Positions 1 through 64,000 of a stretch of 64,000 bases of DNA are shown one piece after another. This DNA comes from a virus. Made by a program: the position numbers and the translations under genes. The stretch covers positions 48,829 through 112,828 of the IMG/VR virus record IMGVR_UViG_3300025030_000051. One strand, given 5' to 3'. Position 1 is the first letter of the stretch; each line of letters starts with the position of its first letter. The notes beneath the pieces were generated by a model. It saw only the letters and a program-made list of their open reading frames with translations. It did no database searches and was not told the DNA's origin.

Positions 1-938
1 ATCCACTGCCAGGTCTTTTCCAATCCCTCTTTTAACGAAATTTTATACTCCCATCCAAGTTTCCTTAATTTAGAAACATCACCGATTCTTTTTAGTTCAA
101 TATCTTTTCTCTCTTCATTCAAAATAATTCTATTTAATTTAGTATCAGTTATTTCTTCCATTAGATCTACTAAATTAGTAAGAGTAATTCCAGTTTGAGT
201 TGAAACATTAAAAATATCATTTTTAGAATTTTTCATCGTTAACAATACTGCATCGACAACATCATCTACGTAAACTAAGTCTAATACCTTTTCATCTGGA
301 TTACCGTATAAAAATATATCTTTTTTACCCTTTTTTATTTGATTGAAAAAATTCCACAAGATTTCCGTATATGGTCCCGATGAATCCATTCTAATACCAT
401 AAATTGAGAAAAATCTATTTATAACATATTCTAAACCAAATAGTTCATGATAGCTTCTCAGAATATTTTCGCAATACAGTTTTCCCGACCCATAAATTGT
501 GTGAGGTAAACAATTTATCGACTCCTTAATAGGAAGCTCTTTAGGCTTTTGATAGACACTTGCACTGCTTGCAAAGAAAAATTTAATATTATACTTACTA
601 ACCCAGTCAATCAGTTTTACACCACCATCAGCAATATATTTGTGTCCCTCAAGAGGCTTGTCATTGCATCTATTAATACGAGTAGCAGCAAGGTGGAAAA
701 CCCACAATACTGTAAATGGATCTACAAAATCTTCAAAATTACATGTTGAAATATCAGTGTGGTGGAATTTCAATTTTGGATTAGACAATAAATGTTCTAT
801 ATTTTTAAGTGAATTAGTTCTAACTAAATTGTCTAATATTATTACATTATAATTTTTATATTCTTCATTATTTATAATTCTTTCAGCAAGATGAGAGCCT
901 AGAAAGCCTGCGCCACCTGTTATCAAAACACTATTCAT
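1..938 (-). CDS. NAD-dependent nucleotide-sugar epimerase/dehydratase (SDR), 3' end outside window
   Basis: Translated by hand from the ATG at 938. The frame stays open to base 1, so about 312 residues are seen and the end is missing. The start carries the Rossmann motif GGAGFLGS, an Asp-Asn pair after strand 2 (ILDNL), HLAA, SSASVY and the catalytic Tyr-x3-Lys in YGSGK, followed by a substrate-domain pattern (YGIRMD, VYVDD). This is the extended SDR family of UDP-glucose/GDP-mannose type epimerases and dehydratases. The exact sugar cannot be read. It ends a run of glycosyltransferase genes, so a role in supplying an activated sugar is inferred. Its ATG overlaps the stop of the preceding small gene (ATGA). 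Confidence 0.9.
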   Translation of the reverse strand, partial: MNSVLITGGAGFLGSHLAERIINNEEYKNYNVIILDNLVRTNSLKNIEHLLSNPKLKFHHTDISTCNFEDFVDPFTVLWVFHLAATRINRCNDKPLEGHKYIADGGVKLIDWVSKYNIKFFFASSASVYQKPKELPIKESINCLPHTIYGSGKLYCENILRSYHELFGLEYVINRFFSIYGIRMDSSGPYTEILWNFFNQIKKGKKDIFLYGNPDEKVLDLVYVDDVVDAVLLTMKNSKNDIFNVSTQTGITLTNLVDLMEEITDTKLNRIILNEERKDIELKRIGDVSKLRKLGWEYKISLKEGLEKTWQW

Positions 939-1111
939 TTAAAAAAACTCCATTTTAAAATAAAATTATTTTTAATTGGAACATAAATTGTTCTTTGTAA
1001 TTCATAAAAATCATAATATAAATCTTCATTATATTGTAAAAAATCTTTAGTATTTTTCCAATCAATAAATTGATAAATTTTAGAAATTATTTGTACACTT
1101 ATTGCATTCAT
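935..1111 (-). CDS. small hypothetical protein, 58 aa
   Basis: Begins MNAISVQIIS and ends in KWSFFK. It is not recognised. It is supported by ATGA overlaps at both ends: its ATG overlaps the stop of the phosphoesterase and its TGA overlaps the epimerase start. Rich in aromatic residues; no membrane segment or metal motif. Confidence 0.6.
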   Translation of the reverse strand: MNAISVQIISKIYQFIDWKNTKDFLQYNEDLYYDFYELQRTIYVPIKNNFILKWSFFK

Positions 1112-1626
1112 TTTAACTCAAATGGAGTATAATTATGAATCTCAACACAAGCATTTATAATATTTCCAATAAAATTGAAAGCATTCCAATATTTATTATG
1201 AGTGTGCCCATGGAGAATCTTTGTAGATCTATAATATAGATGTTTATACTTTGTTAGAAATTCTTTTGGATTATGAACACACAACATTCCATTTTCAGAC
1301 CAATAATCAACTACTTCAGCAAACTTCATTTTTTTCATTCGCGATTTTGACATATCGTTGTCCCCTTTGACCAAGATAACCTGTCCATTTAACCTTTCAG
1401 CAAAAGAAGGAATAAGTTTTTTTGGCCCCATTGCAAAATCACCAAGATGAATCACTATATCATTTTTATCAACTACACTGTTCCAATTATTTATCATAGT
1501 TTCATTCATTTCTTCAACAGATTGAAAGGGACGATTGCAATATTTAATAATATTTTCGTGATTAAAATGAGTATCAGATATAAAAAAAGTTTTTACCATT
1601 GTTTTAATTTGAAACTTTATTTTCAT
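1108..1626 (-). CDS. calcineurin-like metallophosphoesterase
   Basis: 172 residues. It shows the ordered metal-binding motifs of small phage and bacterial metallophosphoesterases: SDTHFNHENI (Asp-x-His), GDFAMG (Gly-Asp), KGDND (a variant of GNHD) and HGHTHN near the end. The fold hydrolyses phosphomono- or diesters using two metal ions; the substrate is unknown. The second in-frame Met (MVKTFF, residue 10) places the first beta-strand where the family normally starts, so 1599 is an equally good start. The variant KGDND is worth noting, since His is usual after Asn. Confidence 0.85.
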   Translation of the reverse strand: MKIKFQIKTMVKTFFISDTHFNHENIIKYCNRPFQSVEEMNETMINNWNSVVDKNDIVIHLGDFAMGPKKLIPSFAERLNGQVILVKGDNDMSKSRMKKMKFAEVVDYWSENGMLCVHNPKEFLTKYKHLYYRSTKILHGHTHNKYWNAFNFIGNIINACVEIHNYTPFELK

Positions 1627-1689
1627 TCAAAATTTATTTTTAAACTAGTAAAGTCATTTGTTTCAACATCACAAATAAAATGTAACATT

Positions 1690-1983
1690 TTATATTTTTA
1701 CCAATTTAAATGCACTGAATTCTTTAAAATCTTCTATTCTTGTCATTATACAGCTTCCACACAATAAATTCTGACTTTGTCTTATTTTATCCCAAATATC
1801 ATCTGTAACTGTGATATCTACTTTATATTTTAAACCACAGGACTGACAAGTCCAGCCATAATTTTCGTTTTTAAAAAAAGTACCACACTCATTGCATAGA
1901 ATTACTTTTGCTTCTAAAACTTTTTTACTCCAATCATAGTTATAATGAAAGTTATCTATATTATTACAACTTGGACATTTCAT
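1690..1983 (-). CDS. multi-zinc-ribbon protein, 97 aa
   Basis: Four CxxC knuckles are visible: CPSC at the N-terminus, CNEC, CQSC and CGSC. This predicts two zinc ribbons. No catalytic motif. Such proteins often bind nucleic acid or serve as assembly adaptors, but the role here is unknown. Its ATG follows directly on the TAA of the glycosyltransferase. Confidence 0.7.
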   Translation of the reverse strand: MKCPSCNNIDNFHYNYDWSKKVLEAKVILCNECGTFFKNENYGWTCQSCGLKYKVDITVTDDIWDKIRQSQNLLCGSCIMTRIEDFKEFSAFKLVKI

Positions 1984-2790
1984 TTATTTAAACCTTTCAT
2001 CATTTTTTACTAGTTGTGTATATTTATCTTTAATGCGTTGAATTGCGAATTGTTGGTAACCTGGATTTTGTTTGGTTCCTCTATTTATTAAACCATTAAT
2101 TATTTCACTCCCAGCAGAATATTTAGATTGGCGATAGTACCAACAGGGATTTTGTATATATGTTCCCTTATATTCATTAAAAAGTATTCTTGACCAAAAT
2201 TCCATATCTGCAGCGCCTTCATATTCTAAATCAGGTTCTCCTATTAAACTGTGTAATTCTCTTTTATACACGGTTCCACTTGCCAACATGTTATTGTTTG
2301 CTCTTGTAACCTTATTATTAGTTACTCCAAACCATTGTTTAAACTGTTTTAACGATTCTCTATATTCAATATAATATTCTGGATGTATTAATATAGATTG
2401 CAGGGATAAATCTTCTGAAACTTTAAAACCATTTGCTGTAACAAAATATAAATCTTTTTCTTTTTCAAACCAATATTTAACTTGTTCATAAAACATAGAA
2501 GTCATTACATCATCTTGACCAGAAATTTGAACATATTCTCCTTCTAAATATGGAATTACACCGACATATGAACCAGCACACATTTTATTACCATAATTAA
2601 TTTTTGAATAAATATATTTAACATCATTTGAAACTTCTTTAATATCATCTTTTATTATCTCATCACCACAATCATTAAAAATAATGTACGTAAAATCTAT
2701 TCCAGATTTTATTAAAGACATTAAATTTAATTTAATGGTTTCTAAAATAAATTCATTTCTTTTATATACACTTTGTACTATACTTATCAT
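1984..2790 (-). CDS. family 2 glycosyltransferase (GT-A fold)
   Basis: 268 residues. N-terminal ISIVQSVYKRNEF nucleotide-binding strand, IIFNDCGDE acidic turn, then YVQISGQDDV, which holds the metal-binding Asp pair (DxD-like) near residue 95. The later segment AADMEFWSRI matches the acceptor-side ED/DxEFW pattern of GT2 enzymes. It transfers a sugar from a nucleotide-sugar, acceptor unknown. The start overlaps the preceding phosphatase stop (ATGA). Confidence 0.85.
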   Translation of the reverse strand: MISIVQSVYKRNEFILETIKLNLMSLIKSGIDFTYIIFNDCGDEIIKDDIKEVSNDVKYIYSKINYGNKMCAGSYVGVIPYLEGEYVQISGQDDVMTSMFYEQVKYWFEKEKDLYFVTANGFKVSEDLSLQSILIHPEYYIEYRESLKQFKQWFGVTNNKVTRANNNMLASGTVYKRELHSLIGEPDLEYEGAADMEFWSRILFNEYKGTYIQNPCWYYRQSKYSAGSEIINGLINRGTKQNPGYQQFAIQRIKDKYTQLVKNDERFK

Positions 2791-3137
2791 GTATTATTGT
2801 TGTCATAATTCTTTTTTATTAATTCTATGAGCTTTGGATTTCTATACTCAAAATTATCTGGAATATTTAAACAAATTATTTTTTTATTAGTCATTTCAAA
2901 AAGAATATTTTTTTGATTTTTATCCATGCATACAACTTCATCTGCCCATTCTAAAACAACATCGTCTATTGGTATTAAAGCAAACTCTTTAGAAAGTCCA
3001 ACTGATCTTGTATTATAATTGTATGGTTCTTGTGATAATACAAGTGCTGTTGTTGGTGATCTAAGTAAACCGGCAGAACAAACACATAATACTTTTTTAT
3101 ATTTTCCTTGATTTATTATTAATATTTGCCATTCTAT
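2787..3137 (-). CDS. predicted low-molecular-weight tyrosine phosphatase-like protein, start unresolved
   Basis: The open frame has no ATG, GTG or TTG start. From residue 16 it reads KKVLCVCSAGLLRSPT, a CX5R phosphatase P-loop, and later EWADEVVCMDKN and IICLNIPDNF. This resembles the small predicted protein-tyrosine phosphatases found in phages and bacteria (COG4551-like). Upstream, an ATG at 3156 overlaps the previous stop (ATGA) and opens a different frame ending at TAA just where the phosphatase frame becomes good. So it starts at an ATA codon, uses a +1 frameshift at an AT-rich run, or carries an indel. Stop TGA overlaps the next ATG. Confidence 0.65.
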   Translation of the reverse strand: MEWQILIINQGKYKKVLCVCSAGLLRSPTTALVLSQEPYNYNTRSVGLSKEFALIPIDDVVLEWADEVVCMDKNQKNILFEMTNKKIICLNIPDNFEYRNPKLIELIKKNYDNNNT

Positions 3138-3152
3138 TCATTTTGAATTCTG

Positions 3153-3368
3153 TCATAATTCTATAACTCTTTTACCAATTTGTGCAAAATTACTTTCTGC
3201 TTTTTTATTATCTTTTTCTTTTAAAAATTCAATTATTTCAATATTTTTTAACTCCTTCAATTCAGCCTTATCAAATTCATGTTGTATTTCATTTAATATT
3301 TTATTAATATAAAGTGATTGTGAATATAAAAGTTCTTCAGTAATAAAAAAAAGTAAAGATTTTATCAT
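3153..3368 (-). CDS. small hypothetical protein, 71 aa
   Basis: Starts MIKSLLFFITEELL and is rich in Lys/Glu in its second half, probably helical. Not recognised. The open frame runs further upstream (to 3428), but the internal Met at 3368 gives the more usual short overlap with the preceding gene. Confidence 0.5.
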   Translation of the reverse strand: MIKSLLFFITEELLYSQSLYINKILNEIQHEFDKAELKELKNIEIIEFLKEKDNKKAESNFAQIGKRVIEL

Positions 3369-3471
3369 TTTTTTTAATATAAAATCTATGAACACCATTA
3401 TCATAGTAACTTTTGACTTTACATTCAAATTTTGTTTCTATTAAATTCTTTAATTCATATAAAATCTGCAT
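3337..3471 (-). CDS. small hypothetical protein, 44 aa
   Basis: Starts MQILYELKNLIE inside the end of the acyltransferase and ends IFTFFYY. The pattern of alternating charged and aromatic residues suggests a small alpha/beta protein. The frame is open upstream, but that part is buried in the acyltransferase. Function unknown. Confidence 0.45.
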   Translation of the reverse strand: MQILYELKNLIETKFECKVKSYYDNGVHRFYIKKNDKIFTFFYY

Positions 3472-3949
3472 TTTTAATATATTCATCAAAATCTTCTTGA
3501 CTGTAAGTTTCTTTAATATCTTTTTTATATATAATTTTAGCAGGATTACCATAAGCAATTGCATTATTAGGGACATCTTTAGTAACAACTGAACCGGCGC
3601 CTATTATTGCACTATTACCAATGTTTACAGGCAATAAAGTTACTCCACTTCCAATTCTTACATTATTACCAACTTTTGTTTTTCTCAATATCCAATTTTC
3701 TTTATTTTCTTTAAATAAATCATTAGTAAATGCACACAAATGTGAAATAAAACAGTCATCACCAATTTCTACACCCTCACAAATGAAAGTATGAGAACTT
3801 ATTCTTGTTCTGTTTCCTATTTTTACATTTTTCTGAATTTCAACAAAGGGACCTATTAAGCAATTTTCTCCTATTTCACAGTCATATAAATTAACTTGAT
3901 CTAAATTTATTATTTTAGTATTTTTGCCTATTTTACAATTAGTTATCAT
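3455..3949 (-). CDS. hexapeptide-repeat (left-handed beta-helix) acyltransferase
   Basis: 164 residues made of imperfect [LIV]-G-x4 repeats (IGKNTK, IGENCL, IGPFVE, IGNRTR, IGDDCF, IGSGVT, IGNSAI, IGAGSVVTKDVP). It ends with the typical AYGNPAKII. This is the family of sugar O/N-acetyltransferases (WbbJ, WlbB, FdtC type), which act as trimers on nucleotide-linked amino sugars with acetyl-CoA. SHLCAFTNDLF carries a candidate catalytic His. Neighbouring glycosyltransferases support a role in sugar decoration. Confidence 0.9.
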   Translation of the reverse strand: MITNCKIGKNTKIINLDQVNLYDCEIGENCLIGPFVEIQKNVKIGNRTRISSHTFICEGVEIGDDCFISHLCAFTNDLFKENKENWILRKTKVGNNVRIGSGVTLLPVNIGNSAIIGAGSVVTKDVPNNAIAYGNPAKIIYKKDIKETYSQEDFDEYIKNADFI

Positions 3950-3952
3950 TTT

Positions 3953-4396
3953 TTATTTTCTCTTTAGAGTTAAACTTTCTGAATCGTATTCAAATTCTTG
4001 TGACAATGAAATTGTAGATGATTCTTTTTTCTCTATTTTTTCTATTTGTTTTATATTTTCTTTTCTAATCATTTGAAAGTTAGCTTCATAACGTCTTTCG
4101 CTTGCAAAATCGAATGTTGATTTAAGATATCTATATGCATCTCTACTTATTTTTCCTTTTAATGGAATGCAATAGCCTACACAAGTCTGATAGTGTAATT
4201 CACCATCTATGTCTCTTGTCAAATAATACAAATCGTCATCACCAATATTAAATCCCTCTAATATTTCAAGCTTATCATACAGTGTGTAAACAATAGTATT
4301 AAGATATTTCTTAACGAATCTTCTACAAAGCTTAGTGTTTGTTTGACGAAAAACTTTATAGATTAAAAAGTGTCTTACTATATAATATAGTTTCAT
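3953..4396 (-). CDS. hypothetical protein, 147 aa
   Basis: Not recognised. Basic N-terminus (MKLYYIVRHF), a central part with YHYQTCVGYC-like Cys pair (QTCVGYC) and a Lys/Glu-rich helical stretch before the end. Overlaps the previous gene by ATGA. Confidence 0.6.
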   Translation of the reverse strand: MKLYYIVRHFLIYKVFRQTNTKLCRRFVKKYLNTIVYTLYDKLEILEGFNIGDDDLYYLTRDIDGELHYQTCVGYCIPLKGKISRDAYRYLKSTFDFASERRYEANFQMIRKENIKQIEKIEKKESSTISLSQEFEYDSESLTLKRK

Positions 4397-4641
4397 TTCA
4401 ATATTTTTTTCACTAATTTAACTATTTTAGGATCTTCAAAGTTTTTAATACCATACAATTTTATATTAGATAACTTAAGCTTAATATTAGTTTTATCTTT
4501 TATTTTTTTTGCTAAATCTATAATATTTTTATTATCTTTTTCCTTCCAGTCAGTTGTAATATCAACACAACTAGAAAATATTAAAGATTCTAAAATATAC
4601 TGTAGATCTTCTTCATTTATGTCTATCTTATATGTTTTCAT
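4393..4641 (-). CDS. hypothetical protein, 82 aa
   Basis: Starts MKTYKIDINEEDL; mixed alpha/beta composition, acidic first half and basic end (VKKILK). No family recognised. ATGA coupling to the gene downstream and overlap with the end of the glycosyltransferase-like gene upstream support translation. Confidence 0.6.
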   Translation of the reverse strand: MKTYKIDINEEDLQYILESLIFSSCVDITTDWKEKDNKNIIDLAKKIKDKTNIKLKLSNIKLYGIKNFEDPKIVKLVKKILK

Positions 4642-5608
4642 ATTCTAATATCTCATTAAATTTTTCAATAAATTTTTCTTCTGTATATAATTTTTCATAA
4701 TTATAACGAGTCAATACAGAACACTCGTCATAAAAATCTTTATCATTTACTAATTCATAAGCAACACATCTAGCTGAATCTAAATCACCCTCTTTTAATG
4801 ATAAAGAACTGTGGTGTAGTTTTCTTTGAGTATCACAATTTTCATAACCAATACAAGGTAATGATAGAAATGAACAGTTAAGAGCAAATGTGCCTGCTGC
4901 ATATACTCTCATCAAATGAATTCCATAAGACATTTTTCTTAAACTCATCATCCAATCATACCAAGGCACGTATTGAAGATATTTGATGTCCATAATATTA
5001 TCTTCACCTAATTTCTTCCTTCCCATTGATGGAGCAAAAATTTGAATGTTCATTTCTTTAGCAATTACATAACTGTCTATTCCTGAATACCACTGACAAA
5101 TCGTACCACCGAGCATCACAGCTTCTTGTCTTGTAAAAATATCATCTGAATTTATTAAATCAGTTATCATTAAGCTTTGTAGAACATAAACATTTTTTCC
5201 AGTTAAACCATAAAAATATGAAACATCACAATCATTATGACAAAATAAGAAATCAGCATCCATTAAAATTTTTATATATTCAAATTGATGTTGTATTGAT
5301 GAATCTTGAAAATATTCTTGATTAGCTTCTTGCATAATAGCTATTTTTTTACAGTATTTTCTAATATTTTCATTTATGTGTTTTCTTAATATAGGTATTG
5401 CATTAAAATTTAATACAAACCATTTTTTTGGAATTATAATTATTCCTAAATCAAAGTTTTCTTGTATTTTTTCTTCATATAATGGAATGTGTACAGCATT
5501 TAAAGCACATATCCATGCACAGTCCGTCCTCATATTGGAAAAATTTCTTGGTATTTTACTATAATAATTACCTTCGGTAAAAAATGCTATTTTTTTATTT
5601 TGTAACAA
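4628..5608 (-). CDS. glycosyltransferase-like protein, 326 aa
   Basis: Two Rossmann-like halves are suggested: IAFFTEGNYYSKIP at the start and, after about residue 225, a region (LRKMSYGIHLMRVYAAGTFALNCSFLSLPCIG) that resembles the donor-binding segment of GT-B enzymes, where a loss of autonomy loop is followed by 'same-sugar' residues. Calling it a glycosyltransferase rests on this resemblance and on its neighbours; the usual EGFG motif is absent. Confidence 0.55.
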   Translation of the reverse strand: MLQNKKIAFFTEGNYYSKIPRNFSNMRTDCAWICALNAVHIPLYEEKIQENFDLGIIIIPKKWFVLNFNAIPILRKHINENIRKYCKKIAIMQEANQEYFQDSSIQHQFEYIKILMDADFLFCHNDCDVSYFYGLTGKNVYVLQSLMITDLINSDDIFTRQEAVMLGGTICQWYSGIDSYVIAKEMNIQIFAPSMGRKKLGEDNIMDIKYLQYVPWYDWMMSLRKMSYGIHLMRVYAAGTFALNCSFLSLPCIGYENCDTQRKLHHSSLSLKEGDLDSARCVAYELVNDKDFYDECSVLTRYNYEKLYTEEKFIEKFNEILEYENI

Positions 5609-5759
5609 AATTTATAATCCTATTTGTGATGAATATTTTTTTAACATCGTACAAATCTATTTTTATTTTTTCTAAAGAAGATTTGATTAAGTCAAAATTC
5701 CATTCGTGACTATAATTATTTTTTATTATAACTTCTATTATTTCTTCTTTATTTTTCAT
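5595..5759 (-). CDS. small hypothetical protein, 54 aa
   Basis: MKNKEEIIEVIIKNN...; helical, Lys/Glu/Ile-rich. Its start overlaps the end of the 163-aa gene and its end overlaps the next start, the layout seen through this region. Not recognised. Confidence 0.5.
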   Translation of the reverse strand: MKNKEEIIEVIIKNNYSHEWNFDLIKSSLEKIKIDLYDVKKIFITNRIINFVTK

Positions 5760-6240
5760 TCAATTTTTTTTCTAAATATTCAAAGGATTTCATAAAAGCT
5801 TCTTGTTCTGCCTCGAATCTAGACTTAATATTTTCTCTTTCTATTCCCAAATAACCGCTTTCATTTTGTAATTTATAATTCCAAGTATTTAAATATTTTC
5901 TTTCTTCGACATCACGAATTAATTCGTAATCTTTATCAATTATTATAAAAATATTATTATCATCAAAGAAACTGTAGTTAAAAGCCGAATAAGAAAATTC
6001 ACACATAGTTTCTTTAGATATATTTACTCCTGTTCTTTTCCACCAATTTAAACAACGTTCAAATGATTTTGGATATTTTTGTTTTATTATATCAAAATTT
6101 AACTTAATTGTTTTATTTTTCTTTATCTCATTTAATTTTTCTAATGTTGACATTTCAACGTCACTAAGTTCACAATCATAATTTTCAAGCAAATCGGCTT
6201 TTAACTTATAAAAATCAATGTAATATTGTTTTTCTTTCAT
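5749..6240 (-). CDS. hypothetical protein, 163 aa
   Basis: Charged, mostly helical protein with a Trp-rich stretch (ERCLNWWKRTG) and an acidic patch. No family recognised. Coupled by ATGA to the TTG-started small gene upstream. Confidence 0.6.
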   Translation of the reverse strand: MKEKQYYIDFYKLKADLLENYDCELSDVEMSTLEKLNEIKKNKTIKLNFDIIKQKYPKSFERCLNWWKRTGVNISKETMCEFSYSAFNYSFFDDNNIFIIIDKDYELIRDVEERKYLNTWNYKLQNESGYLGIERENIKSRFEAEQEAFMKSFEYLEKKLNEK

Positions 6241-6413
6241 ATCATTTTAATATTTAAAATTAAAGAACTAACTTTTACATAATTGTTTATTTCTGGTAAA
6301 AATATTTCTATACTAGCACCATCAAGAGGCTTTTTAGAAATATAGCAAATATTTTTTTCCTTACAATATTTAGCTCTTTCAATTATTTCTTTAGCTGTTA
6401 ATGCTTTTTTCAA
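6237..6413 (-). CDS. small hypothetical protein, 58 aa, TTG start
   Basis: The only start in frame is TTG at 6413, one base after the TAA of the preceding glycosyltransferase. A stop lies immediately upstream in the same register. The product reads MKKALTAKEIIERAKYCKEKN and its TGA overlaps the next ATG. A compact alpha/beta protein of unknown role. Confidence 0.5.
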   Translation of the reverse strand: MKKALTAKEIIERAKYCKEKNICYISKKPLDGASIEIFLPEINNYVKVSSLILNIKMI

Positions 6414-6414
6414 G

Positions 6415-7065
6415 TTATCTCACTATTTTTGAATACATTTCATTCTGTTTTATCTGTTTCTCAAGACTTTTTTCATGATATAAAGCAAATTCTAATTTGA
6501 ATGGTAAATTAGTTTCAGTTTCATGACCTAATATTATTTCATGTACTGAGCCGTACCAACATATTCTTTTAGTATTTTTAAAAATTCTGCCTTGTTTGTC
6601 TGGCCAATTATTTACTAAATCATTATAACCATCTAATTTTGTCATTCTCCACCCCCATTTTTTAATCCATTCACTTGTAATTCCCTTGACAATATTTGTT
6701 CTTGGAATCCAGAATAGTTCTATATCTTTATTTGCTTCTAATATTGTCTTTAAATTTTCTAATAAGTAAGATGATGGAATTTCGTCACAATCTATTTGAA
6801 AAATCCAATCTTTTGTACATTTATTCTTGCCAAAATTTTTAAATGAAGCAAAATCATTATTAAGAGAATAGTTATAATATAACAATTTTTTTGTATTAAG
6901 TAAACCATATTTATATACTTCATCATCTTTTATTTTATCAGACTCTATATCTTGAAGCACAATTATTTCATCTTCTTCATCTTTTTTAGACAATAGATAA
7001 GAAATTAATTTCTTAATTTCTTGTAGTTCATCATGCACTGTAACTAAAAAACTAACTGTCACCAT
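6415..7065 (-). CDS. family 2 glycosyltransferase (GT-A fold)
   Basis: 216 residues. VTVSFLVTVHDEL nucleotide-binding strand, DIESDKIKDD, then IFQIDCDEIP, a DxD-like motif near residue 92. The following TKLDGYNDLVNNWPDKQGRIFK and GSVHEII are typical of short GT2 enzymes of the WaaE/KdtX kind. It probably transfers a sugar to a polysaccharide or glycan acceptor. The last motif, ALYHEKS, may contribute a catalytic base. Confidence 0.85.
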   Translation of the reverse strand: MVTVSFLVTVHDELQEIKKLISYLLSKKDEEDEIIVLQDIESDKIKDDEVYKYGLLNTKKLLYYNYSLNNDFASFKNFGKNKCTKDWIFQIDCDEIPSSYLLENLKTILEANKDIELFWIPRTNIVKGITSEWIKKWGWRMTKLDGYNDLVNNWPDKQGRIFKNTKRICWYGSVHEIILGHETETNLPFKLEFALYHEKSLEKQIKQNEMYSKIVR

Positions 7066-7247
7066 CTATATCTATTAAATTCGTCATTTATTAAATAATT
7101 TTTTATTGATATGTTAAAAGTAAAATTAAAATTTCTAAGTGAACCATCACTAAATCCATCAATTTTATTATTTAAATCGTAAAATATTTTAACCCAAATC
7201 TTACTACAGATATTAAAAAAAGTTAAATCAATGTTGTTTTTTTTCAT
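7059..7247 (-). CDS. small hypothetical protein, 62 aa
   Basis: Starts MKKNNIDLTFFN, beta-rich. Not recognised. Overlaps both neighbours by a few bases. Confidence 0.5.
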   Translation of the reverse strand: MKKNNIDLTFFNICSKIWVKIFYDLNNKIDGFSDGSLRNFNFTFNISIKNYLINDEFNRYRW

Positions 7248-7687
7248 TTCACAAAGAAATTATAAGCAACCAATCTCAAGCTATGGATGTCTTCATATTT
7301 ATATGTTCTGTAATGTATGTTTTTATGAGTATCTAAATAATGACGCATTCTTATTCTGTAAAACGACTCTGGCGTCTGGGATTCAGTAGACAGCTTTCTT
7401 AACGCAGGAACAAATTTATCTGGTTCGTCTGTTTCCACTTCTTTTACTTCTTGTATGACAAATTTCCTGAAAGTATTTACATCTTCTAACGTCATATAGT
7501 CTAATACTATTGAATGTAGTAGATTATTAAATCTTGGATTTAATACTATTAATGTTGGATGTTTATTGTTCTCTGATTTTGGATAGTAAAAAGTTATAAT
7601 CTGGCCTATTTTTATTGATGCCCTTCTAATAGGAATGTAGCCCGTTATTCTTTTTTCTATGTGTGTTAAAATATAATTACGAGGCAT
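7244..7687 (-). CDS. conserved-looking phage protein with an SH3-like core, 147 aa
   Basis: The segment IGQIITFYYPKSENNK, followed by PTLIVLNP and a 'LHSIVLDYM' strand, looks like the small beta-barrel of PemK/SH3-like proteins that many T4-type phages carry. The C-terminal half is helical, with YRIRMRHYLDTH and YRTYKYEDI. No catalytic role can be assigned; the fold suggestion is weak. Confidence 0.6.
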   Translation of the reverse strand: MPRNYILTHIEKRITGYIPIRRASIKIGQIITFYYPKSENNKHPTLIVLNPRFNNLLHSIVLDYMTLEDVNTFRKFVIQEVKEVETDEPDKFVPALRKLSTESQTPESFYRIRMRHYLDTHKNIHYRTYKYEDIHSLRLVAYNFFVK

Positions 7688-7704
7688 AAATAATTTTTCA
7701 AAAG

Positions 7705-7899
7705 TTATATTTTTTTAATAAATTTAGACTCAATTAATTTTTTAAATAATTTTTTAGCATCTTTAAGTGCTAATTTTACATTCCTATGTGGTTGTTTACA
7801 AGATATATTTCCTTGAATAATTCCTATCCACTTTTGTTGTTTTGAATAGTCAAAAGTATTTAAGTTAATTGCTGCATAACCCTTTATAATATTTATCAT
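7705..7899 (-). CDS. small hypothetical protein, 64 aa
   Basis: MINIIKGYAAINLN...; ends in a basic helix (AKKLFKKLIES). Function unknown. Its ATG overlaps the stop of the 50-aa gene upstream. Confidence 0.5.
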   Translation of the reverse strand: MINIIKGYAAINLNTFDYSKQQKWIGIIQGNISCKQPHRNVKLALKDAKKLFKKLIESKFIKKI

Positions 7900-8048
7900 A
7901 TCTTCACTTTAAGACTTTTAAATTTGATTTCAAATAATTGTATTGCTCTCCACATTACTATTTCCAAATTTGTAATTTTTATAGAAGAAAAATCTGTTAT
8001 TTCTATGTTGAGTAGTTTTTGATAAAGAGTCCACTTAATTTCTTTCAT
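7896..8048 (-). CDS. small hypothetical protein, 50 aa
   Basis: MKEIKWTLYQKLLNIEI...; TGA overlaps the next ATG. Not recognised. Confidence 0.45.
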   Translation of the reverse strand: MKEIKWTLYQKLLNIEITDFSSIKITNLEIVMWRAIQLFEIKFKSLKVKI

Positions 8049-8063
8049 AATGTAAGTTATTAA

Positions 8064-8324
8064 TCAGTCTTTCATAATCTTTCTGTCTATATAAATAATT
8101 AAATCATCTAACTCTTCTTTTCTTTTTACAATCTTATTCTTATAAATTTTTAGTTGTTTTTTATTCATTCTATCTATAAACATAAAATTTAATGAATTTT
8201 TCTTAAATCTTTTTTGTTTTTTTAATTCTGATTGTTCAAATTCATTCCAAGTATTTTTTAAATTAGAAAAATCAAAAATTTTATTTTCAATATTTATATT
8301 AGGATCAATAATGCCTTTTTTCAT
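8064..8324 (-). CDS. hypothetical protein with a paralogous C-terminal helix, 86 aa
   Basis: The last 35 residues (FIDRMNKKQLKIYKNKIVKR and on) closely match a 31-codon fragment at 14917-15012. This shows a duplicated phage-specific module. Highly basic and helical; possibly nucleic-acid binding, but that is only composition-based. Confidence 0.6.
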   Translation of the reverse strand: MKKGIIDPNINIENKIFDFSNLKNTWNEFEQSELKKQKRFKKNSLNFMFIDRMNKKQLKIYKNKIVKRKEELDDLIIYIDRKIMKD

Positions 8325-8328
8325 GTAA

Positions 8329-8784
8329 TTACTCTATTTCCAAATCTTGAGATACATTTCCCATTTTTTTACATGCATCTATAAACCTATACTTATCAAA
8401 TTTTTCACTTAAGTCAACTGCAAACCTTTGAGTGTATTCATCTCCATAATTGTTTTTTTCACTTTCATTTATTTCAATAATAGGGGTGTATACCCATTTC
8501 CAGTCTTCCTTTATCCCTTCTGGATAGATAGATCCCCTTGTGCTTATTAACACAATTGGAAACCAGTGCAACCCCCTGTCTTCATCATATAAACTCAAAT
8601 CTAAAATCAACTGTGAAACGTTGTTCATTGATTTAATCAACTCACCAGTCTTAAAATTACTGTTTGTAGTAAAGCCACATTTTAAGCACAAATATGAATA
8701 TATGTTATCACCAAGATCTTTTGAAAGTTCTGTTTTAATTACGTTTTTAGTATTACAATTTATACAAATTTCTTTTTGTTCCAC
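8329..8784 (-). CDS. hypothetical zinc-ribbon protein, 151 aa
   Basis: N-terminal ribbon with CINC and, about 22 residues later, CLKC. The rest (LHWFPIVLISTRGSIYPEG, WKWVYTPII) looks like a compact domain often seen as a conserved hypothetical protein in T4-type phages. No catalytic residues recognised. Confidence 0.65.
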   Translation of the reverse strand: MEQKEICINCNTKNVIKTELSKDLGDNIYSYLCLKCGFTTNSNFKTGELIKSMNNVSQLILDLSLYDEDRGLHWFPIVLISTRGSIYPEGIKEDWKWVYTPIIEINESEKNNYGDEYTQRFAVDLSEKFDKYRFIDACKKMGNVSQDLEIE

Positions 8785-8954
8785 TATTCATTCCTATTAT
8801 AAAATCTTTTTGCTTCATTATAGCCTTCTAAAAGAAAGACAGAAAATGCAGCTATAGATAAACTTGGATAAAATAAAAATAAAATGATTATTGATCTATA
8901 TATTATCAACAAATATTTTTTTATTTTTAAATATATTTTTAATCTTTTATCCAT
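8784..8954 (-). CDS. small membrane protein, 56 aa
   Basis: The start is taken at Met 8954 (MDKRLKIYLKIKKYL), which overlaps the preceding stop by eight bases, rather than at the longer frame start at 9029. A basic head is followed by a long hydrophobic run (LLIIYRSIIILFLFYP and SIAAFSVFLL), one or two membrane helices, then a charged tail. Role unknown. Confidence 0.55.
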   Translation of the reverse strand: MDKRLKIYLKIKKYLLIIYRSIIILFLFYPSLSIAAFSVFLLEGYNEAKRFYNRNE

Positions 8955-9174
8955 GGAGTATCTCTTTATATCGTTCAAATTGAGATTTAAACAACTCATC
9001 TGTATATAATAATTGTTCTCCGTCTTCATCTATTACTATCCAATCGTTTTTATTTGCTTTTACTTCAGTCAGAGTTTTACCGCCTTCTGTAAGTAAGATA
9101 ACCTTTCTATCAGAAATAACTTGATTGGCTATTACTAGATTATTACTTAATTTTTTTTTATATTTTTCGTTCAT
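8947..9174 (-). CDS. hypothetical protein, 75 aa
   Basis: MNEKYKKKLSNNLVIANQVI...; beta-rich middle (KVILLTEGGKTLTEV, NDWIVIDEDGEQLLYT). It follows the glycosyltransferase with an ATGA overlap. No family recognised. Confidence 0.55.
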   Translation of the reverse strand: MNEKYKKKLSNNLVIANQVISDRKVILLTEGGKTLTEVKANKNDWIVIDEDGEQLLYTDELFKSQFERYKEILHG

Positions 9175-10508
9175 TTATCTTCTCCAATCTTTTTCAATTT
9201 AGGCAAAACTGGTAAGGCAATATTTTCATTAGTACGTTTTAATTTTGGTAATGGAGGAAGTACTATATCTTTAGTTTCTGGAAACTTAGGGACGTTTTCT
9301 TCCATTATTTTATCTAATTCTTCTATCATTTTATCGAATGAAAACTTTTCTTTGTTTTGTTGAGCTAACAACCTTGCGTTTGGTAAAAATGTTTGATATC
9401 TTTTCCAAACGTCTACCATAACTTGAGAGGCAAATGAATAGTTTATATTGAACCAACTAGAGTTTGGTTCAATTACTCCATTCCAAACAGCAGAAGGATG
9501 AACCTGCTTAATTTCACCAGGTAACAATAATACTAATTCTTTCGGCAAAAAATCAACATGTCCAGACCATCCACTGACCATAATAGGCTTTTCGCTTAAA
9601 CTTGCTTCAAGCAGAGGCCTACCAAAGCCCTCTCCTTTTGTAAAGCTAACGTGTATTTTTATCTTAGAATGATTATATAGTCCATTCATATCTTCAGAAG
9701 ACAGATCGCCAAATAATAAATAAATATTTGGCAAATCACCCTTTATATCCTTTTTTATTGCTTCAATTTTTCTAATAGTATCAAGTCTGTCAATATAAGA
9801 AAATGTATTTCCAGTTTTTAATAATAAAGCAGGTTTATTAGGCTTATTTTTAAACGTTTCTAAAAATGTCTTAATCAACATTCCCACATCTTTTCTATCA
9901 GCTCCAAGTCCTCCTTGTAGCCAATGGCCTACAAATAAGAAAACAAAATCTTCTTTTATTTTATTTAATTCGTGCCTAATTTTAGTCTGAATATTTTCAG
10001 TTTTATAAAAAATAGAAGTATCAACACCCTCAAATAAAACATGAATTGGTTTAGTACAACTCAAATTACCAATAACCTGCTTTGTAACATTATCTTGCTG
10101 AGTATATTTTGTATTAACAAAAACGTTCTTAGCAAAAATAGAAGGAACAATATTGAAGTTCATTCTGTTCAGTCCTTCAATCCAAGCTGGGGAACATATT
10201 GTCGTCTCAATACCGGCTGTAATGCCTATATTAAACATTGCTATTTGTTGAAACTCATTTGGAACTGATAGTTGTATAGAAATTTCTGGTTTTTTTGGTA
10301 AATTAGGAGTTGGAATTATTTTAGATATAATTTCATCATCAATGCCCTTTTTTAAAGCAGACCTGGGGAGTGTTCCCCAACGAATAGATAAAATTTTAAT
10401 ATCATATTTATCTATTTTTAAAAGAGAATTAACTATTGATTTAGAATGTTCGCCATAACCTGAACGGGAATCAACAGGACCAATAAACAATAAAGTTGGT
10501 TTACTCAT
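9171..10508 (-). CDS. GT-B glycosyltransferase (GT4-type)
   Basis: 445 residues. N-terminal Rossmann start PTLLFIGPVDSRSGYGEHS with the Gly-rich acceptor loop, FLFVGHW opening the second domain near residue 190, then KGEGFGRPLLEASLSEKP near 290, the E-x7-E donor-phosphate motif. It transfers a sugar from a nucleotide-sugar. The C-terminal 40 residues are Pro/Lys-rich with a short direct repeat (LPPLPKLK and LPVLPKLK), perhaps a flexible interaction tail. It pairs with the next GT4 gene upstream. Confidence 0.9.
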   Translation of the reverse strand: MSKPTLLFIGPVDSRSGYGEHSKSIVNSLLKIDKYDIKILSIRWGTLPRSALKKGIDDEIISKIIPTPNLPKKPEISIQLSVPNEFQQIAMFNIGITAGIETTICSPAWIEGLNRMNFNIVPSIFAKNVFVNTKYTQQDNVTKQVIGNLSCTKPIHVLFEGVDTSIFYKTENIQTKIRHELNKIKEDFVFLFVGHWLQGGLGADRKDVGMLIKTFLETFKNKPNKPALLLKTGNTFSYIDRLDTIRKIEAIKKDIKGDLPNIYLLFGDLSSEDMNGLYNHSKIKIHVSFTKGEGFGRPLLEASLSEKPIMVSGWSGHVDFLPKELVLLLPGEIKQVHPSAVWNGVIEPNSSWFNINYSFASQVMVDVWKRYQTFLPNARLLAQQNKEKFSFDKMIEELDKIMEENVPKFPETKDIVLPPLPKLKRTNENIALPVLPKLKKIGEDK

Positions 10509-10608
10509 TATTAATTCCAGTCAAGAAAAATTTTTGTCTAATTCGCAAAAAATCACATTTTAAAAATTTTTTTATTTCATTTTGTCGCCTAACATCTAAT
10601 ATTTTCAT
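10501..10608 (-). CDS. small basic hypothetical protein, 35 aa
   Basis: MKILDVRRQNEIKKFL...; overlaps the glycosyltransferase start by eight bases. Very basic; may be a translational coupler or short peptide. Low information. Confidence 0.35.
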   Translation of the reverse strand: MKILDVRRQNEIKKFLKCDFLRIRQKFFLTGINNE

Positions 10609-10609
10609 T

Positions 10610-10681
10610 TTAATCTCTAACTAAAATTGACTGTTTTTCATACAATTTTAATAATGTATTGTCAAAAATATTTCTATTCAT
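10610..10681 (-). CDS. possible microprotein, 23 aa
   Basis: ATG shares one base with the stop of the previous small gene (TAATG) and the frame ends three bases before the next ATG. Only position supports it. Confidence 0.25.
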   Translation of the reverse strand: MNRNIFDNTLLKLYEKQSILVRD

Positions 10682-10842
10682 TAGACTCCATTATTTATCA
10701 TATACTGCATTATAAATGAATATATTCTATTCTTAAAAATAATACTTTTATATTCTTCAAGAAATAATTTAGCAATAAAATTTAATTTAAAAGAAATGTT
10801 TTCATTTATACTATTTAATAATTGTTTTCTTAGTAACATCAT
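10681..10842 (-). CDS. small hypothetical protein, 53 aa
   Basis: MMLLRKQLLNSINENISF...; its ATG overlaps the TGA of the preceding glycosyltransferase. Probably helical. Not recognised. Confidence 0.45.
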   Translation of the reverse strand: MMLLRKQLLNSINENISFKLNFIAKLFLEEYKSIIFKNRIYSFIMQYMINNGV

Positions 10843-12167
10843 ATATGTATCAACTCATATCTTTCTCTCGGTTTAAATTCTTCAAAGCACCTTTCCATAT
10901 CCTGAATAAATCTTCTGCACATTTCAGATGCCTCCATACCTACTTCTTTTTTGAGCATAAATTCCCTTCCCAATAAACCGTATTCCTTTCTCTTTTCATA
11001 TCCTAAATTATACAGATATAATAGTCCTTCAGCTGCATCTTCCCATTTTGCCCTATCGTCAAAAATATATGGAGTTGGTGGTGAACCAACTAAACCCCTT
11101 GCTGCTGGGAATAATGGAAAAGCCCACTTACCACATTTTTTGAATCTACCATCATGATTACTACCCCATTTCTTGTCAAACTTAATTGGATTCCCTTCAT
11201 CATCTACAAATCCCATCTGATCTTGAAGTCCACCAGTAACTGTTGCTAAAATAGGAGTTCCACTCATTAATGATTCCGCTGTTGCTAGACCAAACCCTTC
11301 AGCACTTGCTAAGTTTATCGTAACATCAGAAATGTTATATAAATAGTTCAATTGAAACGATGGTAATCTTGCATCATAATAAATAATATCATAATCCTTA
11401 CACAATTCATTACCGACCTCTGGTAAATCTGTTCCGTTAGGATCAACTAATTGAGTATGCATTATCAACACGCATTTTTTTGCATTTTCTTTTGATAATT
11501 GATCACAAAACAATTTAAATGCCAAAATTACATCACCTGGAGATTTTCTTTTAATATTTCTATTATTATATAAAATTATAAAATTATAATCTTTATCACC
11601 AAAAATATCTTTCCTATATTTAATCATCCCTTCGTAATCATTCTTTAATTCCTTAACTCCATTGTTATCAAATTCACGAACAATTCCTTGCTCTAATTCT
11701 GTAATTGGAAAATGGTTTTTTGAATTAATACCGTGTGGGATATAAGTAATTATTCTTTTGTCTGAACCTAAAACATTATTAACAATATTTTCAGTCTGTT
11801 TACTGATACACATTAATAGATCACATCCCTGATAATAGGAACGATTATAAGTTGGATTGGGAACGTTATCCCAAACTGTATAAAAAAACAATGGTATTTT
11901 TTGTCTTATTTCGTGTTCCATATTAAACATCCAAATAAACTGTCGCGGATCTGTATACATCATTACTGCATCAATATTTAATTCTTCAATTAACGAACGA
12001 ATTAAATCTGGATCTCCATAACCATCATTTGGTTGAATGACAACCTTTGCATCTGTTATTCCTAATGTAGCATTTACATCTTGAGAAACATCTATACGTT
12101 TACCTTTATCTGGATGATTTATGGCAGCGCCAATTTGAAAAAAATTAAACCTATGAGCTGTACCCAT
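10839..12167 (-). CDS. GT-B glycosyltransferase (GT4-type), main body after an in-frame amber codon
   Basis: 442 residues from the internal ATG at 12167. EGFGLATAESLMSGTP at residues 290-305 is the E-x7-E donor motif of GT4 enzymes; NNRNIKRKSPGDVILAF near 201 is the phosphate-binding loop of the second domain. The protein starts abruptly at MGTAHRFN, without the first beta-strand and Gly-rich loop that a GT-B fold needs. Those residues (NILLLSDD and LSSGVGVVSKEIV) are encoded in the same frame just upstream, interrupted by a TAG at 12213-12215. The internal start has no clear ribosome site. See the upstream entry. Confidence 0.85.
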   Translation of the reverse strand: MGTAHRFNFFQIGAAINHPDKGKRIDVSQDVNATLGITDAKVVIQPNDGYGDPDLIRSLIEELNIDAVMMYTDPRQFIWMFNMEHEIRQKIPLFFYTVWDNVPNPTYNRSYYQGCDLLMCISKQTENIVNNVLGSDKRIITYIPHGINSKNHFPITELEQGIVREFDNNGVKELKNDYEGMIKYRKDIFGDKDYNFIILYNNRNIKRKSPGDVILAFKLFCDQLSKENAKKCVLIMHTQLVDPNGTDLPEVGNELCKDYDIIYYDARLPSFQLNYLYNISDVTINLASAEGFGLATAESLMSGTPILATVTGGLQDQMGFVDDEGNPIKFDKKWGSNHDGRFKKCGKWAFPLFPAARGLVGSPPTPYIFDDRAKWEDAAEGLLYLYNLGYEKRKEYGLLGREFMLKKEVGMEASEMCRRFIQDMERCFEEFKPRERYELIHI

Positions 12168-12212
12168 TACAATTTCTTTTGATACTACACCTACACCTGA
12201 TGATAATCTTAG

Positions 12213-12317
12213 CTATAGGTCATCTGATAATAGAAGAATATTTTTACGATCTTTTTGTTGAACGTATTCATATTCATTTATTATCAAACGACCTATAGTA
12301 CCTCCATTCTCTATCAT
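12213..12317 (-). CDS. N-terminal fragment of the glycosyltransferase, ending at an in-frame TAG
   Basis: Starts at ATG 12317 behind a strong GGAG (12324-12327, 6 nt spacing). It reads 34 residues, ending NILLLSDDL, then TAG. The same frame continues through LRLSSGVGVVSKEIV into the enzyme body. Related enzymes usually run SDDL-R-x-SSGVG without a break, so TAG plus CTA looks like a 6-base insertion. Readthrough would give a 493-residue enzyme. Nonsense mutation, phase-variation-like repeat (CTATAGCTA) or readthrough are the options. Confidence 0.65.
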   Translation of the reverse strand: MIENGGTIGRLIINEYEYVQQKDRKNILLLSDDL

Positions 12318-12370
12318 TTTTTACTCCAATATAAATTGTTATAAACACTTTTTTGATTATCAAAAATCAT
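12314..12370 (-). CDS. possible microprotein, 18 aa
   Basis: MIFDNQKSVYNN...; its TGA overlaps the ATG at 12317 and it carries the GGAG used by that gene. It may act as a coupler or be a relic of a longer frame that opens at 12400. Weak. Confidence 0.2.
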   Translation of the reverse strand: MIFDNQKSVYNNLYWSKK

Positions 12371-12465
12371 CGAATAGTTATAACCATTATTTATTACACC
12401 TTATTTTTTAAGTAATAAATTTTTTTCATTTTTATTAAAAGTCCACATTGATTTGACTTCTACAA

Positions 12466-12666
12466 TTAAATCATATTATTTAATGCATCATCTATCAGTT
12501 TTTCCAACATATCATCATAAGTAAAAAAAATATCATGTGGTCCAGTTCCATGTAAGTTAGATATTAATTGACAAAGTCTGATATCATATTGTTTTTCATA
12601 TAATTTTAAAAGTTTTTCAATTAAACGTTTTTTATCTTCTGGATCTCTATAATTTATATATTTCAT
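12466..12666 (-). CDS. hypothetical protein, 66 aa (intact copy of a duplicated gene)
   Basis: MKYINYRDPEDKKRLIEKLL...; a mainly helical protein with a conserved-looking middle (LHGTGPHDIFFTYDD). A second, closely similar copy lies at 17127-17319 but is frameshifted. Function unknown. Confidence 0.65.
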   Translation of the reverse strand: MKYINYRDPEDKKRLIEKLLKLYEKQYDIRLCQLISNLHGTGPHDIFFTYDDMLEKLIDDALNNMI

Positions 12667-12848
12667 AATAAACTTCCGCTTATTTGTAAATAATTTATTT
12701 TATTAACAATTTTATCCCTAAATTGAGATTCACTTAGAAAAAATTTTATACAAGTATCAACAAAATTTGTCAAATTAATCTTATTATTAAAACAATCAAC
12801 TTTAAATTCTTTGTATTGACTTTCTTCTAAATTTATAGATGTAAGCAA
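12663..12848 (-). CDS. possible ribbon-helix-helix DNA-binding protein, 61 aa, TTG start
   Basis: An N-terminal beta-strand (TSINLEE) is followed by two helices (QYKEFKVDCFNNK and NLTNFVDTCIKFFL), the spacing of Arc/CopG-type ribbon-helix-helix repressors. The start is TTG at 12848. A regulatory role is inferred from the fold only. Confidence 0.5.
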   Translation of the reverse strand: MLTSINLEESQYKEFKVDCFNNKINLTNFVDTCIKFFLSESQFRDKIVNKINYLQISGSLL

Positions 12849-12858
12849 AATAGACCCA

Positions 12859-13017
12859 TTATTTCTTTAATGAATTAAGAAGTTCTTTTTTAACATATAT
12901 GACTATAGAAGAATAAATATTTCCCCCAAGCCCAAGCGCATAATCAAAACCTTCAATTTCAGAACAAAGATTGAAAATTTTCTTGTAAATGTACCAGGTA
13001 ATTTGTTTTTTATTCAC
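12859..13017 (-). CDS. small hypothetical protein, 52 aa, GTG start
   Basis: The frame begins with GTG directly after the TAA of the upstream microprotein. It reads MNKKQITWYIYKK and contains ALGLGGNIYSS. Not recognised. Confidence 0.45.
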   Translation of the reverse strand: MNKKQITWYIYKKIFNLCSEIEGFDYALGLGGNIYSSIVIYVKKELLNSLKK

Positions 13018-13092
13018 TTATGATATAAATATAATGAAAATTTCATTTAATTTTTTGTTACTCAATTTTTCAACTTTGACACTTTTTAACAT
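13018..13092 (-). CDS. possible microprotein, 24 aa
   Basis: MLKSVKVEKLSNKK...; ATG overlaps the stop of the SLOG-like gene and the TAA abuts the next GTG. Supported by position only. Confidence 0.25.
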   Translation of the reverse strand: MLKSVKVEKLSNKKLNEIFIIFIS

Positions 13093-13475
13093 ATAATAAT
13101 TTCTTTATTCAACTTATTAGCCATTTCTATTAAAATATGTTTCTTGTCTTCATTGTTTTCTATAAAGAATACTATCTTCTCACAGTACTTTATATAGTTG
13201 TTATAAGTAGCGAATATATGTTTTTTACTGAATTTTTTACCAAATTTATATCTTTCTTCGGCACAATAACTGTTCCAGTGTTTATAATATGGAATAAATT
13301 CTTTATAATTTAATTCAAAATTCAAAGAAAATTTTTTGACAAACTTATCTGTTCCGTTTTCATTATCTAAACCTACTATTTCAGTTTCTGGATGTTCCTT
13401 TTTTATCTTCCACAATAGATCCTGTATCTTTAGCTTTTGAGTGAAAAATTTGCTTCCTGTAATTCCTATTTTCAT
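13086..13475 (-). CDS. SLOG-domain (DUF2493/YspA-like) protein, 129 aa
   Basis: Begins MKIGITGSKFFT, the Gly-rich nucleotide-binding turn typical of the SLOG superfamily. A second strand (TEIVGLDNENGTDKFVKKF) matches the 'G-x-x-x-G-A-D' region and the C-terminal KHILIEMANKLNKEIII strand completes a Rossmann-like core. SLOG proteins bind or process nucleotide ligands. It overlaps the upstream ORF by 95 bases, which is unusual. Confidence 0.65.
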   Translation of the reverse strand: MKIGITGSKFFTQKLKIQDLLWKIKKEHPETEIVGLDNENGTDKFVKKFSLNFELNYKEFIPYYKHWNSYCAEERYKFGKKFSKKHIFATYNNYIKYCEKIVFFIENNEDKKHILIEMANKLNKEIIIC

Positions 13476-13833
13476 CCTTTTCCAAGCTTGATTTAATTAA
13501 ATTGTAAAATTGAAATACTGAATTAATAAATGAATTTGAGTCATCATAATATATTTTAAACCTGCACGGATTATTATAATTCTTTATCGATATGTCAGCA
13601 AAAAAATGGATGTTTAATAATGGCTTATCGTGTAAGGTTATATTTCTTTTTTTACACATGTTTAAAATTTCTTCAATTTTAACCTTATCTTTTATATCAT
13701 GCCATAAAAAGAATTCTAATACAATATTCTTATGCAAATTTGAAAAATACTCTATGGAATTAAAAAAAGTGTCTAAATCAGGCAGTGTATATTCTGACAA
13801 CTGTATTCTAACATTAAAATGGTTTTTTTTCAA
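13381..13833 (-). CDS. hypothetical protein, 150 aa, TTG start
   Basis: The frame starts at TTG 13833 (KKNHFNVRIQLSEY). An IHFFADISIKNY strand and helical parts are visible. The last 31 residues lie inside the SLOG gene in another frame, so the true end may be earlier, or an indel has extended it. Function unknown. Confidence 0.5.
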   Translation of the reverse strand: MKKNHFNVRIQLSEYTLPDLDTFFNSIEYFSNLHKNIVLEFFLWHDIKDKVKIEEILNMCKKRNITLHDKPLLNIHFFADISIKNYNNPCRFKIYYDDSNSFINSVFQFYNLIKSSLEKDENRNYRKQIFHSKAKDTGSIVEDKKGTSRN

Positions 13834-13835
13834 AA

Positions 13836-13994
13836 TTATTTAAAAAATCTTTTAATTATTAATTCAACTAATTCTAATTTTTGTTTTGTTATTAACATAA
13901 TTGTACTATTTTTAGCACTTTCTTTCACATCAAAGAATTTTTTGTTTAAATGTTCAAGCGCTTTGTTTAATATTATTCTATCTTTTTTAATCAT
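13836..13994 (-). CDS. small hypothetical protein, 52 aa
   Basis: MIKKDRIILNKALEHL...; basic and helical. ATG overlaps the TGA of the nuclease gene (ATGA). Confidence 0.5.
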   Translation of the reverse strand: MIKKDRIILNKALEHLNKKFFDVKESAKNSTIMLITKQKLELVELIIKRFFK

Positions 13995-14857
13995 ATTTCA
14001 TTCATACCAACACTACACAAATCTTTTTTATTTTTAAATGGACAATAAAAACAATTACGTTTTGATGGATTAGCTTTATAATCAAAATTTAAGTTATAGT
14101 TTCCATTACTATCAAACACGTTATCAACAAAATCAATTAATTCTTTACCAACTTTATTTATTATTCTATCTCCAGATGGTGGCACAAATCTTTGAACCCT
14201 TTTAACTTCATAATCTTGACTTTTGAAAATTTTCTGCTTGAATATCAAAAATTCAACTTTTATTTTGTCTAAATCAATATTATTTTGCTCAGCATAGAAT
14301 TTCTTATATAGTTGCAATTGGGCTCTTTTCATCAAGTCTTTCTTGGCATTTTCTTTCCAGCCTCTATAAGATTTCTTAAAATCGTATAAAACATAAGTAT
14401 TAGAATCAATATGCTTTACAGCACAATCTATTCTTCCTATAAAATTTATATTTGATTTTATTGGTATAGATATTTCTATTTCACAACCCAAGAACTCATA
14501 GCCCTTTTTTAAGAAATAATCACTTCTTTTTTTCTTAAACCATTCTAAAATTTTAATTCCATCTTTATAGAATTCCATCATCTGATCTTTTGATGTAAAA
14601 TCACCGTACTCAGAATATTGATTAAATATCTCTGACATTTTGTTTAATAAAATTTCGTTAAGATTTAGCTCGTTAGCAGTCTTTTCACTTTTTTCATAAA
14701 AATCAATTAAATATGTTTGTAGTGTATCATTTAATGCTGAGCCAAACAGTGAATGAATATTTACATCTTTTACTTTATGTCTATCTATATATAATAACTT
14801 CCACTGTAATTGACAGTTTGTAAATACACTAAACTGTGAAAATGAAACGTGCTTCAT
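13991..14857 (-). CDS. RecB/Cas4-like PD-(D/E)XK nuclease, 288 aa
   Basis: N-terminal SFSQFSVFTNCQLQWKLLYI is the 'S-x-S-x-[LF]-x-x-Y/F-x-x-C' opening of RecB/Cas4-family nucleases. FLGCEIEISIPI and GRIDCAV, then YVLYDFKKSYRG, give the metal-binding Glu/Asp and the D-x-K core. Four Cys occur in total around a Fe-S-type end (NCFYCPFKNKKDLC). Such enzymes process DNA ends in recombination or repair. Order and spacing of the motifs are good; activity is inferred. Confidence 0.85.
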   Translation of the reverse strand: MKHVSFSQFSVFTNCQLQWKLLYIDRHKVKDVNIHSLFGSALNDTLQTYLIDFYEKSEKTANELNLNEILLNKMSEIFNQYSEYGDFTSKDQMMEFYKDGIKILEWFKKKRSDYFLKKGYEFLGCEIEISIPIKSNINFIGRIDCAVKHIDSNTYVLYDFKKSYRGWKENAKKDLMKRAQLQLYKKFYAEQNNIDLDKIKVEFLIFKQKIFKSQDYEVKRVQRFVPPSGDRIINKVGKELIDFVDNVFDSNGNYNLNFDYKANPSKRNCFYCPFKNKKDLCSVGMNEI

Positions 14858-14916
14858 TGTATTAATGCCCCATTAAAAAATATTCATTTCTAGTTATATA
14901 TCTGATTTATATATTG

Positions 14917-15012
14917 TCATAATTTACTGTTAACATATAAAATTAAATCTTCTAAATCTTCTTTTCTTTCAACTATCTTTTTTCTATATGATTTTAATTC
15001 TTTTTTACTCAT
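14917..15012 (-). pseudogene. 31-codon remnant or mini-copy of the 8064-8324 gene
   Basis: MSKKELKSYRKKIVERKEDL... matches the C-terminal third of the 86-aa protein encoded at 8064-8324. Seven further upstream codons also match in frame (FNFIDN against FMFIDR) until a TAG. The N-terminal part is missing, so this looks like the tail of a degraded duplicate. It could still be translated as a short peptide. Confidence 0.55.
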
Positions 15013-15025
15013 ATTGTCTATAAAA

Positions 15026-15136
15026 TTAAAGTTTGTCTAATAGATTTGTTCCATAACAATTCCAATTTTCTTTAGAACAGTCTTCTTTTAATTTTTCTAT
15101 TCTTTTTAAACTTATTAGTTTTTTTCCATTAAAACT
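15026..15136 (-). pseudogene. start-less ORF fragment, 36 codons
   Basis: The frame reads NGKKLISLKRIEKLKEDC and then NWNCYGTNLLDKL. This resembles the beginning of small proteins with a 'W-N-G-Y-G' motif, but there is no start codon and it stops after 36 codons. Probably a decayed gene. The 285-base stretch 14858-15141 holds only this and the fragment at 14917. Confidence 0.35.
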
Positions 15137-15141
15137 TCAAC

Positions 15142-15354
15142 TTAAATATCTTCTTCTTTATAAATTACAAGTTCGTTCCCATATAAAATTGTAGGAATAG
15201 AAGATAATATTTTTTCATTAAGTGTCGGATGTAATTTATCAATATAATCTTTTAATCCTTCCATAGAATTTATAGCCTCTAATTCTTTTATAAGTTGCAT
15301 TTTATTTAATACTTTATTTTTAATAATTAAATCTAAATCTTTCATTTTGCCCAC
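15142..15354 (-). CDS. small hypothetical protein, 70 aa
   Basis: MGKMKDLDLIIKNKVLNKM...; helical, overlapping the DUF1599 gene by 13 bases. Not recognised. Confidence 0.5.
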   Translation of the reverse strand: MGKMKDLDLIIKNKVLNKMQLIKELEAINSMEGLKDYIDKLHPTLNEKILSSIPTILYGNELVIYKEEDI

Positions 15355-15734
15355 TTTCCTTTTAATACAATCAAAGCTATTTTACCGTAAACAGAAATAT
15401 CAGTAAAAGAATCTTCTACAGATTCGTTTTTTGGAGCCTCTTTTTTCAATATTAAATTAATCAACCTGCTCATTTTATCGTTCATCCTTGTAATCAATCC
15501 TGTCATTGCTAATTTCAAGTCCTGTTCTGATTCTAAAGCTGTATTCATTGCAATGTTAGTTGGGCCATAATCATACTGTTTCTTTAAAAAAGTTATATAT
15601 TGCTGTGCGCACAATTCCTTAAATTTTTCTGTCATTTCTGGATATTTTTCTTCCATTTCTTTTATCAATTCAAAAGCTGAGTGATCTATATTCTGTAATT
15701 CTATAGAAGGCTCTTGTTTTTTATCTGAATTCAT
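15342..15734 (-). CDS. DUF1599 / nucleotide-modification-associated domain 1 protein, 130 aa
   Basis: QYDYGPTNIAMN, followed by LITRMNDKMSRLINLI and DSFTDISVYGKIALIVLKGKW, is the characteristic order of the DUF1599 family: DYG, then R-x-x-D-K-x-x-R-x-x-N-L, then D-x-x-D-x-x-x-Y. The family occurs in phages with unusual nucleotide metabolism and has been proposed to act on modified nucleotides. It sits two genes from the dCMP deaminase, which fits. Confidence 0.8.
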   Translation of the reverse strand: MNSDKKQEPSIELQNIDHSAFELIKEMEEKYPEMTEKFKELCAQQYITFLKKQYDYGPTNIAMNTALESEQDLKLAMTGLITRMNDKMSRLINLILKKEAPKNESVEDSFTDISVYGKIALIVLKGKWAK

Positions 15735-16034
15735 CTATTTCCTTATTTTTAAGTTTTTAAAAGTTTCATTAATTCTTAAATTATTTTCTATAGTTTGTTT
15801 TAAAGTATTTAATTCATTTGGTATGCATCTAAATCTAAACTCCCATAATACTTCTTTATTTGTTTCTTTATTGTAGTTAAAACTTGTGAATGTCATATTA
15901 AAATATTTGAATCTTTCATTTCTTATAATAGAAACTTCATCTAAAATATCAATAGAGACTTTGTTAATCAAAAAATTATTAATTTCGTTAATAATTGCAC
16001 GATTAAAAAAACCTAAAAGAAATATTTGGTTCAT
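15735..16034 (-). CDS. hypothetical protein, 99 aa
   Basis: MNQIFLLGFFNRAIINE...; alternating beta-strands in the middle (FKYFNMTFTSFNYNKE) and a helical end. Lies directly between DUF1599 and the dCMP deaminase genes, stop to start without a gap. Not recognised. Confidence 0.55.
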   Translation of the reverse strand: MNQIFLLGFFNRAIINEINNFLINKVSIDILDEVSIIRNERFKYFNMTFTSFNYNKETNKEVLWEFRFRCIPNELNTLKQTIENNLRINETFKNLKIRK

Positions 16035-17117
16035 TTAATTTAATATTGTCCCATCAATAACTATTTGCTTGCATGATGAGCTATATTTAAATAATTCATA
16101 ATACTTTATTAGATCTTCCTTTTTGGTAATTCCCCATAAAATAAAAGACTTTCTCTCTAAATCAACTTTAATGTGGTATACAAAATCACATTCAATATTA
16201 TTAAATATAAATTTTTTAAATTCATCAAAATCTTCTTCTGAAATTTTAGATTTTTCTTTTAAATATTTTTCCCATTTATTATAATCTTTAGAATATTTAT
16301 CAAATCCCGGATATATAAAAAATGAGTACATCTCATAAGATTTTACTTGTAATTTTTCTCCATTTGGAGTAATTGAATCAATTTTTCCATAATAATCTTG
16401 ATAAGCTGATGCCCTTTTTGAATTAGTGTAATTCCTAACTAATAGTTCAGCAATTCTAGATTTTAACAATATATTATAATCAACTTTATTATTTTTAATC
16501 AAACTAGATTTCGTATCATTTTCAATTTCTAATATTGCATCATCAATTAGTTTTTTATCAAATTCACCAGTTTTTGGCATAGTTCTTATTTTTTTACCTA
16601 CAATTTTATCCATTGTATTTAATACTTCAAGCATATCTTTATCTAAATTTTTATTTAAATCTTCATGTAACTTTTCAAACTTAATATTATTATTTTTAAT
16701 AAAAGTCTCTATTGTTTCGCCCATAATAAATTTATCATAATCATCTTTATAAATTATTCTTATTATACCCGCTTGTAAAATATTTTTAAGACAATTTTGA
16801 CAGGGTTTCATTGTTGAATATAAAGTTGCACCATTTACATTAATATAATTTTTTGCAGCAAAATCAATCACGTTTAGTTCACCGTGTATTTCATTAACTG
16901 AACTCCATTTATGATGTTCTTCTCTATTTAAATTACGACTATCAAATTTTTCATTACAATGTAACGTATTCGATAACGTCCCATTAAATCCTGTAGATAT
17001 TATTCTTCCACTGTCAACTATTACACAACCAACGTTGTATAAAGCACAAGTAGACAATTTAGAAAATTCTTCTGCTATATTCATAAATAATTTATCATAT
17101 GTTTGCTGTGTTGGCAT
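16035..17117 (-). CDS. dCMP deaminase fused to an extra C-terminal, possibly nuclease-like, domain
   Basis: 360 residues, about twice a normal phage dCMP deaminase. Residues 1-150 carry the zinc deaminase signature: HGEL at 78-81 (catalytic Glu, His ligand) and PCQNC at 105-109 (two Cys ligands), with FNGT and GATLYSTM in place. This converts dCMP to dUMP for thymidylate synthesis. Residues about 215-360 form a separate domain (RIAELLVRNY, GKIDSITPNGEKLQVKS, then FVYHIKVDLERKSFILWG). The D-x(n)-Q-x-K spacing recalls PD-(D/E)XK folds such as restriction enzymes. That second assignment is tentative. Confidence 0.85.
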   Translation of the reverse strand: MPTQQTYDKLFMNIAEEFSKLSTCALYNVGCVIVDSGRIISTGFNGTLSNTLHCNEKFDSRNLNREEHHKWSSVNEIHGELNVIDFAAKNYINVNGATLYSTMKPCQNCLKNILQAGIIRIIYKDDYDKFIMGETIETFIKNNNIKFEKLHEDLNKNLDKDMLEVLNTMDKIVGKKIRTMPKTGEFDKKLIDDAILEIENDTKSSLIKNNKVDYNILLKSRIAELLVRNYTNSKRASAYQDYYGKIDSITPNGEKLQVKSYEMYSFFIYPGFDKYSKDYNKWEKYLKEKSKISEEDFDEFKKFIFNNIECDFVYHIKVDLERKSFILWGITKKEDLIKYYELFKYSSSCKQIVIDGTILN

Positions 17118-17126
17118 TTTTATTTT

Positions 17127-17319
17127 CTATACATTTAATTCTTCGTCTATCAGTTTTTCCAGCATATCATCATAAGTGAAAAAAATATCATGAGGTCCGG
17201 CCCCGTGTAAATTAAATATTAATTGACAAAGCCTAATATCACATTGTTTTTCATATAATTTTAAAAGTTTTTCAATTAAACGTTTTTTTATCTTCTGGTT
17301 TTCTATTTATGTATTTCAT
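17127..17319 (-). pseudogene. frameshifted second copy of the 12466-12666 gene
   Basis: The DNA closely matches the 66-aa gene at 12466-12666. After MKYINRKPEDKK, a run of seven A (six in the intact copy) shifts the frame, giving a stop after 15 codons. In the corrected frame the product reads RLIEKLLKLYEKQ and on to NLHGAGPHDIFFTYDD, ending in TAG. The ATG overlaps the upstream ThyX-like stop (ATGA). Either an inactivating indel, slippage-regulated expression, or a sequencing error in a homopolymer. Confidence 0.7.
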
Positions 17320-18011
17320 CTTATGTTATTGTCTATTTCATATTTAGATTTTGGAATTTTTATTTTTAACTGTTTTTCCAATTCTGTTACATTAGTACAG
17401 CTTTCGTTAAAAGTAGAATAATTCGTACCAGATTTTTGTCTATTACAAGAAGAAAACAGACACCCGAAAAGATTAGACAAATAATCTGCAGAACTATAAT
17501 CACAATACTCTAATTTATCACATCCAGGTAAAAATTCTTCAGCTTCTTTTATTCCTTCTTTTATCATCATATCTCTAAGTAACCAGTGCACCCCAGTGAT
17601 AAATTCTTCTTCACAGAATTTTAGTCTTCTTGACATTTGACCTCTTAGTGAAGTCAAATCTTGCTTCACCCAATATGAACAATTTCTTGACATTAAATTA
17701 TATGTTGTTTGAATTTTAATTTCATCATTTCTAATTTTTTCTAATTTTTCTAATGTTTGAAATGTTTTATCTCTAAATTCTTCATTGTCATTCAATAAAT
17801 TATAAACGTGTGTATAAACAATATACTCAGGGCTTTTTGAAACTTTATAATTAGAAAATTTTACACCAATTCTAGCTCTTGAATGTTGATCCCAAGAGCA
17901 TATAGGAATATTAGAAACTGAATATAGTATTGTTGGTGCATTCCATTCGTGGATATCAACAATTAAATTTTCAACGCCCTTCATTATTTTAATATTATTT
18001 TTTACTATCAT
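17316..18011 (-). CDS. ThyX-like flavin-dependent thymidylate synthase, short paralogue (possible subunit)
   Basis: 231 residues. ICSWDQHSRARIGVKFSNYKVS matches the position and character of the ThyX motif (R-H-R-x7-S) with RAR in place of RHR. MSRRLKFCEEEFITGVHWLLRD resembles the C-terminal 'R-x-x-x-x-A-Q-W-E-I-R' helix, followed by a 'P-G-C' like that of ThyX (FLPGCDKL). ThyX makes dTMP from dUMP with FAD and methylene-folate. It abuts a second ThyX-like gene; each protein keeps different conserved residues, so a heteromeric enzyme is proposed. Confidence 0.6.
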   Translation of the reverse strand: MIVKNNIKIMKGVENLIVDIHEWNAPTILYSVSNIPICSWDQHSRARIGVKFSNYKVSKSPEYIVYTHVYNLLNDNEEFRDKTFQTLEKLEKIRNDEIKIQTTYNLMSRNCSYWVKQDLTSLRGQMSRRLKFCEEEFITGVHWLLRDMMIKEGIKEAEEFLPGCDKLEYCDYSSADYLSNLFGCLFSSCNRQKSGTNYSTFNESCTNVTELEKQLKIKIPKSKYEIDNNIR

Positions 18012-18815
18012 TTAGTTTTCCTTAAAATAATTTTTGTCAATATTTTCTAATTCATCGTATTTTAATTTTGAAATTCTAAAAAGTATGTCTTTTTTATTCA
18101 TATAAACAGAATAAGAAGCATATAAAGCTATTAAAGGAAATTTATTATGTATATGTGCTACAATATATTTATATAATTCTCTCAAACTATTTGAGTGATC
18201 ATTGTCTTCAAACTTCATATTAGATAATGACAATAAATTTTGTCCAAAAAAATAAGAATGTGAATAATTTTGTGGTAAAAATGATCTTGCACTTTGCCAA
18301 CTTCCCTTACCTTTGTTGAGTATAAATTCATATAAATCTTTTAACTCATTAAATGTATTTTTTTCATATTCTGAAATTTCTTTGTGATTTTGAAATACAA
18401 AATCAGCATCTCTTTTATCATTATCTCTACAGCCTATTGACATAAAGGATGCAAATGGAGCATTTAGTGTATGAAAATCAAATAACCATCGAGGAACACC
18501 TTTTACTCTAAAAATAAAATTGACCATTTCTCTTGCCTGTGGCAAGGTGTTGTTTGTCAAAACTGCTTTTACCACTTCCAGTTTTGATTCAGGATTTGTT
18601 GATACCCATTTGTTTTTATATTCATTATTTCCCCAAGTTGCAGTACTTGTTAAAAACATTGCCTTATAAGGATTTTTATTATGATCGACCAATTCAATTT
18701 CTAAAGAATCTTGTAGACTTAAAAATTTATTTTGTCTATTTGGATTTTCAGAAGGATGAGTTCCTGTTGATTTTCTTAAATCTTCTATTTTATTTATTTT
18801 TTCTTTTTCTGGCAT
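18012..18815 (-). CDS. ThyX-like flavin-dependent thymidylate synthase, long paralogue (possible subunit)
   Basis: 267 residues. LTNNTLPQAREMVNFIFRVKGVPRWLFDFHTLNAPFASF is close to the ThyX pattern 'E-x-x-x-F-x-I-x-G-V-x-R-x-x-x-x-Q-x-x-R-H-R-x-A-S-F', followed by CRDNDKRD. However, the central RHR is replaced by LNA. SARSFLPQNYSHSYFFGQNLLSL matches the 'A-R-x-x-L-P ... N' part of the dUMP/FAD site. The mutated motif suggests it does not act alone. It lies directly upstream of the RAR-containing paralogue with no gap. Confidence 0.65.
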   Translation of the reverse strand: MPEKEKINKIEDLRKSTGTHPSENPNRQNKFLSLQDSLEIELVDHNKNPYKAMFLTSTATWGNNEYKNKWVSTNPESKLEVVKAVLTNNTLPQAREMVNFIFRVKGVPRWLFDFHTLNAPFASFMSIGCRDNDKRDADFVFQNHKEISEYEKNTFNELKDLYEFILNKGKGSWQSARSFLPQNYSHSYFFGQNLLSLSNMKFEDNDHSNSLRELYKYIVAHIHNKFPLIALYASYSVYMNKKDILFRISKLKYDELENIDKNYFKEN

Positions 18816-19375
18816 GGTAAATCTTTATGTTGTTTTCTTTTAAAAATTTAGATATTAAATAATAAGACAATAATGTTTTATATTGTATTTCTTTTATTGT
18901 AAATTTTTCTATTAAATATAAATTTATTATAATTTTTCCTATTTCTATTGGCATCAAAAATTTTAAGGCTTCACTAATTTTTTTAGCTTTTTCTTTTGAT
19001 CTTGACTCATTTTTATTTTAGATTCAATTTTATGTTTTTTACCAAGCATTCCCTTGCCTTTGGCTATTTTCTTTATAATATTTTCTCTGTCAGGATGGTT
19101 ACTAATAACATCACCACCAAATGCTGTTTTAGAAATATTATACCAATATTTCTATCATAAGCTTTTAATTCTTTAATCCAATAAGTTTCTCTCTCATTAG
19201 CATTTTCTTTAGAGCATTCTTCAATAACTTCTTTTTTAAAATTTTCAATACCATATTTTTTAATAGCTCTTTTTATAAGCTTTCCAGAACCTAAATAATA
19301 ATTACGGTTTTTAGAATCTTGACCAATGTAAATTTTATTATTAATCAAATTAATTGTTTTATAAATAATACCCAT
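18790..19375 (-). pseudogene. GIY-YIG homing endonuclease, broken by frameshifts
   Basis: Begins MGIIYKTINLINNKIYIGQDS, the GIY-YIG start, followed by YYLGSGKLIKRAIKKYG and the catalytic-type Glu (ANERETYWI). Near 19140 the frame changes: the expected continuation (YNISKTAFGGDVISNHPDRE, then GKGMLGKKHKIESK, a NUMOD3-type DNA-binding motif) lies in a different frame. A second shift near 18995 leads to SKEKAKKISEALKF and an open frame to 18790 inside the ThyX-like start. At least two indels are needed, so it is probably dead. Confidence 0.75.
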
Positions 19376-19383
19376 TTTCTTTC

Positions 19384-19485
19384 TTAATTAATAACCAAAA
19401 TAACCGCGTCATAACTTTTTTCAACATTTTTAAACGGAAGAGTTCCCATTGCTTCTCTTAAGTTATCTATTTCATTTTTATTCAT
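19384..19485 (-). CDS. small hypothetical protein, 33 aa
   Basis: MNKNEIDNLREAMGTLPF...; follows the polymerase with a good AGGA ribosome site overlapping the polymerase stop, and precedes the broken GIY-YIG gene. It could be a host fragment left by insertion of that nuclease. Confidence 0.4.
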   Translation of the reverse strand: MNKNEIDNLREAMGTLPFKNVEKSYDAVILVIN

Positions 19486-19492
19486 TATATTC

Positions 19493-22400
19493 CTAATTTA
19501 TTTTTTGAATTTCATAATTTTTCATTTTTGTAAAACCATACTCGTTTTTATATACTACTATTACAATAAAATCTCCTGCTTCTATTTGAATTATATCTTT
19601 AGAATCAAATGTAGTTATATAAATTTGTTCATATTCATCTTCAATAATAATTCTATAATACTCTCTTCCTGTTTTTTTAGATTTTTTACTCTCAATTTCT
19701 GTAATTATTCCACAAGTAATAAATGAACCATTTACAGAATTCTTTAAATCAGTGGGACTTTTAAAATCAGCTATTTCAAGTCCCTCAAAAAATGAATTTT
19801 TTAATATATTAAATTTTTTATTAAAAGGATGAACTGAAAAATAAAATTCAAAATATTTTTTTTCAAATTGTAATTTTTCTTTTTCATTCCAGTCTTGAAT
19901 ATCTTTATTTTCTTCTAATAATGCATCAATTTTAGTTTTAATATTACTAGATTTTATTTTTTTTACTTCATTTATAATAAATTCTAGTAACTTTGAATTA
20001 CTATATATATTTTCAAAAAATTGTAATCTACAAAGAGGTTCATAACTTCTTTTAGAAATTTTATTTTCATTAATTAATTTACAAATTTCATATATATTGT
20101 TTGGATTAAAACTATTTATACTTTCTATATCTTTGGATGAAATTCCTTTTACTATATTAAGACCAAAAGTTATAATTTTATTGTCATAATCAACAGCAAA
20201 GTTATTAGAAGTATATCCACACTTAAAATTACTTATAGTAACACCTTGTTCTTTTGCTTGTTTCATAAACCAACTTAACTCTTTTTTCTCACATTTATTA
20301 AATAGTGAAGAAAAATATTCTAAGGGGTAATGAACCTTTAAATACATAGCAATATAAGCATTTATAGAATATGCTAGCGAATGAGACTTAACAAAAGAAT
20401 ATTGCGAATATTTAATTAATGTATTAAAAAGTTCATTAGCGTTTTTTTCACTTATTCCATTTAATATAGCAGATTTTTTAAATTTAGAAATTTTTTCATT
20501 AAATTCAGTTGTATAATCTTTTTTAGAATCTTGTTTTGCCAAAGTTTTTAATAATTTTCTTATACTATCAGATTCTGTTAAAGTAAAGTTACCTAATTTT
20601 TGTAAAATAAGCATTATCTGTTCTTGAAAAATTATTAATCCATAAGTACTGATAAGATTTTCCCAAATAATGGGATGTATTTTATTATATTTTTCTTTTG
20701 CCTTTTCAGTATTATTTTTATTATAAAAGTATTCATCAACAATACCTGCACTTATAGGTCCTGGTCTCCATAAAGCATTTAAACTTGTTAAATCTTCTAT
20801 ATTTTCCGGTTGCATTTTTATCATCAAATTTATCATTGAATCAGATCCAAATTGAAATATATCTCTAGTATTTCCTTTTTTAAATTCATCATATACTTTT
20901 GCATCATTAAAGTCAGAAGTTAATATTTCAGTTTCCATATGTTTCGTATTATGCTTTTTTTCAATAAGATTAAAAGTATTATTTATAACAGAAGCAGTTG
21001 TAAGTCCCAAAATATCAAGTTTCATATATCCTAATTCAGCAATTCCACGTTCATCAACAGAATCTTGAATACCTGTTATAATTTCACCCCCTATTATCTG
21101 TAAGGGTAAATCAGAATCAACTAATTTTTTATCTGAAATAATAATACCGCTTGCATGTTTTCCAAGCTGTCTTGCTAAACCTTCAAATTTACTACCTATT
21201 TTAACAAATAATTCATAATTATCATCTATAAATTTTACCGTTTTATAATCTTTTAACTTCTCAAGAATTTTTCTTGCATTTTTTATTTCTTTTTCAATAG
21301 TAGAATTAATTATATTATCATTAAAAATTTTTGTTAGTTTATTAGTAGCATCAAAATTTAATTCAAAAATTCTACTTAAATCTTTTACTATTGTTTTAGA
21401 AGCAAATCTACTAAAATTACCCACGTGACAAACTTTGTTAACACCGTATTTATCTTTTAAATAACCTTCAATTTGTTTTTGATGTTCAGAATCAAAATCA
21501 ATGTCTATATCAGGAGGATCTTTTCTGGCACTATTAGCAAATCTTTCAAAAATTAAATTATATTTTAAAGGATCTATTTTTGTTAAATCTGTTAACCATA
21601 AACATACACTACTGGGCGCTGAACCCCTACCAGCACCAGTAAATCCTTCAGTTTTTTCAACAAAGTTTTTAATAATATCTTCAATAATTAAAAAATAGTC
21701 ATTAAAACCTTTTTCTTTAAATAAAGAAAACTCATATTTTGCTTGATTTAAATATTTTTCATGTAAATCATATTTTATTAAACCATTTTTAATTTTATTA
21801 ATATAACCTTGTTTTATTTTTTCTAAAAAAAGTTCATCAGCTTCATTTTTAGTAGAACAAAATTTAGGATAATTGTTTTTATACAATTCAATATCAAAAT
21901 TTTCAACTTTATCAGCTATTTCATTAGTATTTTTTAATGATTCAAACAAAATATCTTGTAATTTAACAGGTTCTTTAATTATTAAATTATTAATTTCTTC
22001 TTCAGTTTTAAAATATAGTTCTCTAGCTTCATAAAACCAATCGTCTAAGGTCATCGATTTAATTGTTTTCTTTTGCTTAATACAATATAGTAAATATTGA
22101 ATATAATAATCACTTTTGTCTAAATAATGAACGTCTAAACCAAAAACTGGTTTTATATTTAATTCTTTACAAAATTCAAGATTAACTAAATTAACTTTTC
22201 TTTGTATTTCTATACTGTTTAGTTGAAATTCTATATAAAAATTATCTTTAAATTTATTTTTATATTTCTTATATAATTCTCTTACTTCATTTATTTTACC
22301 TAAAACTATTTTTTTATTAAAAATACTTCCTAAACAAGCTGTAGTAATAATATTATTGTCATCTAAAAATTCAAAAACCATGTCTTGACTTAATAATGGC

Positions 22401-22783
22401 TTTCTGTAAAAATTAAAAAACCCTCTATTAGAAAGATGAATACAATTTTGTAGTCCTTTATAATTTTTTGCTAAAATAATTAAATGAGAGTTTTTTTCAT
22501 TTTTTTCATCTCCAATATCTTCAGCAGATTTTTTATTAAGTTCAAGAAATCTTTCTTTGTCTTGATAATACAAATCATTAATATAAATCTCACAGCCCAT
22601 TATAGGTTTTATTTTATTTTCTTTACATGATTTATAAAACTTTAAAAAAGACATCATATTACCATGCTCAGTTAAAGAAATAGCTTCACATCCAATTTTT
22701 TTAGCTTTTTCAACTATATCATCTATTCTAGCTACTGCATCACCTAAAGAAAATGTACTATGAACGTGAATTGGTGTGTACAT
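19493..22783 (-). CDS. dnaE: DNA polymerase III alpha-type (family C, DnaE-like) replicative polymerase
   Basis: 1096 residues. PHP domain at the N-terminus (HVHS at 6-9, LTEHGN near 38), palm with GRGSAPSS at 385-392 and the catalytic PDIDIDFD at 424-431, then YMKLDILGL near 600, which supplies the third acidic residue. A helix-hairpin region and an OB-fold (GIITEIESKKSKKTGREYYR) close the protein. This is the bacterial-type replicase instead of the family B gp43 of T4. It ends in TAG. The UDG gene overlaps its start by 26 bases. Confidence 0.95.
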   Translation of the reverse strand: MYTPIHVHSTFSLGDAVARIDDIVEKAKKIGCEAISLTEHGNMMSFLKFYKSCKENKIKPIMGCEIYINDLYYQDKERFLELNKKSAEDIGDEKNEKNSHLIILAKNYKGLQNCIHLSNRGFFNFYRKPLLSQDMVFEFLDDNNIITTACLGSIFNKKIVLGKINEVRELYKKYKNKFKDNFYIEFQLNSIEIQRKVNLVNLEFCKELNIKPVFGLDVHYLDKSDYYIQYLLYCIKQKKTIKSMTLDDWFYEARELYFKTEEEINNLIIKEPVKLQDILFESLKNTNEIADKVENFDIELYKNNYPKFCSTKNEADELFLEKIKQGYINKIKNGLIKYDLHEKYLNQAKYEFSLFKEKGFNDYFLIIEDIIKNFVEKTEGFTGAGRGSAPSSVCLWLTDLTKIDPLKYNLIFERFANSARKDPPDIDIDFDSEHQKQIEGYLKDKYGVNKVCHVGNFSRFASKTIVKDLSRIFELNFDATNKLTKIFNDNIINSTIEKEIKNARKILEKLKDYKTVKFIDDNYELFVKIGSKFEGLARQLGKHASGIIISDKKLVDSDLPLQIIGGEIITGIQDSVDERGIAELGYMKLDILGLTTASVINNTFNLIEKKHNTKHMETEILTSDFNDAKVYDEFKKGNTRDIFQFGSDSMINLMIKMQPENIEDLTSLNALWRPGPISAGIVDEYFYNKNNTEKAKEKYNKIHPIIWENLISTYGLIIFQEQIMLILQKLGNFTLTESDSIRKLLKTLAKQDSKKDYTTEFNEKISKFKKSAILNGISEKNANELFNTLIKYSQYSFVKSHSLAYSINAYIAMYLKVHYPLEYFSSLFNKCEKKELSWFMKQAKEQGVTISNFKCGYTSNNFAVDYDNKIITFGLNIVKGISSKDIESINSFNPNNIYEICKLINENKISKRSYEPLCRLQFFENIYSNSKLLEFIINEVKKIKSSNIKTKIDALLEENKDIQDWNEKEKLQFEKKYFEFYFSVHPFNKKFNILKNSFFEGLEIADFKSPTDLKNSVNGSFITCGIITEIESKKSKKTGREYYRIIIEDEYEQIYITTFDSKDIIQIEAGDFIVIVVYKNEYGFTKMKNYEIQKIN

Positions 22784-23354
22784 TTATAATCTCATGTAAT
22801 AAATTCATAATTTCTTTTTTATAATCTTTTATCTTACTTTTATTATATGAATAATAATAACTAGGATGCTTTAATTTAAAAATTTTATTAAAATAATTTG
22901 TATTTTCTAATATTATTTTTAAATTATTATATACTGAATTTCCAAGAGCTACTATATACTCTGGTTTTACAATTTCTAACTCATTATAAAAAATATAACT
23001 ACAATCAATAACATTTTTTTTACTAATTTTATTATTAATAGTAGAACATTTAACTAAATTAGTTATATAAAAGTATTCTAAAACTTTAAATTCTCTAAAA
23101 ATATCCAAAAAGTTTTGACTTGAACTTTTTTGTTTTTCGTGTCCTAAAAATATAAAATAGTTTTCTATAATTCTTTTTGAAGAAGGATTTTGTCCTACAA
23201 GCATTATTTTACTATTTTTTCCAAAAGATGGTAAAAGTTTTCCTGGATCAAAAGCTTTTACAGAATTTACTTTAAGTTCATGTAGTTCACACTTTTGGCA
23301 ACAAATAATTTTTTTAGCTAAATCTTTATCTATCCTATCTAAATTTAAATTCAC
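22758..23354 (-). CDS. uracil-DNA glycosylase superfamily protein (family 4/5-like)
   Basis: 198 residues. Cys cluster near the start (CCQKC at 18-22), GQNPSS at 54-59 (motif 1, usually GExPG/GQDPY), TNLVKCS in the middle, which holds a further Cys, and KHPSYYYS near the end (motif 2). This is the pattern of Fe-S family 4/5 UDGs, which remove uracil from DNA. It lies next to DNA polymerase and dUTP-related genes, so it may police uracil or act on a modified base. The motif 1 acidic residue is replaced by Asn. Confidence 0.8.
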   Translation of the reverse strand: MNLNLDRIDKDLAKKIICCQKCELHELKVNSVKAFDPGKLLPSFGKNSKIMLVGQNPSSKRIIENYFIFLGHEKQKSSSQNFLDIFREFKVLEYFYITNLVKCSTINNKISKKNVIDCSYIFYNELEIVKPEYIVALGNSVYNNLKIILENTNYFNKIFKLKHPSYYYSYNKSKIKDYKKEIMNLLHEIINVHTNSRS

Positions 23355-23899
23355 AGCAATTTATGATAACTTACAGTATTTATAAAAATAGTACCTAATT
23401 TTAAAATCTCAGTATTTCTACTTAATTTATTATAAACATATATGTAAATTTTAATTAAATTACATATATCATTTTTAAATTTACTATCTATTTCGCTTCT
23501 TATAATAATATGCATATCAAGTAAATTTTTATTAACTATAAAACTAACCATAGAAATACAGGCAGCCATATTTTCATCAAAATAATCTTTTGGTCTAATA
23601 ACTACTTTTCGAGTAAATATATCGTCTTTAGCGTATCTATTGTATAATTTATTAAATATATCACATATTTCATCAAATTCAAGCGCATCATAAGAATGCG
23701 GTGATATTATTTTATTTTCTATTATATAATTAAAAATATTATTTTCTAATTCTTCAATAGTACATTTTAAATATATTTTATAATTTAAATTATAAATTTC
23801 TTTATACTTCTTATTATCTCTAATAACAAAATTATTATTACTTTTTAATTTTTTATTCAATTCTAAATATTTTGTTTCTATTTGATAATCTACTTTCAT
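23351..23899 (-). CDS. thymidylate-synthase-fold-like protein, 182 aa (tentative)
   Basis: The C-terminal half reads LLDMHIIIRSEIDSKFKNDICNLIKIYIYV, then LKLGTIFINTVSYHKLL. The order 'RS-x-D', a helix, 'LG' and a final 'S-x-H' recalls thymidylate synthase and dUMP/dCMP hydroxymethylase proteins (RSxD, GDxHIY). The catalytic Cys region is not clear and the protein is short. It lies beside a nucleotide kinase-like gene, compatible with pyrimidine modification. Confidence 0.4.
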   Translation of the reverse strand: MKVDYQIETKYLELNKKLKSNNNFVIRDNKKYKEIYNLNYKIYLKCTIEELENNIFNYIIENKIISPHSYDALEFDEICDIFNKLYNRYAKDDIFTRKVVIRPKDYFDENMAACISMVSFIVNKNLLDMHIIIRSEIDSKFKNDICNLIKIYIYVYNKLSRNTEILKLGTIFINTVSYHKLL

Positions 23900-24329
23900 T
23901 TTGAGTATTTTTTATAATTTTTTTTGCTATTATTTTTTGATTTAAATTTGAAGTATCTATTTCGATATAATTATTAAAATTAAGTATTTTTTTATTAAAA
24001 GCTTTATTTATAAAATTATTATATTCTCTTAAATGAACTTTAATATTCATATATTTTTCATTAGTATTAACGTGTCTTTGTTTTAATATAGATTCATCAG
24101 CATAAAAATAAATAAAATATGAATTATAATAATTTAAAAAAACTTTTAATAAATTCCAAAAATATTTATTATTAACATTCCTTTTAAATATTTTAGCATA
24201 AACAAGAACAGAAAGAGGTGTTCTATCTGTCATATAATATGAACCACTACTTTGTTTAACTATTTCTTTAAAAGTTGAAGTTTTACCTGAACGATCAACT
24301 CCCTCTAATAATAAAAATACATTATTCAT
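23853..24329 (-). CDS. thymidylate-kinase-like P-loop dNMP kinase
   Basis: 158 residues. Starts VFLLLEGVDRSGKTST, a Walker A of the dTMP kinase type (EGxDxxGKT), followed by MTDRTPLS, the DR-x-x-x-S element of dTMP and dNMP kinases. ADESILKQRH gives the lid Arg. It would phosphorylate a pyrimidine deoxynucleotide; phages with hydroxymethyl-uracil also use relatives as base kinases. Overlaps the next gene by 47 bases. Confidence 0.7.
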   Translation of the reverse strand: MNNVFLLLEGVDRSGKTSTFKEIVKQSSGSYYMTDRTPLSVLVYAKIFKRNVNNKYFWNLLKVFLNYYNSYFIYFYADESILKQRHVNTNEKYMNIKVHLREYNNFINKAFNKKILNFNNYIEIDTSNLNQKIIAKKIIKNTQNESRLSNRNKIFRIE

Positions 24330-24397
24330 TTACAAAAATTGTTTAATTTTTTCAAAAGAAATGATATTTTTATAAAATTAATACACTTACTTATCAT
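24326..24397 (-). CDS. possible microprotein, 23 aa
   Basis: MISKCINFIKISFLLKK...; TGA overlaps the kinase ATG. Only position supports it. Confidence 0.25.
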   Translation of the reverse strand: MISKCINFIKISFLLKKLNNFCK

Positions 24398-24408
24398 AGA
24401 TTTTTTAC

Positions 24409-25527
24409 TCAATAATTTGATTTTTCATAATTAAAAATATCTTTGAATTTCTCTTTATAAAAATTAAGATCTGTAGCCATTTTAATATAATCTTTATTTT
24501 CTTTAATTTCTTTAAGTGCTACTTCATAATTAATTGATTTAATTTTATCAGGAACTTCATTCAATTTTACAACATATTTTCTAAATACTTTTAATAATTC
24601 TGGATAATGTTGTAATCCTCTTTCTAAATTAGCTTCATTGTGAATTAATGAAATTGTATCAGATGCTAATGCTTCAAAGAATCGTATATTAGAAAAATGA
24701 TTAGAATCATAAGATGGAATAATCATTGTAAACCTTGATTTTCCAACTTCTGTATTATACTTATAAATGTTTACAAGTGTATTAATATCTGCAAATTTAT
24801 CCTTTAAGTAAATATTATTTGAAAGTCTTAAATCTTCTAAATTTTGCTTGAGTTTAATAATCTGTGATGTAATATATGTTCTTTTTTTTGTTAGTATTGT
24901 ACAGCCAAAAGTAAAATCAATATTTTTAAAAGATGGATTAATATTATTATAAAAAAATCCGTATTCTACAAATGGCACCCATCTCATATTTTCTGGTGGG
25001 GGACAATCAAAAAAGTACCATCTATTTTTAATAAAATCAGGCTCTTGTGGATCTGTAATCATTTGAAATGATTCAATACCTTTTACTTCTTGAATATAAT
25101 ATGCAAATAATGCTCTATTAAGATAACTAAAATTTATATTAAAATTTGTTTTATAAAAATCACTATGTAATGAATTTTCATAATCTTGTTTAATAGGATC
25201 ATTAATGCCCCTTCTATAATTTTTCATAACTCCTAAATAAACTATTAGATGCTTATCAATTTTATATTTACTTAAAATTTTATCTATAAATGCATATGAT
25301 TTTTTCCAAGATTTTTCTGTAAAATAATCATCTTGCGCATCAATAATAGTAATATTAGGAATATCATATAATGCAAAAAATTTCTTATCTATAGTTTTTC
25401 TTTCCTTGTATGGATTAATAAAATAATAATGATTTTTAGTATCTAAAAAAAGAAATTTAAAATAGTTATTATATTTAGCACTTTCATATCTAGATATCAT
25501 TTTTAAAAAACTCAATAAAATATTCAT
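24409..25527 (-). CDS. glycosyltransferase-like protein, 372 aa
   Basis: The end region SRFTMIIPSYDSNHFSNIRFFEALASDTISLIHNEANLE resembles the donor-binding part of GT-B enzymes ('F-E-A-L-A-x-x-x-x-P'). The N-terminal half is aromatic-rich and unlike GT4 enzymes. T-even alpha-glucosyltransferases, which act on modified cytosine in DNA, have this general build. Because it lies among pyrimidine-metabolism genes, DNA glucosylation is a plausible but unproven role. Confidence 0.5.
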   Translation of the reverse strand: MNILLSFLKMISRYESAKYNNYFKFLFLDTKNHYYFINPYKERKTIDKKFFALYDIPNITIIDAQDDYFTEKSWKKSYAFIDKILSKYKIDKHLIVYLGVMKNYRRGINDPIKQDYENSLHSDFYKTNFNINFSYLNRALFAYYIQEVKGIESFQMITDPQEPDFIKNRWYFFDCPPPENMRWVPFVEYGFFYNNINPSFKNIDFTFGCTILTKKRTYITSQIIKLKQNLEDLRLSNNIYLKDKFADINTLVNIYKYNTEVGKSRFTMIIPSYDSNHFSNIRFFEALASDTISLIHNEANLERGLQHYPELLKVFRKYVVKLNEVPDKIKSINYEVALKEIKENKDYIKMATDLNFYKEKFKDIFNYEKSNY

Positions 25528-25559
25528 ATTTGTTTAATTTACTTTATTGATTAACTTTT

Positions 25560-26555
25560 TCATAAACTTTTATAAATATTTATTATTGAATTATAAGTTT
25601 TTAAAATACCAAGTCTGTCGTTATAAGCTTCATTTGGAAGTTTATAATCAAAAAATTTATAAAAATTTTCAGATATACCATTGTGATTTTTTAAATAATC
25701 TAAATCTTTATTTATTTTTATATGTTTATTTATAAGTTCGTCAAACGTAATACCTGTTAATTCACAAATAATATTTAAATAATGCTTAAAAGGCATCGGT
25801 TTATTTCTACTAATTATAAAATCTTTTCCAGATAAGTTATCAAAATTATTTAATATAAAATAAAACATTTTGGCAAAATATTCACTTCTCATATAGTCTT
25901 TAAAAATTTCAGGATCTAAAAATACTGAGAGTTGTTTATTAGTTTTGTTTATTTTATTTAAATAAATTCTTTCTAATATTTTTCTTATCATAGATGAATT
26001 ATCATATGGAGCATCACCATAAATAAATACAGGCTTTATTGTTAAAAATTTTTGTTTTTTAAGCGATTGTTTTATAGCAAGTTCAGCACTATATTTTGTT
26101 AAACCATATATAGTTTTTGGATTTATTGTAGCAGTTTCATTAAATTTTCCATTATTTTTCATATATTCATCTGGATCAAATATAGCTGTTGTTGAAAAAT
26201 TTATAATTTTACATTTTTTTTTAAGAGCTATATCTATTAAATACTGTGTTCCTAAAACGTTAGACTTAACAGCATCATAAAAATATTTTTCACACTTATC
26301 AGTATTTACATAAGCAGCTGTATGAATTATTATAGAATTTTCATCTAAACTGTTTTGTATATAATTTAAATTTTTTTTACTGGTAATATCAATTTCAGAA
26401 TCTTTAATTTGCTTGTTTTTTAAATAATGAAAAACATTAGTATAAGTCGCATACAACTTATTATATATAATTTCATATTTATTGTAATCTAAAATATCTA
26501 TAATAGATTTAGCTAACATACCTGTATGACCAGTTATAAACAATTTAGTTTTCAT
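25560..26555 (-). CDS. NAD(P)-dependent sugar-nucleotide reductase/epimerase (RmlD-like SDR)
   Basis: 331 residues. ITGHTGMLAKSI (GxxGxxG), IIHTAAYVNTDKCE (N-A-A-A-Y-T-x-V-D-x-x-E type), FSTTAIFDP and YGLTKYSAE (Tyr-x3-Lys). This follows dTDP-4-dehydrorhamnose reductase closely. It would feed a deoxy-sugar donor to the glycosyltransferases. The start overlaps the dUTPase-HAD gene by 11 bases. Confidence 0.85.
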   Translation of the reverse strand: MKTKLFITGHTGMLAKSIIDILDYNKYEIIYNKLYATYTNVFHYLKNKQIKDSEIDITSKKNLNYIQNSLDENSIIIHTAAYVNTDKCEKYFYDAVKSNVLGTQYLIDIALKKKCKIINFSTTAIFDPDEYMKNNGKFNETATINPKTIYGLTKYSAELAIKQSLKKQKFLTIKPVFIYGDAPYDNSSMIRKILERIYLNKINKTNKQLSVFLDPEIFKDYMRSEYFAKMFYFILNNFDNLSGKDFIISRNKPMPFKHYLNIICELTGITFDELINKHIKINKDLDYLKNHNGISENFYKFFDYKLPNEAYNDRLGILKTYNSIINIYKSL

Positions 26556-27519
26556 TTAATAATTTTATAAAGTTTTTATGTTCCTTAAATGAAATTATCC
26601 TATTATCTAACTTTTTTATTATTTCTTCATAAGACAGATCACATATAAATTTATTATATTTAAAAAATACAGTAAATCCATTTTTAGCTAAAATATTACA
26701 ATTATCTATATCATCATCAAACACAAATTTTTTGTCATTATTATTAAAATTTTTAATAATATATTTTTCTTTTTGTTCCTCCCAAATTATTGCATCATAT
26801 TTAAATTTATTATTTTTAAGCCATTCTAGTGTATCTGAATAAATTCTAGATATTTTTTTATATGGTCTTGCTGTTATCAAAATAATAAAATAATTTCTTT
26901 TACTTAATTCATCTAACAACTCTTTAGAATCATCTATAATAGCCATTTTTCTTTTAATGCCAGATAAGCGATACAATGTTTTTAATTCATATAATTGTAA
27001 TTTAGGAATTATTTTTTCTAATTCTTCTAAATTTTTAATATTTTTATTTAATTTTTCATTAACAAAATCTATAAAACATTTTGGCCAATTTGCAATAACC
27101 CCATCAATATCAATAAATGCAATATTTTTATCTTTTTTATTTTTTATATTATTTAACATAATATTTTGATCAAACTTATCGTTTACAACATTAGATTTAT
27201 CTATAAATTTATTATAAATTTGTTCATAAGTAAAACCATTTATTATAAGAGTTTCTAATAAATATTTTAATGTATCTATTCCTTCTTCTAATAAATTATC
27301 TTTAACGTCATCACCGTCTTTGTCGACGTGTGATTTCCAATCAACCTCATCTAATAATTCACTTGCTTCTTTTATCGTGGCTAAAATAAATTCTTTATTC
27401 CACTTTATTGTTAATTCTTTATCTTCAATTATTTTACTATAATCAATATTATATTTTACTTTAAAAAATTTTTCAGTAAATTTTTTTTGAATATTATAAA
27501 TTTCTTCTAATCTATCCAT
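26545..27519 (-). CDS. fusion of all-alpha dUTPase/MazG-type NTP pyrophosphatase and HAD nucleotidase
   Basis: 324 residues. Residues about 1-120 form an all-alpha dUTPase-like domain: KEASELLDEVDW (E-x2-E) at 50-61 and LLEEGIDTLKYLLE (E-x2-D) at 76-89, ending VNDKFDQN. Residues about 130-324 are a HAD phosphatase: DIDGVIANW at 137-145 (nucleophile Asp), LITARP (Thr motif) and VFDDDIDNC (acidic pair). One chain could convert dUTP to dUMP and further to deoxyuridine, or act on another dNTP. The fusion is unusual and suits a phage that excludes uracil or a normal base. Confidence 0.8.
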   Translation of the reverse strand: MDRLEEIYNIQKKFTEKFFKVKYNIDYSKIIEDKELTIKWNKEFILATIKEASELLDEVDWKSHVDKDGDDVKDNLLEEGIDTLKYLLETLIINGFTYEQIYNKFIDKSNVVNDKFDQNIMLNNIKNKKDKNIAFIDIDGVIANWPKCFIDFVNEKLNKNIKNLEELEKIIPKLQLYELKTLYRLSGIKRKMAIIDDSKELLDELSKRNYFIILITARPYKKISRIYSDTLEWLKNNKFKYDAIIWEEQKEKYIIKNFNNNDKKFVFDDDIDNCNILAKNGFTVFFKYNKFICDLSYEEIIKKLDNRIISFKEHKNFIKLLNEN

Positions 27520-28419
27520 TTATTTTTCAAATCTTTCAATTATTTGTTCCATTTTTATTTTGTGTGACCATTGTGCATAACGACCAATATGAATTATATT
27601 ATTTCCAGTTTTATTTATGTTATCATAAGAAAATTTAATTTGAGCAAATGGAAGTGTAATTTTATCTAAAACCTTATATTCATCCATTAAAATATCTGTT
27701 TTTCCTTTCACTTCAAAAACCACATAATCTTCAAATAAATTACAACGATGCCATTGAGTAGAAGCTATTGAATAGAAATATTCTAATTGTAAACTATTTT
27801 TTATGTTTTTTAAATAATTGTTATATTCACATTTAAAAAATGTTGTATTGAATGCTGTAAAATCATGATTATTTATATTAATTTTGGATAATTTTTGAAA
27901 CATATTTATAGGAAGAGTATTGATTAAAAAATCATATTTTTTTTCTTGTGATGATACTAAATATAAAATATTTTTCTCAATATCAATTTTTTTTACTTTA
28001 TCTATAATAATTCTTTCAAAAACTAATTCTTCTAATCTTTTAAGAATTAAATTATAGTCAATATCAAAAACAGTAAGTTTATTTTTACCAGAAGATAGTA
28101 CTGATGGGTGTATTTCATTCTTATTTAATTCTCTAGTTTTTAAAGCATATTTTTTCTTAAAATTACCATCAATATAATCTTTTATTGAACTATCTTCGTA
28201 CATATAACCAATTTTAACTTCTCTAATTTTTATGTCTTCTAATATAATTTTATTAAAAAAAGATTTTGTATGTTTATTTACTTCAAGTAAACGAGGTCCT
28301 AGTTGAAATTTATTAAGATTTTGCCATCCACCAATACGATCAGTAATGAGTTCATATTTTTTATTATAAAATGCTGAAACTAATCCAGCAACACCCCCTC
28401 CAATAACAAATAATTTAAT
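27520..28419 (-). CDS. FAD/NAD-dependent oxidoreductase (UDP-galactopyranose mutase/amine oxidase-like), ATT start
   Basis: An ATG lies at 28203, but the same frame extends upstream through KLFVIGGGVAGLVSAFYNKKYELITDR, an unmistakable FAD-binding GxGxxG strand, so the gene must start earlier. No ATG, GTG or TTG is available. ATT at 28419 lies 6 nt from a strong GGGAG (28426-28430), and ATA at 28425 overlaps the stop of the previous gene. C-terminal IIHIGRYAQWSHKIKMEQI is the second FAD contact of the mutase/oxidase family. About 299 residues. Role: sugar ring mutase or base/amine oxidation; undecided. Confidence 0.8.
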   Translation of the reverse strand: MKLFVIGGGVAGLVSAFYNKKYELITDRIGGWQNLNKFQLGPRLLEVNKHTKSFFNKIILEDIKIREVKIGYMYEDSSIKDYIDGNFKKKYALKTRELNKNEIHPSVLSSGKNKLTVFDIDYNLILKRLEELVFERIIIDKVKKIDIEKNILYLVSSQEKKYDFLINTLPINMFQKLSKININNHDFTAFNTTFFKCEYNNYLKNIKNSLQLEYFYSIASTQWHRCNLFEDYVVFEVKGKTDILMDEYKVLDKITLPFAQIKFSYDNINKTGNNIIHIGRYAQWSHKIKMEQIIERFEK

Positions 28420-28421
28420 AT

Positions 28422-28655
28422 TTATCTCCCATTCGAGAATTGCTTGTTAGCTTTATGAATATTAAAATCAAAAATAATTAATTTATTCCAATATTTCAAA
28501 TCATTTATCATCTTAATTCTTATAGGCTGCCAAATAAATCTCCAAAAATCATCAGTGATATAAGAAATTTTCTCCTGTCTTCCCAATTCCAAGAATCCAA
28601 TACATGGTTGACACGTATATATTATATTAAAAATCTCTTTTGATATTTCAATCAT
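28422..28655 (-). CDS. hypothetical protein, 77 aa
   Basis: MIEISKEIFNIIYTCQPCIGF...; Trp-rich centre (FWRFIWQPIRI). Stop TAA and the following GGGAG form the start signal of the FAD gene. Not recognised. Confidence 0.55.
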   Translation of the reverse strand: MIEISKEIFNIIYTCQPCIGFLELGRQEKISYITDDFWRFIWQPIRIKMINDLKYWNKLIIFDFNIHKANKQFSNGR

Positions 28656-28678
28656 TTTTTTAAAATTTCACTAAAATA

Positions 28679-28768
28679 TTAAAATCTTTTGCGAACAAAC
28701 ATTATCAACCAATCTATAAATTGTATTCCATAAGCTCCTTTAATTTTTATTTTTTCATTGTATAACAC
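28679..28768 (-). CDS. possible small protein, 29 aa, GTG start
   Basis: Reads LYNEKIKIKGAYGIQFIDWLIM; it looks like the tail of a larger protein and may be a gene remnant. A separate ATG frame with a GGAG site nearby is only five codons long. Weak. Confidence 0.25.
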   Translation of the reverse strand: MLYNEKIKIKGAYGIQFIDWLIMFVRKRF

Positions 28769-28790
28769 TTATAATTAAATAACATTCCTA

Positions 28791-29243
28791 TTATTTTGAA
28801 ACTACTATGATTCTTTCATCTATTAAAATATTTTCTATAACTAATCTAACATCATTCCAGCTTAGTTTTCCGTTGCCGCATCCTGGTCTTGGAAAATATA
28901 CCTTTGAAATATTTTTTGTATAATATGAATTATTTAAATACACTATTAACTGCCTTGCTGACCTTTCAATTAATTTTATATCTGAATTTTCTGTCCATAT
29001 ATGCTTTGTTGGAAAAGTAAACATTCTGTATCTATCTAACATATATACATTGTTGCCAAAGTTTTTTAATAAGTGTCCTAATTCTTTTGGCAATAAAAAG
29101 AATTTTTCTTTGGCTTGAAGTGCGATTCCCCTACCCATTACTGCTTCTTTATTCTTCTTAACAAATCCATTAGTAGTAATACAGATATAAGATTCTTTGT
29201 CTGAATTATAGAGATCCCAGATATTAGCTTTTATTTCTTTCAT
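28791..29243 (-). CDS. macro-domain ADP-ribose phosphatase-like protein
   Basis: 150 residues. ITTNGFVKKNKEAVMGRGIALQA (the macro-domain 'N-G-x-x-x-x-x-x-x-M-G-x-G-I-A' loop), then FPTKHIWTENSDIKLIERSARQL and YFPRPGCGNGKLSW (G-C-G-N-G). These are the ADP-ribose-binding loops of small phage macrodomain proteins, which hydrolyse ADP-ribose-1''-phosphate or remove ADP-ribose. It may counter ADP-ribosylation or NAD-based defence. Confidence 0.9.
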   Translation of the reverse strand: MKEIKANIWDLYNSDKESYICITTNGFVKKNKEAVMGRGIALQAKEKFFLLPKELGHLLKNFGNNVYMLDRYRMFTFPTKHIWTENSDIKLIERSARQLIVYLNNSYYTKNISKVYFPRPGCGNGKLSWNDVRLVIENILIDERIIVVSK

Positions 29244-29439
29244 TTTCTTTTTTGACTGATGAATAACCGTCTTTCGACCACGAATCCCCTCTAAACTCTA
29301 TAGTTGGCAGAAATATAACTGTTTCCATTTTATCATTACACTGAGGACAGATTCTTCTTGAACTGTTAAATTCTTCTAATGTTAGTCTTATATCTTTTTC
29401 AATTAACTTGCAATTTTTGCACTTGAAGTCGTATAACAT
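29224..29439 (-). CDS. FmdB-type zinc-ribbon regulatory protein
   Basis: 71 residues: YDFKCKNCKLIEKDIR at the start and ICPQCNDKMETVIFLP in the middle give the CxxC ... CxxC ribbon of the FmdB family, followed by the usual FRGDSWSKDGY tail. Function of the family is unclear; zinc binding is expected. Overlaps the macro-domain gene. Confidence 0.85.
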   Translation of the reverse strand: MLYDFKCKNCKLIEKDIRLTLEEFNSSRRICPQCNDKMETVIFLPTIEFRGDSWSKDGYSSVKKENERNKS

Positions 29440-29474
29440 TTATTTATCTTAAATATAATTTAAAATTCAATTAA

Positions 29475-31028
29475 TTAAACAAAAATTAATGCTTGCTGGT
29501 ACCATAGTGGAAATAATTTTCTATTATTTTTATAGAAAAAAATAAAACTACTATCTAATATATATGTTTTGCACCAGTCATTTTCATTTCTTATAGATCT
29601 ACCACTGCTTTGAATTATTGTTTTTGCTGTCTCTAAAAGATACCAATCTTTAACTCTTTTCTTTTTTTCTACAATAAAATTATCACCAAGATTTGGAAAT
29701 GGTGTTTTAACTATAATTTGAAATCTTGACAGATCGTCGTATAAGTCAATACCTTCTGTCATTGATGGAGAAATTAAAATTGTTGGTTTATCACTTTTTA
29801 AATGTAACTCATACATTTCCATTCTATTGCTAGAATCGTGAGAAATAAATCTATTTGTCTTTACATTTTTTACAATATAATCAGCTATTTTATATGATGT
29901 ACAATGTATCAATCCTTTGTCTAATCTGTGTTCTGCAATTAATTTAGTTATTGCATTAGCTATTTTTGGTAAATTATTATCAATATCCCTATAATTTAAA
30001 GATCCAACATTTACTGAAAATACAGTTCTGTTTTCTTTTTTAAATGGTGAATCTAATGATAAGAATTCAGTTTCTTCTACTGATATTCCTATATTTCTAC
30101 AATATATTTCTTTATCTAATATAGTTCCACTCATTAATAATATTTTTTCACCTACACAAAATAGTTGTTTATGAGAATATTTAGAAGAAAATAACGGTTT
30201 TAATGAAAGTTCATCTTCTTCTTTATTTACACTCAATATCCATTCATCTTTATTAAATCTTGATACACATCTGTCTAATTGTTTAATATACCTTTCAATA
30301 TTATTTAATTGTTTTAATAAATTTTTATTTTTTATTAACTGATCTTGACTTAAGTTTTTAATTTTTTGGTCTAAATAATCTTTTATTTTAACAAGATTTA
30401 TTATTAAATATTCTTTTATCCAAGAAAAAATTTCATCAATAGAGTGAATTTTATTTTTTGGCCATTCTAAATTGTAATTTTCTATATTATATTTATTTAT
30501 GTTTATGGAGATAAAATCTGAAATTGCAGCATCAATTGTGTGTGCCTCATCCACAACTAATAATTTTCTTTGCTTAATTTCATCTGAATATTCTATATGA
30601 TTTAAGAAAAAAGCAACATTAGTTAAAGATATTTTATTACTTAAAAAATTTCTTTTATCTTGTTGATAAATACATTGACAATATTTATTTTTAAAAACTT
30701 TATTTATTAATGATCCAAGTTGACATGAAACATATTTTCCAGGACATTCATAATGTTCTTTAGACCATATTGAAGATATAAAAGAAAAATCATTTTGATA
30801 TTGTTTTTGTAAAATTCTTTGAGGAGTTATAACCCATGCTTCATTTAAATATCTTGCAACTGTAATTGCAATAGCAGATTTGCCAGATCCGGGACTACCC
30901 TCAAGCAAAGCAAATCTTTTGTTTTTATTTATAAAAATATTTAAAATAAAATTAATAGCTTCTTCTTGTTGTGACCGTACCTTTTCAAAAGGAAAAAATT
31001 GCAACCAGTTTTTCTTAGTTATCATCAT
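29475..31028 (-). CDS. DinG/XPD-like superfamily 2 DNA helicase with Fe-S cysteines
   Basis: 517 residues. QQEEAINFI (Q-like), Walker A GSPGSGKS at 44-51, four Cys at about 95, 102, 117 and 119 in the place of the XPD/DinG Fe-S domain, DEAH at 160-163, LLMSGTI (motif III), ILISPSMTEGIDL (motif V) and IIQSSGRSIR (motif VI). This is a 5'-3' DNA helicase of the Rad3/DinG group. It probably serves recombination or replication restart, like the accessory helicases of T4. The methyltransferase gene overlaps its start. Confidence 0.9.
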   Translation of the reverse strand: MMITKKNWLQFFPFEKVRSQQEEAINFILNIFINKNKRFALLEGSPGSGKSAIAITVARYLNEAWVITPQRILQKQYQNDFSFISSIWSKEHYECPGKYVSCQLGSLINKVFKNKYCQCIYQQDKRNFLSNKISLTNVAFFLNHIEYSDEIKQRKLLVVDEAHTIDAAISDFISININKYNIENYNLEWPKNKIHSIDEIFSWIKEYLIINLVKIKDYLDQKIKNLSQDQLIKNKNLLKQLNNIERYIKQLDRCVSRFNKDEWILSVNKEEDELSLKPLFSSKYSHKQLFCVGEKILLMSGTILDKEIYCRNIGISVEETEFLSLDSPFKKENRTVFSVNVGSLNYRDIDNNLPKIANAITKLIAEHRLDKGLIHCTSYKIADYIVKNVKTNRFISHDSSNRMEMYELHLKSDKPTILISPSMTEGIDLYDDLSRFQIIVKTPFPNLGDNFIVEKKKRVKDWYLLETAKTIIQSSGRSIRNENDWCKTYILDSSFIFFYKNNRKLFPLWYQQALIFV

Positions 31029-31719
31029 TTAATTTTAATCTATTTTTAGCAATGTTTATCCATGTTTTGTCATTATCACATAATAAAAAACGACGATTTA
31101 AATTTTGACAAGCTACACCAGTAGTACCACTACCACAAAAATAATCTAATATTAAATCATTTTCATCTGTTCTATTTTGAATAATATATTCTAATAATTT
31201 AATTGGCTTTTGTGTTGGATGACCAACATACTCTTTTGTAGAAAGTTTACCCTTAAAGTATGCTTTTACTCTTTTTTTAATTTTTATATTCTCATTTAAT
31301 TGTAATCTTGATTTTTCTGGATTTTCTTTGCTAAAATGTAAAATGAGTTCATGGATATTTCCCATTATATTTAAATTTCCAGAATTCATATCACCCTTAT
31401 CCCACACAAAATCTTGGTTATATTTAAATTTATTTTTTATAATATTGAATATCTTAACTAGCGAATCAAATCTTCCATGTATATAAAAACTCTTGTTTTC
31501 TTTTAATATTCTATAAGATGAATCTATTATTTTTACCCAATCTAAATTTTCAATAGAAGAATCATTATTTATTTTTGATTTTATGGCTTTTTTATTAAAT
31601 CCATAATTATAATTTATACCATAGGGCGGATCTATTATTATTAAATCAATAGAATTATCATCTATTAATTTCATTATTTCTAAACAATCTCCAAGATATA
31701 TTTTATTTATTTCTATCAT
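31015..31719 (-). CDS. DNA (adenine-N6 or cytosine-N4) methyltransferase, beta class
   Basis: 234 residues. DPPYG at 30-34 (motif IV) precedes DYFCGSGTTGVACQNL near 200 (motif I), the beta-class order, with GHPTQKPIKLLEYII (motif X) between. It would methylate A-N6 or C-N4 in a short site. No partner restriction enzyme is next to it, so it is likely a protective orphan methylase. Confidence 0.9.
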   Translation of the reverse strand: MIEINKIYLGDCLEIMKLIDDNSIDLIIIDPPYGINYNYGFNKKAIKSKINNDSSIENLDWVKIIDSSYRILKENKSFYIHGRFDSLVKIFNIIKNKFKYNQDFVWDKGDMNSGNLNIMGNIHELILHFSKENPEKSRLQLNENIKIKKRVKAYFKGKLSTKEYVGHPTQKPIKLLEYIIQNRTDENDLILDYFCGSGTTGVACQNLNRRFLLCDNDKTWINIAKNRLKLNDDN

Positions 31720-32118
31720 TTATTCTAAAAACAAATAAATTCCTAAAGCTAATAATGGTAATTTTAAATATTCAACTTTGTTTAAAATGCTTGATGAGTT
31801 GCTACCATTAAAACCTCTTAAATCTAGGGTTAAATCATATAAAATCCAATAAACAATAGCAGACAAGAATGTTCTTTTAGAAATATCTAATAAACTTTTA
31901 TCACTTGAAATTGCTATTGATATACCAAGATTTACTGCAGAAATATTTTCTATAAATTTAAATGTGTGCCACTGCTTATTTATTTGATAGGCTTTATCAA
32001 AATCTAAATTATATAAATTTCTTTCTTCTAGTTTTAATGATTCTGTATAACCACTTGAAATTGGATAAAATAACATTGATAACAAATACCATATTAAAGT
32101 AATCAAAATAATCCTCAA
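31720..32118 (-). CDS. small membrane protein, 132 aa, TTG start
   Basis: Starts RIILITLIWYLLSMLFYP, a hydrophobic first segment. A second (FLSAIVYWILYDLTL) and a third (LKLPLLALGIYLFL) suggest three membrane helices. TTG overlaps the TGA of the preceding short gene. Unknown role. Confidence 0.6.
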   Translation of the reverse strand: MRIILITLIWYLLSMLFYPISSGYTESLKLEERNLYNLDFDKAYQINKQWHTFKFIENISAVNLGISIAISSDKSLLDISKRTFLSAIVYWILYDLTLDLRGFNGSNSSSILNKVEYLKLPLLALGIYLFLE

Positions 32119-32177
32119 TAATCAAAAATAATTTTTTCAACTAAAGATTTTTTATTTTTAAATTTAATGATTTTCAT
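32115..32177 (-). CDS. possible microprotein, 20 aa
   Basis: MKIIKFKNKKSLVEK...; ATG overlaps the MazG stop and its TGA overlaps the next TTG, so it links two real genes without a gap. Confidence 0.35.
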   Translation of the reverse strand: MKIIKFKNKKSLVEKIIFDY

Positions 32178-32503
32178 CTATTATCTCCACTTCCCTTTAA
32201 AACATCTCTATCTTTTCTATCAAATAATTTTTCTATATTTTCGATTGCCACTTCATTTAAATTAAATTCTAAATCAGAACATAAATTTGCAATATACCAT
32301 AAAACATCTCCACATTCTCTTTTTAATTGAATTAATTGTTCTTTCGTTAATTTTCCAGCATCATTATCTCTAATCCATTTGCCTATTTTTCCAGCAACTT
32401 CTCCTGTTTCTCCAGCTAATCCAAGAGCTGAATATATTATTTTAAATCTTTCGGGATATATTGCAGTTAATCGAGCACTTTTTTGATATTCATTAAATGT
32501 CAT
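32174..32503 (-). CDS. MazG-like nucleotide pyrophosphohydrolase, 109 aa
   Basis: GLAGETGEVAGKIGKWIRD followed by KRECGDVLWYIANL is the MazG Mg-binding pattern (E-x2-E, then E-x2-D). It hydrolyses NTPs or dNTPs to monophosphates. In phages it cleans the nucleotide pool or lowers alarmones. Confidence 0.9.
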   Translation of the reverse strand: MTFNEYQKSARLTAIYPERFKIIYSALGLAGETGEVAGKIGKWIRDNDAGKLTKEQLIQLKRECGDVLWYIANLCSDLEFNLNEVAIENIEKLFDRKDRDVLKGSGDNR

Positions 32504-32506
32504 AAA

Positions 32507-32689
32507 TTAAAACTCATTTTTATTAAAAATCATATTTAAAAAATTCTGCCATAACTGCCAATATCGCTTATATTTAATTGTATAAAAAAATCTTTTATAA
32601 TTTAAATACAATCTATACTTCCAATTATATTTTATTTTTTCTAATTCTTCTGGAGTTCTAACCCAGCCAGTAAAATCAACTTCATACAT
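32507..32689 (-). CDS. small hypothetical protein, 60 aa
   Basis: MYEVDFTGWVRTPEEL...; many Tyr/Trp and Lys. It may be basic and nucleic-acid binding but is not recognised. Confidence 0.5.
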   Translation of the reverse strand: MYEVDFTGWVRTPEELEKIKYNWKYRLYLNYKRFFYTIKYKRYWQLWQNFLNMIFNKNEF

Positions 32690-33251
32690 TTAATTTTCTA
32701 CTATATTTATTCCAAATTGTTAAATCATATTCTGCATACGACATATTTTCTTTTTCAGCTAAAGAAATTATAATTTTTTCTAATTCTAAATATTTACTTT
32801 TTGATGGTGTATTTTTTGGTACATCATGACCAAGAAATTTTAAGTGTTGTAATATATGAACATCAAGTCCACTTAATTTTTGATTTTTTCTACTATGTAA
32901 TAAAAAGCACCTTGAAGTTTTTAATCCAATTCCTTTAACTGATTCTAATTCTTTTATTGAACATTTTTTTAAATCTACATTTTTATTTATTAAATCAATA
33001 ATATATTTTGATTTATAATTATAACATCCAATACCCGATTCTTTTAATAAAACTTTTATTTGTTCAAGAGAATATTTTTTTAAAGAATTAAATGGTCCAT
33101 TTTTATAACCATCAATTTTATTTAATAATTTATCTAAAGATTTTGCTGTATTTTTAGCATTCTTACCAGCTACCAAAATCCAAAATATAATTGTTTCTTC
33201 TAATTGAAATTTAGTCTGATTATAATTTGTAATTTCTTGTGGATTAATCAT
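32682..33251 (-). CDS. HhH-GPD DNA glycosylase-like protein, 189 aa
   Basis: ELESVKGIGLKTSRCFLLH is a helix-hairpin-helix, followed 20 residues on by GLDVHILQHL with the conserved catalytic Asp of the HhH-GPD family. The Lys of bifunctional enzymes is not present in the hairpin, so it would be monofunctional. No C-terminal Fe-S cluster. Likely base-excision; relatives have been tied to modified-thymine chemistry, so a role in base modification is possible. Confidence 0.75.
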   Translation of the reverse strand: MINPQEITNYNQTKFQLEETIIFWILVAGKNAKNTAKSLDKLLNKIDGYKNGPFNSLKKYSLEQIKVLLKESGIGCYNYKSKYIIDLINKNVDLKKCSIKELESVKGIGLKTSRCFLLHSRKNQKLSGLDVHILQHLKFLGHDVPKNTPSKSKYLELEKIIISLAEKENMSYAEYDLTIWNKYSRKLNV

Positions 33252-33600
33252 TATTTTGGTCTATTATTAATTTTTTAATTATACCACCATGACATTCATT
33301 TTCTGAACTGCAAAAACAAACCAAATTAACTCCATTTTCTCTCTCAGCCCAAACTTTAATTCTATTTAATTCATTCACAATATTAGTATATTTTATTAAA
33401 TTTTGTTTATTCTCTAAAATATCATATAACCATTCTTTGTATTTTGAAATAGCCTCTTCTCTTGTTTTTACTTGAATTAAGACTTTAGTCTTATTTAATT
33501 TTAAATGAGTGTATATATTTCCCAATACTGAACCTCTTCCAATATAAATATCATTTATTTGAGGTACATGTTTATGTTTATTTACTATATTTATTTTCAT
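33244..33600 (-). CDS. DUF4326 family protein, 118 aa
   Basis: IYIGRGSVLGNIYTHL, TREEAISKYKEWLYD and LVCFCSSENECHGGII match the DUF4326 signature (R-x-S-x-L-G-N-P, then Y-x-x-W-L, then C-x-C-x-x-x-x-C-H-G). The Cys/His cluster could bind metal. Biochemical role unknown; often in phage genomes. Confidence 0.85.
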   Translation of the reverse strand: MKINIVNKHKHVPQINDIYIGRGSVLGNIYTHLKLNKTKVLIQVKTREEAISKYKEWLYDILENKQNLIKYTNIVNELNRIKVWAERENGVNLVCFCSSENECHGGIIKKLIIDQNND

Positions 33601-33679
33601 TCAGTTATTCAAAAATAATCATTTATATATCTAGAAATTCATTATATGATGTCTGTTTAAATAATTAAATATTATATTA

Positions 33680-34702
33680 TTATTTAATAGGACACGCACC
33701 AGTTTCACATTCTAAGTCATCCTTTAATTCTGATAAATCAACAGTTTTTTTATAAAGTTTATTAAAATCAATTTTGCTAATTAATTCTTCATATTTTTCT
33801 TTTGTAATTTCTTCATAAGGTGCTTGTTTAAATCCGTGTTCACTGTGAAGTAAAAAAGAAACTGATTTTATTGAATTTTTATAATTTTCTTTTAACCACA
33901 GTTGTATATTAGTTAGTTCTTCTTTTTTATAATAAACAGTACAACTAACAGCATTATCAGACCAAATTGTCTGCATTTTTTTTAATAATTCTAACTGTTT
34001 AATGGCATCAAAATCTTTTGTTAAAATTGCATTTTTATTAGATTTCATTGGAAATTCTACAATAACAGTATTTCTATCTAAACTTCCATCTAATTGAGTC
34101 ACATATTCAGTATTAAGTCCAGCATCTTTACATAAATTTACCAAACTATCGTTTGACGACATTCTTATTCTTCTAATATAATACTCAGAATATGCTGAGT
34201 GTAATCCTGGTGTGGTATTAGGAAGAAGACTTAAAGTACCAGAAGGCTTCAAACATGTTAATCTTATTGATTCATTCCAATTATTTTCTTTTGAATATTT
34301 TTTATCAAATTCTTCTATATAATCTGATATTTCATTAAGCCAATTAAGTTGCTCTTCAGTAGATTCACATATTCCAGTTATACCTATTCCAAGACGATTA
34401 TTTTTATGAACTATTTTATTTGTTTCTTCATGTAAATAATTCATGTTTGCAACATTTTTAGAAAATTTATATAATAAAATAACTATTTCTTTTAATTCTT
34501 CTTTTAATTTAATTCGAGGGAGAAATATTTCTGTTAAATTGCAACATTCTTTATTGGCAAGAAAAATTTCAACACAATTATGCACAAGTATATTATTAGC
34601 AAAAAAATTATGATTATTTTCAACACTAATATCATAAACATCTTCATTGGAAATAATTTCTATTTTTTTTATTTTAGTTTTAACAATCGTTCTTTTTTCC
34701 AT
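33680..34702 (-). CDS. nrdJ: class II ribonucleotide reductase, C-terminal half with intein C-fragment
   Basis: 340 residues. The first 42 are an intein C-fragment: EDVYDISVENNHNFFANNILVHN is intein blocks F and G, with the terminal His-Asn, then Cys as +1. The extein continues CVEIFLANKECCNLTEI, the reductase segment that normally follows 'N-P'. Active-site features of adenosylcobalamin-dependent RTPR follow: SGTLSLLPNTTPG, SVSFLLH, and a redox tail ending ETGACPIK like the EGGACPIK of Lactobacillus RTPR. Needs trans-splicing with the half at 35149-36471 to make a reductase of about 638 residues. Confidence 0.92.
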   Translation of the reverse strand: MEKRTIVKTKIKKIEIISNEDVYDISVENNHNFFANNILVHNCVEIFLANKECCNLTEIFLPRIKLKEELKEIVILLYKFSKNVANMNYLHEETNKIVHKNNRLGIGITGICESTEEQLNWLNEISDYIEEFDKKYSKENNWNESIRLTCLKPSGTLSLLPNTTPGLHSAYSEYYIRRIRMSSNDSLVNLCKDAGLNTEYVTQLDGSLDRNTVIVEFPMKSNKNAILTKDFDAIKQLELLKKMQTIWSDNAVSCTVYYKKEELTNIQLWLKENYKNSIKSVSFLLHSEHGFKQAPYEEITKEKYEELISKIDFNKLYKKTVDLSELKDDLECETGACPIK

Positions 34703-34711
34703 TTTTTTAAT

Positions 34712-35086
34712 TCACTTCCATAAGTTGTATTTTCTTCTAAATAATTGTTTATATTTTCTATTAATATAACATTTATATTTTTTAATTTTTCTTTTAATAA
34801 AATTGTTTTCCAAATCATAATATTCTTTTAAAGATTTTTCAAAAATATTAAATTTAAACTTATTTTCTTCAATTAAACATTTAAGTATATAATCATTTTT
34901 ATATTTTAATCTCCTTTTACTTCCAAGTTTATTTTTATTAAAATATTTTATAAAATTTTCATTATTTTCTAAATCATCATATATTTTTGGCAATAAATTA
35001 TTTTTAATATTATTCATACCAATAACAGGTTTATAAAAAATATTATAGAGGGATATAATATTTTTTTGCAATTCTAATATATTCAA
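34712..35086 (-). CDS. unknown ORF inserted between the two reductase halves, 124 aa, TTG start
   Basis: TTG start at 35086 with a GGAG 6 nt upstream, preceded by TATAAATC, which resembles a T4 late promoter. The protein is very basic (KKYKCYINRKYKQLFRRKY at the end) and has no motif I recognise. Position matches that of the endonucleases that lie between split-intein halves in other fractured genes, so it may be a divergent or shortened nuclease. Confidence 0.55.
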   Translation of the reverse strand: MNILELQKNIISLYNIFYKPVIGMNNIKNNLLPKIYDDLENNENFIKYFNKNKLGSKRRLKYKNDYILKCLIEENKFKFNIFEKSLKEYYDLENNFIKRKIKKYKCYINRKYKQLFRRKYNLWK

Positions 35087-35148
35087 AGTATTCTCCAGAT
35101 TAAAAACTAATACGGATTTATACCTATAAAATATTAGAAATTAAATTT

Positions 35149-36471
35149 TTAATTATTTTTTATTTGTATAATAATATCATTTTCACTCAAATTATTAGCC
35201 GCTATCCAGCCTCTGTTTTCTGTATAAACTTTATGATTTGGTGTTAGTTTTAATTCTGTATTATCTTCTAATATTAATTTTATAATATTTACATCTTTTC
35301 TTGTCAACTCAATCTGTCTTATATTATTATATTCTAATTTTTTATTATTTTCATTAAAAGTTAATATTTTGGGTTTATTTTTACATTTAATTAATTTATT
35401 TATTTTAATGTCACCAATTTCAGTAGTTATAAAAGTATCACCGGTTACGCAAGGATTTGCCCCATCAATTGAATTATCACGCTTTTTTCTTCCAAGCTTA
35501 CCAACTGCTCTTGCTAATTTTAAATTTACTAAACCATAAGGTTCACCATTACCATTATAACTATTCCAAAACTCTGGCATTAATTCGTCGTAATCATCTG
35601 CTGCAATACTATTATTTGACATTGCTCTCCAAGATGGTACATTTTCCATATCCCATCTTTTAGCTCTAAGATATAAAATATCATCTGGATCACCTATGGC
35701 CAACTCAGCGCTTCTCCTGACATTTCCACTTACAACTATCTGTCCAATAATATTAAAAACATCTAACACATCAATACTTCTTAATCTTTTGCCTTCTCTA
35801 TTTTTCAATATCGAACAAATATTTTGAATTCCAATATGTAATTCTTCAGGACCTGAAGAAACTCCACCAAAACCTTTTATTAATGCTCCTTTGCTTCTAA
35901 TTAAATCCAATGAATATGAAAATGATTTTCCGTTATTCATAAAAGCTTCTAAAACTTTTTTTAATAATTCAACCCAGCCCTCTCTTTTATCTGGAACTAT
36001 AAAGTCTGCATCTTTAGTATCTTCTCTATATATATTAATATTTTCTTTTATTTTTGGCAATTGATAAACATCTTCTTTTCTTACAGAAACTCCAACACCA
36101 CCTCCAAGCATTAATTCTTCCATACCAAAACAAAAATCTTCTATAGTTGATAATTTTGTAAACCAACAGTTTAATAAACTATCTCCCATGAATTTATCTA
36201 CTATTTTAGTTCCAAGTTGCCATAAAGCTCTACCAGATAAGCAACATTTTAAATTAAATATATAATCATATAATTTTACTAATTCATCGTCTGAAATTTT
36301 AAAATTATATTTTTTAATTGCACTTACGCATCTTTGAATTGTTTCATGCCATTCTTCAGTTATATCTTCATTTTCTTTTAATCTTGCATAAGTTCTTTTA
36401 TAAACTATATAACCAAGAATAGATCCTGGCCAGTTTTTATTTTCATATTTTTTATATAGATTATCTATCAA
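35149..36471 (-). CDS. nrdJ: class II ribonucleotide reductase, N-terminal half with intein N-fragment
   Basis: 440 residues. Residues 1-340 match the RTPR family: GYIVYKRTYARL, LSGRALWQLGT, LLNCWFTKL (active-site Cys), LGGGVGVSV, and VSGNVRRSAELAIGD. At NSIDGANP the extein stops and an intein N-fragment of 100 residues begins: CVTGDTFITTEIGDIKI (block A) and LKLTPNHKVYTENRGW (block B), ending IIIQIKNN and TAA. Canonical split site between blocks B and F. Start is TTG at 36471, without a visible Shine-Dalgarno, after a hairpin-rich leader. The enzyme reduces ribonucleoside triphosphates using B12. Confidence 0.92.
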   Translation of the reverse strand: MIDNLYKKYENKNWPGSILGYIVYKRTYARLKENEDITEEWHETIQRCVSAIKKYNFKISDDELVKLYDYIFNLKCCLSGRALWQLGTKIVDKFMGDSLLNCWFTKLSTIEDFCFGMEELMLGGGVGVSVRKEDVYQLPKIKENINIYREDTKDADFIVPDKREGWVELLKKVLEAFMNNGKSFSYSLDLIRSKGALIKGFGGVSSGPEELHIGIQNICSILKNREGKRLRSIDVLDVFNIIGQIVVSGNVRRSAELAIGDPDDILYLRAKRWDMENVPSWRAMSNNSIAADDYDELMPEFWNSYNGNGEPYGLVNLKLARAVGKLGRKKRDNSIDGANPCVTGDTFITTEIGDIKINKLIKCKNKPKILTFNENNKKLEYNNIRQIELTRKDVNIIKLILEDNTELKLTPNHKVYTENRGWIAANNLSENDIIIQIKNN

Positions 36472-36481
36472 ATATTTTTTT

Positions 36482-36720
36482 CAATTAATAAATCAATAAG
36501 ATTGATTTTTGTGTGAGACACAAGTTTAAAATTTATTTTATTTTATTTCTTGATTTTTAAAATTAAGAAATTAGTTTAAACTAAATCAAAGCCAGTACAG
36601 ACAGTTTTTATAAACTGTTAAACAATATTAAATGTTAAAGGATAGAATTTCCCATTCAATACTTTTAATCAAGCCTTGATATATCTATTTATGTTCTCTT
36701 TTGAACTAACTAATACTTGA
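36482..36720 (-). promoter_or_regulatory. hairpin-dense leader upstream of the reductase gene
   Basis: About 240 bases without a gene. Perfect or near-perfect inverted repeats lie in close order: 36491-36507 (arms AATCAAT/ATTGATT), 36509-36523 (TTGTGT/ACACAA), 36547-36571 (TTTCTT.../...AAGAAA), 36571-36584 (TTAGTTTAAACTAA), 36601-36618 (ACAGTTT/AAACTGT, loop TTAT), 36668-36680 (ATCAAG/CTTGAT) and 36693-36706 (GTTC/GAAC). This is far denser than other gaps here. It lies in the 5' leader of a B12-dependent reductase. Could be an attenuator, riboswitch-like RNA, or remnant of a structured intron. I do not see the usual B12 box. Confidence 0.55.
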
Positions 36721-37167
36721 TTAAATATTTAGTGTAATATTAAAATTATTTAAAAATTGATATTCTCTATTTTTAATACTATATATATAATTATTTATTT
36801 CTTTAATTACTTTATTAATATTATTTTCTATTTCTTCATTAGTAAATCTTATTAAAAAATTTTTATAATATTGTTTTAGTTTTATTTCTCTTAAAGTATC
36901 TTTAATTTTTTGTTTATCATTTTCATGATATTTTCCATCAACTTCTATAAATAAATAATTTTTATATTTATCATTTTTTATAGGAATTGAAAAATCAGGT
37001 ATATAAAACTTATTTTTATAAGATCCTCTAGGGATAGCTCTTTGAAAGTAAAAAAATATATTTTCTTTTTCTAACTTACTTTTTAACAACATTTCAGCAT
37101 TTGTTGCATTTTTTTTTAATTTTTTAGAAAATTGTAAAGCTCTTTTTTTATTATTATTAAATTTCAT
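36721..37167 (-). CDS. DUF559 (Vsr-like) endonuclease, 148 aa
   Basis: KKLKKNATNAEMLLKSKL, then FYFQRAIPRGSYKNKFYIPDFSIP and YLFIEVDGKYHENDKQKIKDTLREIKLKQ, then LIRFTNEEI. This is the DUF559 layout: DF, E-x-D-G-x-H, D-x-x-R, and R-F-x-N-x-E. DUF559 belongs to the Vsr/PD-(D/E)XK-related nucleases. It sits between the reductase and helicase genes. Probably a free-standing homing nuclease. Confidence 0.8.
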   Translation of the reverse strand: MKFNNNKKRALQFSKKLKKNATNAEMLLKSKLEKENIFFYFQRAIPRGSYKNKFYIPDFSIPIKNDKYKNYLFIEVDGKYHENDKQKIKDTLREIKLKQYYKNFLIRFTNEEIENNINKVIKEINNYIYSIKNREYQFLNNFNITLNI

Positions 37168-37670
37168 TTAAATTTTTTATTTCTTTTAATTTGATTATTT
37201 AAGTGAAACTGTTCGTTTTCTAATTTATGTATTTTCCCTTTAGAAGGTCTACCAAATTTTTTTGATCTTTTTTTGGTTAATTTATATCTTTTAAAACTAT
37301 CATATCCTTTATAATTTTCTGTTTTTTCTTTTGAATCTATTAACAATCTTTTATAATTATTTAAACAATTATTTATCGTTTCTATAAAGTATTTTTGTTT
37401 ACTAAATATATCATTATTTGTAAATCTTAATATATTTTTTATTTTATTACTATATTCAATCATTAATGTTTCTTCTCTTAATTTATCTTTTTCTTTTTGT
37501 TCATTATGATATTCTCCATCTATTTCAATAACAGTCTTAATTTTAGGTATATAAAAATCTACTCTATATAGAATAAATATTTTTTGGAAAATAAATTTTA
37601 TTTTATTATCTTCTAATAATTTTTTTGCTATTAATTCAGCTTTAGTTGGATTTTTAATAGCCTCATTTTT
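37164..37670 (-). CDS. second DUF559 (Vsr-like) endonuclease, start unclear
   Basis: The first ATG is at 37463, but in the same frame upstream the sequence reads NPTKAELIAKKLLEDNKI, then FILYRVDFYIPKIKTVIEIDGEYHNEQ, the DUF559 active site, so the gene must start earlier. The frame is open from 37670 and has no ATG; an ATT lies at 37658. The C-terminal part (YDSFKRYKLTKKRSKKFGRPS) is basic. Either it uses a non-standard start or the 5' end has decayed. Confidence 0.6.
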   Translation of the reverse strand, partial: KNEAIKNPTKAELIAKKLLEDNKIKFIFQKIFILYRVDFYIPKIKTVIEIDGEYHNEQKEKDKLREETLMIEYSNKIKNILRFTNNDIFSKQKYFIETINNCLNNYKRLLIDSKEKTENYKGYDSFKRYKLTKKRSKKFGRPSKGKIHKLENEQFHLNNQIKRNKKFK

Positions 37671-37726
37671 CTATAAAATGATAATTTATTTATATTTTTC
37701 TTTTATTAATAAATATTATTTAAAAT

Positions 37727-38887
37727 TCAATTTTTATCTTTAAAATATTTTTCTTTTAATAATTTTTTTGTTAAGCTATTTCCATTCATTTTTTCATTCA
37801 GAATTTTACCTTGTAAACTATTACTTTCAAAAATTGATAACTTTCCGTTATTTACGTTAAACTGTGCTGGAAATCTAATTTTATCTACTCCGAATCTATT
37901 CTTAATAATAAAAATTCTTGCTGTTTTTGATTCACTGTCTATTTCTTTTCTTGATACTGAAAAAATAAAATCACCAATCATTATTTTAGAATAATCTTCA
38001 GATATTTGTTCTCCAACTATTACATCAGATTCAGCACCTGAACGATTAACTTGAGAAACTGTCCAAACTCCAGTATTAAAATCACCAGACATTCCTCTTA
38101 ATTCTTCATAAATATTTCCTATTTCTAATCTTTTATCTTTATAAAATCTTGGTGCCTTTAATAAATCACCATAATCAACTATAATTAAATCTGGTTTTAA
38201 TCCAAGTTGAATAGATCTTTCAATATGTGATGTTAAAGTATTTATTGTTGCTCTTTTTGGAGGATATTCTTTTACTAATAGTTTTCCTTTTTTTTCATTT
38301 AAATTATTTAGAGATTTTTCTATTTCAATTTCATTAAACTTTAATTCAGAAACATAAATATCTGTAAATCTAGAATAGTATCTTTTAGTTATCATTTCTT
38401 TACTTAATTCTAAAGTATAATGAAATACTATTTTTCCTTGTTTTAAAGCTTCAGTTCCTATATTGGCAAGTTGCCATGAATTATGAGATAGTATTTCATT
38501 ACTATAATAACAATTAACGTCATCTACTTCTAAATCAAATAATATTTGTTTTTTATGAATTATATATTGTTTTTTTAATGTAGTTATACCATTTTTAGTT
38601 TCAATAATATCATTATTATTTATATTTTTTACATATTTCCACTCATTATTTGCCATTATTCTATGTTTGGTTGATGTCTTTAGTGTTTTTCCATTACTAA
38701 AATAATTAATGACAACAAATTTATTTTTTATTGTGAATAATTTATTTATTTTTTTATATCCAAAGGGTGTTAAAACATTAATTTTAAATGGTAATATATA
38801 ATTTATTTCTTCATTGTAATTTAAATTACAATTTTTAAATAAATCTACAATCTTAACAGTTTCAGTTTTTTTTCTAAAATATATCAT
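37727..38887 (-). CDS. replicative helicase (gp41/DnaB), C-terminal half with intein C-fragment
   Basis: 386 residues. Residues 1-136 are an intein C-fragment carrying block B (LKTSTKHRIMANNEWKYV), block F/G (ILFDLEVDDVNCYYSNEILSHN) and Ser as +1. The extein resumes at SWQLANIGTEALKQGK, the half of the Walker A helix that normally follows 'GSPGMGK', and goes on with LIIVDYGDLL (Walker B) and WTVSQVNRSG (DnaB motif H3). ATG overlaps the nuclease stop (ATGA). Forms the ring helicase of the phage replisome after trans-splicing with 39896-40672. Confidence 0.9.
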   Translation of the reverse strand: MIYFRKKTETVKIVDLFKNCNLNYNEEINYILPFKINVLTPFGYKKINKLFTIKNKFVVINYFSNGKTLKTSTKHRIMANNEWKYVKNINNNDIIETKNGITTLKKQYIIHKKQILFDLEVDDVNCYYSNEILSHNSWQLANIGTEALKQGKIVFHYTLELSKEMITKRYYSRFTDIYVSELKFNEIEIEKSLNNLNEKKGKLLVKEYPPKRATINTLTSHIERSIQLGLKPDLIIVDYGDLLKAPRFYKDKRLEIGNIYEELRGMSGDFNTGVWTVSQVNRSGAESDVIVGEQISEDYSKIMIGDFIFSVSRKEIDSESKTARIFIIKNRFGVDKIRFPAQFNVNNGKLSIFESNSLQGKILNEKMNGNSLTKKLLKEKYFKDKN

Positions 38888-39849
38888 TTTAAAAATTTCT
38901 TTATTTTTTTTATTATTTCACTTTTATTGTTATACCAATCATCTTCCCAAACAATCATTATTTTATAATTATTATTTTCTAATTTTTTTATTCTTTTTTT
39001 ATCATGTTCCCATATATCTTTTATTTTTTGTTTTGTCATCTTGTGTTTTTCTTCTCCATTTAAAAAATATTTAGGATTACAATGCCAAAAATCTCCAAAA
39101 AATTCTATTATCTTATTTTTATAAAGTATATCTACAGAATAAGCTCTTTCTTTATAAATTTTTATATCAACATTTGCCTTTGCTTTTATATTGAAATTTT
39201 CACATATATAATTATATAATTCAGCTTCACCCTTGCTTCTTGATACAATAAAATGTTTTGCCCATTTAGTAGCTCCAATATCTAATATTGTTTTACTAAG
39301 TGTAGAACTTATTTTTAATTTTGATATATCTGAATGGTTGTGATTTAAAAATTTAGATGATTTTTTACTATTTTTTGATTGAAGTTCACAAATAATGTTT
39401 TTTGCTTCTTTTTCAGAATAACCCTTTTTAAGCCAGTGTAGTATACTAAGTATACTTTTTTCTTTTTGAATAATTTCAATTTGTTTATTTGCTTCTTTTT
39501 CAGAATAACCCTTTTTAAGCCAATATTCTATATACCAGTTGCTATTTTGTTTTTGTGTTAAACTAACCATATTAGTGGCTTCTTTTTCAGAATAACCCTT
39601 TTTAAGCCAATATTGTGGTTTTCTATTTGTAATAACTTTTGTTTTAAACCACTTTTTAAATTCAGGATCTTTATACTTATCTCTTATTTTTTGTTTTGTT
39701 TCTTCTGTTAATTTTACTATTATTAATTTTAATTCTTTACCGTATTTTTCTTTATATTCATTTCCCCTCATGTTGTGTTTAAATTTTAAATGTGGGACTA
39801 AATTTTTCATTTTTCTATTACATATTTTACAAATTAATAGTTTTTCTAT
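38884..39849 (-). CDS. Vsr-like homing endonuclease lodged between the helicase halves, ATA start
   Basis: The first ATG at 39810 is preceded in frame by EKLLICKICNRK, which completes a zinc finger (C-x2-C ... H-x4-H with HLKFKHNM). The only start before it is ATA at 39849, 7 nt behind a GGAG at 39857-39860. The product is 321 residues: zinc finger, three 29-residue repeats (WLKKGYSEKEA), then a C-terminal nuclease domain (YSVDILYKNKIIEFFGDFWHCNP, IWEHDKKRIKKLENNNYKIMIVWEDDW). That nuclease pattern is the Vsr-like family known from other split-intein genes. Confidence 0.8.
   Translation of the reverse strand: MEKLLICKICNRKMKNLVPHLKFKHNMRGNEYKEKYGKELKLIIVKLTEETKQKIRDKYKDPEFKKWFKTKVITNRKPQYWLKKGYSEKEATNMVSLTQKQNSNWYIEYWLKKGYSEKEANKQIEIIQKEKSILSILHWLKKGYSEKEAKNIICELQSKNSKKSSKFLNHNHSDISKLKISSTLSKTILDIGATKWAKHFIVSRSKGEAELYNYICENFNIKAKANVDIKIYKERAYSVDILYKNKIIEFFGDFWHCNPKYFLNGEEKHKMTKQKIKDIWEHDKKRIKKLENNNYKIMIVWEDDWYNNKSEIIKKIKKFLK
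39404..39610 (-). repeat. three direct repeats of 87 bp
   Basis: Inside the Vsr-like endonuclease, a 30-odd base core recurs at 39404, 39491 and 39578 nearly unchanged. Each unit encodes WLKKGYSEKEA plus 18 variable residues. Such modules in homing nucleases usually contact DNA. Identical spacing (29 codons) suggests recent tandem duplication. Confidence 0.85.
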
Positions 39850-39895
39850 TTGTTTTCTCCATTTTTTATTAAAAATATAAAGAAAACAAATTTTT

Positions 39896-40672
39896 TTAAT
39901 GTTTTTCCTGTACCGGGTGTTTCAATTCATAAGCAAACATTGTTTTTTCATCAATTTTTACTATTTCCCATGGTTTATACCATTTTATTTCATTATCAAT
40001 TTCTATTCCTATTTCATTATATTGTATATCTATTTTTGTGTTTTTACCAACACATTTTCCCATTCCGGGTGACCCAGCAATTATAAATAATTCACCGGTT
40101 TTCGAATCCCCAATACCACCTTCTGTTATTTCATTAATAATATCCCACGGAGTTGCTATAGTATTTCTTTTAGCTTTTTCAAGCATTTCATTTGGAGATT
40201 TTTCTAACAACATTAATCCTATATCTCTATCTTGACCTGCTCTTTCGGCCTCCCTAAATCTTATTTTAACAGCTTCATAATCTCCTTTTTTAATATCGTC
40301 AACAGAATTATAAACAGTTAATTTCCAGTTTTGATTAATACAAAATTCAATAAAGTTATCTTTAATATAAGATAAATCTTCAGCAGTTTTAAAGTCGTAC
40401 GATTCTCTTAATTTTTGTACAATGCTTTCTTTAAAGACATCATTCTTTTCACTTTCAATTTCTGCCTTGAATACTTCTAACGTAGGATTTAATTTGTATT
40501 TTTTGTAATATTCTTTGATTTTATTCACAATCCACTGACAAGCTTCAGAATCAAAAAATTCTGGTTTTAATATGTCTTCAGTTTTAATTAAAAATTTCAA
40601 ATCATATATAAGGCAGGTAACAACCTTAGATTGATAAACTTGTCCGAAGCGTGTTAAGTTATCTAATTGCAT
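39896..40672 (-). CDS. replicative helicase (gp41/DnaB), N-terminal half with intein N-fragment
   Basis: 258 residues. Residues 1-206 hold the helicase N-domain (EDILKPEFFDSEACQWIV) and linker, then ITEGGIGDSKTGELFIIAGSPGMGK, the first part of the Walker A motif. There the extein is cut and an intein N-fragment of 52 residues starts at CVGKNTKIDIQYNEIG (block A-like) and ends PVQEKH, TAA. The break lies in the ATP-binding loop, so this half cannot bind ATP alone. Combined extein length would be about 456 residues, near the 475 of T4 gp41. Confidence 0.9.
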   Translation of the reverse strand: MQLDNLTRFGQVYQSKVVTCLIYDLKFLIKTEDILKPEFFDSEACQWIVNKIKEYYKKYKLNPTLEVFKAEIESEKNDVFKESIVQKLRESYDFKTAEDLSYIKDNFIEFCINQNWKLTVYNSVDDIKKGDYEAVKIRFREAERAGQDRDIGLMLLEKSPNEMLEKAKRNTIATPWDIINEITEGGIGDSKTGELFIIAGSPGMGKCVGKNTKIDIQYNEIGIEIDNEIKWYKPWEIVKIDEKTMFAYELKHPVQEKH

Positions 40673-41115
40673 GATTTGACAAAAAGTTTTGACTTTTCAA
40701 GTAATGAGAATTTTCTTGAAGGCTGTTTTTTATCTACAATCTTACAACCAAATGGATATTGCGGAAAACAAATAGAATTAAATCTATTTTTTCCTTTAAA
40801 TCTTGGAAACCCTGGTATCTGATGTTGTTTGATTCTTCTAAAGAAATTTTTATAGGCATTATCAACAGTTTTAAGTACATATTGTAAATTTTGAGCAAAT
40901 ATTTCTTTATATTCAGGATAAAATTCTTTAAACTCTGTAAGTTCTTTAGATTGATCATAATAATTAATAGATTTACTGTTTATAGATGATTTATATGAAT
41001 TTATTCTTTGTTCAAGACAAACGTTATAGAGATTTCTACAAAGTTCAAATTGATTGTTTAAAGTTTTTTGAATTGTTTTATTTGGGTAGATTCTATATTT
41101 GAAAGATTTTCTCAT
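40663..41115 (-). pseudogene. IS200/IS605-family TnpB fragment, N-terminal 150 aa
   Basis: KSFKYRIYPNKTIQKTL, FELCRNLYNVCLEQRI, LKTVDNAYKNFFRRIKQ and PGFPRFKGKNRFNSICFPQ are the N-terminal helix-turn-helix domain of TnpB (OrfB). Full TnpB is about 400 residues with an RuvC nuclease; here the frame ends in TAG at 40663, within the start of the helicase gene. No TnpA, no C-terminal RuvC and no flanking hairpins are seen. So it is a remnant, possibly still expressed. Confidence 0.8.
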
Positions 41116-41164
41116 TGCTTAATTATAAAATTTTGAATTTTAATAAACTTTCTATTCGAAAAAT

Positions 41165-42223
41165 TTAACTCTCTTTTGCAAATTTATTTAAAATAGAAAA
41201 ATTTGTTGTAATCCATTCATTAATATTCTTAAAAGAATTCCAAATTTTATCGTGTTTGATCAGTTCATAAATATGTATAAGATTTATTTCTGTAATTTTT
41301 TTATTAAATAGTTCAGTAATCTTTAATACGGAAGACTTAGGAATATTGTCATTAGAAAGCTTCATAAGCTTATAATTCAAAATATATTGGTTTATATTGT
41401 CTGATAGTAATCTGAATGCTCTGGCGTCATCTGTGTGATCGTGGGAGTAATCTAGAACGTTATCTACGGTGTATTGTTTGTCTTCATTTAAGAAACTAAA
41501 ATGCTTGTTTATATTCTTAATTCCTAATCCCTTTATTCCCGGTACATTATCACTTTTGTCACCAACCATAGATTTATATAAGGCAAAGTTATTTGGACTA
41601 ACGTTAAATCTTGTTAATACATTTTCTTTTGTGACAACTTCTTTTTTAATAGGATTCCAAACTTTTACTCTATCATCAATTAGCTGATAAAAATCTTTAT
41701 CTGAAGAGATGATAAATAATTCCTGTAGTTCTTTTTTATTTTTACATATATCTATTAAACAGCTTATTGAATCATCAGCTTCAATGCTATCTATACATAT
41801 AAAAGTTATAGGAAGATTTTTTAAATATTGAACAATACGCAATAATTGATATTGCATTTGTTTTCTTTCTTCTTCTTCATTTTCCCACTTATAAGCTCTG
41901 TTTAATCTTGTACCAGATCCACGGTTTTCTTTATAATCAGGAAATATTTTTTTTCTTCTTTTAGAAGAGTCTTTACCATCTAAAACAATAAAAATACGAG
42001 TGGGTCGTAATGCTCTAATAGAAACCCCCAAAGTATGAAGAAAACCGACTATTCCACCAACATGGCGTCCATCTTCATTTGTTGTAGGCATTACAACCCA
42101 AATTCGTATGAAATTATTTAAACAGTCAACAATTAAAATTCTAGAATTTAAAGTTAAATCTTTTTCTTCTTTATGTTCTTTTTCTATTATTTTAAGAAGT
42201 TCTTCAAATTTTTCATTCATCAA
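41165..42223 (-). CDS. 5'-3' exonuclease / flap endonuclease (T4 RNase H-like)
   Basis: 352 residues. LIVDCLNNFIR (first metal Asp), IFIVLDGKDSSKRRKKIFPDYKENR (DGK and Lys/Arg helical arch), IEADDSISCLI (E-x-D-D), SSDKDFYQLI (S-x-D-x-D) and VGDKSDNVPGIKGLGIK (G-D-x-x-D-N and H3TH). This is the FEN/PIN-type nuclease that removes Okazaki primers. The split recombinase gene lies directly upstream with ATGA coupling. Confidence 0.93.
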   Translation of the reverse strand: MMNEKFEELLKIIEKEHKEEKDLTLNSRILIVDCLNNFIRIWVVMPTTNEDGRHVGGIVGFLHTLGVSIRALRPTRIFIVLDGKDSSKRRKKIFPDYKENRGSGTRLNRAYKWENEEEERKQMQYQLLRIVQYLKNLPITFICIDSIEADDSISCLIDICKNKKELQELFIISSDKDFYQLIDDRVKVWNPIKKEVVTKENVLTRFNVSPNNFALYKSMVGDKSDNVPGIKGLGIKNINKHFSFLNEDKQYTVDNVLDYSHDHTDDARAFRLLSDNINQYILNYKLMKLSNDNIPKSSVLKITELFNKKITEINLIHIYELIKHDKIWNSFKNINEWITTNFSILNKFAKES

Positions 42224-43527
42224 TCTTCTACTGTTTCGTCAATTTCTATTTTAGATTTATCTATATTTTCAGAATTTCTGTCTACGTATTTCATAATGAT
42301 TTTATCTGCAAGATTATCATACAACAGCTGTTTCTTTTGTGGATTATTAATTATTAATTCTTCGAAATTTGGGTTTTGAAATCTTGTCATTTCTAAATCG
42401 TTTTCTATCATATACCACCCTTTTACTTCTTTAAATTTATTATCTTTATTTTCTGACTTAGTTTCATCTTCTAATTTTTTGGCTTTAATAATAGAACCAT
42501 ATTTTTTTCCTGTTTCAAACCAAGTTGTAGAATTATCTAACCCTCTATCAAAATAAACATCATAATCACAAGATCTAAAAGATGGACCTAATTTACTTTT
42601 TATAACTTTACAGTTACCTCTAATACCAATTATATCAGTGCCACTTTTTAGTTTGCTTATATTTTTTAATCTCAATCTTAATGATGCATGAAATTGTATT
42701 GCCTTTCCGCCTGATGTTGTATACGGATCTCCAAATGTTACTCCAATATTTGATCTTAATTGATTTGTAAAAATTAAAGCTATTTTATGATTAGCTATTA
42801 CTTTACCAATTTTCCTCATAGCTTGTGATAATATTGTTGCCTTTTGAGTAGCAAACCCTTGTTTATCATATGTTCCCTCATCTTCAACTTTATTTGTTGC
42901 ACCCATAATAGAGTCAAGAGCAATGGTAACTAATCTATCACTGTTTGCTTTTCTAACACTCTCAATAATGTTTTCTATAGTCTGGAATGCGTCTTCTATA
43001 ACTGGTATTGGAGCATAAATCATTTTACCTAAATCTAATCCTATTGCTTTCATAAATTCTCTATCAGCAGAATGTTCAGTATCTATTAATACAGGAACTC
43101 CATTCTTTTTTTGAGTTTCTAATAATATATGATGAACTAATAAAGACTTGGCTGTGTTATGATTCAACATTCCATTTCCAAAATAACATTGATCATCATA
43201 ATTTTTTTCATCTATTACTATATCTACAATTTTATATTTTCCAATATAATTTACTGCTTTTACTAAATGATAATTATCGTCATCACATAATATTTTAGTT
43301 TCATTTGGTATCAATTCGAGTGTTTTTACCCACCCAGAATTAGTAAAAAATTGATGTTTTTTTGCTACATTTTGTTTATAGTTATTTTTTAATATAACTT
43401 GCCAAGTATCTAATAATCCTTTTTCAATGTATTTTTTTATATATACGTATTCTCCATTTTTTGATTTAACTTTTATTTTTTTATTTTCTTCAAGTAATTT
43501 TTTTATTTCTTTAATTTCTACTTGCAT
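42220..43527 (-). CDS. UvsX/RecA recombinase, C-terminal half with large intein C-fragment
   Basis: 435 residues. Residues 1-124 are an intein fragment: VAKKHQFFTNSGWVKTLELIP (block B), YKIVDIVIDEKNYDDQCYFGNGMLNHN (F/G with His-Asn), and Thr as +1. The extein resumes TAKSLLVHHILL, the end of the Walker A loop, followed by LIDTEHSADREFM, VTIALDSIMGA (Walker B), and LIFTNQLRSNIGVTFGDPYTTSGGKAIQFHASLRLRL, the RecA L2/ATP-coupling region. ATG overlaps the upstream nuclease stop by 10 bases. Must be ligated to 44789-45061 to work. Confidence 0.9.
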   Translation of the reverse strand: MQVEIKEIKKLLEENKKIKVKSKNGEYVYIKKYIEKGLLDTWQVILKNNYKQNVAKKHQFFTNSGWVKTLELIPNETKILCDDDNYHLVKAVNYIGKYKIVDIVIDEKNYDDQCYFGNGMLNHNTAKSLLVHHILLETQKKNGVPVLIDTEHSADREFMKAIGLDLGKMIYAPIPVIEDAFQTIENIIESVRKANSDRLVTIALDSIMGATNKVEDEGTYDKQGFATQKATILSQAMRKIGKVIANHKIALIFTNQLRSNIGVTFGDPYTTSGGKAIQFHASLRLRLKNISKLKSGTDIIGIRGNCKVIKSKLGPSFRSCDYDVYFDRGLDNSTTWFETGKKYGSIIKAKKLEDETKSENKDNKFKEVKGWYMIENDLEMTRFQNPNFEELIINNPQKKQLLYDNLADKIIMKYVDRNSENIDKSKIEIDETVED

Positions 43528-44732
43528 AATTTTAATAATCTTTCTTTCTGTTTTGAATTTAATATAATTAAATTATTTTTTATTAAATTTAGAATTTTAT
43601 TTTTATTTAAAATATTTTTTATATCATAAGTTTCTTCTGTTATATAATTACATTTTAAATTAAATTTGTTACAATATTCTTTTAATGCATAAAATTTAAG
43701 TTTATTTAAAGATAAATTGATTAATACTTTGGGTTTGATTTCATATATATTGTTTTCTATAATAATGTCTGGATTATATGTTTTTTTTGTGTTTTTATAT
43801 TTAAAGCTTATTCTATGTTTAGATAATGAAAAATTTATATTATTTTCTATTAGATAAATAAAAATTGATAATTCTAAAGAACTTCTAAATAAAATTTTTT
43901 TACCATTATTAATTAAATGACCAAATATTCCTCTACCTGATAAATATGATGGAGATCTTCCATACATTGAAGTTCTTTTTGTTTTTCCATATAATTTTTT
44001 AAGATGTATATAGTTATGAAATTGATTTATATTTTTTAATTTTAATTTAATGTCTTTAGCAAAATCATTATTCTTTAATCCATCTATATATATCCCTTTA
44101 GCATCATTACTTAATTCTGGTAAAGCATTTTTTCTATCTAAAGCATTTTGATGTAATCTTTGTGCATTTTTTTTAAATTGATTTTTAGCTTTTATAGCAT
44201 TTAATATTTTACCATTATTTTTTGCATTTTCAAAAAAATTATAAAATTTTAAATAATTAGTTATAGGAATTGGACCAATTTTTGTTATTTTGCATATATC
44301 AGTTATAGACTTTCCGTTTTTTATTTCTTCTCTAATCAGTTCTCCAAAATTTTTATTAATATTGTTGAATCTTTTTATTCTTTTTAATTTTTGATATTTT
44401 TTTAATTTTATAGATTTATTTCTTTTGTTTGTACCATTTAATTTGTTCTCTAATTTAAGTTTTGTTTCATCTTTGGATATTTTAAATCTTTTTTTTAGTG
44501 TTTTTTCATATATATTATAAAAATTATATTCTTTGACTGTTTGTAAAATTATTCTTTCATTTTTTATATTAAAAATTTTTGCTATTTCAAATCTATTTTT
44601 TCCTTCTATCAGTAAGTTTTTAATTTTATTCCAATTATCAAATTTAAATTTACAAATATGATAATGCGAATTATAATTATTTTTACTAATTATTTTATTA
44701 CACAATTCACATTTTATATAATTTACTATCAA
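43518..44732 (-). CDS. endonuclease-like ORF lodged between the UvsX halves, 404 aa, TTG start
   Basis: TTG at 44732 with a GGAG 7 nt upstream. N-terminal zinc finger (KCELCNKIISKNNYNSHYHIC), several HTH-like segments (NRFEIAKIFNI, SITDICKITKI), and a C-terminal domain FRSSLELSIFIYLIENNI, then KTYNPDIIIENNIYEIKPK, an R-S-x-x-E ... Y-x-P-D-(x)6-E-I-K pattern typical of PD-(D/E)XK nucleases (TnsA- and MutH-like). Likely a homing nuclease specific for the uninterrupted recombinase gene. Ends in TAG. Confidence 0.75.
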   Translation of the reverse strand: MIVNYIKCELCNKIISKNNYNSHYHICKFKFDNWNKIKNLLIEGKNRFEIAKIFNIKNERIILQTVKEYNFYNIYEKTLKKRFKISKDETKLKLENKLNGTNKRNKSIKLKKYQKLKRIKRFNNINKNFGELIREEIKNGKSITDICKITKIGPIPITNYLKFYNFFENAKNNGKILNAIKAKNQFKKNAQRLHQNALDRKNALPELSNDAKGIYIDGLKNNDFAKDIKLKLKNINQFHNYIHLKKLYGKTKRTSMYGRSPSYLSGRGIFGHLINNGKKILFRSSLELSIFIYLIENNINFSLSKHRISFKYKNTKKTYNPDIIIENNIYEIKPKVLINLSLNKLKFYALKEYCNKFNLKCNYITEETYDIKNILNKNKILNLIKNNLIILNSKQKERLLKLCK

Positions 44733-44788
44733 AAAATTTCTCCATATACTTATTTTTATTATTATATAAATATATGGATTTTGAAATT

Positions 44789-45061
44789 TTATTCAATTAT
44801 TATATCAATAATTGTATCTTCAGAAACACAACTTTCTAGTCCGTTTATTTCTGTAATTCTTCCAACAGGAATTCCACCGTTTCTTCTATTTGATATTACC
44901 ATATCCATGATTGGGTCTCCAATCGAGACCCAATCTGTAATGTCTGATGGATTCCATTCTGGATTATCAAGAAAATATGCACTAAAAGGACTTTCAGAAG
45001 AATTTATAACATTATATACTGAAGAAATTAATTCATCATGAATTTCACTTTTTTTCTTCAT
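44789..45061 (-). CDS. UvsX/RecA recombinase, N-terminal half with a 13-residue intein N-fragment
   Basis: 90 residues. The first 77 match the UvsX N-terminus (DWVSIGDPIMDMVISNRRNGGIPVGRITEINGLES), the last residues being the start of the Walker A loop. Then CVSEDTIIDIIIE and TAA: a Cys-led block A with 'DT', the first beta-strand of an intein and nothing more. In the partner protein the intein continues from there. The join would give GLES-TAKS, an intact P-loop, and an extein of about 388 residues, as T4 UvsX (391). Confidence 0.9.
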   Translation of the reverse strand: MKKKSEIHDELISSVYNVINSSESPFSAYFLDNPEWNPSDITDWVSIGDPIMDMVISNRRNGGIPVGRITEINGLESCVSEDTIIDIIIE

Positions 45062-45063
45062 TT

Positions 45064-45840
45064 TTATTTCTTAGGAAATAATTTATCAAAAGCTGCAGAT
45101 GCTTTATCGACATCTTCATTTTTTACTTCTTCTTCATCATTACTATTATTTGAAATTTCTTTTTCTTCCTTACTATTTTTGTTCTTTAACCAATTTTCTA
45201 GAATATCTTTCAGTTCGTCATATTCCAATTCTTTATAGATATCATTGATATTTTTTTGTTCATCAAGATATTTTTTAATTAATTCTTCAGAGTCTGAAAG
45301 TGGACTGGTATTTCTTTTTGTTCTAATTGAAGTTTTACCAAAATTGTTTCCTGCCTCTTCTGGAGTTTGATAAGTTATTACTAAATCAGTTCCATTATTT
45401 ATATCAGAAATATCACCGTAATCTGGATCTGACATAATTTTTAGAATTTCTTCATAAGTAGTTTTACCAAATTGCCAAAATCTTATTCCCTCATCTTCCT
45501 CACTTCTTACTAAAACTGGAACAAATATTCTCATTTTGGCTCTTAATGTTCTGCTTAGTGCATAATCATTTTTATCTCCAGTTGCAGCTAGTTTATCAGC
45601 AAACTTTTCAAAGGGGTCTGGATTTCCAAAGGACTTTGGGGAAATATAATTTTTATTGTCTATACCATAGTGGAAAAATAATTCTATAAAAGGATACTCG
45701 GCGTGTTTATATGGAACTATTCTTACTGTGTGTTCTCCTGTAGGCTTCCACATCCCAGAAGTTCTCTGAGATGAATCTTGTAACCCTTTGAGTGTTTTTC
45801 GAACTTTATCTAAAAGTTCTTTGTGAGATCTTGTCTTCAT
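45064..45840 (-). CDS. single-stranded DNA-binding protein, T4 gp32-like
   Basis: 258 residues. Basic N-terminus (MKTRSHKELLDKVRKTL), OB-fold region with WKPTGEHTVRIVPYKH, FHYGID and IRFWQFGKTTYEEILKIMSDPDYGDI (the gp32 core), and a strongly acidic C-terminal tail (NSNDEEEVKNEDVDKASAAFDKLFPKK). It coats ssDNA and recruits replication proteins through the tail. It directly precedes the split recombinase in the operon, a typical neighbour. Confidence 0.93.
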   Translation of the reverse strand: MKTRSHKELLDKVRKTLKGLQDSSQRTSGMWKPTGEHTVRIVPYKHAEYPFIELFFHYGIDNKNYISPKSFGNPDPFEKFADKLAATGDKNDYALSRTLRAKMRIFVPVLVRSEEDEGIRFWQFGKTTYEEILKIMSDPDYGDISDINNGTDLVITYQTPEEAGNNFGKTSIRTKRNTSPLSDSEELIKKYLDEQKNINDIYKELEYDELKDILENWLKNKNSKEEKEISNNSNDEEEVKNEDVDKASAAFDKLFPKK

Positions 45841-45944
45841 TTTTTATTACTCCCATTATTTAATGTTTAATAATTTATTAGTTATCAGTTAATATTTTAA
45901 TGCATAACCAAATAACCAATTTTTAATAAATATAAAAAAAAATT

Positions 45945-46346
45945 CTACAATTCAACTATTTTAAGTAATTTAGTATTAATTTTTTTGAATTCATTGTTGT
46001 CTATAACTAATATTGAATTTGAATAATTATTCCAGTCAACTAAAAATTTTTTATCTAATATTCCATCGTTAAGTAGAGTAATAAGATGATTCAAAGCATT
46101 TATAGTATAGAGAGTATTGGAAATCTTTTTCCTGTGAACTGAAATTGTATTTATAGGAATAGTTTCAACTTTGATTTCTTTTGAGCTGTCTATATTATAG
46201 CTACAGATTAGTTTATTATTCTCATTAACACTCTGTAAAATAAATATTTTATCAAATAGAATTGTATAAGAACTTTTAATAGATTCAACTATTTTATCTA
46301 AATTCTTACTGTCTGTAAATGTTATTAGTAATTGAGAAGTAAACAT
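45945..46346 (-). CDS. hypothetical protein, 133 aa
   Basis: MFTSQLLITFTDSKNLDKIVE...; central VHRKKISNTLYTINALNHLI. It seems to be a conserved phage protein with two alpha/beta halves. It ends in TAG. Location among replication genes suggests a role in DNA metabolism, nothing more. Confidence 0.6.
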   Translation of the reverse strand: MFTSQLLITFTDSKNLDKIVESIKSSYTILFDKIFILQSVNENNKLICSYNIDSSKEIKVETIPINTISVHRKKISNTLYTINALNHLITLLNDGILDKKFLVDWNNYSNSILVIDNNEFKKINTKLLKIVEL

Positions 46347-46360
46347 TTAGTTTTATAATG

Positions 46361-46522
46361 TCAACATTTATTAATAATTTTTACGCGATATTTCTTATTA
46401 TCATATTCAAATTCTTCTATACCTCTATTATTCTTAGCAGAAGCAATTGCTTTACTAAGAATTTTGGCTCCGCTGTAAGAATTAACTAATTTTTTAGCTA
46501 CACCTTTTATAGGAGCTGCCAT
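46361..46522 (-). CDS. small basic protein, 53 aa
   Basis: MAAPIKGVAKKLVNSYSGAKI...; good ribosome site (AGGA) and a TATATTTAT box upstream. Lys-rich with a basic C-terminal beta-hairpin (KKYRVKIINKC). Possibly DNA-binding. Confidence 0.6.
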   Translation of the reverse strand: MAAPIKGVAKKLVNSYSGAKILSKAIASAKNNRGIEEFEYDNKKYRVKIINKC

Positions 46523-46560
46523 ACAATTTCCTTTTTATCATTTTATAATAAATATATAAA

Positions 46561-47883
46561 TTATACAATTTTTATTAAGTTTTCATAATCTTTTCCATAT
46601 AATATAGAAACAGGAAATTTATGATCTTGTTCAATTATGTCCTTGATTTTTAAAATAAAATCTTTTCCATCATTTAAATTAAAGTCAATAAGTACTGAAT
46701 CATAAATATATAATACAGTTTTTGATTCATAGTTTTCCATAAATTCGTATAATTTATCGAGCATTATCATATTGTTCTCAGTTTCATATGCCTGTAAGTA
46801 ATAATTAAAGAGTTTATTTGGAGTAATATTTTTAATGTTACTAATTTTCTTTTTGAATAATCTAGTTTCTGTGTAACTATTTTCTTTATAAAATCTATAT
46901 AGTTCGGTGATAAATTTTTGTGTCTTATAAAAAAATGGAATACTTAAAAATTCTTCCGGAATATTACCATAAATAATTTCAAATAAAAGTTGTTTAGATT
47001 GTTTATATTCTTCTTCTGTTAAATCATCTTTATTGAAAAATATTTTGCCTAAAACTTTATAAGGATGTTCTTTAAATTTTTCACCAATAATATCAGCAAT
47101 TAAATAGAAATGATATGCGTTATAATCTATTAACAATAAATAACCACTGTCGCTAAATCGACTTATAAAATGCTTTCTTGTTCCGTCATTTTTATTCATT
47201 GCTACAAAGTTAAATCCGTTATATGTACATGATGGTCTTTCTGTAGACGTATAGGGATTGTATTTGTAAAAAATTAACTCATCAGCATTATCAGTCTTTA
47301 TTCCATTTCTTTCAATTCTATAGAGATTATTTAATAATAAAGAATTCATTTTATTGTAAGTATCTGATTCTAATATATTTTTGTTTTCTAATAATTTTAA
47401 TATTTTATCTTTAATGTTATGCAAATATTCTATATGTTTTTGTAATGGAATGATTAAATTATTCTCACTGTTATTATAAAATTTTCTATAAATAAACTTG
47501 TGAGCTTGTGTATATTCATAAAAATTATTTTTTAATTTGTTGCTAATAATATAATCTAATAATTCCATATCTTTCCAAGTTTCATCTAATTCTTCTTTAA
47601 AATTATGCTGAATATTTCTCTTGTCTATTATAAATTTTTTATTTTTAGACAATTTAATTAATGACAATAATTTATTTACTTCTTCATTTGATATATTTAA
47701 ACAATCTGGATGGTTGATTGGAACAACAAATTCTTCATTTTTTGTTGATATGTAAATAATAGAAATATTGTTTAGAATAGGATGGACTTTGTCATTATAA
47801 AAAATAGGAATTAAGATAAAATCATTAATTTCTGTTTCTTTTATTAATTTTAGATATGATTCTTTAGATTCTGTTATTAACAA
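46561..47883 (-). CDS. divergent family A DNA polymerase-like protein, 440 aa
   Basis: TTG start behind AAGG. The C-terminal 250 residues keep the order of a PolA palm: ERPSCTYNGFNFVAMNKNDGTRKHF, LLLIDYNAYHFYLIADII (motif A with Asp but His in place of the usual Glu), NKLFNYYLQAYETENNMIML (end of motif B/O-helix region) and VLYIYDSVLIDF (motif C with Tyr-Asp-Ser instead of His-Asp-Glu). The two metal-binding Asp residues survive. Perhaps a structural or specialised polymerase; the replicase is the family C enzyme at 19493-22783. Confidence 0.65.
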   Translation of the reverse strand: MLITESKESYLKLIKETEINDFILIPIFYNDKVHPILNNISIIYISTKNEEFVVPINHPDCLNISNEEVNKLLSLIKLSKNKKFIIDKRNIQHNFKEELDETWKDMELLDYIISNKLKNNFYEYTQAHKFIYRKFYNNSENNLIIPLQKHIEYLHNIKDKILKLLENKNILESDTYNKMNSLLLNNLYRIERNGIKTDNADELIFYKYNPYTSTERPSCTYNGFNFVAMNKNDGTRKHFISRFSDSGYLLLIDYNAYHFYLIADIIGEKFKEHPYKVLGKIFFNKDDLTEEEYKQSKQLLFEIIYGNIPEEFLSIPFFYKTQKFITELYRFYKENSYTETRLFKKKISNIKNITPNKLFNYYLQAYETENNMIMLDKLYEFMENYESKTVLYIYDSVLIDFNLNDGKDFILKIKDIIEQDHKFPVSILYGKDYENLIKIV

Positions 47884-48002
47884 ATGTAACCTTTTTTAAA
47901 TAAATATAAAAAAAATTACAAAAAATTTTAATTTTTATATATTTATTTTTGTCCCTCTAGTATTAAAAAATTAAGTTAACTATAAACTAAAAGTTCATTA
48001 AT
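47884..48002. other. AT-rich spacer between tail and replication gene blocks
   Basis: No gene is seen. It holds a TATATTTAT-like box on the minus strand near 47900 (read as TTTTTATATTTATTT before an AAGG site) and another box in the opposite direction near 47935-47950. It probably contains the promoter for the replication block and the end of the tail block. Confidence 0.4.
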
Positions 48003-49637
48003 TTACTTCTTAAATTCTGTTAATTTATTTTCTAATAGTTTTTTTATTCCCATTAACTGTATTTCAGCATCATTCAATATATTTAAATTAGTATTAATAA
48101 TATTATCTGTATTTCCAGTAATTTTCCATTTAATGCTTAAATTTGAGTAAAATGGATCTGATTGAAATTTGTTAAACTGAGCTGTATCTACTTCTAATAT
48201 TTTAGATTTAGGATTGTTTACCTGTCTTAGAAAATATCTTGTAAAATATCCATTATTATAGTCAGCTTCTTTTGGTAAAGTCTTCTTTTCTTTAGCATAA
48301 TCGTTTGCGGGAGCATTAGTCAATTTTTTATAAATTTGAATAGTTATTACATTTTCTTTGCTTAATTTATTGATTATAATTTTACTTGGTAATAATTCTA
48401 TTATTCCGCTTGGCAGTGAAACGATAATTTCTTCTATAAATTCTTCTAATGTGAAGTCTGATATAAATAAAGTTTCTATACTAATGTCACTATCAATATT
48501 CACGTTTCTTATTAATCTATCAATTATATTTGTTGTAGCATTTAAATTTGCTAATATTTGTATTGAATCTGTTGTACGACATAAAACATAAGTATTTATT
48601 GAGGAACTTTCAACTAATTGAATAGTTTTTATTAATCTATCTATTTCTAAGTTTGTATTGACATTTAAATCAGCTGATATATTTACAAAATTTCCTTTTG
48701 TAATATTACAGGTTATCAATGTTGTGCCAGTAATATCACTGTTTAAATTTGTCTCTTTTATAAGAGTGTCAATTATTTTAGTGGTTGAATTTAAACTAGC
48801 TAATAATTCTATTGAATTTAATGTTTTACACGATATATAAGTGTTTGTTAATGAACTCTCAGTTAATTGAATTGTTTTTACTAACTTATCTATTTCTAGA
48901 CTTGTAGAAATATTTAAATTAGCAGATATGTCTATAGGATTTGCTGGATTTCCAGTCGTGATATTACATGTTATTAATGTAGTACCGTTAATACTACTCA
49001 CTGGAAGCGAATCAACAGTTAATTCTAAATTTAATAAAGTGTTTATAGAACTTGTTTCATATGTTATTATGTTTCGTATTAATCTATTGTTTATAAGTGT
49101 GTTTATTGATGAAGTAGAAACTAAATTAATTACTGAAGATGTTTCATATACTGCATAAATAGCATTTAAAAATTGTTGATTAGTTGATGTTGAAGTGCCC
49201 CATGGATTGACTAAAGAAGTATTATTTGTTGAATTATAATGATGTTCTTGTGTTGCATCAGCAGTAGTATCTATAGAAGATGCTGTAGTTGTATTATCAA
49301 TTTGTAATGCCAGCCAATAAGTAGTTCCAGAAACTATTGCAATATTTAACCCAGATGCTGTTTTCCATCCAGAAATTGTTCCTTTAGCAACATCACCGCT
49401 GGAACCAAGTAAGACATCTGGCTGATCACTTCCAGAATGGCTGTAGATTCCTATCTGAAAATTTGCTGCATCACTATTGTTCGACGCCCAATATCCCATT
49501 TGTGTAACTGAGCCATTAATAGAAGAAATTACACGAAATGCTCGTGAAGTATTATCTGTTACAATACCTGCACCAGCAGGATCAGCTGTTGGTGCTACAG
49601 ATACAAATCCACAATTTGTTCCTAATACTAATGCCAT
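48003..49637 (-). CDS. repetitive tail fibre/appendage protein, 544 aa
   Basis: Residues 1-160 look like a beta-sandwich host-interaction domain (SNNSDAANFQIGIYSHSG, TYWLALQID). Residues about 214-386 consist of two 86-residue repeats (TTLITCNIT ... LEIDKLVKTIQL; TTLITCNIT ... LEIDRLIKTIQL). The C-terminal part (YNNGYFTRYFLRQVNNPKSKI, IKWKITG) resembles a conserved phage structural tail domain. It is the last tail gene. Repeats suggest a shaft of variable length. Confidence 0.65.
   Translation of the reverse strand: MALVLGTNCGFVSVAPTADPAGAGIVTDNTSRAFRVISSINGSVTQMGYWASNNSDAANFQIGIYSHSGSDQPDVLLGSSGDVAKGTISGWKTASGLNIAIVSGTTYWLALQIDNTTTASSIDTTADATQEHHYNSTNNTSLVNPWGTSTSTNQQFLNAIYAVYETSSVINLVSTSSINTLINNRLIRNIITYETSSINTLLNLELTVDSLPVSSINGTTLITCNITTGNPANPIDISANLNISTSLEIDKLVKTIQLTESSLTNTYISCKTLNSIELLASLNSTTKIIDTLIKETNLNSDITGTTLITCNITKGNFVNISADLNVNTNLEIDRLIKTIQLVESSSINTYVLCRTTDSIQILANLNATTNIIDRLIRNVNIDSDISIETLFISDFTLEEFIEEIIVSLPSGIIELLPSKIIINKLSKENVITIQIYKKLTNAPANDYAKEKKTLPKEADYNNGYFTRYFLRQVNNPKSKILEVDTAQFNKFQSDPFYSNLSIKWKITGNTDNIINTNLNILNDAEIQLMGIKKLLENKLTEFKK
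48480..48998 (-). repeat. two tandem repeats of about 258 bp in the fibre gene
   Basis: Encodes the two 86-residue repeats of the fibre. The match is clear at protein level with conservative changes in the DNA, so the duplication is not recent. Further half-copies of the 'TLINxxLIRNI' element appear at residues 179-190 and in the end of the next protein. Confidence 0.6.
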
Positions 49638-49640
49638 ATT

Positions 49641-51821
49641 TTATAAGACTGTTGTAATTGGAATGTTTCTAATTATTTTACTATTAATAAGTGTCAATAT
49701 AGAACCCGTGGTATATAAAATAAAAGAATTACTTTGACTTTGAAATTCATATGCACCAAGATCAAACGTTCCTAATCTATTAAAATGCAAAATATCACTA
49801 TCAAATAATGAAAATGAAGTATTAAGTGATATTGAAGTGGCATAATTAATAGCTGGAGAGCCTGATTGTAGGCCAAAATTTATAATATTAAAATTAGAAT
49901 CAGAAGGCTGTAAATAAAAATTAGATGATGATATGTCATAAAATAATGGATCTAAGTGAATATCATTTGCTCCTGATGTCCAACTTAAAGCATCATATAT
50001 TGAATTACTATAGGATAAATTATAGTCAAAAATACTTCCATGATTGGTACCACCAACTTGCAAACCTCTTGCACCAAAAACAGTAATATTATTTTTAACT
50101 GTCACATTTAATTGAGATGATCCCTTAATTCCACTATCATATGAACCATGACATGTATTAAAAACAATAATATTTGCATCATTTCTAAATGAATGAGATG
50201 TTGCTGATATTCCCACTCCACAGTTATACATTAAATTATTATATACATCACAACGTTTTGCAGCATAAACAGCAACACCAGCCGCTGATGCTGTTGGGGG
50301 TTTCCATCCGCTTGTGCTCCAAATTACATTCTTCATTATATTATTTCTTACTATACAATATTCACATTCCCATTCATAAGCATCACTGGGAGCATCAGTT
50401 ATGCCAGTCCAAGAAATTGGAATATCAAAAACAACACCACTCCCATCACCACTTCCACACCAGTCAATTATATTATCTTCTATTATAACATGTTCCCAAC
50501 CATGCGTCTGAATGCAGTTAAATCCTTGTGCTACTTGAAGTCCACCATCACTATATCTATATCCACTTGATATTATTATATTTCTAGAAACATTTGATTC
50601 AGTAACTGATCCAGATCTTGAACTTAATAAAGATAATCCTACTATTTCTCCTTCTATATATTCAAAATAATTATCAGTTATTTGCCAATTATATGAACTA
50701 CTTCTCGGATAAATAAAATCAGGATCGCGATAATAATTAATTGCTTGATTATTTATATTTTTAAAAGAATTATGTGTTATAAATATATCTCTTGCCAAGC
50801 CCTCTGATCCAAACAAACCTCCAGGAACAAATCCATCATTAAATCTCTGCAATCCCTCATCAGGTGGTACTGCATGATCATATTGAAAAGTCATTCCAAG
50901 CCCACGGCCACCGCTTTGTGAATAATTCGTATTATTATTTAATGGAATTCTGCTATCTAAATCATGAAAATTATTGTGACTTATATATATATGATGAGTA
51001 TCAACATGCGAATTATTTCTATTTAATAAAAACTTTATTCCTTCTCTAGTTCCTGTAAATTCTGATCGAGTTACTATTAAATTTGCCACATCTTGAAAAA
51101 AAACCATGCCACCCCTCTCATCATAAACACCCCATCTTGTAGAATCTACTCCCCAATTATCAAATTTACAATGATCTATTTCTATATATTGACAACCTTG
51201 ACCAAATCTTATTAAAGCTGTTGTCCAATTACCTGATTGTGAAAATTGAACATCTGTTATATTTAAATTTTCAAATTTTAAGTATTTTCTTGAGCTATTA
51301 ATATCTATTACTCTTTGTAATTCGCCACCACCACTTAAATCAGGCTTGCTTCCACTTCCATAAGCACCAAACGTTATATATCTACTTTGAGAGCCCTCAG
51401 CTGAGATTGTAAATGATTGAGTTGGCCATAGAACACCTCTTTTGAATAAAACATTATCACCATTAATTAAAGTCGTTGAATTTAATTTAGATAAATTTTG
51501 CCACGGAACTAACGATGATGTTCCTATATTTGCATCACTCCCGCTATCAAAATCTAAATAATATGTTGTCCCACTGATAGCTGTAAAATTATTATTTAAA
51601 GAATCAGTCGACTGAGTTATTTCTATTTGAGTCGGAGTAAAAGTTATACTTTTTTTAGTAGGAGTTATAAAGCCATTAAACTCATTTATAAAAGACTGAC
51701 TATACTGACCATTAGCATCTGTATATACTATATAGTTACTGGAAGAATCTTCAATAGATACTGTTACTAATGTAATTGGAATACTTGCACTATTTATAGA
51801 TCCCGATACAATTATTGCCAT
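49641..51821 (-). CDS. tail spike with right-handed beta-helix (pectate-lyase-like), 726 aa
   Basis: Residues 1-75 form a beta-sandwich (YTDANGQYSQSF ... of carboxypeptidase-regulatory type). From residue 85, YLDFDSGSDANIGTSS, WQNLSKLN and GDNVLFKRG are the hallmark of parallel beta-helix polysaccharide lyases or hydrolases, and the rest has many helix turns (NNFHDLDSR, SFKNINNQAINYY). It would bind or cut surface polysaccharide. The final 25 residues repeat a motif from the fibre (LTLINSKIIRNI). No catalytic residues can be assigned with certainty. Confidence 0.85.
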   Translation of the reverse strand: MAIIVSGSINSASIPITLVTVSIEDSSSNYIVYTDANGQYSQSFINEFNGFITPTKKSITFTPTQIEITQSTDSLNNNFTAISGTTYYLDFDSGSDANIGTSSLVPWQNLSKLNSTTLINGDNVLFKRGVLWPTQSFTISAEGSQSRYITFGAYGSGSKPDLSGGGELQRVIDINSSRKYLKFENLNITDVQFSQSGNWTTALIRFGQGCQYIEIDHCKFDNWGVDSTRWGVYDERGGMVFFQDVANLIVTRSEFTGTREGIKFLLNRNNSHVDTHHIYISHNNFHDLDSRIPLNNNTNYSQSGGRGLGMTFQYDHAVPPDEGLQRFNDGFVPGGLFGSEGLARDIFITHNSFKNINNQAINYYRDPDFIYPRSSSYNWQITDNYFEYIEGEIVGLSLLSSRSGSVTESNVSRNIIISSGYRYSDGGLQVAQGFNCIQTHGWEHVIIEDNIIDWCGSGDGSGVVFDIPISWTGITDAPSDAYEWECEYCIVRNNIMKNVIWSTSGWKPPTASAAGVAVYAAKRCDVYNNLMYNCGVGISATSHSFRNDANIIVFNTCHGSYDSGIKGSSQLNVTVKNNITVFGARGLQVGGTNHGSIFDYNLSYSNSIYDALSWTSGANDIHLDPLFYDISSSNFYLQPSDSNFNIINFGLQSGSPAINYATSISLNTSFSLFDSDILHFNRLGTFDLGAYEFQSQSNSFILYTTGSILTLINSKIIRNIPITTVL

Positions 51822-54575
51822 TTATATCCTTTCATATTCTTGTGAAACTTTAAAGACTTGATCAACGTATTCTCTGTTCCAAGAATCAACTGGTTTACCA
51901 AATTTGTATAAGTCTATGATTCTGCCTTGCCCTATATTGTATGCTGCAACTGTCCCCATTAATAATTCATTACCAGATATTCCAACTTTAATAAGAGAAT
52001 TTCTTTTTTCATTTAAAATATCTATTGCTAGTTTAGTTGCAGGTACAGGAGATTTCCATTCGCCAGCTATTATTCTATCATAAATCCAACCGGGCTTGTT
52101 AGCAACATCGTTTATTTGCCAAAATGAATGTGCTGTTCCATTTCCATCAGGATTTCTTACTTCACAATTAGTTTTTGCATCTTTATCTAAATCTATAAAC
52201 ACACCGTATTCTGCATATAAAATTCCTGCAAGTATAGATTCTGGATATGAATCAAAACTCCTTGTTAATAATAATTGAGACACGATAATATCGCCCATGT
52301 TGTCTTTTATCCATTTTAGAATATTTTTTTGTGGCTGGCCATTCCACCTACTATTATTTAAGTTAGCTAAATCTTTGGCGGTTTGACTGCTTTGTTGTTT
52401 ATACTTTATTTGTCCTACTGATTTATCAAATACTCTTAATATAGCTCTTATTTTAGTGGTCCAATAATTACTTTGAACTGAATGATCTATTCCAGAAATT
52501 TGAAAGACAGAATTTTTATTATAAAAATCAGGAACCATATCTAAATTAAACACATCTCCAATTTTTAATCCACTTATTCCCTTAATGTCAAAATCTAAAT
52601 CTGCAGGAATAACAAATTCATATTTACTATTATTTTTTTCAGGACTAGAATATATTTTCTTTTTCATAGCATTTATCAGATCATTTTCATTTACTTCTTT
52701 TTTCCATTCTAATCTTGGCAACATCGTTATTTTAAAATCATCGTTGAATCCACTATTGTCTTCAGATGTAAACAGTTGATCTTTATCATTTTCATTTTGT
52801 GTCTGATTTGTGTTAGAATCCTCATTTGATGATGCTTTAGCCAATCCTGGAGTGTTAGGCAATTCGTATTTAGTAGTCTTTATAAAAAAATCGACATAGG
52901 ATTCTTCATTCCATATATTTATTATGCTATCGTTGTCTGTATTTAATTGTACAGGGTCATCAGACTCTTTATTCAGTCCATATAGAGATGTCATAGTAAC
53001 AGACTCTGGAAGCTTAGTAATAAAATTAATATTTTTTATAATTCCCTCACCACCATACATCTTAAATGTATATAATTTATCAGATTCACCGTCTATAATT
53101 TCTAAGAGTTTTGGATCGAAATAATTATCGTCTATGACACACATTTCTTGTGTAGGTTCTTTAATCTTTAACTTAAAATTCCAAAAATTTATACATGCTG
53201 AATTTATTTGATTTAATATAGACATCAGTGCATCTACAAGCTTGTCATTATCTTTGAATGCCCTTTTTACAACTTCTAAATCAACATAAATGTGTCTAAT
53301 ATATCCTGCTGATTTATCTGAATTGTCTGGATTGTTGGTTGACTCATTAAATCTTATTCCATATTTCTCATTAGCTTTTTGTCCGTTATTTATATAACAG
53401 ACACTTAAATTTGTAGACCTTAAAAATTCGTTATTACTTATTTTGTAAGAATTTCTTTCTTTATCTAAAAAACTGCTAAATCTTTTATTATTTATTTCTC
53501 TACTGAATCCTTTAGATAATATTTCATTGTTTTTTGATGATATTTTTGGAGCCGACTCTTTACTGCTAAGTCTAAATATCTGCCCGTCTTCATTAGAGAA
53601 CTTAGCTCCAAGATGTGAATTTACTATTATATCTTCTATGAATCCCCAAGTAACAAACTTTTTGATATTACCAATAGTACTTGTTATATTTGTTACGCCT
53701 GTAGGACCTGGGGTTCTTGTTGTTATATTATTTTTTGATTCTCCAGAATCAATATAAACGTGTATATCTCTGCTTAATGAATTATTACTGTTGCTATACT
53801 GTCCACTGGTTACAATTTCTTCTAAATCATTTTCTACAAATTGCTTTATTGTCCTTTTATACTTTTGTTCTATTCCACCACTAGAGATTTTTGGTTTTAA
53901 TTCTACTTGTTGAACTAACTGTAATCCGTACATCAATGCTCCTTCATTAATAACGTCAGTTGTACAATTAAATCCACCATCACTTCTTAGTGTTATATCA
54001 AAATTAGATACTATTCCAAAACAACCATCATAATTACCATTGCTTTTTAACGATCTTTCATAAAACAAAAGCCACTGGTTATGCTTATATACATCCAAAT
54101 CATACAAATCAGAATCGTTAAGAGTAAATAAATCTCCATCTTGTAACCATCCCCATTCAATTAACACAGACCTACCAGGGTTCAAAAAATATGGAGCATA
54201 TTGATTCAATTGCTGTTTAGAATTTATTTGCCATTGAATCTGGGCTATTCTGGTTCCTCCCCTCGAGCCCTTATATTTAATATCTATCCCGGTAATTCCT
54301 GGACGGAACCTGTAAGAATCTGATTCATCATAGACATTGTTAAAAACAAAGCTGGATTGGTTCTCATTTTTATTTTTTATAATGCCAACCATAGAAATAA
54401 ATTCGGGATTATTTAAAGATTTCACACCACTCGTGACTTTCACCCAAGCAGTAATTTGATTTATTCTTGATTCTGGAAGCTGTTTTTTACTTAGTTCATC
54501 TCGAATATTTTGTTGTAAAAAAGAAACATAGGGAAAACCTTCATATCTGCGAACATCTTCAAAGATTTGTGTCAT
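51822..54575 (-). CDS. baseplate hub protein with C-terminal lysozyme-like domain, 917 aa
   Basis: N-terminal to central parts contain FRPGITGIDIKYKGSRGGTRIAQIQWQI and NPGRSVLIEWGWLQDGD, a pattern common to myovirus hub proteins. From about residue 745 a transglycosylase-like domain begins: ESILAGILYAEYGVFIDLDKDAK (probable catalytic Glu), then GTAHSFWQIND and GTVAAYNIGQGR. It would form the puncturing end of the tail and cut peptidoglycan during DNA entry. Sited downstream of tail tube and tape genes as expected. Confidence 0.85.
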   Translation of the reverse strand: MTQIFEDVRRYEGFPYVSFLQQNIRDELSKKQLPESRINQITAWVKVTSGVKSLNNPEFISMVGIIKNKNENQSSFVFNNVYDESDSYRFRPGITGIDIKYKGSRGGTRIAQIQWQINSKQQLNQYAPYFLNPGRSVLIEWGWLQDGDLFTLNDSDLYDLDVYKHNQWLLFYERSLKSNGNYDGCFGIVSNFDITLRSDGGFNCTTDVINEGALMYGLQLVQQVELKPKISSGGIEQKYKRTIKQFVENDLEEIVTSGQYSNSNNSLSRDIHVYIDSGESKNNITTRTPGPTGVTNITSTIGNIKKFVTWGFIEDIIVNSHLGAKFSNEDGQIFRLSSKESAPKISSKNNEILSKGFSREINNKRFSSFLDKERNSYKISNNEFLRSTNLSVCYINNGQKANEKYGIRFNESTNNPDNSDKSAGYIRHIYVDLEVVKRAFKDNDKLVDALMSILNQINSACINFWNFKLKIKEPTQEMCVIDDNYFDPKLLEIIDGESDKLYTFKMYGGEGIIKNINFITKLPESVTMTSLYGLNKESDDPVQLNTDNDSIINIWNEESYVDFFIKTTKYELPNTPGLAKASSNEDSNTNQTQNENDKDQLFTSEDNSGFNDDFKITMLPRLEWKKEVNENDLINAMKKKIYSSPEKNNSKYEFVIPADLDFDIKGISGLKIGDVFNLDMVPDFYNKNSVFQISGIDHSVQSNYWTTKIRAILRVFDKSVGQIKYKQQSSQTAKDLANLNNSRWNGQPQKNILKWIKDNMGDIIVSQLLLTRSFDSYPESILAGILYAEYGVFIDLDKDAKTNCEVRNPDGNGTAHSFWQINDVANKPGWIYDRIIAGEWKSPVPATKLAIDILNEKRNSLIKVGISGNELLMGTVAAYNIGQGRIIDLYKFGKPVDSWNREYVDQVFKVSQEYERI

Positions 54576-54614
54576 TATAAATTAATTCTTCTTGATTTAA
54601 TAAAATTTTTATTA

Positions 54615-54914
54615 TCATCTATTTAGGTTCTCTAGTTTAGAAATTATTTCACCTATTCTCGTTCTATTTGGAATGCAAATCTGGGTACCTGGTTCTATGA
54701 ATAAAGTTCCTTGGATATTATTTGTTATGGCTATGATCCAGTATAGCTCTGGATCATTATAATATTGATATGCCAGTAAATCTAACCTTGTTTCTCTATT
54801 TGCAGTTATATAGGTATCAATATCTAATTTAGATATTTCTGGATATAATGTTGAACTATAATATCTCTTACCAGTTTTTGTTTTAAATTGTTTTGTGTGA
54901 ATATATCGATTCAT
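54615..54914 (-). CDS. baseplate wedge protein, T4 gp53-like (LysM-like)
   Basis: 99 residues. ETRLDLLAYQYYNDPELYWIIAITNNIQG, then IEPGTQICIP, is the pattern of T4 gp53 and of LysM-like baseplate proteins (R-x-D-x-L-A-x-x-Y-Y-x-D-x-x-x-W-x-I). It contributes to the wedge that builds the baseplate. Confidence 0.8.
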   Translation of the reverse strand: MNRYIHTKQFKTKTGKRYYSSTLYPEISKLDIDTYITANRETRLDLLAYQYYNDPELYWIIAITNNIQGTLFIEPGTQICIPNRTRIGEIISKLENLNR

Positions 54915-56588
54915 TTATTTAATAATACTAAATTTCGTTGATTTTTGATTAAAATGTGGCATAATTGTTTTTGGTGTAGAAAATCCAAACATTAACGTAA
55001 ATCCAATTGTTAATTCAACAATCATAGGTAGTTGGAATCCTTCTTCTATATCCCACAACGTATTTTCATTTGGTCTAAAATTTATACTATCAAAATATCC
55101 GTAAATATCATGGTATAAATCTCCAAGAGTTAGTTTAACAATTGGACCACGCATCACATTGTCATTTTTATATTCTGTTGGATAACAAAGACCAACTAAT
55201 CTATTTATCTTCCTCCACTGTGATATGACTTCTCTCTTGCTTTGTGAATATACGTTTAATGTAAAAGATATTTTTCTAGTTGTTCTATCGTAAGTATAAG
55301 AAGTGTCAGCACGTCCCAAATAATTAGTCTCAGTCCAAGTTGGAGAAACATCATCTGCAATATCAGTTAGTATTGCTCTAAATATTATTGTTTCCTTATT
55401 AAAAATATCATATACTTTAAACTTTATAGTATCTTTTAGATTATCAGTATAATCTTCACCAATATCTAACATATTTATTTTATCTAAAGAATCATTTTCA
55501 TTTCCAAATTCTTTAGATTTATCAAAATTCATTTGAGGGAATCCAAGTCTATTTACTATTTCTCTTATATCTGGTCGATTTTCATATCTATTATCTGGAT
55601 CTGCTTGAACTCCTAAAGACTGTTGATATAATTTTGCTTTATCAATGTTAGATTGATTAATCTTATTTGATATTGCAGATGTTGCTTTGATGAATCGTGC
55701 AAACGATGCTGGTAAAGCATTATTTTTAGCACCTCCTGGTTGTGCAAAATTATTAATTATAGAATCTGGATTTAAATAACTATTTTTTTTCCAATTTAAA
55801 AATCTATTTTCTAAAGTGTCACCATACAACTCTCTAGCATCCTTATAATTTAATATTTCACTAGCATAACCAATATATTTATCATAGGTAAAATAATTCC
55901 CTAAATTATTAGACCATTTTGGCTTTGTCATATCTATCCAAGCAACAGGTTTTGTATATTTAATTCCTTGTTGAGATAAAATCATAATCTCTGCTGCATC
56001 TATTCCTTTTCCAAATGCTCTTTCAAAATCATAATTAGATAAAGTTCCTGTATTTGCTAATCCAGAAATAACTGGCAATAAAGCAGATATTCCAACACTT
56101 TTTATCGTGTTAAAAATTAAATCTGTAGAATTTGATAAATCTATCTTATCGATATTTGGAGGGTTTGTCGCCATAAATACTTGGGGTGGTATTGTCTGAA
56201 ATATCATTCTGCTCTTGGGAATTCCTAAAATATTTGGACTTGGTAAGAAATTATTTATTGTATTTTCTATGAATGGATTTCTTAAAGCAATACCAGCTAA
56301 TCTTAATGCAATTGAAGTAATCCCACCCCTTGTAGCACCAGGAACTAATAAACTTAATCCATTTTGAACTAAATCAGTAACACTATTTGTCCCAAGTAAA
56401 AAACCACCTGCTGTAGATATTAATGAGGTGTAACCATATTTTTTATAATATATGTCAAGTAAATTTTGACCATTAATACTATTACTAGAAAAATTAAATT
56501 TTTTGTAAGTATCTAATAATGTTGTTTTAGAAAATTCAGTGTCATATAATGGTATATTTTTTTTATAATGTTCTAACAATTTCGACAT
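54915..56588 (-). CDS. baseplate/tail structural protein, 557 aa
   Basis: The end region (VSPTWTETNYLGRADTSYTYDRTTRKISFTLNVYSQS, then PIVKLTLGDLYHDIYGYFDSI and QLPMIVELTIGFTLM) resembles the C-terminal domains of myovirus tail-tube-related baseplate proteins. The first part contains several Gly/Ala/Leu-rich hydrophobic stretches (GLSLLVPGATRGGITSIALRLAGIAL). It sits between tape measure and gp53-like genes. Not assigned to a T4 gene. Confidence 0.65.
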   Translation of the reverse strand: MSKLLEHYKKNIPLYDTEFSKTTLLDTYKKFNFSSNSINGQNLLDIYYKKYGYTSLISTAGGFLLGTNSVTDLVQNGLSLLVPGATRGGITSIALRLAGIALRNPFIENTINNFLPSPNILGIPKSRMIFQTIPPQVFMATNPPNIDKIDLSNSTDLIFNTIKSVGISALLPVISGLANTGTLSNYDFERAFGKGIDAAEIMILSQQGIKYTKPVAWIDMTKPKWSNNLGNYFTYDKYIGYASEILNYKDARELYGDTLENRFLNWKKNSYLNPDSIINNFAQPGGAKNNALPASFARFIKATSAISNKINQSNIDKAKLYQQSLGVQADPDNRYENRPDIREIVNRLGFPQMNFDKSKEFGNENDSLDKINMLDIGEDYTDNLKDTIKFKVYDIFNKETIIFRAILTDIADDVSPTWTETNYLGRADTSYTYDRTTRKISFTLNVYSQSKREVISQWRKINRLVGLCYPTEYKNDNVMRGPIVKLTLGDLYHDIYGYFDSINFRPNENTLWDIEEGFQLPMIVELTIGFTLMFGFSTPKTIMPHFNQKSTKFSIIK

Positions 56589-56596
56589 GTAATTAT

Positions 56597-59500
56597 TTAA
56601 CTTAATTTATTCAACTGTGTACTTCTTGCAATGCTCTCATTTATTTTTCTACCATCAATGTAAATATTTTTATTTTCATTAATAGCTTTAATGACATCAT
56701 CTAATTTTTTATTTACTTTATCAATTCCTTCATTAATAGACTCAGATTCATTATATATCTTTATCCCCTCTGCTATATTTTCTAATCCTTTAACGTCAGC
56801 AATTCCTTTTATAGAAACTTCTATTGATTTTAATGCGTTTGCTGATTGCATCAATTGAGCACTTGAATTTGCTAATCTTTCTATGTTATCAATAGCAGAT
56901 GAACCTCCAAATATTCCAGCAAACCTGTCTAACACGTTACTTCCAGTCATAGATAAACTAAATACAGAAATTGCTCCGCTAAGTGCTAATATTCCAACAC
57001 TTGCAGCAATCAATTTAGTTCCTGAATTTGCTAATCTTTCTATTTTATCAATAAAAGAATTTGATAAAGATTCACCAGCAATTTTAGTTCCAGCTCCAAA
57101 TATAGCCATTGCCCCACCTAAAGCAATAATTGATAAAATACCCGCTCCAAATAATAATGCTCCAACTCCAGTAAACATAAGTGTTCCTAATCCAAATGCT
57201 GCTAAACTAAAAGCAATTAAAGAAGTGGCAGCAACACCTAATGTTGTCCAACTTACATTTTCCATTAATTTCATTGAATAAGCAAAGGGAATTAAAGATG
57301 TTCCTAATAATGCTATCGCTAATGAACCGATTAATATTTTATCTGTTGGCATCTTACTCATTATTCCTGCAACTATAGTTAATCCACCAAGTGCAGCACC
57401 AGCCATTCCAACATTTTCCCAATCAACTCCTTCAAACTGTTTAAACGCAAAAGCTAATCCAATTAAAGCTCCTATTAAAATTGCTGATATTGCTGCAAAT
57501 TTTAATATTGATTTCATATCAATTTTTTTAAAGATGTCTACAAACGAACTCATCCCTCTATTAAATTTTCCAGGCCCTTCAGTTTTAAGTTTATCTGGTA
57601 TTCCAAATCCAAGATCTTTTGATGATGTCTTACCAAATCCACCGAATAATCCACCAATTCTCCTTTTCAATAAATTAAATAAAGGTTTTCTTGCAACTAT
57701 TCCCGCTAATAATCCAAATGATGCTAATTGTTTTGTAGCATTTGAAAGAAAAGTATCTTCACCTTTTTTACCTTTAAACGAATTTATAATAGAATTAATA
57801 CCATCAGATATGCTACCAATAAATGTAGCAATTGATTTTACAGCAGGCATTAATGCTTCGAATATAGGTAATATTACTCTTCCTAAACTTGTCGCAACAG
57901 CCATTAAATTATTTTTTATGTTTGTTGTTTCTGCTTGAATTCTTTGTTGATTTAACCATTCTTGGTCAGTTAATTCACCCGCTTCTAATTTTAACATCAA
58001 TTTATCAGATTCTGTTAATAGACCTGCTCTATCTAATTCTGCAACTCTTTGTCGCATTTTTAAAGATTCTTGTATTTTGCTGACAGACAGTCCTGTTACA
58101 TCTGCTAATGCTTGTTTTTGAATATAATTTAATTTATTAAATTCTTCTAATGAACCTATTTGTTTAAATATTTCCTGAGTTGCTTCACCAATTTTATTGT
58201 TAAAAACTAACTGTCTTACCCTATTAAAGTTTACAGATTTTCCCAATAATATGGAAGCTTCTAATTCTTTTTCTATAGATGATTCAAAGTCCATAACTGA
58301 ATCTAAAATTCCACCAACATCTTTAAGAGATATACCTAATTTTCTTACATTAATAGCAGTCATTATAACTTCTTTTGTATTACCTCTAAAATATTTTCCT
58401 ATTAATTCAGAACTTTCAGCAATATCATTAAACACGTCAACTGGAGCAATATAAGATGCTATTGCTAGTTGCGCAGTAGTCGCAATCCAATTTTTTAGAT
58501 TCTTTTCAGTAACTCCATCCATTTCTAATAATTGTTTAGCAAATCCAACTGATGTTTCTTTTGACATTCCTAAATTCTTTTCTAATGTAGATATAATTTG
58601 AGCTAAATCTGCTGTTACAAAACTTATATTTTGAAATTGTTTATATATTTCAGCAGCCGATCCATAAATATCTTCTATAGTTATTCCATATTTCCTTGCA
58701 GATAATGCAGCATCTTCAAGTTCTGGAGTTAGCTTTTTAGTCTGATCAATTGTCAAACCAGTTACTTTTCTAAAATCTTCAGCCAAACTCTGTAATCTTA
58801 CAAACTCTTTTATCAATAAAACTATTCCTGTAATAGCAATAGTCCATGGATTTATTAACAACATTCTGGCAAACTTAAGATAAGTTTGAGCTATCCCTCC
58901 AATAGCTACTTTAAATGCACCAGCAGTATCAATTCCTTTTCCTAAATTAGAAACAAGTGCTTTACCTATATTTTTGTTGATCTGTTCTTTAATTTTATCT
59001 AATTCAAGTGCTTTTGAAAAATACTTTCCACCAGGTATTTTTTCAATAAATGAAAATGCAGTATTTATCATATCTGAAAAAGCTTCTTTAGCAGCAATTA
59101 ATTGATTGTTTATTAATAGATATGATTGCAATTCTTGTTTTTTGATATCAATCATCTGTTTAGAATCATTCAATATGTCTTTTGCATTTTTTAACGATTT
59201 ACCCTTTAATATTCCCTCTTGTTTTGCTTTTTCAACAGCTTCTTGCATTTTATTACTAATAAGAGTCATTTTATCAAATGTACTTTTTAATAATTTTTCA
59301 TCAAATAAAGAAGTACCAACTTTAATTCTTGTAGCATCTAATGTATCTAATAACTGTTTTTTTAATTCAGGCAACATTTTTTGCGTAGACTCTTTTTGAA
59401 TTTCTATAATTTGTTTTTGAGTAGTATCTCTAATTATTTTTGCAAGTTGTTGAGCAATTTTTTGTTGTTTTGTGCCGAATTTTCTTGCTTGATCATCAGC

Positions 59501-59692
59501 CATATCATTCATCTTATCAAGCATAGTTTTTATTACTTTGGTATCCATTATTCCAGTACTTACATTTTTTTTCATATCATTTACTGTTCTAAGAATTTGA
59601 ACTCTTAAATTATTAAATTCTCTACTAAATGATGTAATTTCTTTTTGAGGATCAAAGTGTCGTCTATCTTTATCGTCTTTTTCTTTAGCCAT
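56597..59692 (-). CDS. tail tape measure protein, 1031 aa
   Basis: Very long, with a coiled-coil N-terminal half (Lys/Glu/Gln heptads to about residue 250), a hydrophobic segment near 285-300 (NPWTIAITGIVLLIKEFV), a middle of helical hairpins and a C-terminal half with repeated Gly/Ala/Leu/Ile-rich stretches (GALIGLAFAFK, LAAFGLGTLMFTGVGALLFGAGI). This profile and position upstream of baseplate genes are typical. Length sets the tail length. Confidence 0.9.
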   Translation of the reverse strand: MAKEKDDKDRRHFDPQKEITSFSREFNNLRVQILRTVNDMKKNVSTGIMDTKVIKTMLDKMNDMADDQARKFGTKQQKIAQQLAKIIRDTTQKQIIEIQKESTQKMLPELKKQLLDTLDATRIKVGTSLFDEKLLKSTFDKMTLISNKMQEAVEKAKQEGILKGKSLKNAKDILNDSKQMIDIKKQELQSYLLINNQLIAAKEAFSDMINTAFSFIEKIPGGKYFSKALELDKIKEQINKNIGKALVSNLGKGIDTAGAFKVAIGGIAQTYLKFARMLLINPWTIAITGIVLLIKEFVRLQSLAEDFRKVTGLTIDQTKKLTPELEDAALSARKYGITIEDIYGSAAEIYKQFQNISFVTADLAQIISTLEKNLGMSKETSVGFAKQLLEMDGVTEKNLKNWIATTAQLAIASYIAPVDVFNDIAESSELIGKYFRGNTKEVIMTAINVRKLGISLKDVGGILDSVMDFESSIEKELEASILLGKSVNFNRVRQLVFNNKIGEATQEIFKQIGSLEEFNKLNYIQKQALADVTGLSVSKIQESLKMRQRVAELDRAGLLTESDKLMLKLEAGELTDQEWLNQQRIQAETTNIKNNLMAVATSLGRVILPIFEALMPAVKSIATFIGSISDGINSIINSFKGKKGEDTFLSNATKQLASFGLLAGIVARKPLFNLLKRRIGGLFGGFGKTSSKDLGFGIPDKLKTEGPGKFNRGMSSFVDIFKKIDMKSILKFAAISAILIGALIGLAFAFKQFEGVDWENVGMAGAALGGLTIVAGIMSKMPTDKILIGSLAIALLGTSLIPFAYSMKLMENVSWTTLGVAATSLIAFSLAAFGLGTLMFTGVGALLFGAGILSIIALGGAMAIFGAGTKIAGESLSNSFIDKIERLANSGTKLIAASVGILALSGAISVFSLSMTGSNVLDRFAGIFGGSSAIDNIERLANSSAQLMQSANALKSIEVSIKGIADVKGLENIAEGIKIYNESESINEGIDKVNKKLDDVIKAINENKNIYIDGRKINESIARSTQLNKLS

Positions 59693-59755
59693 CTATGTTT
59701 TTTTAATATATTATGTTTATTTTTCTCTATAATCTTTTAATTTTATCATTTTTAA

Positions 59756-60043
59756 TCAAAATCGATCTATATAAAAGTCTTCTTTTTTTGCATTTAAATC
59801 TTTTAAAAATTGTTTTCCTTCTGGAGTATCTAATCTTTGGTTATAATGATCTATAACATCTTTTAATCTTTTTGAAATGTCTGCAATCTCTTTTCTTTTT
59901 TCTGGTTCTATTAAACTATCTATTTGTCTCATCTTTGGAGACATTATTTTTACAATAATACTAGTAATTAAATCTGATATAAATCCTTCTTTGATTATTT
60001 TATTATCTTTTACAAGACTTTTTAGCTGTAGTTGTTTTTTCAT
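59756..60043 (-). CDS. hypothetical protein, 95 aa
   Basis: MKKQLQLKSLVKDNKIIKE...; helical, with IVKIMSPKMRQIDSLIEPEKRKEI. Located between the GNAT-like gene and the tape measure gene; possibly a minor tail component. Not recognised. Confidence 0.55.
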   Translation of the reverse strand: MKKQLQLKSLVKDNKIIKEGFISDLITSIIVKIMSPKMRQIDSLIEPEKRKEIADISKRLKDVIDHYNQRLDTPEGKQFLKDLNAKKEDFYIDRF

Positions 60044-60112
60044 TAAAATTCCTAAAATGTGGTTAGTACTTACTGCATATTAAAGCATTTTTTCATTATT
60101 TGTTGGCCATTT

Positions 60113-61279
60113 TTATTTTTTAATTAAATCTTTAAGATTTATTTTTTCTTTATTCTTATTATTTATATATTTTTTTAATATAAACATTGAATCAGAATCT
60201 TTCGATAAATCAAATACACCATGAAATGAAAATCCATAATTTTTCCAATATTCTCGCCCTTTTTCAAATGTCATCAATTCTGATAATGATTTTACAGATT
60301 TTATATCAGAATCTTTTGATTTTTCGATTAATTTATTAAACATCTTATCATCTAAATTATATCCTAATCTAGCCCATGTATAATATCCATTAAAGGGAAA
60401 AGGACTCCATTTTTTATTTCCTGAATAACTTTCTAATTTACCAATTCCAGCTGCATTGGTTTCTAATTTTTTTATATTCATTTTTTTAAAATTATTGACT
60501 TGATTAAAAAACATATTAGATCCTGTGCCTTTGGGAGCTTCCGGTGAAATTCTAAAATAATCCATATGCACTAATTTTTTATTAGGATAAATAGTCCTTG
60601 TACAATATCCATCATTAGTTATTGCCTCTAATTGAATTTCATCTGTTTTTTGTTTTTCTTTTTTTACTGTTGAACGTTTTGTCGTATGATTCCATATGTA
60701 CACTTCTATGGGATCTCCCTTTTTAATAAGCTTAGTGTTTATATTTAATATTTGTCCATCTCCCAATAAATTCTGTAATTCATTTTCAGATTTAAAATTA
60801 AAAATACCTATGGATTTTTTTTTGTTTGATTCTATATCACTTCCAAATTTCTTATCAGCTTCTTCAATTAAATGTAAATATGCAGAATACGCTTCATAAT
60901 TTTCGTCACCTTTTTCATATAAATCTATATATTTTTCTCTTAATTTATTAATTACAACATCTGCAGGTTTTTTAAATTCTGGAAATGTTCCATGTTTTAT
61001 TGTTTTATTTTTTTTTAATAATGCTTTTGCTAATTGATATACTTGTGTTGATTGATTATAAGTTAAGGCACTAGCAACTTTAATTTTTCTATTAGTTGCT
61101 TTATTTAATATTTTAGTATTTAAAATATCCTTTGTTGATGCCTCATGTACAAGTTCTCTCAATTTAATTCTAGACTTTTTTCTTGAATTAAATTCTTTTC
61201 TTATATCTTGTTTATCATTTAGAAATTCATCAATATAAATTTCTTCATTATGTTTTTTATTTTTTTTTATGGGTTTCAT
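60113..61279 (-). CDS. virion-region protein with GNAT-like C-terminal domain, 388 aa
   Basis: The first 150 residues are Lys-rich and helical. The C-terminal domain has MDYFRISPEAPKGTGSNMFFNQVNNFKKMNIKKLETNAAG, then FNGYYTWARLGYNL, which resembles the acetyl-CoA binding turn and following strand of GNAT-like folds found in several phage structural-region proteins. Function there is unknown; could modify a host or phage protein. Confidence 0.55.
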   Translation of the reverse strand: MKPIKKNKKHNEEIYIDEFLNDKQDIRKEFNSRKKSRIKLRELVHEASTKDILNTKILNKATNRKIKVASALTYNQSTQVYQLAKALLKKNKTIKHGTFPEFKKPADVVINKLREKYIDLYEKGDENYEAYSAYLHLIEEADKKFGSDIESNKKKSIGIFNFKSENELQNLLGDGQILNINTKLIKKGDPIEVYIWNHTTKRSTVKKEKQKTDEIQLEAITNDGYCTRTIYPNKKLVHMDYFRISPEAPKGTGSNMFFNQVNNFKKMNIKKLETNAAGIGKLESYSGNKKWSPFPFNGYYTWARLGYNLDDKMFNKLIEKSKDSDIKSVKSLSELMTFEKGREYWKNYGFSFHGVFDLSKDSDSMFILKKYINNKNKEKINLKDLIKK

Positions 61280-61339
61280 TAAATAAAATGAACAAAAATT
61301 AAATTTTTGTTTATATATAAATATTAAAATTTGTTAAAT

Positions 61340-61594
61340 TTATCTTTTTCTTAATGGAATTTTGGGAATTTTAGATAAGTTTTTAGGAATAGATTTAGTT
61401 TTTTTGTTTTCGTCTTCTTTAATTTTAGCTAGATAATTAAGATAGAATCTTCTTCTGACAGAAGGCATGCTATATGCTTCGTCGTGTGTTATCGCACCAT
61501 TAGAATAGTATATTAAATCGAAGATTTCAGCCCAAAGTTTAGGTTTATAATCTTCCGGTAGGCCAAAAAAAGTTAATGTCCATCGGGAGAGATA
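61340..61594 (-). CDS. tail-assembly extension frame (GT-type), lacks its own start
   Basis: Frame opens inside the end of the 260-aa gene and has no start codon. From the T7 run (61565-61571) onward it reads GLPEDYKPKLWAEIFDLIYYSNG, then SMPSVRRRFYLNYLAKIKEDE, ending LRKR. It continues the upstream gene in the +1 (equally -2) frame. Many tail phages make a long chaperone form by frameshifting just ahead of the tape measure gene (lambda G/GT). Sequence and place fit that. Confidence 0.6.
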   Translation of the reverse strand, partial: YLSRWTLTFFGLPEDYKPKLWAEIFDLIYYSNGAITHDEAYSMPSVRRRFYLNYLAKIKEDENKKTKSIPKNLSKIPKIPLRKR

Positions 61595-62327
61595 TCAATT
61601 GCTCATGTCCGCAAGAGTCACACAAAAAACCAACATCAGTGTTTATGCCCGGTGTTATATCTATCAGATGATCCCTAAAAGCCTTAGAGTCTCTCGTTGA
61701 CATCTCATCAGAAACTAACCTAAATATCTTTTGCTGACTTGTTTCGTTGTTGTAACTAGTAATAACATAAGATAAACGTGTAGTTATTTCTTGATCTATA
61801 TCAGTCTTTAATCCCTTTTTAATTCTTTTTAATTGAAAATTTATATTAGTTTCGTCTTTATGAGTTAGAAATCTAAATTTAATATTAATTTTGTTGAACG
61901 GTAATGTAAAGTCAAATTCATTAATGCCCTTTGGATATTTTTCAAAGTCTAATTCCTTTGATTCTAAGTCAGATAAATCATAAGTTTTCTCACTTGATTC
62001 TCCACAATTTGGACATTTTACTTGAACCTTATATTCTTGTCCGTACAATAAAATTCTAGAAGCAATGAATAGACCATTTTTGTCACCCAATAACAAGTCG
62101 TCATAATTTATTTTATCTACGATAATTGATTTTAAAAATTCATCAATAACTATGCCTTTGTTAATAAGATTCTTTGAAGTAAGAATGTCTTCAGATTTGC
62201 CCGTCGGATATTTCATTCTAATTTGTCCTGAAGATAAGATACTATCTTCGGGATAAAAATGTCCATTTGATGGTAAAGTTATAACTTCCGAGTTATATTT
62301 TTCTTGTTGTATTTCTCTTTGTTCCAT
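61545..62327 (-). CDS. baseplate/tail assembly protein, zinc ribbon, possible frameshift donor, 260 aa
   Basis: MEQREIQQEKYNSEVITLPS... with CPNCGES near residue 115 and CDSCGHEQ near 240, two ribbon halves. The N-terminal part (LPSNGHFYPEDS, MKYPTGKSEDIL) matches the T4-type baseplate hub assembly proteins (gp26/gp51 neighbourhood). In the last codons (DINFFWPTGRL) ribosomes meet TTTTTTT, after which a second frame is open for 74 codons. Confidence 0.65.
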   Translation of the reverse strand: MEQREIQQEKYNSEVITLPSNGHFYPEDSILSSGQIRMKYPTGKSEDILTSKNLINKGIVIDEFLKSIIVDKINYDDLLLGDKNGLFIASRILLYGQEYKVQVKCPNCGESSEKTYDLSDLESKELDFEKYPKGINEFDFTLPFNKINIKFRFLTHKDETNINFQLKRIKKGLKTDIDQEITTRLSYVITSYNNETSQQKIFRLVSDEMSTRDSKAFRDHLIDITPGINTDVGFLCDSCGHEQLISLPMDINFFWPTGRL

Positions 62328-62439
62328 AGTGACCTTTCTAATTTTTTGGTATGTTTTTAAATAACTAATCTCATCTTTGATAATGTTTCTTAATTTTGAT
62401 TTTTAATTCTTGAACTACATTGCTGATTAGGTTGCATTT

Positions 62440-63048
62440 TTATCTTGTACCAGGTTCATCACTAGATTCGAAGTTGTCAGCATATGACCAACTATTTGTA
62501 AACCCAAGAAAGTGAATACCAGTCTTAGTATAATTAAATACACTACTAGAATCTATAAACGTTTGTTTTAACATGCCATTTAAATGTCCGCCTATTTTAA
62601 CTACACTTCCAGTATTTACTGCACTTATTCTTATAGTATCTGGTGGTGTTAATGTAAAGTATACTGGTGCTGTTAAATTAATTATAGAACCATTTATTAC
62701 TTTAATTAAATTATATGAAGAGCTTGCAAATTGATTTTTAATCATGAAGCCATAACATGAAAAATTAGAACCAGAAATTGCTCTTATACATGTAGATATC
62801 GAAGAACTAGTTGAAGAACTAATTATAACAAACTGCGAATGATGGCTAGAAGAAAAATCAACTTCTGCTCTAATAAAACTATTTATATTATTACTATTTG
62901 ATCTAACAGAATTACTTTCAATCAAACAGTCACCATTTACCTCAGTCCACATCCATGAACCAGACTGTCCATTAAATGTTTTACCATCATTACTAGCATT
63001 TAAATTAGTATTATTATTTCTATTAAAGTTATCAGTTATTGTTGTCAT
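62440..63048 (-). CDS. lectin-like virion appendage/decoration protein, 202 aa
   Basis: DNFNRNNNTNLNASNDGKTF ... SGSWMWTEVNGDCLIE looks like the start of a concanavalin-A-like beta-sandwich domain; many Ser/Asn and alternating hydrophobic residues follow, and the protein ends NSWSYADNFESSDEP. It might bind sugars. Downstream lies 112 bp of spacer with no other gene. Confidence 0.6.
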   Translation of the reverse strand: MTTITDNFNRNNNTNLNASNDGKTFNGQSGSWMWTEVNGDCLIESNSVRSNSNNINSFIRAEVDFSSSHHSQFVIISSSTSSSISTCIRAISGSNFSCYGFMIKNQFASSSYNLIKVINGSIINLTAPVYFTLTPPDTIRISAVNTGSVVKIGGHLNGMLKQTFIDSSSVFNYTKTGIHFLGFTNSWSYADNFESSDEPGTR

Positions 63049-63135
63049 TTTTACTCCTGTTTGTTTTGTTAATTGTTATTTTATTAAAAATTTATTTTTA
63101 TTTTAACCAATAGATAATTTTTTCATGTATTACTT

Positions 63136-63714
63136 TCAAATAGTTGAAGTATTTTCTTTTATATTTTTCCAATCTTTTGTATATCTTTTTATAAGTTTAT
63201 TTTTATCCTTATCAGAATCAACAGTTATCCCAGCATCCATAATTTTATATTCACCATTTATATCTTTTTCTATCCAGTGTCCTTTTGGCAATCTATATTT
63301 TTTAACTTGTACCATTTTTTTAGATGCACTGTGTTTAACAGGTCCACTACCTGGGCCACCTTCTTTTAATTCATTTAAAACTTTTTTTATTTCTTTTCTT
63401 ATTACTTGTCTCAATAATTTATCTTGTTGTTCATACATCGACAATCCTGCTCCTTTTAAATATAGATTTGATATGTATCTAGCTGCTGCCTGAAAATTTT
63501 TTCCCTTTGACTTTATTGTATTAATAACTTCTTTTTCCTTTTCTGGGCTTATTGAAACATGATCTTGCTTGATGCCGTTTTGAATAAAATCAATAATTTT
63601 ATTTGGGTCATAATCTTTAAATAACGGTGCATGACCAAAATTTTGCCATAATTTATCTTTTTGTTTTTGCAACCATGCTGAAAATGAATTATATTTAGTT
63701 AAATCTTGTGGCAT
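63136..63714 (-). CDS. hypothetical structural-region protein, 192 aa
   Basis: MPQDLTKYNSFSAWLQKQKDKLW...; helical, with a KEGGPGSGPVKHSASKK linker near residue 118, a Gly-Pro-Ser motif often seen in phage head or protease-processed proteins. Located next to the tail tube gene. Role unknown. Confidence 0.6.
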   Translation of the reverse strand: MPQDLTKYNSFSAWLQKQKDKLWQNFGHAPLFKDYDPNKIIDFIQNGIKQDHVSISPEKEKEVINTIKSKGKNFQAAARYISNLYLKGAGLSMYEQQDKLLRQVIRKEIKKVLNELKEGGPGSGPVKHSASKKMVQVKKYRLPKGHWIEKDINGEYKIMDAGITVDSDKDKNKLIKRYTKDWKNIKENTSTI

Positions 63715-63730
63715 GAACTATACTCGAATG

Positions 63731-64000
63731 TTAAAAATTAAGTGTAGCGTAGTCATACGTCAGTTCAACTGTGAGGTCTACTGGATCCCCTGAGCTCCAA
63801 TCTAAATCACCACCTGTCACGTTGCTTATAAATGCACCCTTTAACGTCCATTCCTCAACGATGTCTCCGACTGGACCAAGCATGTTTAATATAACTTCTT
63901 TCTTATAGAAATCAGCATATCCTGCTCTACCAGTCAATGATTCGTAAGACAATCTTATCCATTCCATTACAGCTTGAGCTCCGCTTGGATTGATCGGCTG
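63731..64000 (-). CDS. tail tube protein (T4 gp19-like), C-terminal part; 5' end outside window
   Basis: In frame from the window edge: PINPSGAQAVMEWIRLSYESLTGRAGYADFYKKEVILNMLGPVGDIVEEWTLKGAF, then DLDWSSGDPVDLTVELTYDY. This is the end of gp19-type myovirus tail tube proteins: W-I, G-Y-A-x-x-Y-K-K, L-x-P-x-G, W-x-L-x-G, and G-x-x-V-x-x-x-V-x-x-x-Y-D-Y. 89 codons are visible. It forms the inner tube through which DNA passes. Confidence 0.9.
   Translation of the reverse strand, partial: QPINPSGAQAVMEWIRLSYESLTGRAGYADFYKKEVILNMLGPVGDIVEEWTLKGAFISNVTGGDLDWSSGDPVDLTVELTYDYATLNF

What the first reader, a model, noticed from the sequence alone, without database searches (positions are those of the whole stretch)
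37727..40672. Replicative helicase gene broken inside Walker A by an unusual split intein
The N-half ends ...GSPGMGK then a 52-residue intein-like tail (CVGKNTKIDIQ...). The C-half starts with 136 residues that carry block B, F and G and end HN-S. The split is far earlier than in known gp41 split inteins (about 88 + 37). The C-fragment appears to repeat a 'VLTPFGYKKINKL' element like the strand after block A, so the two fragments may overlap.
Basis: partly seen in the sequence, partly recalled or inferred. Interest (0 to 1): 0.75.

Follow-up and report, generated by a model that had tools for sequence, protein, structure and literature searches.

The report
Split helicase intein, broken unusually early
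A phage's DNA-unwinding enzyme is encoded in two genes that a self-splicing protein element (a split intein) should stitch together, and relatives in other phages show the same element as one piece, as two pieces with a DNA-cutting gene between them, and as two pieces where that gene has been lost, so how proteins become split, and perhaps un-split, can be studied directly.

Summary
The helicase is broken at GSPGMGK|S in its P-loop: an N-gene with a 52-aa intein tail, a Vsr-like endonuclease gene, then a C-gene opening with a 136-aa intein fragment (...SHN|S). A second assembly has the same sequence across the break, and no intact helicase was found in the 112.8-kb record. It is a natural, atypically split intein; the closest solved structure is VidaL, by profile and by fold. 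The fragments do not overlap: cis relatives at the same codon site are 191-204 aa (one 172) and collinear with 52+136=188. The long IntN tail is a clade-specific small beta-subdomain between b2 and a1, predicted to fold and under purifying selection; the break lies in it. About 60 related phage loci (37 non-redundant) fall into three states: split with endonuclease (22), split without it (10, four or five with endonuclease 3' scars) and cis (5, at least 3 separate changes on the tree). In one pair the helicases differ at dS 0.6-1.2 but the inteins at 0.01-0.04, a homing signature. Splicing itself is inferred. Verdict: new variant of a known kind; whether splitting is reversible is the open and interesting part.

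The parts
40055..40672 (-). Helicase N-extein, 206 aa, ends in P-loop GSPGMGK
   Evidence: PHROG_19 164-366; aligned with relatives
39896..40054 (-). IntN, 52 aa (b1-b2 plus most of the inserted subdomain) and stop codon
   Evidence: Family alignment and collinearity with cis inteins; AF2; purifying selection in relatives
38884..39849 (-). Vsr-like endonuclease gene, 308 aa from ATG 39810, or from a possible ATA start at 39849 preceded by GGAG
   Evidence: vsr model 2.5e-4, PF18741 2.6e-5, conserved in relatives
38480..38887 (-). IntC, 136 aa, ends EILSHN
37727..38479 (-). Helicase C-extein, 250 aa, starts SWQL, and stop codon
   Evidence: PHROG_19 367-582, DnaB_C 4.1e-12

Best explanation
The helicase is made as two precursors. 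The N-precursor ends in IntN (b1-b2 plus an inserted small beta subdomain); the C-precursor begins with IntC, the rest of the HINT fold. They associate, rebuild one horseshoe intein and trans-splice: Cys1 of IntN takes the N-extein, Ser+1 attacks, Asn136 cyclises, and GSPGMGK is joined to SWQL, so the P-loop, and with it ATPase activity, exists only after splicing. The gene between the halves is a Vsr-like homing endonuclease that would cut intein-free P-loop DNA of a co-infecting phage, so that IntN-endonuclease-IntC is copied in as one cassette. The element is a VidaL-related, atypically split intein whose break lies inside a clade-specific insertion between b2 and a1, giving an IntN of 33-74 aa in this subclade. 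Shown here: anatomy, homology, collinearity with cis forms, predicted fold, selection, a homing-type divergence pattern in a pair of relatives, endonuclease loss with scars. Inferred: splicing chemistry, association of the window's two fragments, DNA cleavage and its target.
For: Seamless PHROG_19 junction 366/367. Conserved Cys1, block B His and HN-S/T. Cis relatives at the same GK|S site, collinear. AF2 of the L049 cis intein: 166 of 251 residues at pLDDT 90 or more. Best PDB fold match VidaL 6vgv, E 1.5e-9, TM 0.78 on the target; best profile match also VidaL, 2.9e-13. AF2 of the window read-through folds IntN residues 33-78 and IntC with high confidence and leaves the artificial linker disordered. 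Purifying selection on the IntN tail, dN/dS 0.06-0.36, comparable with IntC. L158/L159: exteins dS 1.21 and 0.64, IntN 0.01, IntC 0.04. The window helicase groups with intein-free L002, L003, and with L004, which lacks an intein at this site (100/100), while its intein groups with L124 (98/81): horizontal gain. No intact helicase in the record. Another assembly carries the same sequence across the break.
Against: No splicing data. The window has Asn where most relatives have the block F His (VNCYYSN against VHCYYSN), though L011 and L037 share this. The read-through model contains about 337 out-of-frame residues and no inter-fragment PAE was available, so association is suggested rather than measured. 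The endonuclease lacks an ATG before its zinc finger and may be poorly made. The record is a linear fragment, so a second helicase elsewhere is not excluded. L030 has an IntN of only 27 aa, so the tail is not strictly needed in the wider family.
Confidence: 0.88

Rival explanations
1. Ordinary S1 split intein (VidaL type) in which only the first 12-16 residues of IntN matter; the remaining 36-40 residues are a dispensable appendage without a structural role.
For: VidaL splices with 16 aa (PMC13014065). L011 stops at 33 aa and L030 at 27 aa, and IntN lengths vary widely in the family.
Against: The cis inteins carry the same segment inside one chain; AF2 gives it high confidence; dN/dS 0.06-0.36; conserved W-x-P-[WF]-[DEK] motif in all but L030 and a few others.
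Confidence: 0.15
2. The two halves are remnants of a broken gene or act unspliced, and the phage uses another helicase.
For: No splicing assay; the genome record may be incomplete.
Against: Only these halves in 112.8 kb. In relatives exteins and intein fragments evolve at dN/dS of about 0.03-0.2 in most comparisons even after endonuclease loss. All catalytic residues are kept.
Confidence: 0.06
3. The fragments overlap: part of the N-terminal fold is present twice, in IntN and in IntC.
For: IntC of some relatives opens with a strand that resembles b2 (LSIQY), and MAFFT aligned some IntN tails with the YGYKKI region.
Against: Sum of fragments equals cis length and every part occurs once in the cis chain.
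Confidence: 0.03
4. Sequencing or assembly frame error.
For: AT-rich homopolymers; a Walker-A-like string (ETPGTGKT) in another frame near the end of the N-gene.
Against: Another assembly is identical across the break apart from 1 bp at its contig end; a whole nuclease gene lies in the break; same arrangement in dozens of loci.
Confidence: 0.01

Closest known systems
VidaL split intein (PDB 6vgv/6vgw)
   Same: Best structural and profile match of all PDB entries. Natural atypical split after b2 with short IntN and long IntC; cysteine-dependent. From memory, VidaL came from a T4-like helicase in a Lake Vida metagenome; not checked here.
   Different: VidaL IntN is 16 aa (PMC13014065). The window has 52 aa and its clade has about 48 extra residues between b2 and a1 (L049 72-190 aligns with VidaL 24-141); the break lies inside that insertion.
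gp41-1 / gp41-8 canonical phage helicase split inteins
   Same: Same host protein family; second-best profile match 6qaz.
   Different: Loci L004, L032, L049 and L052 carry a canonical type at the later NR|C site of the same helicase.
AceL-TerL / Cat consensus and PolB16 OarG atypical split inteins
   Same: Short IntN, long IntC; CatC aligns with the window IntC.
   Different: IntN 25, about 30 and 15 aa; different host genes; PolB16 is serine-based (PMC13014065, PMC10189870).
Fractured genes with free-standing Vsr-like (EDxHD) homing endonucleases (Dassa et al. 2009, from memory; paper not held)
   Same: Split intein halves in neighbouring genes with a free-standing Vsr-like endonuclease gene between them.
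   Different: Those I recall were split at the canonical site; here the endonuclease gene sits in the b2-a1 insertion.
Vibrio phage vB_VmeM-32 gp41 (KU160494)
   Same: Named isolate with gp41 fractured in the P-loop by an atypical intein with a gene of similar type between the halves; its annotation shows neither gp41 half.
   Different: Inserted three residues earlier (GVN|TGKS), IntN 27 + IntC 117, no subdomain insertion.

Membership tests
Split inteins (HINT, trans-splicing) | Cys/Ser/Thr at position 1, block B His, C-terminal His-Asn followed by Ser/Thr/Cys | tested here: met
   Cys1 of IntN, H75 of IntC invariant in the alignment, SHN|S
Split inteins (HINT, trans-splicing) | Fragments on separate polypeptides that together make one HINT fold | tested here: met
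   Separate ORFs; collinear with cis forms; AF2 of cis relative and of window read-through; Foldseek intein matches for the cis model. Association of separate chains was not measured.
Split inteins (HINT, trans-splicing) | Protein trans-splicing activity | not testable with these tools
   Needs an assay; selection data are only indirect
VidaL-type atypically split (S1) inteins | Closest homology to VidaL | tested here: met
   Best of all PDB entries by family profile (2.9e-13) and by fold (1.5e-9)
VidaL-type atypically split (S1) inteins | Split between b2 and a1 | tested here: met
   The break falls between helix H73-77 of the subdomain and strand E423-433 just before a1 in the read-through model
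VidaL-type atypically split (S1) inteins | Short IntN (15-35 aa as published, PMC13014065) | tested here: not met
   52 aa; subclade range 33-74 aa. Hence described as a VidaL relative with an insertion, not as a standard S1 intein
Canonical gp41-type split inteins (HEN-site, S0) | IntN about 100 aa, IntC about 35-50 aa, split at the HEN insertion point | tested here: not met
   52 + 136 aa
Vsr-like homing endonucleases of fractured genes | Free-standing nuclease gene with a Vsr-type core between the intein halves | tested here: met
   vsr model 2.5e-4 (below the curated cut-off); conserved E-F-F-G-D-x-W-H and I/V-W-E-x-D-W motifs in relatives
Vsr-like homing endonucleases of fractured genes | Homing: the intein DNA spreads independently of the flanking gene | tested here: met
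   In relatives L158/L159: extein dS 1.21/0.64 against intein 0.01/0.04. For the window, extein and intein trees disagree. Cleavage itself was not tested
DnaB-like phage replicative helicase (PHROG_19) | Helicase match that runs across both halves | tested here: met
   Profile 164-366 and 367-582

The most novel reading that the evidence does not exclude
In this helicase intein clade splitting is reversible and cyclic. An endonuclease gene sits in a surface insertion and keeps the intein split; the endonuclease is lost repeatedly by deletions that leave 3' scars, giving bare split inteins that persist under selection; some of these then re-fuse into one-piece inteins by losing the spacer. Cis L031 and L108 sit inside a group of bare and endonuclease-bearing split members, and L163 is one frameshift from fusion (ATGA overlap). 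Split inteins would then not be an evolutionary dead end.
Probability: 0.5. Interest if true: 0.75.

Novelty: new variant of a known kind. Interest (0 to 1): 0.6.

Why it matters
How split inteins arise, and whether they can go back, is usually argued from isolated cases. Here one intein at one codon site exists as cis, bare split and endonuclease-split forms in related phages, with deletion scars that give a direction to endonuclease loss and a homing signature in the DNA. That makes origin and reversal testable by swapping natural parts. The folded extension of IntN shows a natural way to enlarge a short IntN, of practical interest for trans-splicing tools. The same phage's UvsX gene has a 13-aa IntN, shorter than the 15 aa reported as the shortest characterised (PMC10189870).

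Tried and rejected
(1) The last bases of the N-gene read 'ETPGTGKTLKKF' in another frame, a Walker-A-like string. I suspected a duplicated P-loop or a frameshift, but the DNA has no meaningful match elsewhere in the genome and the in-frame tail aligns with the family, so I take it as coincidence. (2) Sequencing break: rejected. (3) Overlapping fragments: rejected. (4) Searching the annotated phage collection with the L018 IntN gave nothing, and with its IntC only distant inteins, at the top cis inteins in the terminase genes of Ackermannviridae. (5) A tree with VmeM-32 and TerL inteins as outgroups was not usable for rooting because both are very long branches, so trees are unrooted and direction rests on scars and parsimony. 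(6) Endonuclease remnants at the junctions of the cis inteins: none at a convincing level. (7) Dassa 2009 is not in the paper library, and Thiel 2014 and Neugebauer 2017 were seen only as cited by held papers, so priority against them is unchecked.

Full report
What is there. On the minus strand the replicative helicase of a tailed phage (a 112,828-base virus record; the window is its last 64 kb) is encoded in two genes. The first, 40672-39896, is 258 aa: 206 aa of helicase ending in the P-loop GSPGMGK, then 52 aa starting CVGKNTKIDIQ and a stop. The second, 38887-37727, is 386 aa: 136 aa ending EILSHN, then SWQLANIG and the rest of the helicase. The DnaB-like helicase model PHROG_19 is matched from 164 to 366 by the first and from 367 to 582 by the second. 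Between them lies a Vsr-like nuclease gene, 308 aa from its first ATG, whose stop overlaps the start of the second half in ATGA. A search of the whole record with an intact relative's helicase returns only these two halves, as residues 1-204 and 203-454.

Is it real? Another assembled contig carries the region (L023 and L010 are two stretches of it; together they span 47527-38966), with one 1-bp difference at the very end of that contig, inside the nuclease gene. L024, from a further sample, covers 47527-41241, upstream of the break, without a difference. Read through in the frame of the two halves, the stretch holds 54 stops. The same break recurs in other phages (below). A sequencing artefact is excluded.

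Relatives. Searching with the nuclease gave eight loci of diverse phages with the same helicase broken at the same GK| codon and the same kind of nuclease gene between. Searching with aligned C-fragments gave many more. Intein-free relatives (L002, L003: GPGGGK|TW, GPGSGK|TW) show the empty site.

The key comparison. Some relatives have the same intein as one uninterrupted chain at the same site: L031 (193 aa), L108 (193), L049 and further contigs of the same phage (191), L125/L126 (204) and a shorter L139 (172). The window's 52 + 136 = 188 aa align end to end with them. The long tail of the N-fragment is therefore not an overlap with the C-fragment. It is an insertion between strand b2 and helix a1 that the longer cis inteins also have, and the break falls in it. 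AlphaFold2 on the L049 cis intein with 41 family rows gives 166 of 251 residues at pLDDT 90 or more; the insertion forms short strands and a turn of helix. Reading the window through as one chain (stops as Gly; about 337 artificial linker residues) gives high confidence for IntN residues 33-78 and for IntC, with corresponding strands, and a disordered linker. The best solved structure for the L049 model is VidaL, 6vgv, also the best profile match. Against VidaL the L049 intein has about 48 extra residues before a1.

Selection. In pairs of relatives the IntN tail has dN/dS of 0.06-0.36, comparable with IntC in the same pairs, 0.06-0.44; one pair was saturated. In L012/L018 part of the tail overlaps the nuclease gene, so that value alone is less clean.

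Three states of one element. Of 58 classified loci, 37 are non-redundant at 97% within a state: 22 split with a nuclease gene (gap about 750-1,200 nt), 10 split with only -4 to 241 nt between the halves, and 5 cis. Several short gaps contain the 3' end of the nuclease gene: L162 about 80 aa (8e-39), L135 (4e-8), L159 14 of 14 residues (1e-5), L138 9 of 9 (0.009) and, weakly, L109 (0.02). So bare split forms arise by deletion of the nuclease gene. On the tree the three states interleave: parsimony needs 13 changes in all and 4 between cis and split, with at least 3 of the latter forced by well-supported branches. A smaller tree rejects cis L031 and L049 as one clade (p-AU 0.0125), and cis L031 is sister to split L032 by intein (96/96) and by helicase (100/99) in the sets without the later loci. 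The window intein is sister to the bare split L124 (98/81). Whether cis forms are re-fused or ancestral cannot be fixed without a usable outgroup. Parsimony with a split ancestor, and the position of L031 and L108 next to bare forms, favour re-fusion; repeated capture of nuclease cassettes by cis forms remains possible.

Mobility. L158 and L159 have helicase exteins with dS of 1.21 and 0.64 but intein fragments with dS of 0.01 and 0.04. That is what homing leaves behind. L159 has only a scar of the nuclease gene. The window helicase itself groups with relatives that lack an intein at this site (100/100), while its intein groups elsewhere.

How it most likely works. Shown: two coding halves, a full set of intein catalytic residues (apart from the variable block F His), homology and collinearity with one-piece inteins, a predicted common fold, selection, and a homing-type pattern in relatives. 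Inferred from established intein chemistry: IntN and IntC associate, Cys1 and then Ser+1 carry the N-half of the helicase, Asn136 cyclises, and the P-loop is closed as GSPGMGK-SWQL. Until then the helicase cannot bind ATP in the usual way. The nuclease is inferred to cut intein-free P-loop DNA.

What it is not. It is not a canonical gp41-type split. It is not a standard short-IntN S1 intein either, since published natural IntN of that kind are 15-35 aa (PMC13014065) and this is 52. It is a VidaL relative with an insertion, hence a new variant. A published account places the HEN domains of inteins at one highly conserved insertion site (PMC6801210); the free-standing nuclease gene here sits elsewhere in the fold.

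Limits. No splicing or cleavage assay; no inter-chain PAE; short alignments; metagenomic contigs; key older papers were not readable here, so their priority could not be checked.

Noticed in passing
window 44789-45061 (IntN 44792-44830) and 42220-43527 (IntC 43156-43527), minus strand: The UvsX/RecA gene of the same phage is also fractured in its P-loop (GLES|TAKS) with an IntN of only 13 aa (CVSEDTIIDIIIE) and an IntC of 124 aa, with a 404-aa ORF between. 13 aa is shorter than the 15 aa reported as the shortest characterised (PMC10189870). The region is also present, identical, in L023 and L024.
   Followed up: partly
window 35149-36471 and 33680-34702, minus strand: The ribonucleotide reductase gene is a third fractured gene, with a canonical long IntN (CVTGDTF...) and short IntC; a 124-aa ORF without a Pfam match lies between. 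Three split genes in one phage.
   Followed up: no
L032/L033 (3890-5553), L052 (3998-6662), L049 (3029-5608): Some relatives carry a second, canonical split intein further along the same helicase (NR|C). L032 and L052 thus encode the helicase in three pieces that would need two trans-splicing events; L049 has the first intein in cis and the second split.
   Followed up: partly
window 39847-39860, minus strand: The helicase-associated nuclease gene has no ATG/GTG/TTG ahead of its zinc finger. A GGAG stands 7 nt before an in-frame ATA where relative L011 has GGAG, 7 nt, ATG; this suggests an ATA start or a damaged start codon.
   Followed up: partly
window 39380-39640, minus strand: Three near-identical repeats encode (Y/H)WLKKGYSEKEA in the nuclease; similar two-copy motifs (YWI.RGY...A) occur in L011 and vB_VmeM-32.
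   Followed up: no
window 40663-41115, minus strand: A 150-aa N-terminal fragment of a transposase gene (phrog_506) overlaps the start of the helicase N-half.
   Followed up: no
L006 (KU160494, Vibrio phage vB_VmeM-32) 2044-2742, 3953-5119; also 1-656 and 1158-1709: In this named isolate gp41 is fractured in the P-loop by an atypical intein (27+117 aa), and the deposited annotation shows neither gp41 half; its UvsX-like gene is also fractured, with a SegG-like gene between the halves.
   Followed up: partly
L018 and L021, 3' end of the helicase N-half: In one subgroup the nuclease gene appears to overlap the end of IntN in another frame, an ATG falling inside the codons for the conserved ARDV.
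   Followed up: partly
L029 2419-2626: A member of the more distant subgroup has only about 206 nt between the halves, so endonuclease-free split forms seem to occur there too.
   Followed up: no

What the first reader, a model, noticed from the sequence alone, without database searches (positions are those of the whole stretch)
42220..45061. Recombinase gene broken by an intein with a 13-residue N-fragment
The UvsX/RecA N-half (44789-45061) ends in CVSEDTIIDIIIE and a stop. The C-half (42220-43527) starts with 124 residues of intein and goes on at the Walker A Thr-Ala-Lys-Ser. Canonical split inteins carry about 90-105 residues on the N side; atypically split ones such as AceL-TerL carry about 25. 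Thirteen residues would be among the shortest natural N-fragments. The break lies in the ATP-binding loop (GLES/TAKS), so recombination would depend on trans-splicing.
Basis: partly seen in the sequence, partly recalled or inferred. Interest (0 to 1): 0.88.

Follow-up and report, generated by a model that had tools for sequence, protein, structure and literature searches.

The report
Split recombinase with 13-residue intein fragment
A virus of microbes carries its DNA-recombination gene in two pieces that should be stitched together, after translation, by a protein-splicing element whose front piece has only 13 residues, shorter than any natural one described in the papers searched, and two other virus lineages carry the same arrangement.

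Summary
The UvsX/RecA gene is in two ORFs: 77 residues of UvsX plus a 13-residue intein start (GLES|CVSEDTIIDIIIE, stop), and a 124-residue intein remainder (...NHN) plus UvsX from TAKS on. It does not look like an assembly accident or decay: two further lineages in IMG/VR (L096/L100/L101; L106) have different sequences but the same insertion point and again exactly 13 residues. The inteins are 51-54% identical although the L106 UvsX is only 39% identical to the other two, and a UvsX tree rejects one clade, so the already split intein seems to move between phages. The closest solved structure by profile and Foldseek is VidaL (6vgv), an atypically split intein whose front piece is reported as 16 residues; the shortest characterised natural one in the papers seen is 15. 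So this is a new branch of a known kind, with the shortest natural N-fragment I could find. Splicing itself is inferred, not shown. No uninterrupted UvsX was found in the 112,828-base record, which may be incomplete.

The parts
44831..45061 (-). UvsX N-extein, 77 aa, ending in the first half of the Walker A loop (GLES)
   Evidence: phrog_97 4.6e-8; ends where uninterrupted relative L011 reads GLES|SGKS
44792..44830 (-). IntN, 13 aa: CVSEDTIIDIIIE (Cys1, block A)
   Evidence: same length in L096/L100/L101 and L106
44789..44791 (-). stop codon TAA of the N-half
44741..44778 (-). hairpin (13-bp stem) in the 56-nt leader; its 3' arm holds most of the GGAG that lies 7 nt before the TTG start of the endonuclease-like ORF
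   Evidence: fold of 44715-44800, -15.7 kcal/mol, z -3.10, 0 of 200 shuffles as good; a 14-mer with the 5' arm recurs in the L106 spacer (3 of 2000 shuffles)
43518..44732 (-). 404-aa ORF (TTG start), endonuclease-like: HTH-like N part, PD-(D/E)XK-like C part (E287, D322, E331, K333); inferred homing endonuclease
   Evidence: Phage_endo_I 6.5e-4 and HTH_7 9.2e-5, both under Pfam cut-off; L100 homologue TnsA-like 1.2e-5 and Phage_endo_I 3.9e-4, both under cut-off; motif spacing
43156..43527 (-). IntC, 124 aa (block B His, block F, block G ..MLNHN); its ATG overlaps the end of the endonuclease-like ORF by 10 nt
42223..43155 (-). UvsX C-extein, 311 aa from TAKSLL (rest of Walker A) on
   Evidence: PF00154 3.4e-41, 68% identical to L011

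Best explanation
The phage's UvsX recombinase is made as two proteins and joined by protein trans-splicing. The intein is a 137-residue mini-intein (13+124) cut near the 'S1' position, before the first helix of the fold. The 13-residue IntN would dock as the missing N-terminal strand into a nearly complete IntC; Cys1 starts the N-S acyl shift, Thr+1 takes over the N-extein, Asn124 cyclises, and GLES is joined to TAKS, which rebuilds the ATP-binding loop. The ORF between the halves is most likely the homing endonuclease that spread the cassette between uvsX genes. Shown here: the anatomy, intein homology and fold of the IntC, conserved catalytic residues, dN/dS below 1, three lineages with the same 13-residue form. 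Inferred: association, splicing, homing.
For: Anatomy. IntC profile to VidaL 6vgv 5.9e-11; IntC alone aligns to 7cfv (137 aa) at 22-124 against 35-137, E 0.0039, an offset of 13. Fold. Block B His, penultimate His and last Asn in 6 of 6 IntCs compared. Three lineages with 13-aa IntN: CVSEDTIIDIIIE, CVTEDTLIDIIVE, CVTEDTKIEVIIE (46, 48, 58). Cultured phages: PA5oct-like phages carry a split UvsX at the same loop, with a 17-aa IntN in Paride, and Salicola phage SCTP-2 carries a whole 143-aa homologous intein there. dN/dS window against L096/L100 (NG86; dS above 1 in 3 of 5 parts, so rough): UvsX-N 0.28, IntN 0.36 (13 codons), IntC 0.21, UvsX-C 0.24, nuclease 0.49. Charges: IntN -4 and IntC +4 in both lineages. 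No Rfam match to a group I or II intron.
Against: No splicing was observed. The block B Thr (TxxH) is Ala here (Ser in L096 and L106). The joined Walker A would read GLESTAKS, with Ala where 78 of 80 kept relatives (the other two are this phage) have Gly; L096 and L106 keep SGKS and TGKS. The window's IntC alone found no match in 50,697 phage records at E<=1, and its Pfam intein match is below cut-off; TIGR01443 and TIGR01445, the intein-end models, find the reductase intein but not this one in the record. The last 16 residues of the IntC model have pLDDT under 50. The endonuclease call rests on sub-threshold Pfam matches and motif spacing; its own model failed (pLDDT 48).
Confidence: 0.88

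Rival explanations
1. A whole intein gene is interrupted by a self-splicing RNA intron that carries the endonuclease-like ORF, so the intein is made in one piece.
For: An endonuclease-like ORF sits at the break, as in many phage group I introns (from general knowledge).
Against: Rfam finds no intron in 32000-47000 at E<=1 (only isrD at 0.92). Only 56 nt before and none after the ORF are free for an intron core. L106 has the same break with 97 nt and no endonuclease ORF.
Confidence: 0.04
2. The gene is decaying: the intein is dead and the phage uses another recombinase.
For: Walker A Gly to Ala and block B Thr to Ala in the window lineage; the 112,828-base record may be incomplete.
Against: Both halves are open in 7 contigs of 3 lineages; dN/dS 0.21-0.36 for the UvsX and intein parts; no second UvsX found in G000, in the five records G001-G005 or in G006. 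Another UvsX in hand (L109 2131-3165) has Phe at the Ala place.
Confidence: 0.06
3. The two halves work as a non-covalent pair, without splicing.
For: Split enzymes that reassociate exist (general knowledge).
Against: The break is inside the P-loop and each half carries a conserved intein piece with Cys1, His and Asn in place; without splicing the loop would stay open (inference).
Confidence: 0.02

Closest known systems
VidaL split intein (PDB 6vgv/6vgw)
   Same: Atypical split near the N end, cysteine-dependent; best PDB match by profile (5.9e-11) and by Foldseek (3.3e-5). PMC13014065 (passages) places its split right after strand beta-2 (S1). I recall, from no call, that the published name is VidaL UvsX-2.
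   Different: IntN reported as 16 aa (PMC13014065) against 13; VidaL is far nearer to the PA5oct-like UvsX intein (1.7e-35) than to this one, so this is a separate branch. By VIA-align Z other inteins stand above it (gp41-1 10.7, VidaL 7.3).
PolB16 OarG split intein (PMC10189870, abstract and passages)
   Same: Atypical split with a very short IntN (15 aa, 'the shortest characterized so far').
   Different: Ser at 1 and +1, in a putative PolB-type polymerase gene, IntC 168 aa.
UvsX of PA5oct-like Pseudomonas phages (11 records with an identical IntC, PA5oct counted twice)
   Same: UvsX split inside the same loop (GESG|SGKS in Paride), an ORF between the halves.
   Different: IntN 17 aa (CLPETAKVKIRLSKKQS, Paride); IntC 21-28% identical to the three 13-aa lineages; the ORF between is related to the Vsr-like one in the window's helicase break.
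AceL-TerL / GOS-TerL / Cat inteins
   Same: Short IntN, long IntC.
   Different: IntN 25-37 aa and a later split point, S2 (PMC13014065, PMC11766414, passages); it is the window's helicase intein, not the UvsX one, whose best PDB match is CatC (0.0073).
Fractured genes of Dassa et al. 2009 (recalled; paper not held)
   Same: Gene halves with split-intein pieces and a free-standing endonuclease gene between.
   Different: As recalled, the splits there are canonical and the endonuclease is of another family.

Membership tests
VidaL-type (S1) atypically split class 1 inteins | Two polypeptides, split within about the first 16-17 intein residues | tested here: met
   13 and 124 aa; offset 13 to 7cfv; IntC residue 1 on residue 12-18 of most whole inteins aligned from there (exceptions by their own numbering: VidaL 22, 1zde 23, hedgehog 271)
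VidaL-type (S1) atypically split class 1 inteins | Cys/Ser at 1, His-Asn at the end, Cys/Ser/Thr at +1 | tested here: met
   Cys1, HN, Thr+1; L096 Ser+1, L106 Thr+1
VidaL-type (S1) atypically split class 1 inteins | Block B TxxH | tested here: inconclusive
   His in 6 of 6; Thr replaced by Ala here, Ser in L096 and L106
VidaL-type (S1) atypically split class 1 inteins | HINT fold | tested here: met
   for the IntC alone; the complex could not be modelled
VidaL-type (S1) atypically split class 1 inteins | Trans-splicing activity | not testable with these tools
   bench work needed
Fractured gene with free-standing endonuclease | Endonuclease-like ORF between the two gene halves | tested here: met
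   window 404 aa; L096 138 aa and L100 150 aa, nuclease part only; absent in L106
Fractured gene with free-standing endonuclease | Vsr-like endonuclease (family named from recall) | tested here: inconclusive
   UvsX-break ORF gives weak Phage_endo_I / TnsA-like matches and no Vsr match; the helicase-break ORF in the same window does match Vsr (2.5e-4, below NCBIfam's cut-off)
UvsX/RecA recombinase | RecA core and place in the replication gene cluster | tested here: met
   PF00154 3.4e-41; gp32-like gene before, 5'-3' exonuclease after; the same order of ORFs in L011
UvsX/RecA recombinase | Walker A GxxxxGK[ST] after joining | tested here: inconclusive
   GLES+TAKS has Ala for Gly; Phe stands there in another UvsX

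The most novel reading that the evidence does not exclude
A sub-family of natural S1-split inteins with a 13-residue IntN, the shortest in nature so far, has spread as an already split element among unrelated phage uvsX genes and outlived its own endonuclease: full-length in the window, cut down to the nuclease part in L096/L100/L101, gone in L106. Splitting would then be a one-way step that makes recombinase activity depend on two proteins meeting.
Probability: 0.65. Interest if true: 0.68.

Novelty: new variant of a known kind. Interest (0 to 1): 0.6.

Why it matters
Short IntN pieces are wanted as near-invisible tags for semisynthesis and labelling of proteins; nature's shortest characterised one is 15 residues and slow (PMC13014065, passages). 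Three natural 13-residue pieces with matching IntCs give a ready test set. The series of whole, truncated and lost endonuclease with the split kept makes the question 'why do split inteins persist' directly testable. The host gene is apt: in T4, homing itself depends on the recombinase UvsX or RecA (PMC2988022, passages). Related inteins opened here also break the ATP-binding loop of a gp41-type helicase (L109) and of what looks by eye like a PhoH gene (L114).

Tried and rejected
Self-splicing intron: no Rfam match. Second uvsX: none found in G000, G001-G005 or G006, but none of these records is rated at least 90% complete. IntC relatives in cultured phages: none with the window's own IntC at E<=1; L106's IntC found 71 records at E<=1, L109's 270. 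Genome contigs with the four-IntC alignment: 65 stretches, none confirmed. Cyrano's RecA intein breaks the loop after GK, another point. Microcystis phage Mel-JY01 UvsX is uninterrupted. Of the 10 loci from the two EINGLES+Cys patterns, 2 are this phage, 3 the second lineage, 1 (L098) has Cys but reads on as GLESCGKS without intein, and 4 (L097, L099, L102, L103) are chance matches. Endonuclease remnant in the L106 spacer: 5 of 2000 shuffles reach the score against the end of the L100 nuclease, but 685 of 2000 against the window's, so only suggestive. The endonuclease model was too poor to search with (pLDDT 48). Promoter and terminator scan: 41 promoter-like sites against 31.2 (sd 4.4) by chance, no terminator; not used. 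For the tree I chose 16 of the 78 uninterrupted relatives plus L098; L013, L045 and L050 gave no usable C-part and dropped out, leaving 14 beside the window, L096, L106, Paride, SCTP-2 (part only) and Mel-JY01. The group table counts one change for the three carriers because intein-free rows were given no label; the AU test is the one used. YN00 failed, only NG86 is reported. Literature searches: (UvsX, 'split intein', 'atypical split') found 0 papers. One search (UvsX, intein, split) found 4; passages of all four were looked at and none of these passages reports an intein in UvsX. The MIJ3 paper (PMC6892783, passages) reports a split PolB intein; its main text holds no word beginning with UvsX or RecA. 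Passages only were also seen of PMC7090010, PMC11766414, PMC12707363 and PMC7765530.
Full report
WHAT IS THERE. On the minus strand the order is: gp32-like SSB gene (45064-45840, PF08804 2.3e-14); UvsX-N with a 13-residue intein start (44789-45061); a 404-aa ORF (43518-44732); IntC with the rest of UvsX (42220-43527); a 5'-3' exonuclease gene (41165-42223). The UvsX halves meet between residues 4 and 5 of the Walker A loop, GLES|TAKS. L011, a contig of another phage with the same order of these genes, has an uninterrupted 414-aa UvsX reading GLESSGKS there; it is the empty site. Of the 80 N-half relatives kept out of 573, 78 are uninterrupted (66 GLESSGKS, 1 GLESTGKS, 11 GLQASGKS) and 2 are near copies of this phage.

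IT IS AN INTEIN. The IntC alone matches the Spl DnaX mini-intein (7cfv, 137 aa) from residue 22 to 124 against 35 to 137, E 0.0039: the offset of 13 is the IntN length, and 13+124 = 137. A profile of four IntCs gives VidaL 5.9e-11, Spl DnaX 2e-10, gp41-1 5.1e-8. The AlphaFold model from four sequences has mean pLDDT 76 (last 16 residues under 50); VidaL is the first Foldseek match (3.3e-5, TM 0.47) and all 26 matches at E<=0.001 are inteins. VIA-align Z is 10.7 for gp41-1 (6qaz, 65 residues, rmsd 1.6) and 7.3 for VidaL (104 residues, rmsd 5.6). Most rows that align from model residue 1 start at residue 12-18 of whole inteins (6riy 12, 6riz 13, Ssp DnaB 14, Mtu RecA 15); VidaL starts at 22, 1zde at 23 and the hedgehog domain at 271 in their own numbering. 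So what the IntC lacks is about the stretch that the 13 residues supply. The block B His, the penultimate His and the last Asn are kept in 6 of 6 IntCs; the block B Thr is not. Two intein-end models of NCBIfam do not ring here, while they find the reductase intein in the same record, so this intein is a divergent one.

THE 13-RESIDUE FORM IS A LINEAGE TRAIT. DNA patterns for EINGLES+Cys (two serine versions) and for CVxEDTxIDI in IMG/VR found, beside the two near copies, three contigs of a second lineage (L096, L100, L101), whose UvsX-N ends GLES|CVTEDTLIDIIVE; L096 differs from each of the other two by one base over the shared stretch. The last pattern found these 5 contigs and no others. A scan with the IntC alignment found a third lineage, L106: GLEG|CVTEDTKIEVIIE. 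IntCs are 124, 124 and 125 aa. In PA5oct-like phages the same loop is split, with a 17-aa IntN in Paride (IntC identical in 11 records), and Salicola phage SCTP-2 has the homologous intein whole, 143 aa, at the same point. Paride's IntC matches VidaL at 1.7e-35, so VidaL belongs with that branch and the window with a sister branch. One contig of the first lineage (L002) and one of the second (L096) bear the same IMG/VR sample number, 3300025015, so the two kinds of phage seem to share a habitat.

SPREAD. IntC identities are 51, 54 and 51% for window-L096, window-L106 and L096-L106; UvsX-C identities are 56, 39 and 39%. In a tree of 20 UvsX-C parts the window is nearest by path to L011 (no supported branch joins them), L096 groups with L012/L014/L015 (94/92) and L106 with Mel-JY01 (98/94). 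Holding the three carriers together costs 127.8 log-likelihood units, AU p 5.8e-40. L106 is a long branch, so its exact place is unsure. Either the split intein moved between phages or it was lost many times; that the intein is more alike than its L106 host gene favours movement.

THE ORF BETWEEN. Its C part holds E287, D322, E331, K333 with spacings of 35 and 9, close to the pattern I recall for T7 endonuclease I; Pfam Phage_endo_I 6.5e-4 and HTH_7 9.2e-5 are below cut-off. The L100 version is only the nuclease part (150 aa; 138 in L096), 56-57% identical over it, with a TnsA-like match of 1.2e-5, just under cut-off. L106 has 97 nt there, which share a 14-mer with the window's leader (3 of 2000 shuffles) and perhaps a scrap of the nuclease end (5 of 2000 against L100, 685 of 2000 against the window). 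That 14-mer holds the 5' arm of a hairpin whose 3' arm covers most of the GGAG of the window's ORF (z -3.10), which would hold back its translation, as I recall for some T4 homing endonucleases. In Paride the ORF between the halves is of another kind, related to the Vsr-like ORF in the window's helicase break (7e-11). So the nuclease changes while the host loop stays. In T4, homing needs the recombinase UvsX or RecA (PMC2988022, passages), so this element sits in the gene for an enzyme that its own spread would use.

HOW IT MOST LIKELY WORKS. See best explanation. Association through the added strand is inferred from the fold; IntN has charge -4 and IntC +4 in both lineages tested. Selection: dN/dS is below 1 in every part (0.21-0.49), with dS above 1 in three of five, so the values are rough. 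That artificially split inteins work with an 11-residue IntN (M86, PMC13014065; a table row with 11 aa in PMC11766414) makes 13 plausible. In PA5oct the C-half product is annotated 'structural protein, ESI-MS/MS', so at least that relative's protein is made.

KNOWN OR NEW. Naturally split inteins with IntN of 15-37 aa are known (PMC13014065, passages); 15 aa is the shortest characterised (PMC10189870, abstract and passages). A 13-aa natural IntN, or an intein in UvsX, was not found in the searches named and the passages opened, which cover open-licence PMC papers only; the primary VidaL paper is not held, and I recall, without a call, that its intein is from a UvsX gene. Verdict: a new variant of a known kind, well supported as a split intein, with activity still to be shown.

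Noticed in passing
33680-36471 (-): Class II ribonucleotide reductase gene also split by an intein, canonically: IntN 100 aa, IntC 42 aa, with a 124-aa ORF without PHROG match (34712-35086) between.
   Followed up: partly
37727-40672 (-): gp41-type helicase split in its Walker A (GMGK|SWQL) by an intein with 52-aa IntN and 136-aa IntC whose best PDB match is CatC (0.0073), an in-between split point, with a Vsr-like ORF (38884-39810) between. Three fractured genes within 11.4 kb.
   Followed up: partly
L109 3472-6185: gp41-type helicase split with an 18-aa IntN (AG|CVHPDTQIRVRITSPRVS) and an IntC 37-39% identical to the three 13-aa-lineage ones; an ORF that by eye looks HNH-like lies on the other strand between the halves.
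   Followed up: partly
L114 593-3855 (LR756500.1): A gene that by eye looks like PhoH, split in its P-loop (TGKAG|TGK) with a 26-aa IntN, an ORF without Pfam match between, and a related IntC.
   Followed up: partly
L096 9033-12001: The second phage also has its helicase split, at another place, with a long canonical-looking IntN, a short IntC and an endonuclease-like ORF between (by eye).
   Followed up: no
43144-43155 (-): Walker A of the window's UvsX has Ala for the Gly before Lys; L096 and L106 keep Gly.
   Followed up: partly
40663-41115 (-): TnpB/IS605 OrfB-type ORF of only 150 aa (HTH_OrfB_IS605 2.5e-11), wedged between helicase and exonuclease genes.
   Followed up: no
36721-37167 (-): DUF559 ORF (PF04480 2e-11) beside the split reductase gene.
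   Followed up: no
L112 2237-4207: Salicola phage SCTP-2 gp204 UvsX seems to hold a second, separate intein further on (GG|CLVADTD...SHN|SGQ) (by eye).
   Followed up: no
L096 6124-6198, L106 4886-4982: In the second and third lineages the nuclease ORF (or its possible remnant) is in the same frame as the IntN, right behind its stop codon; in the window it is not.
   Followed up: no
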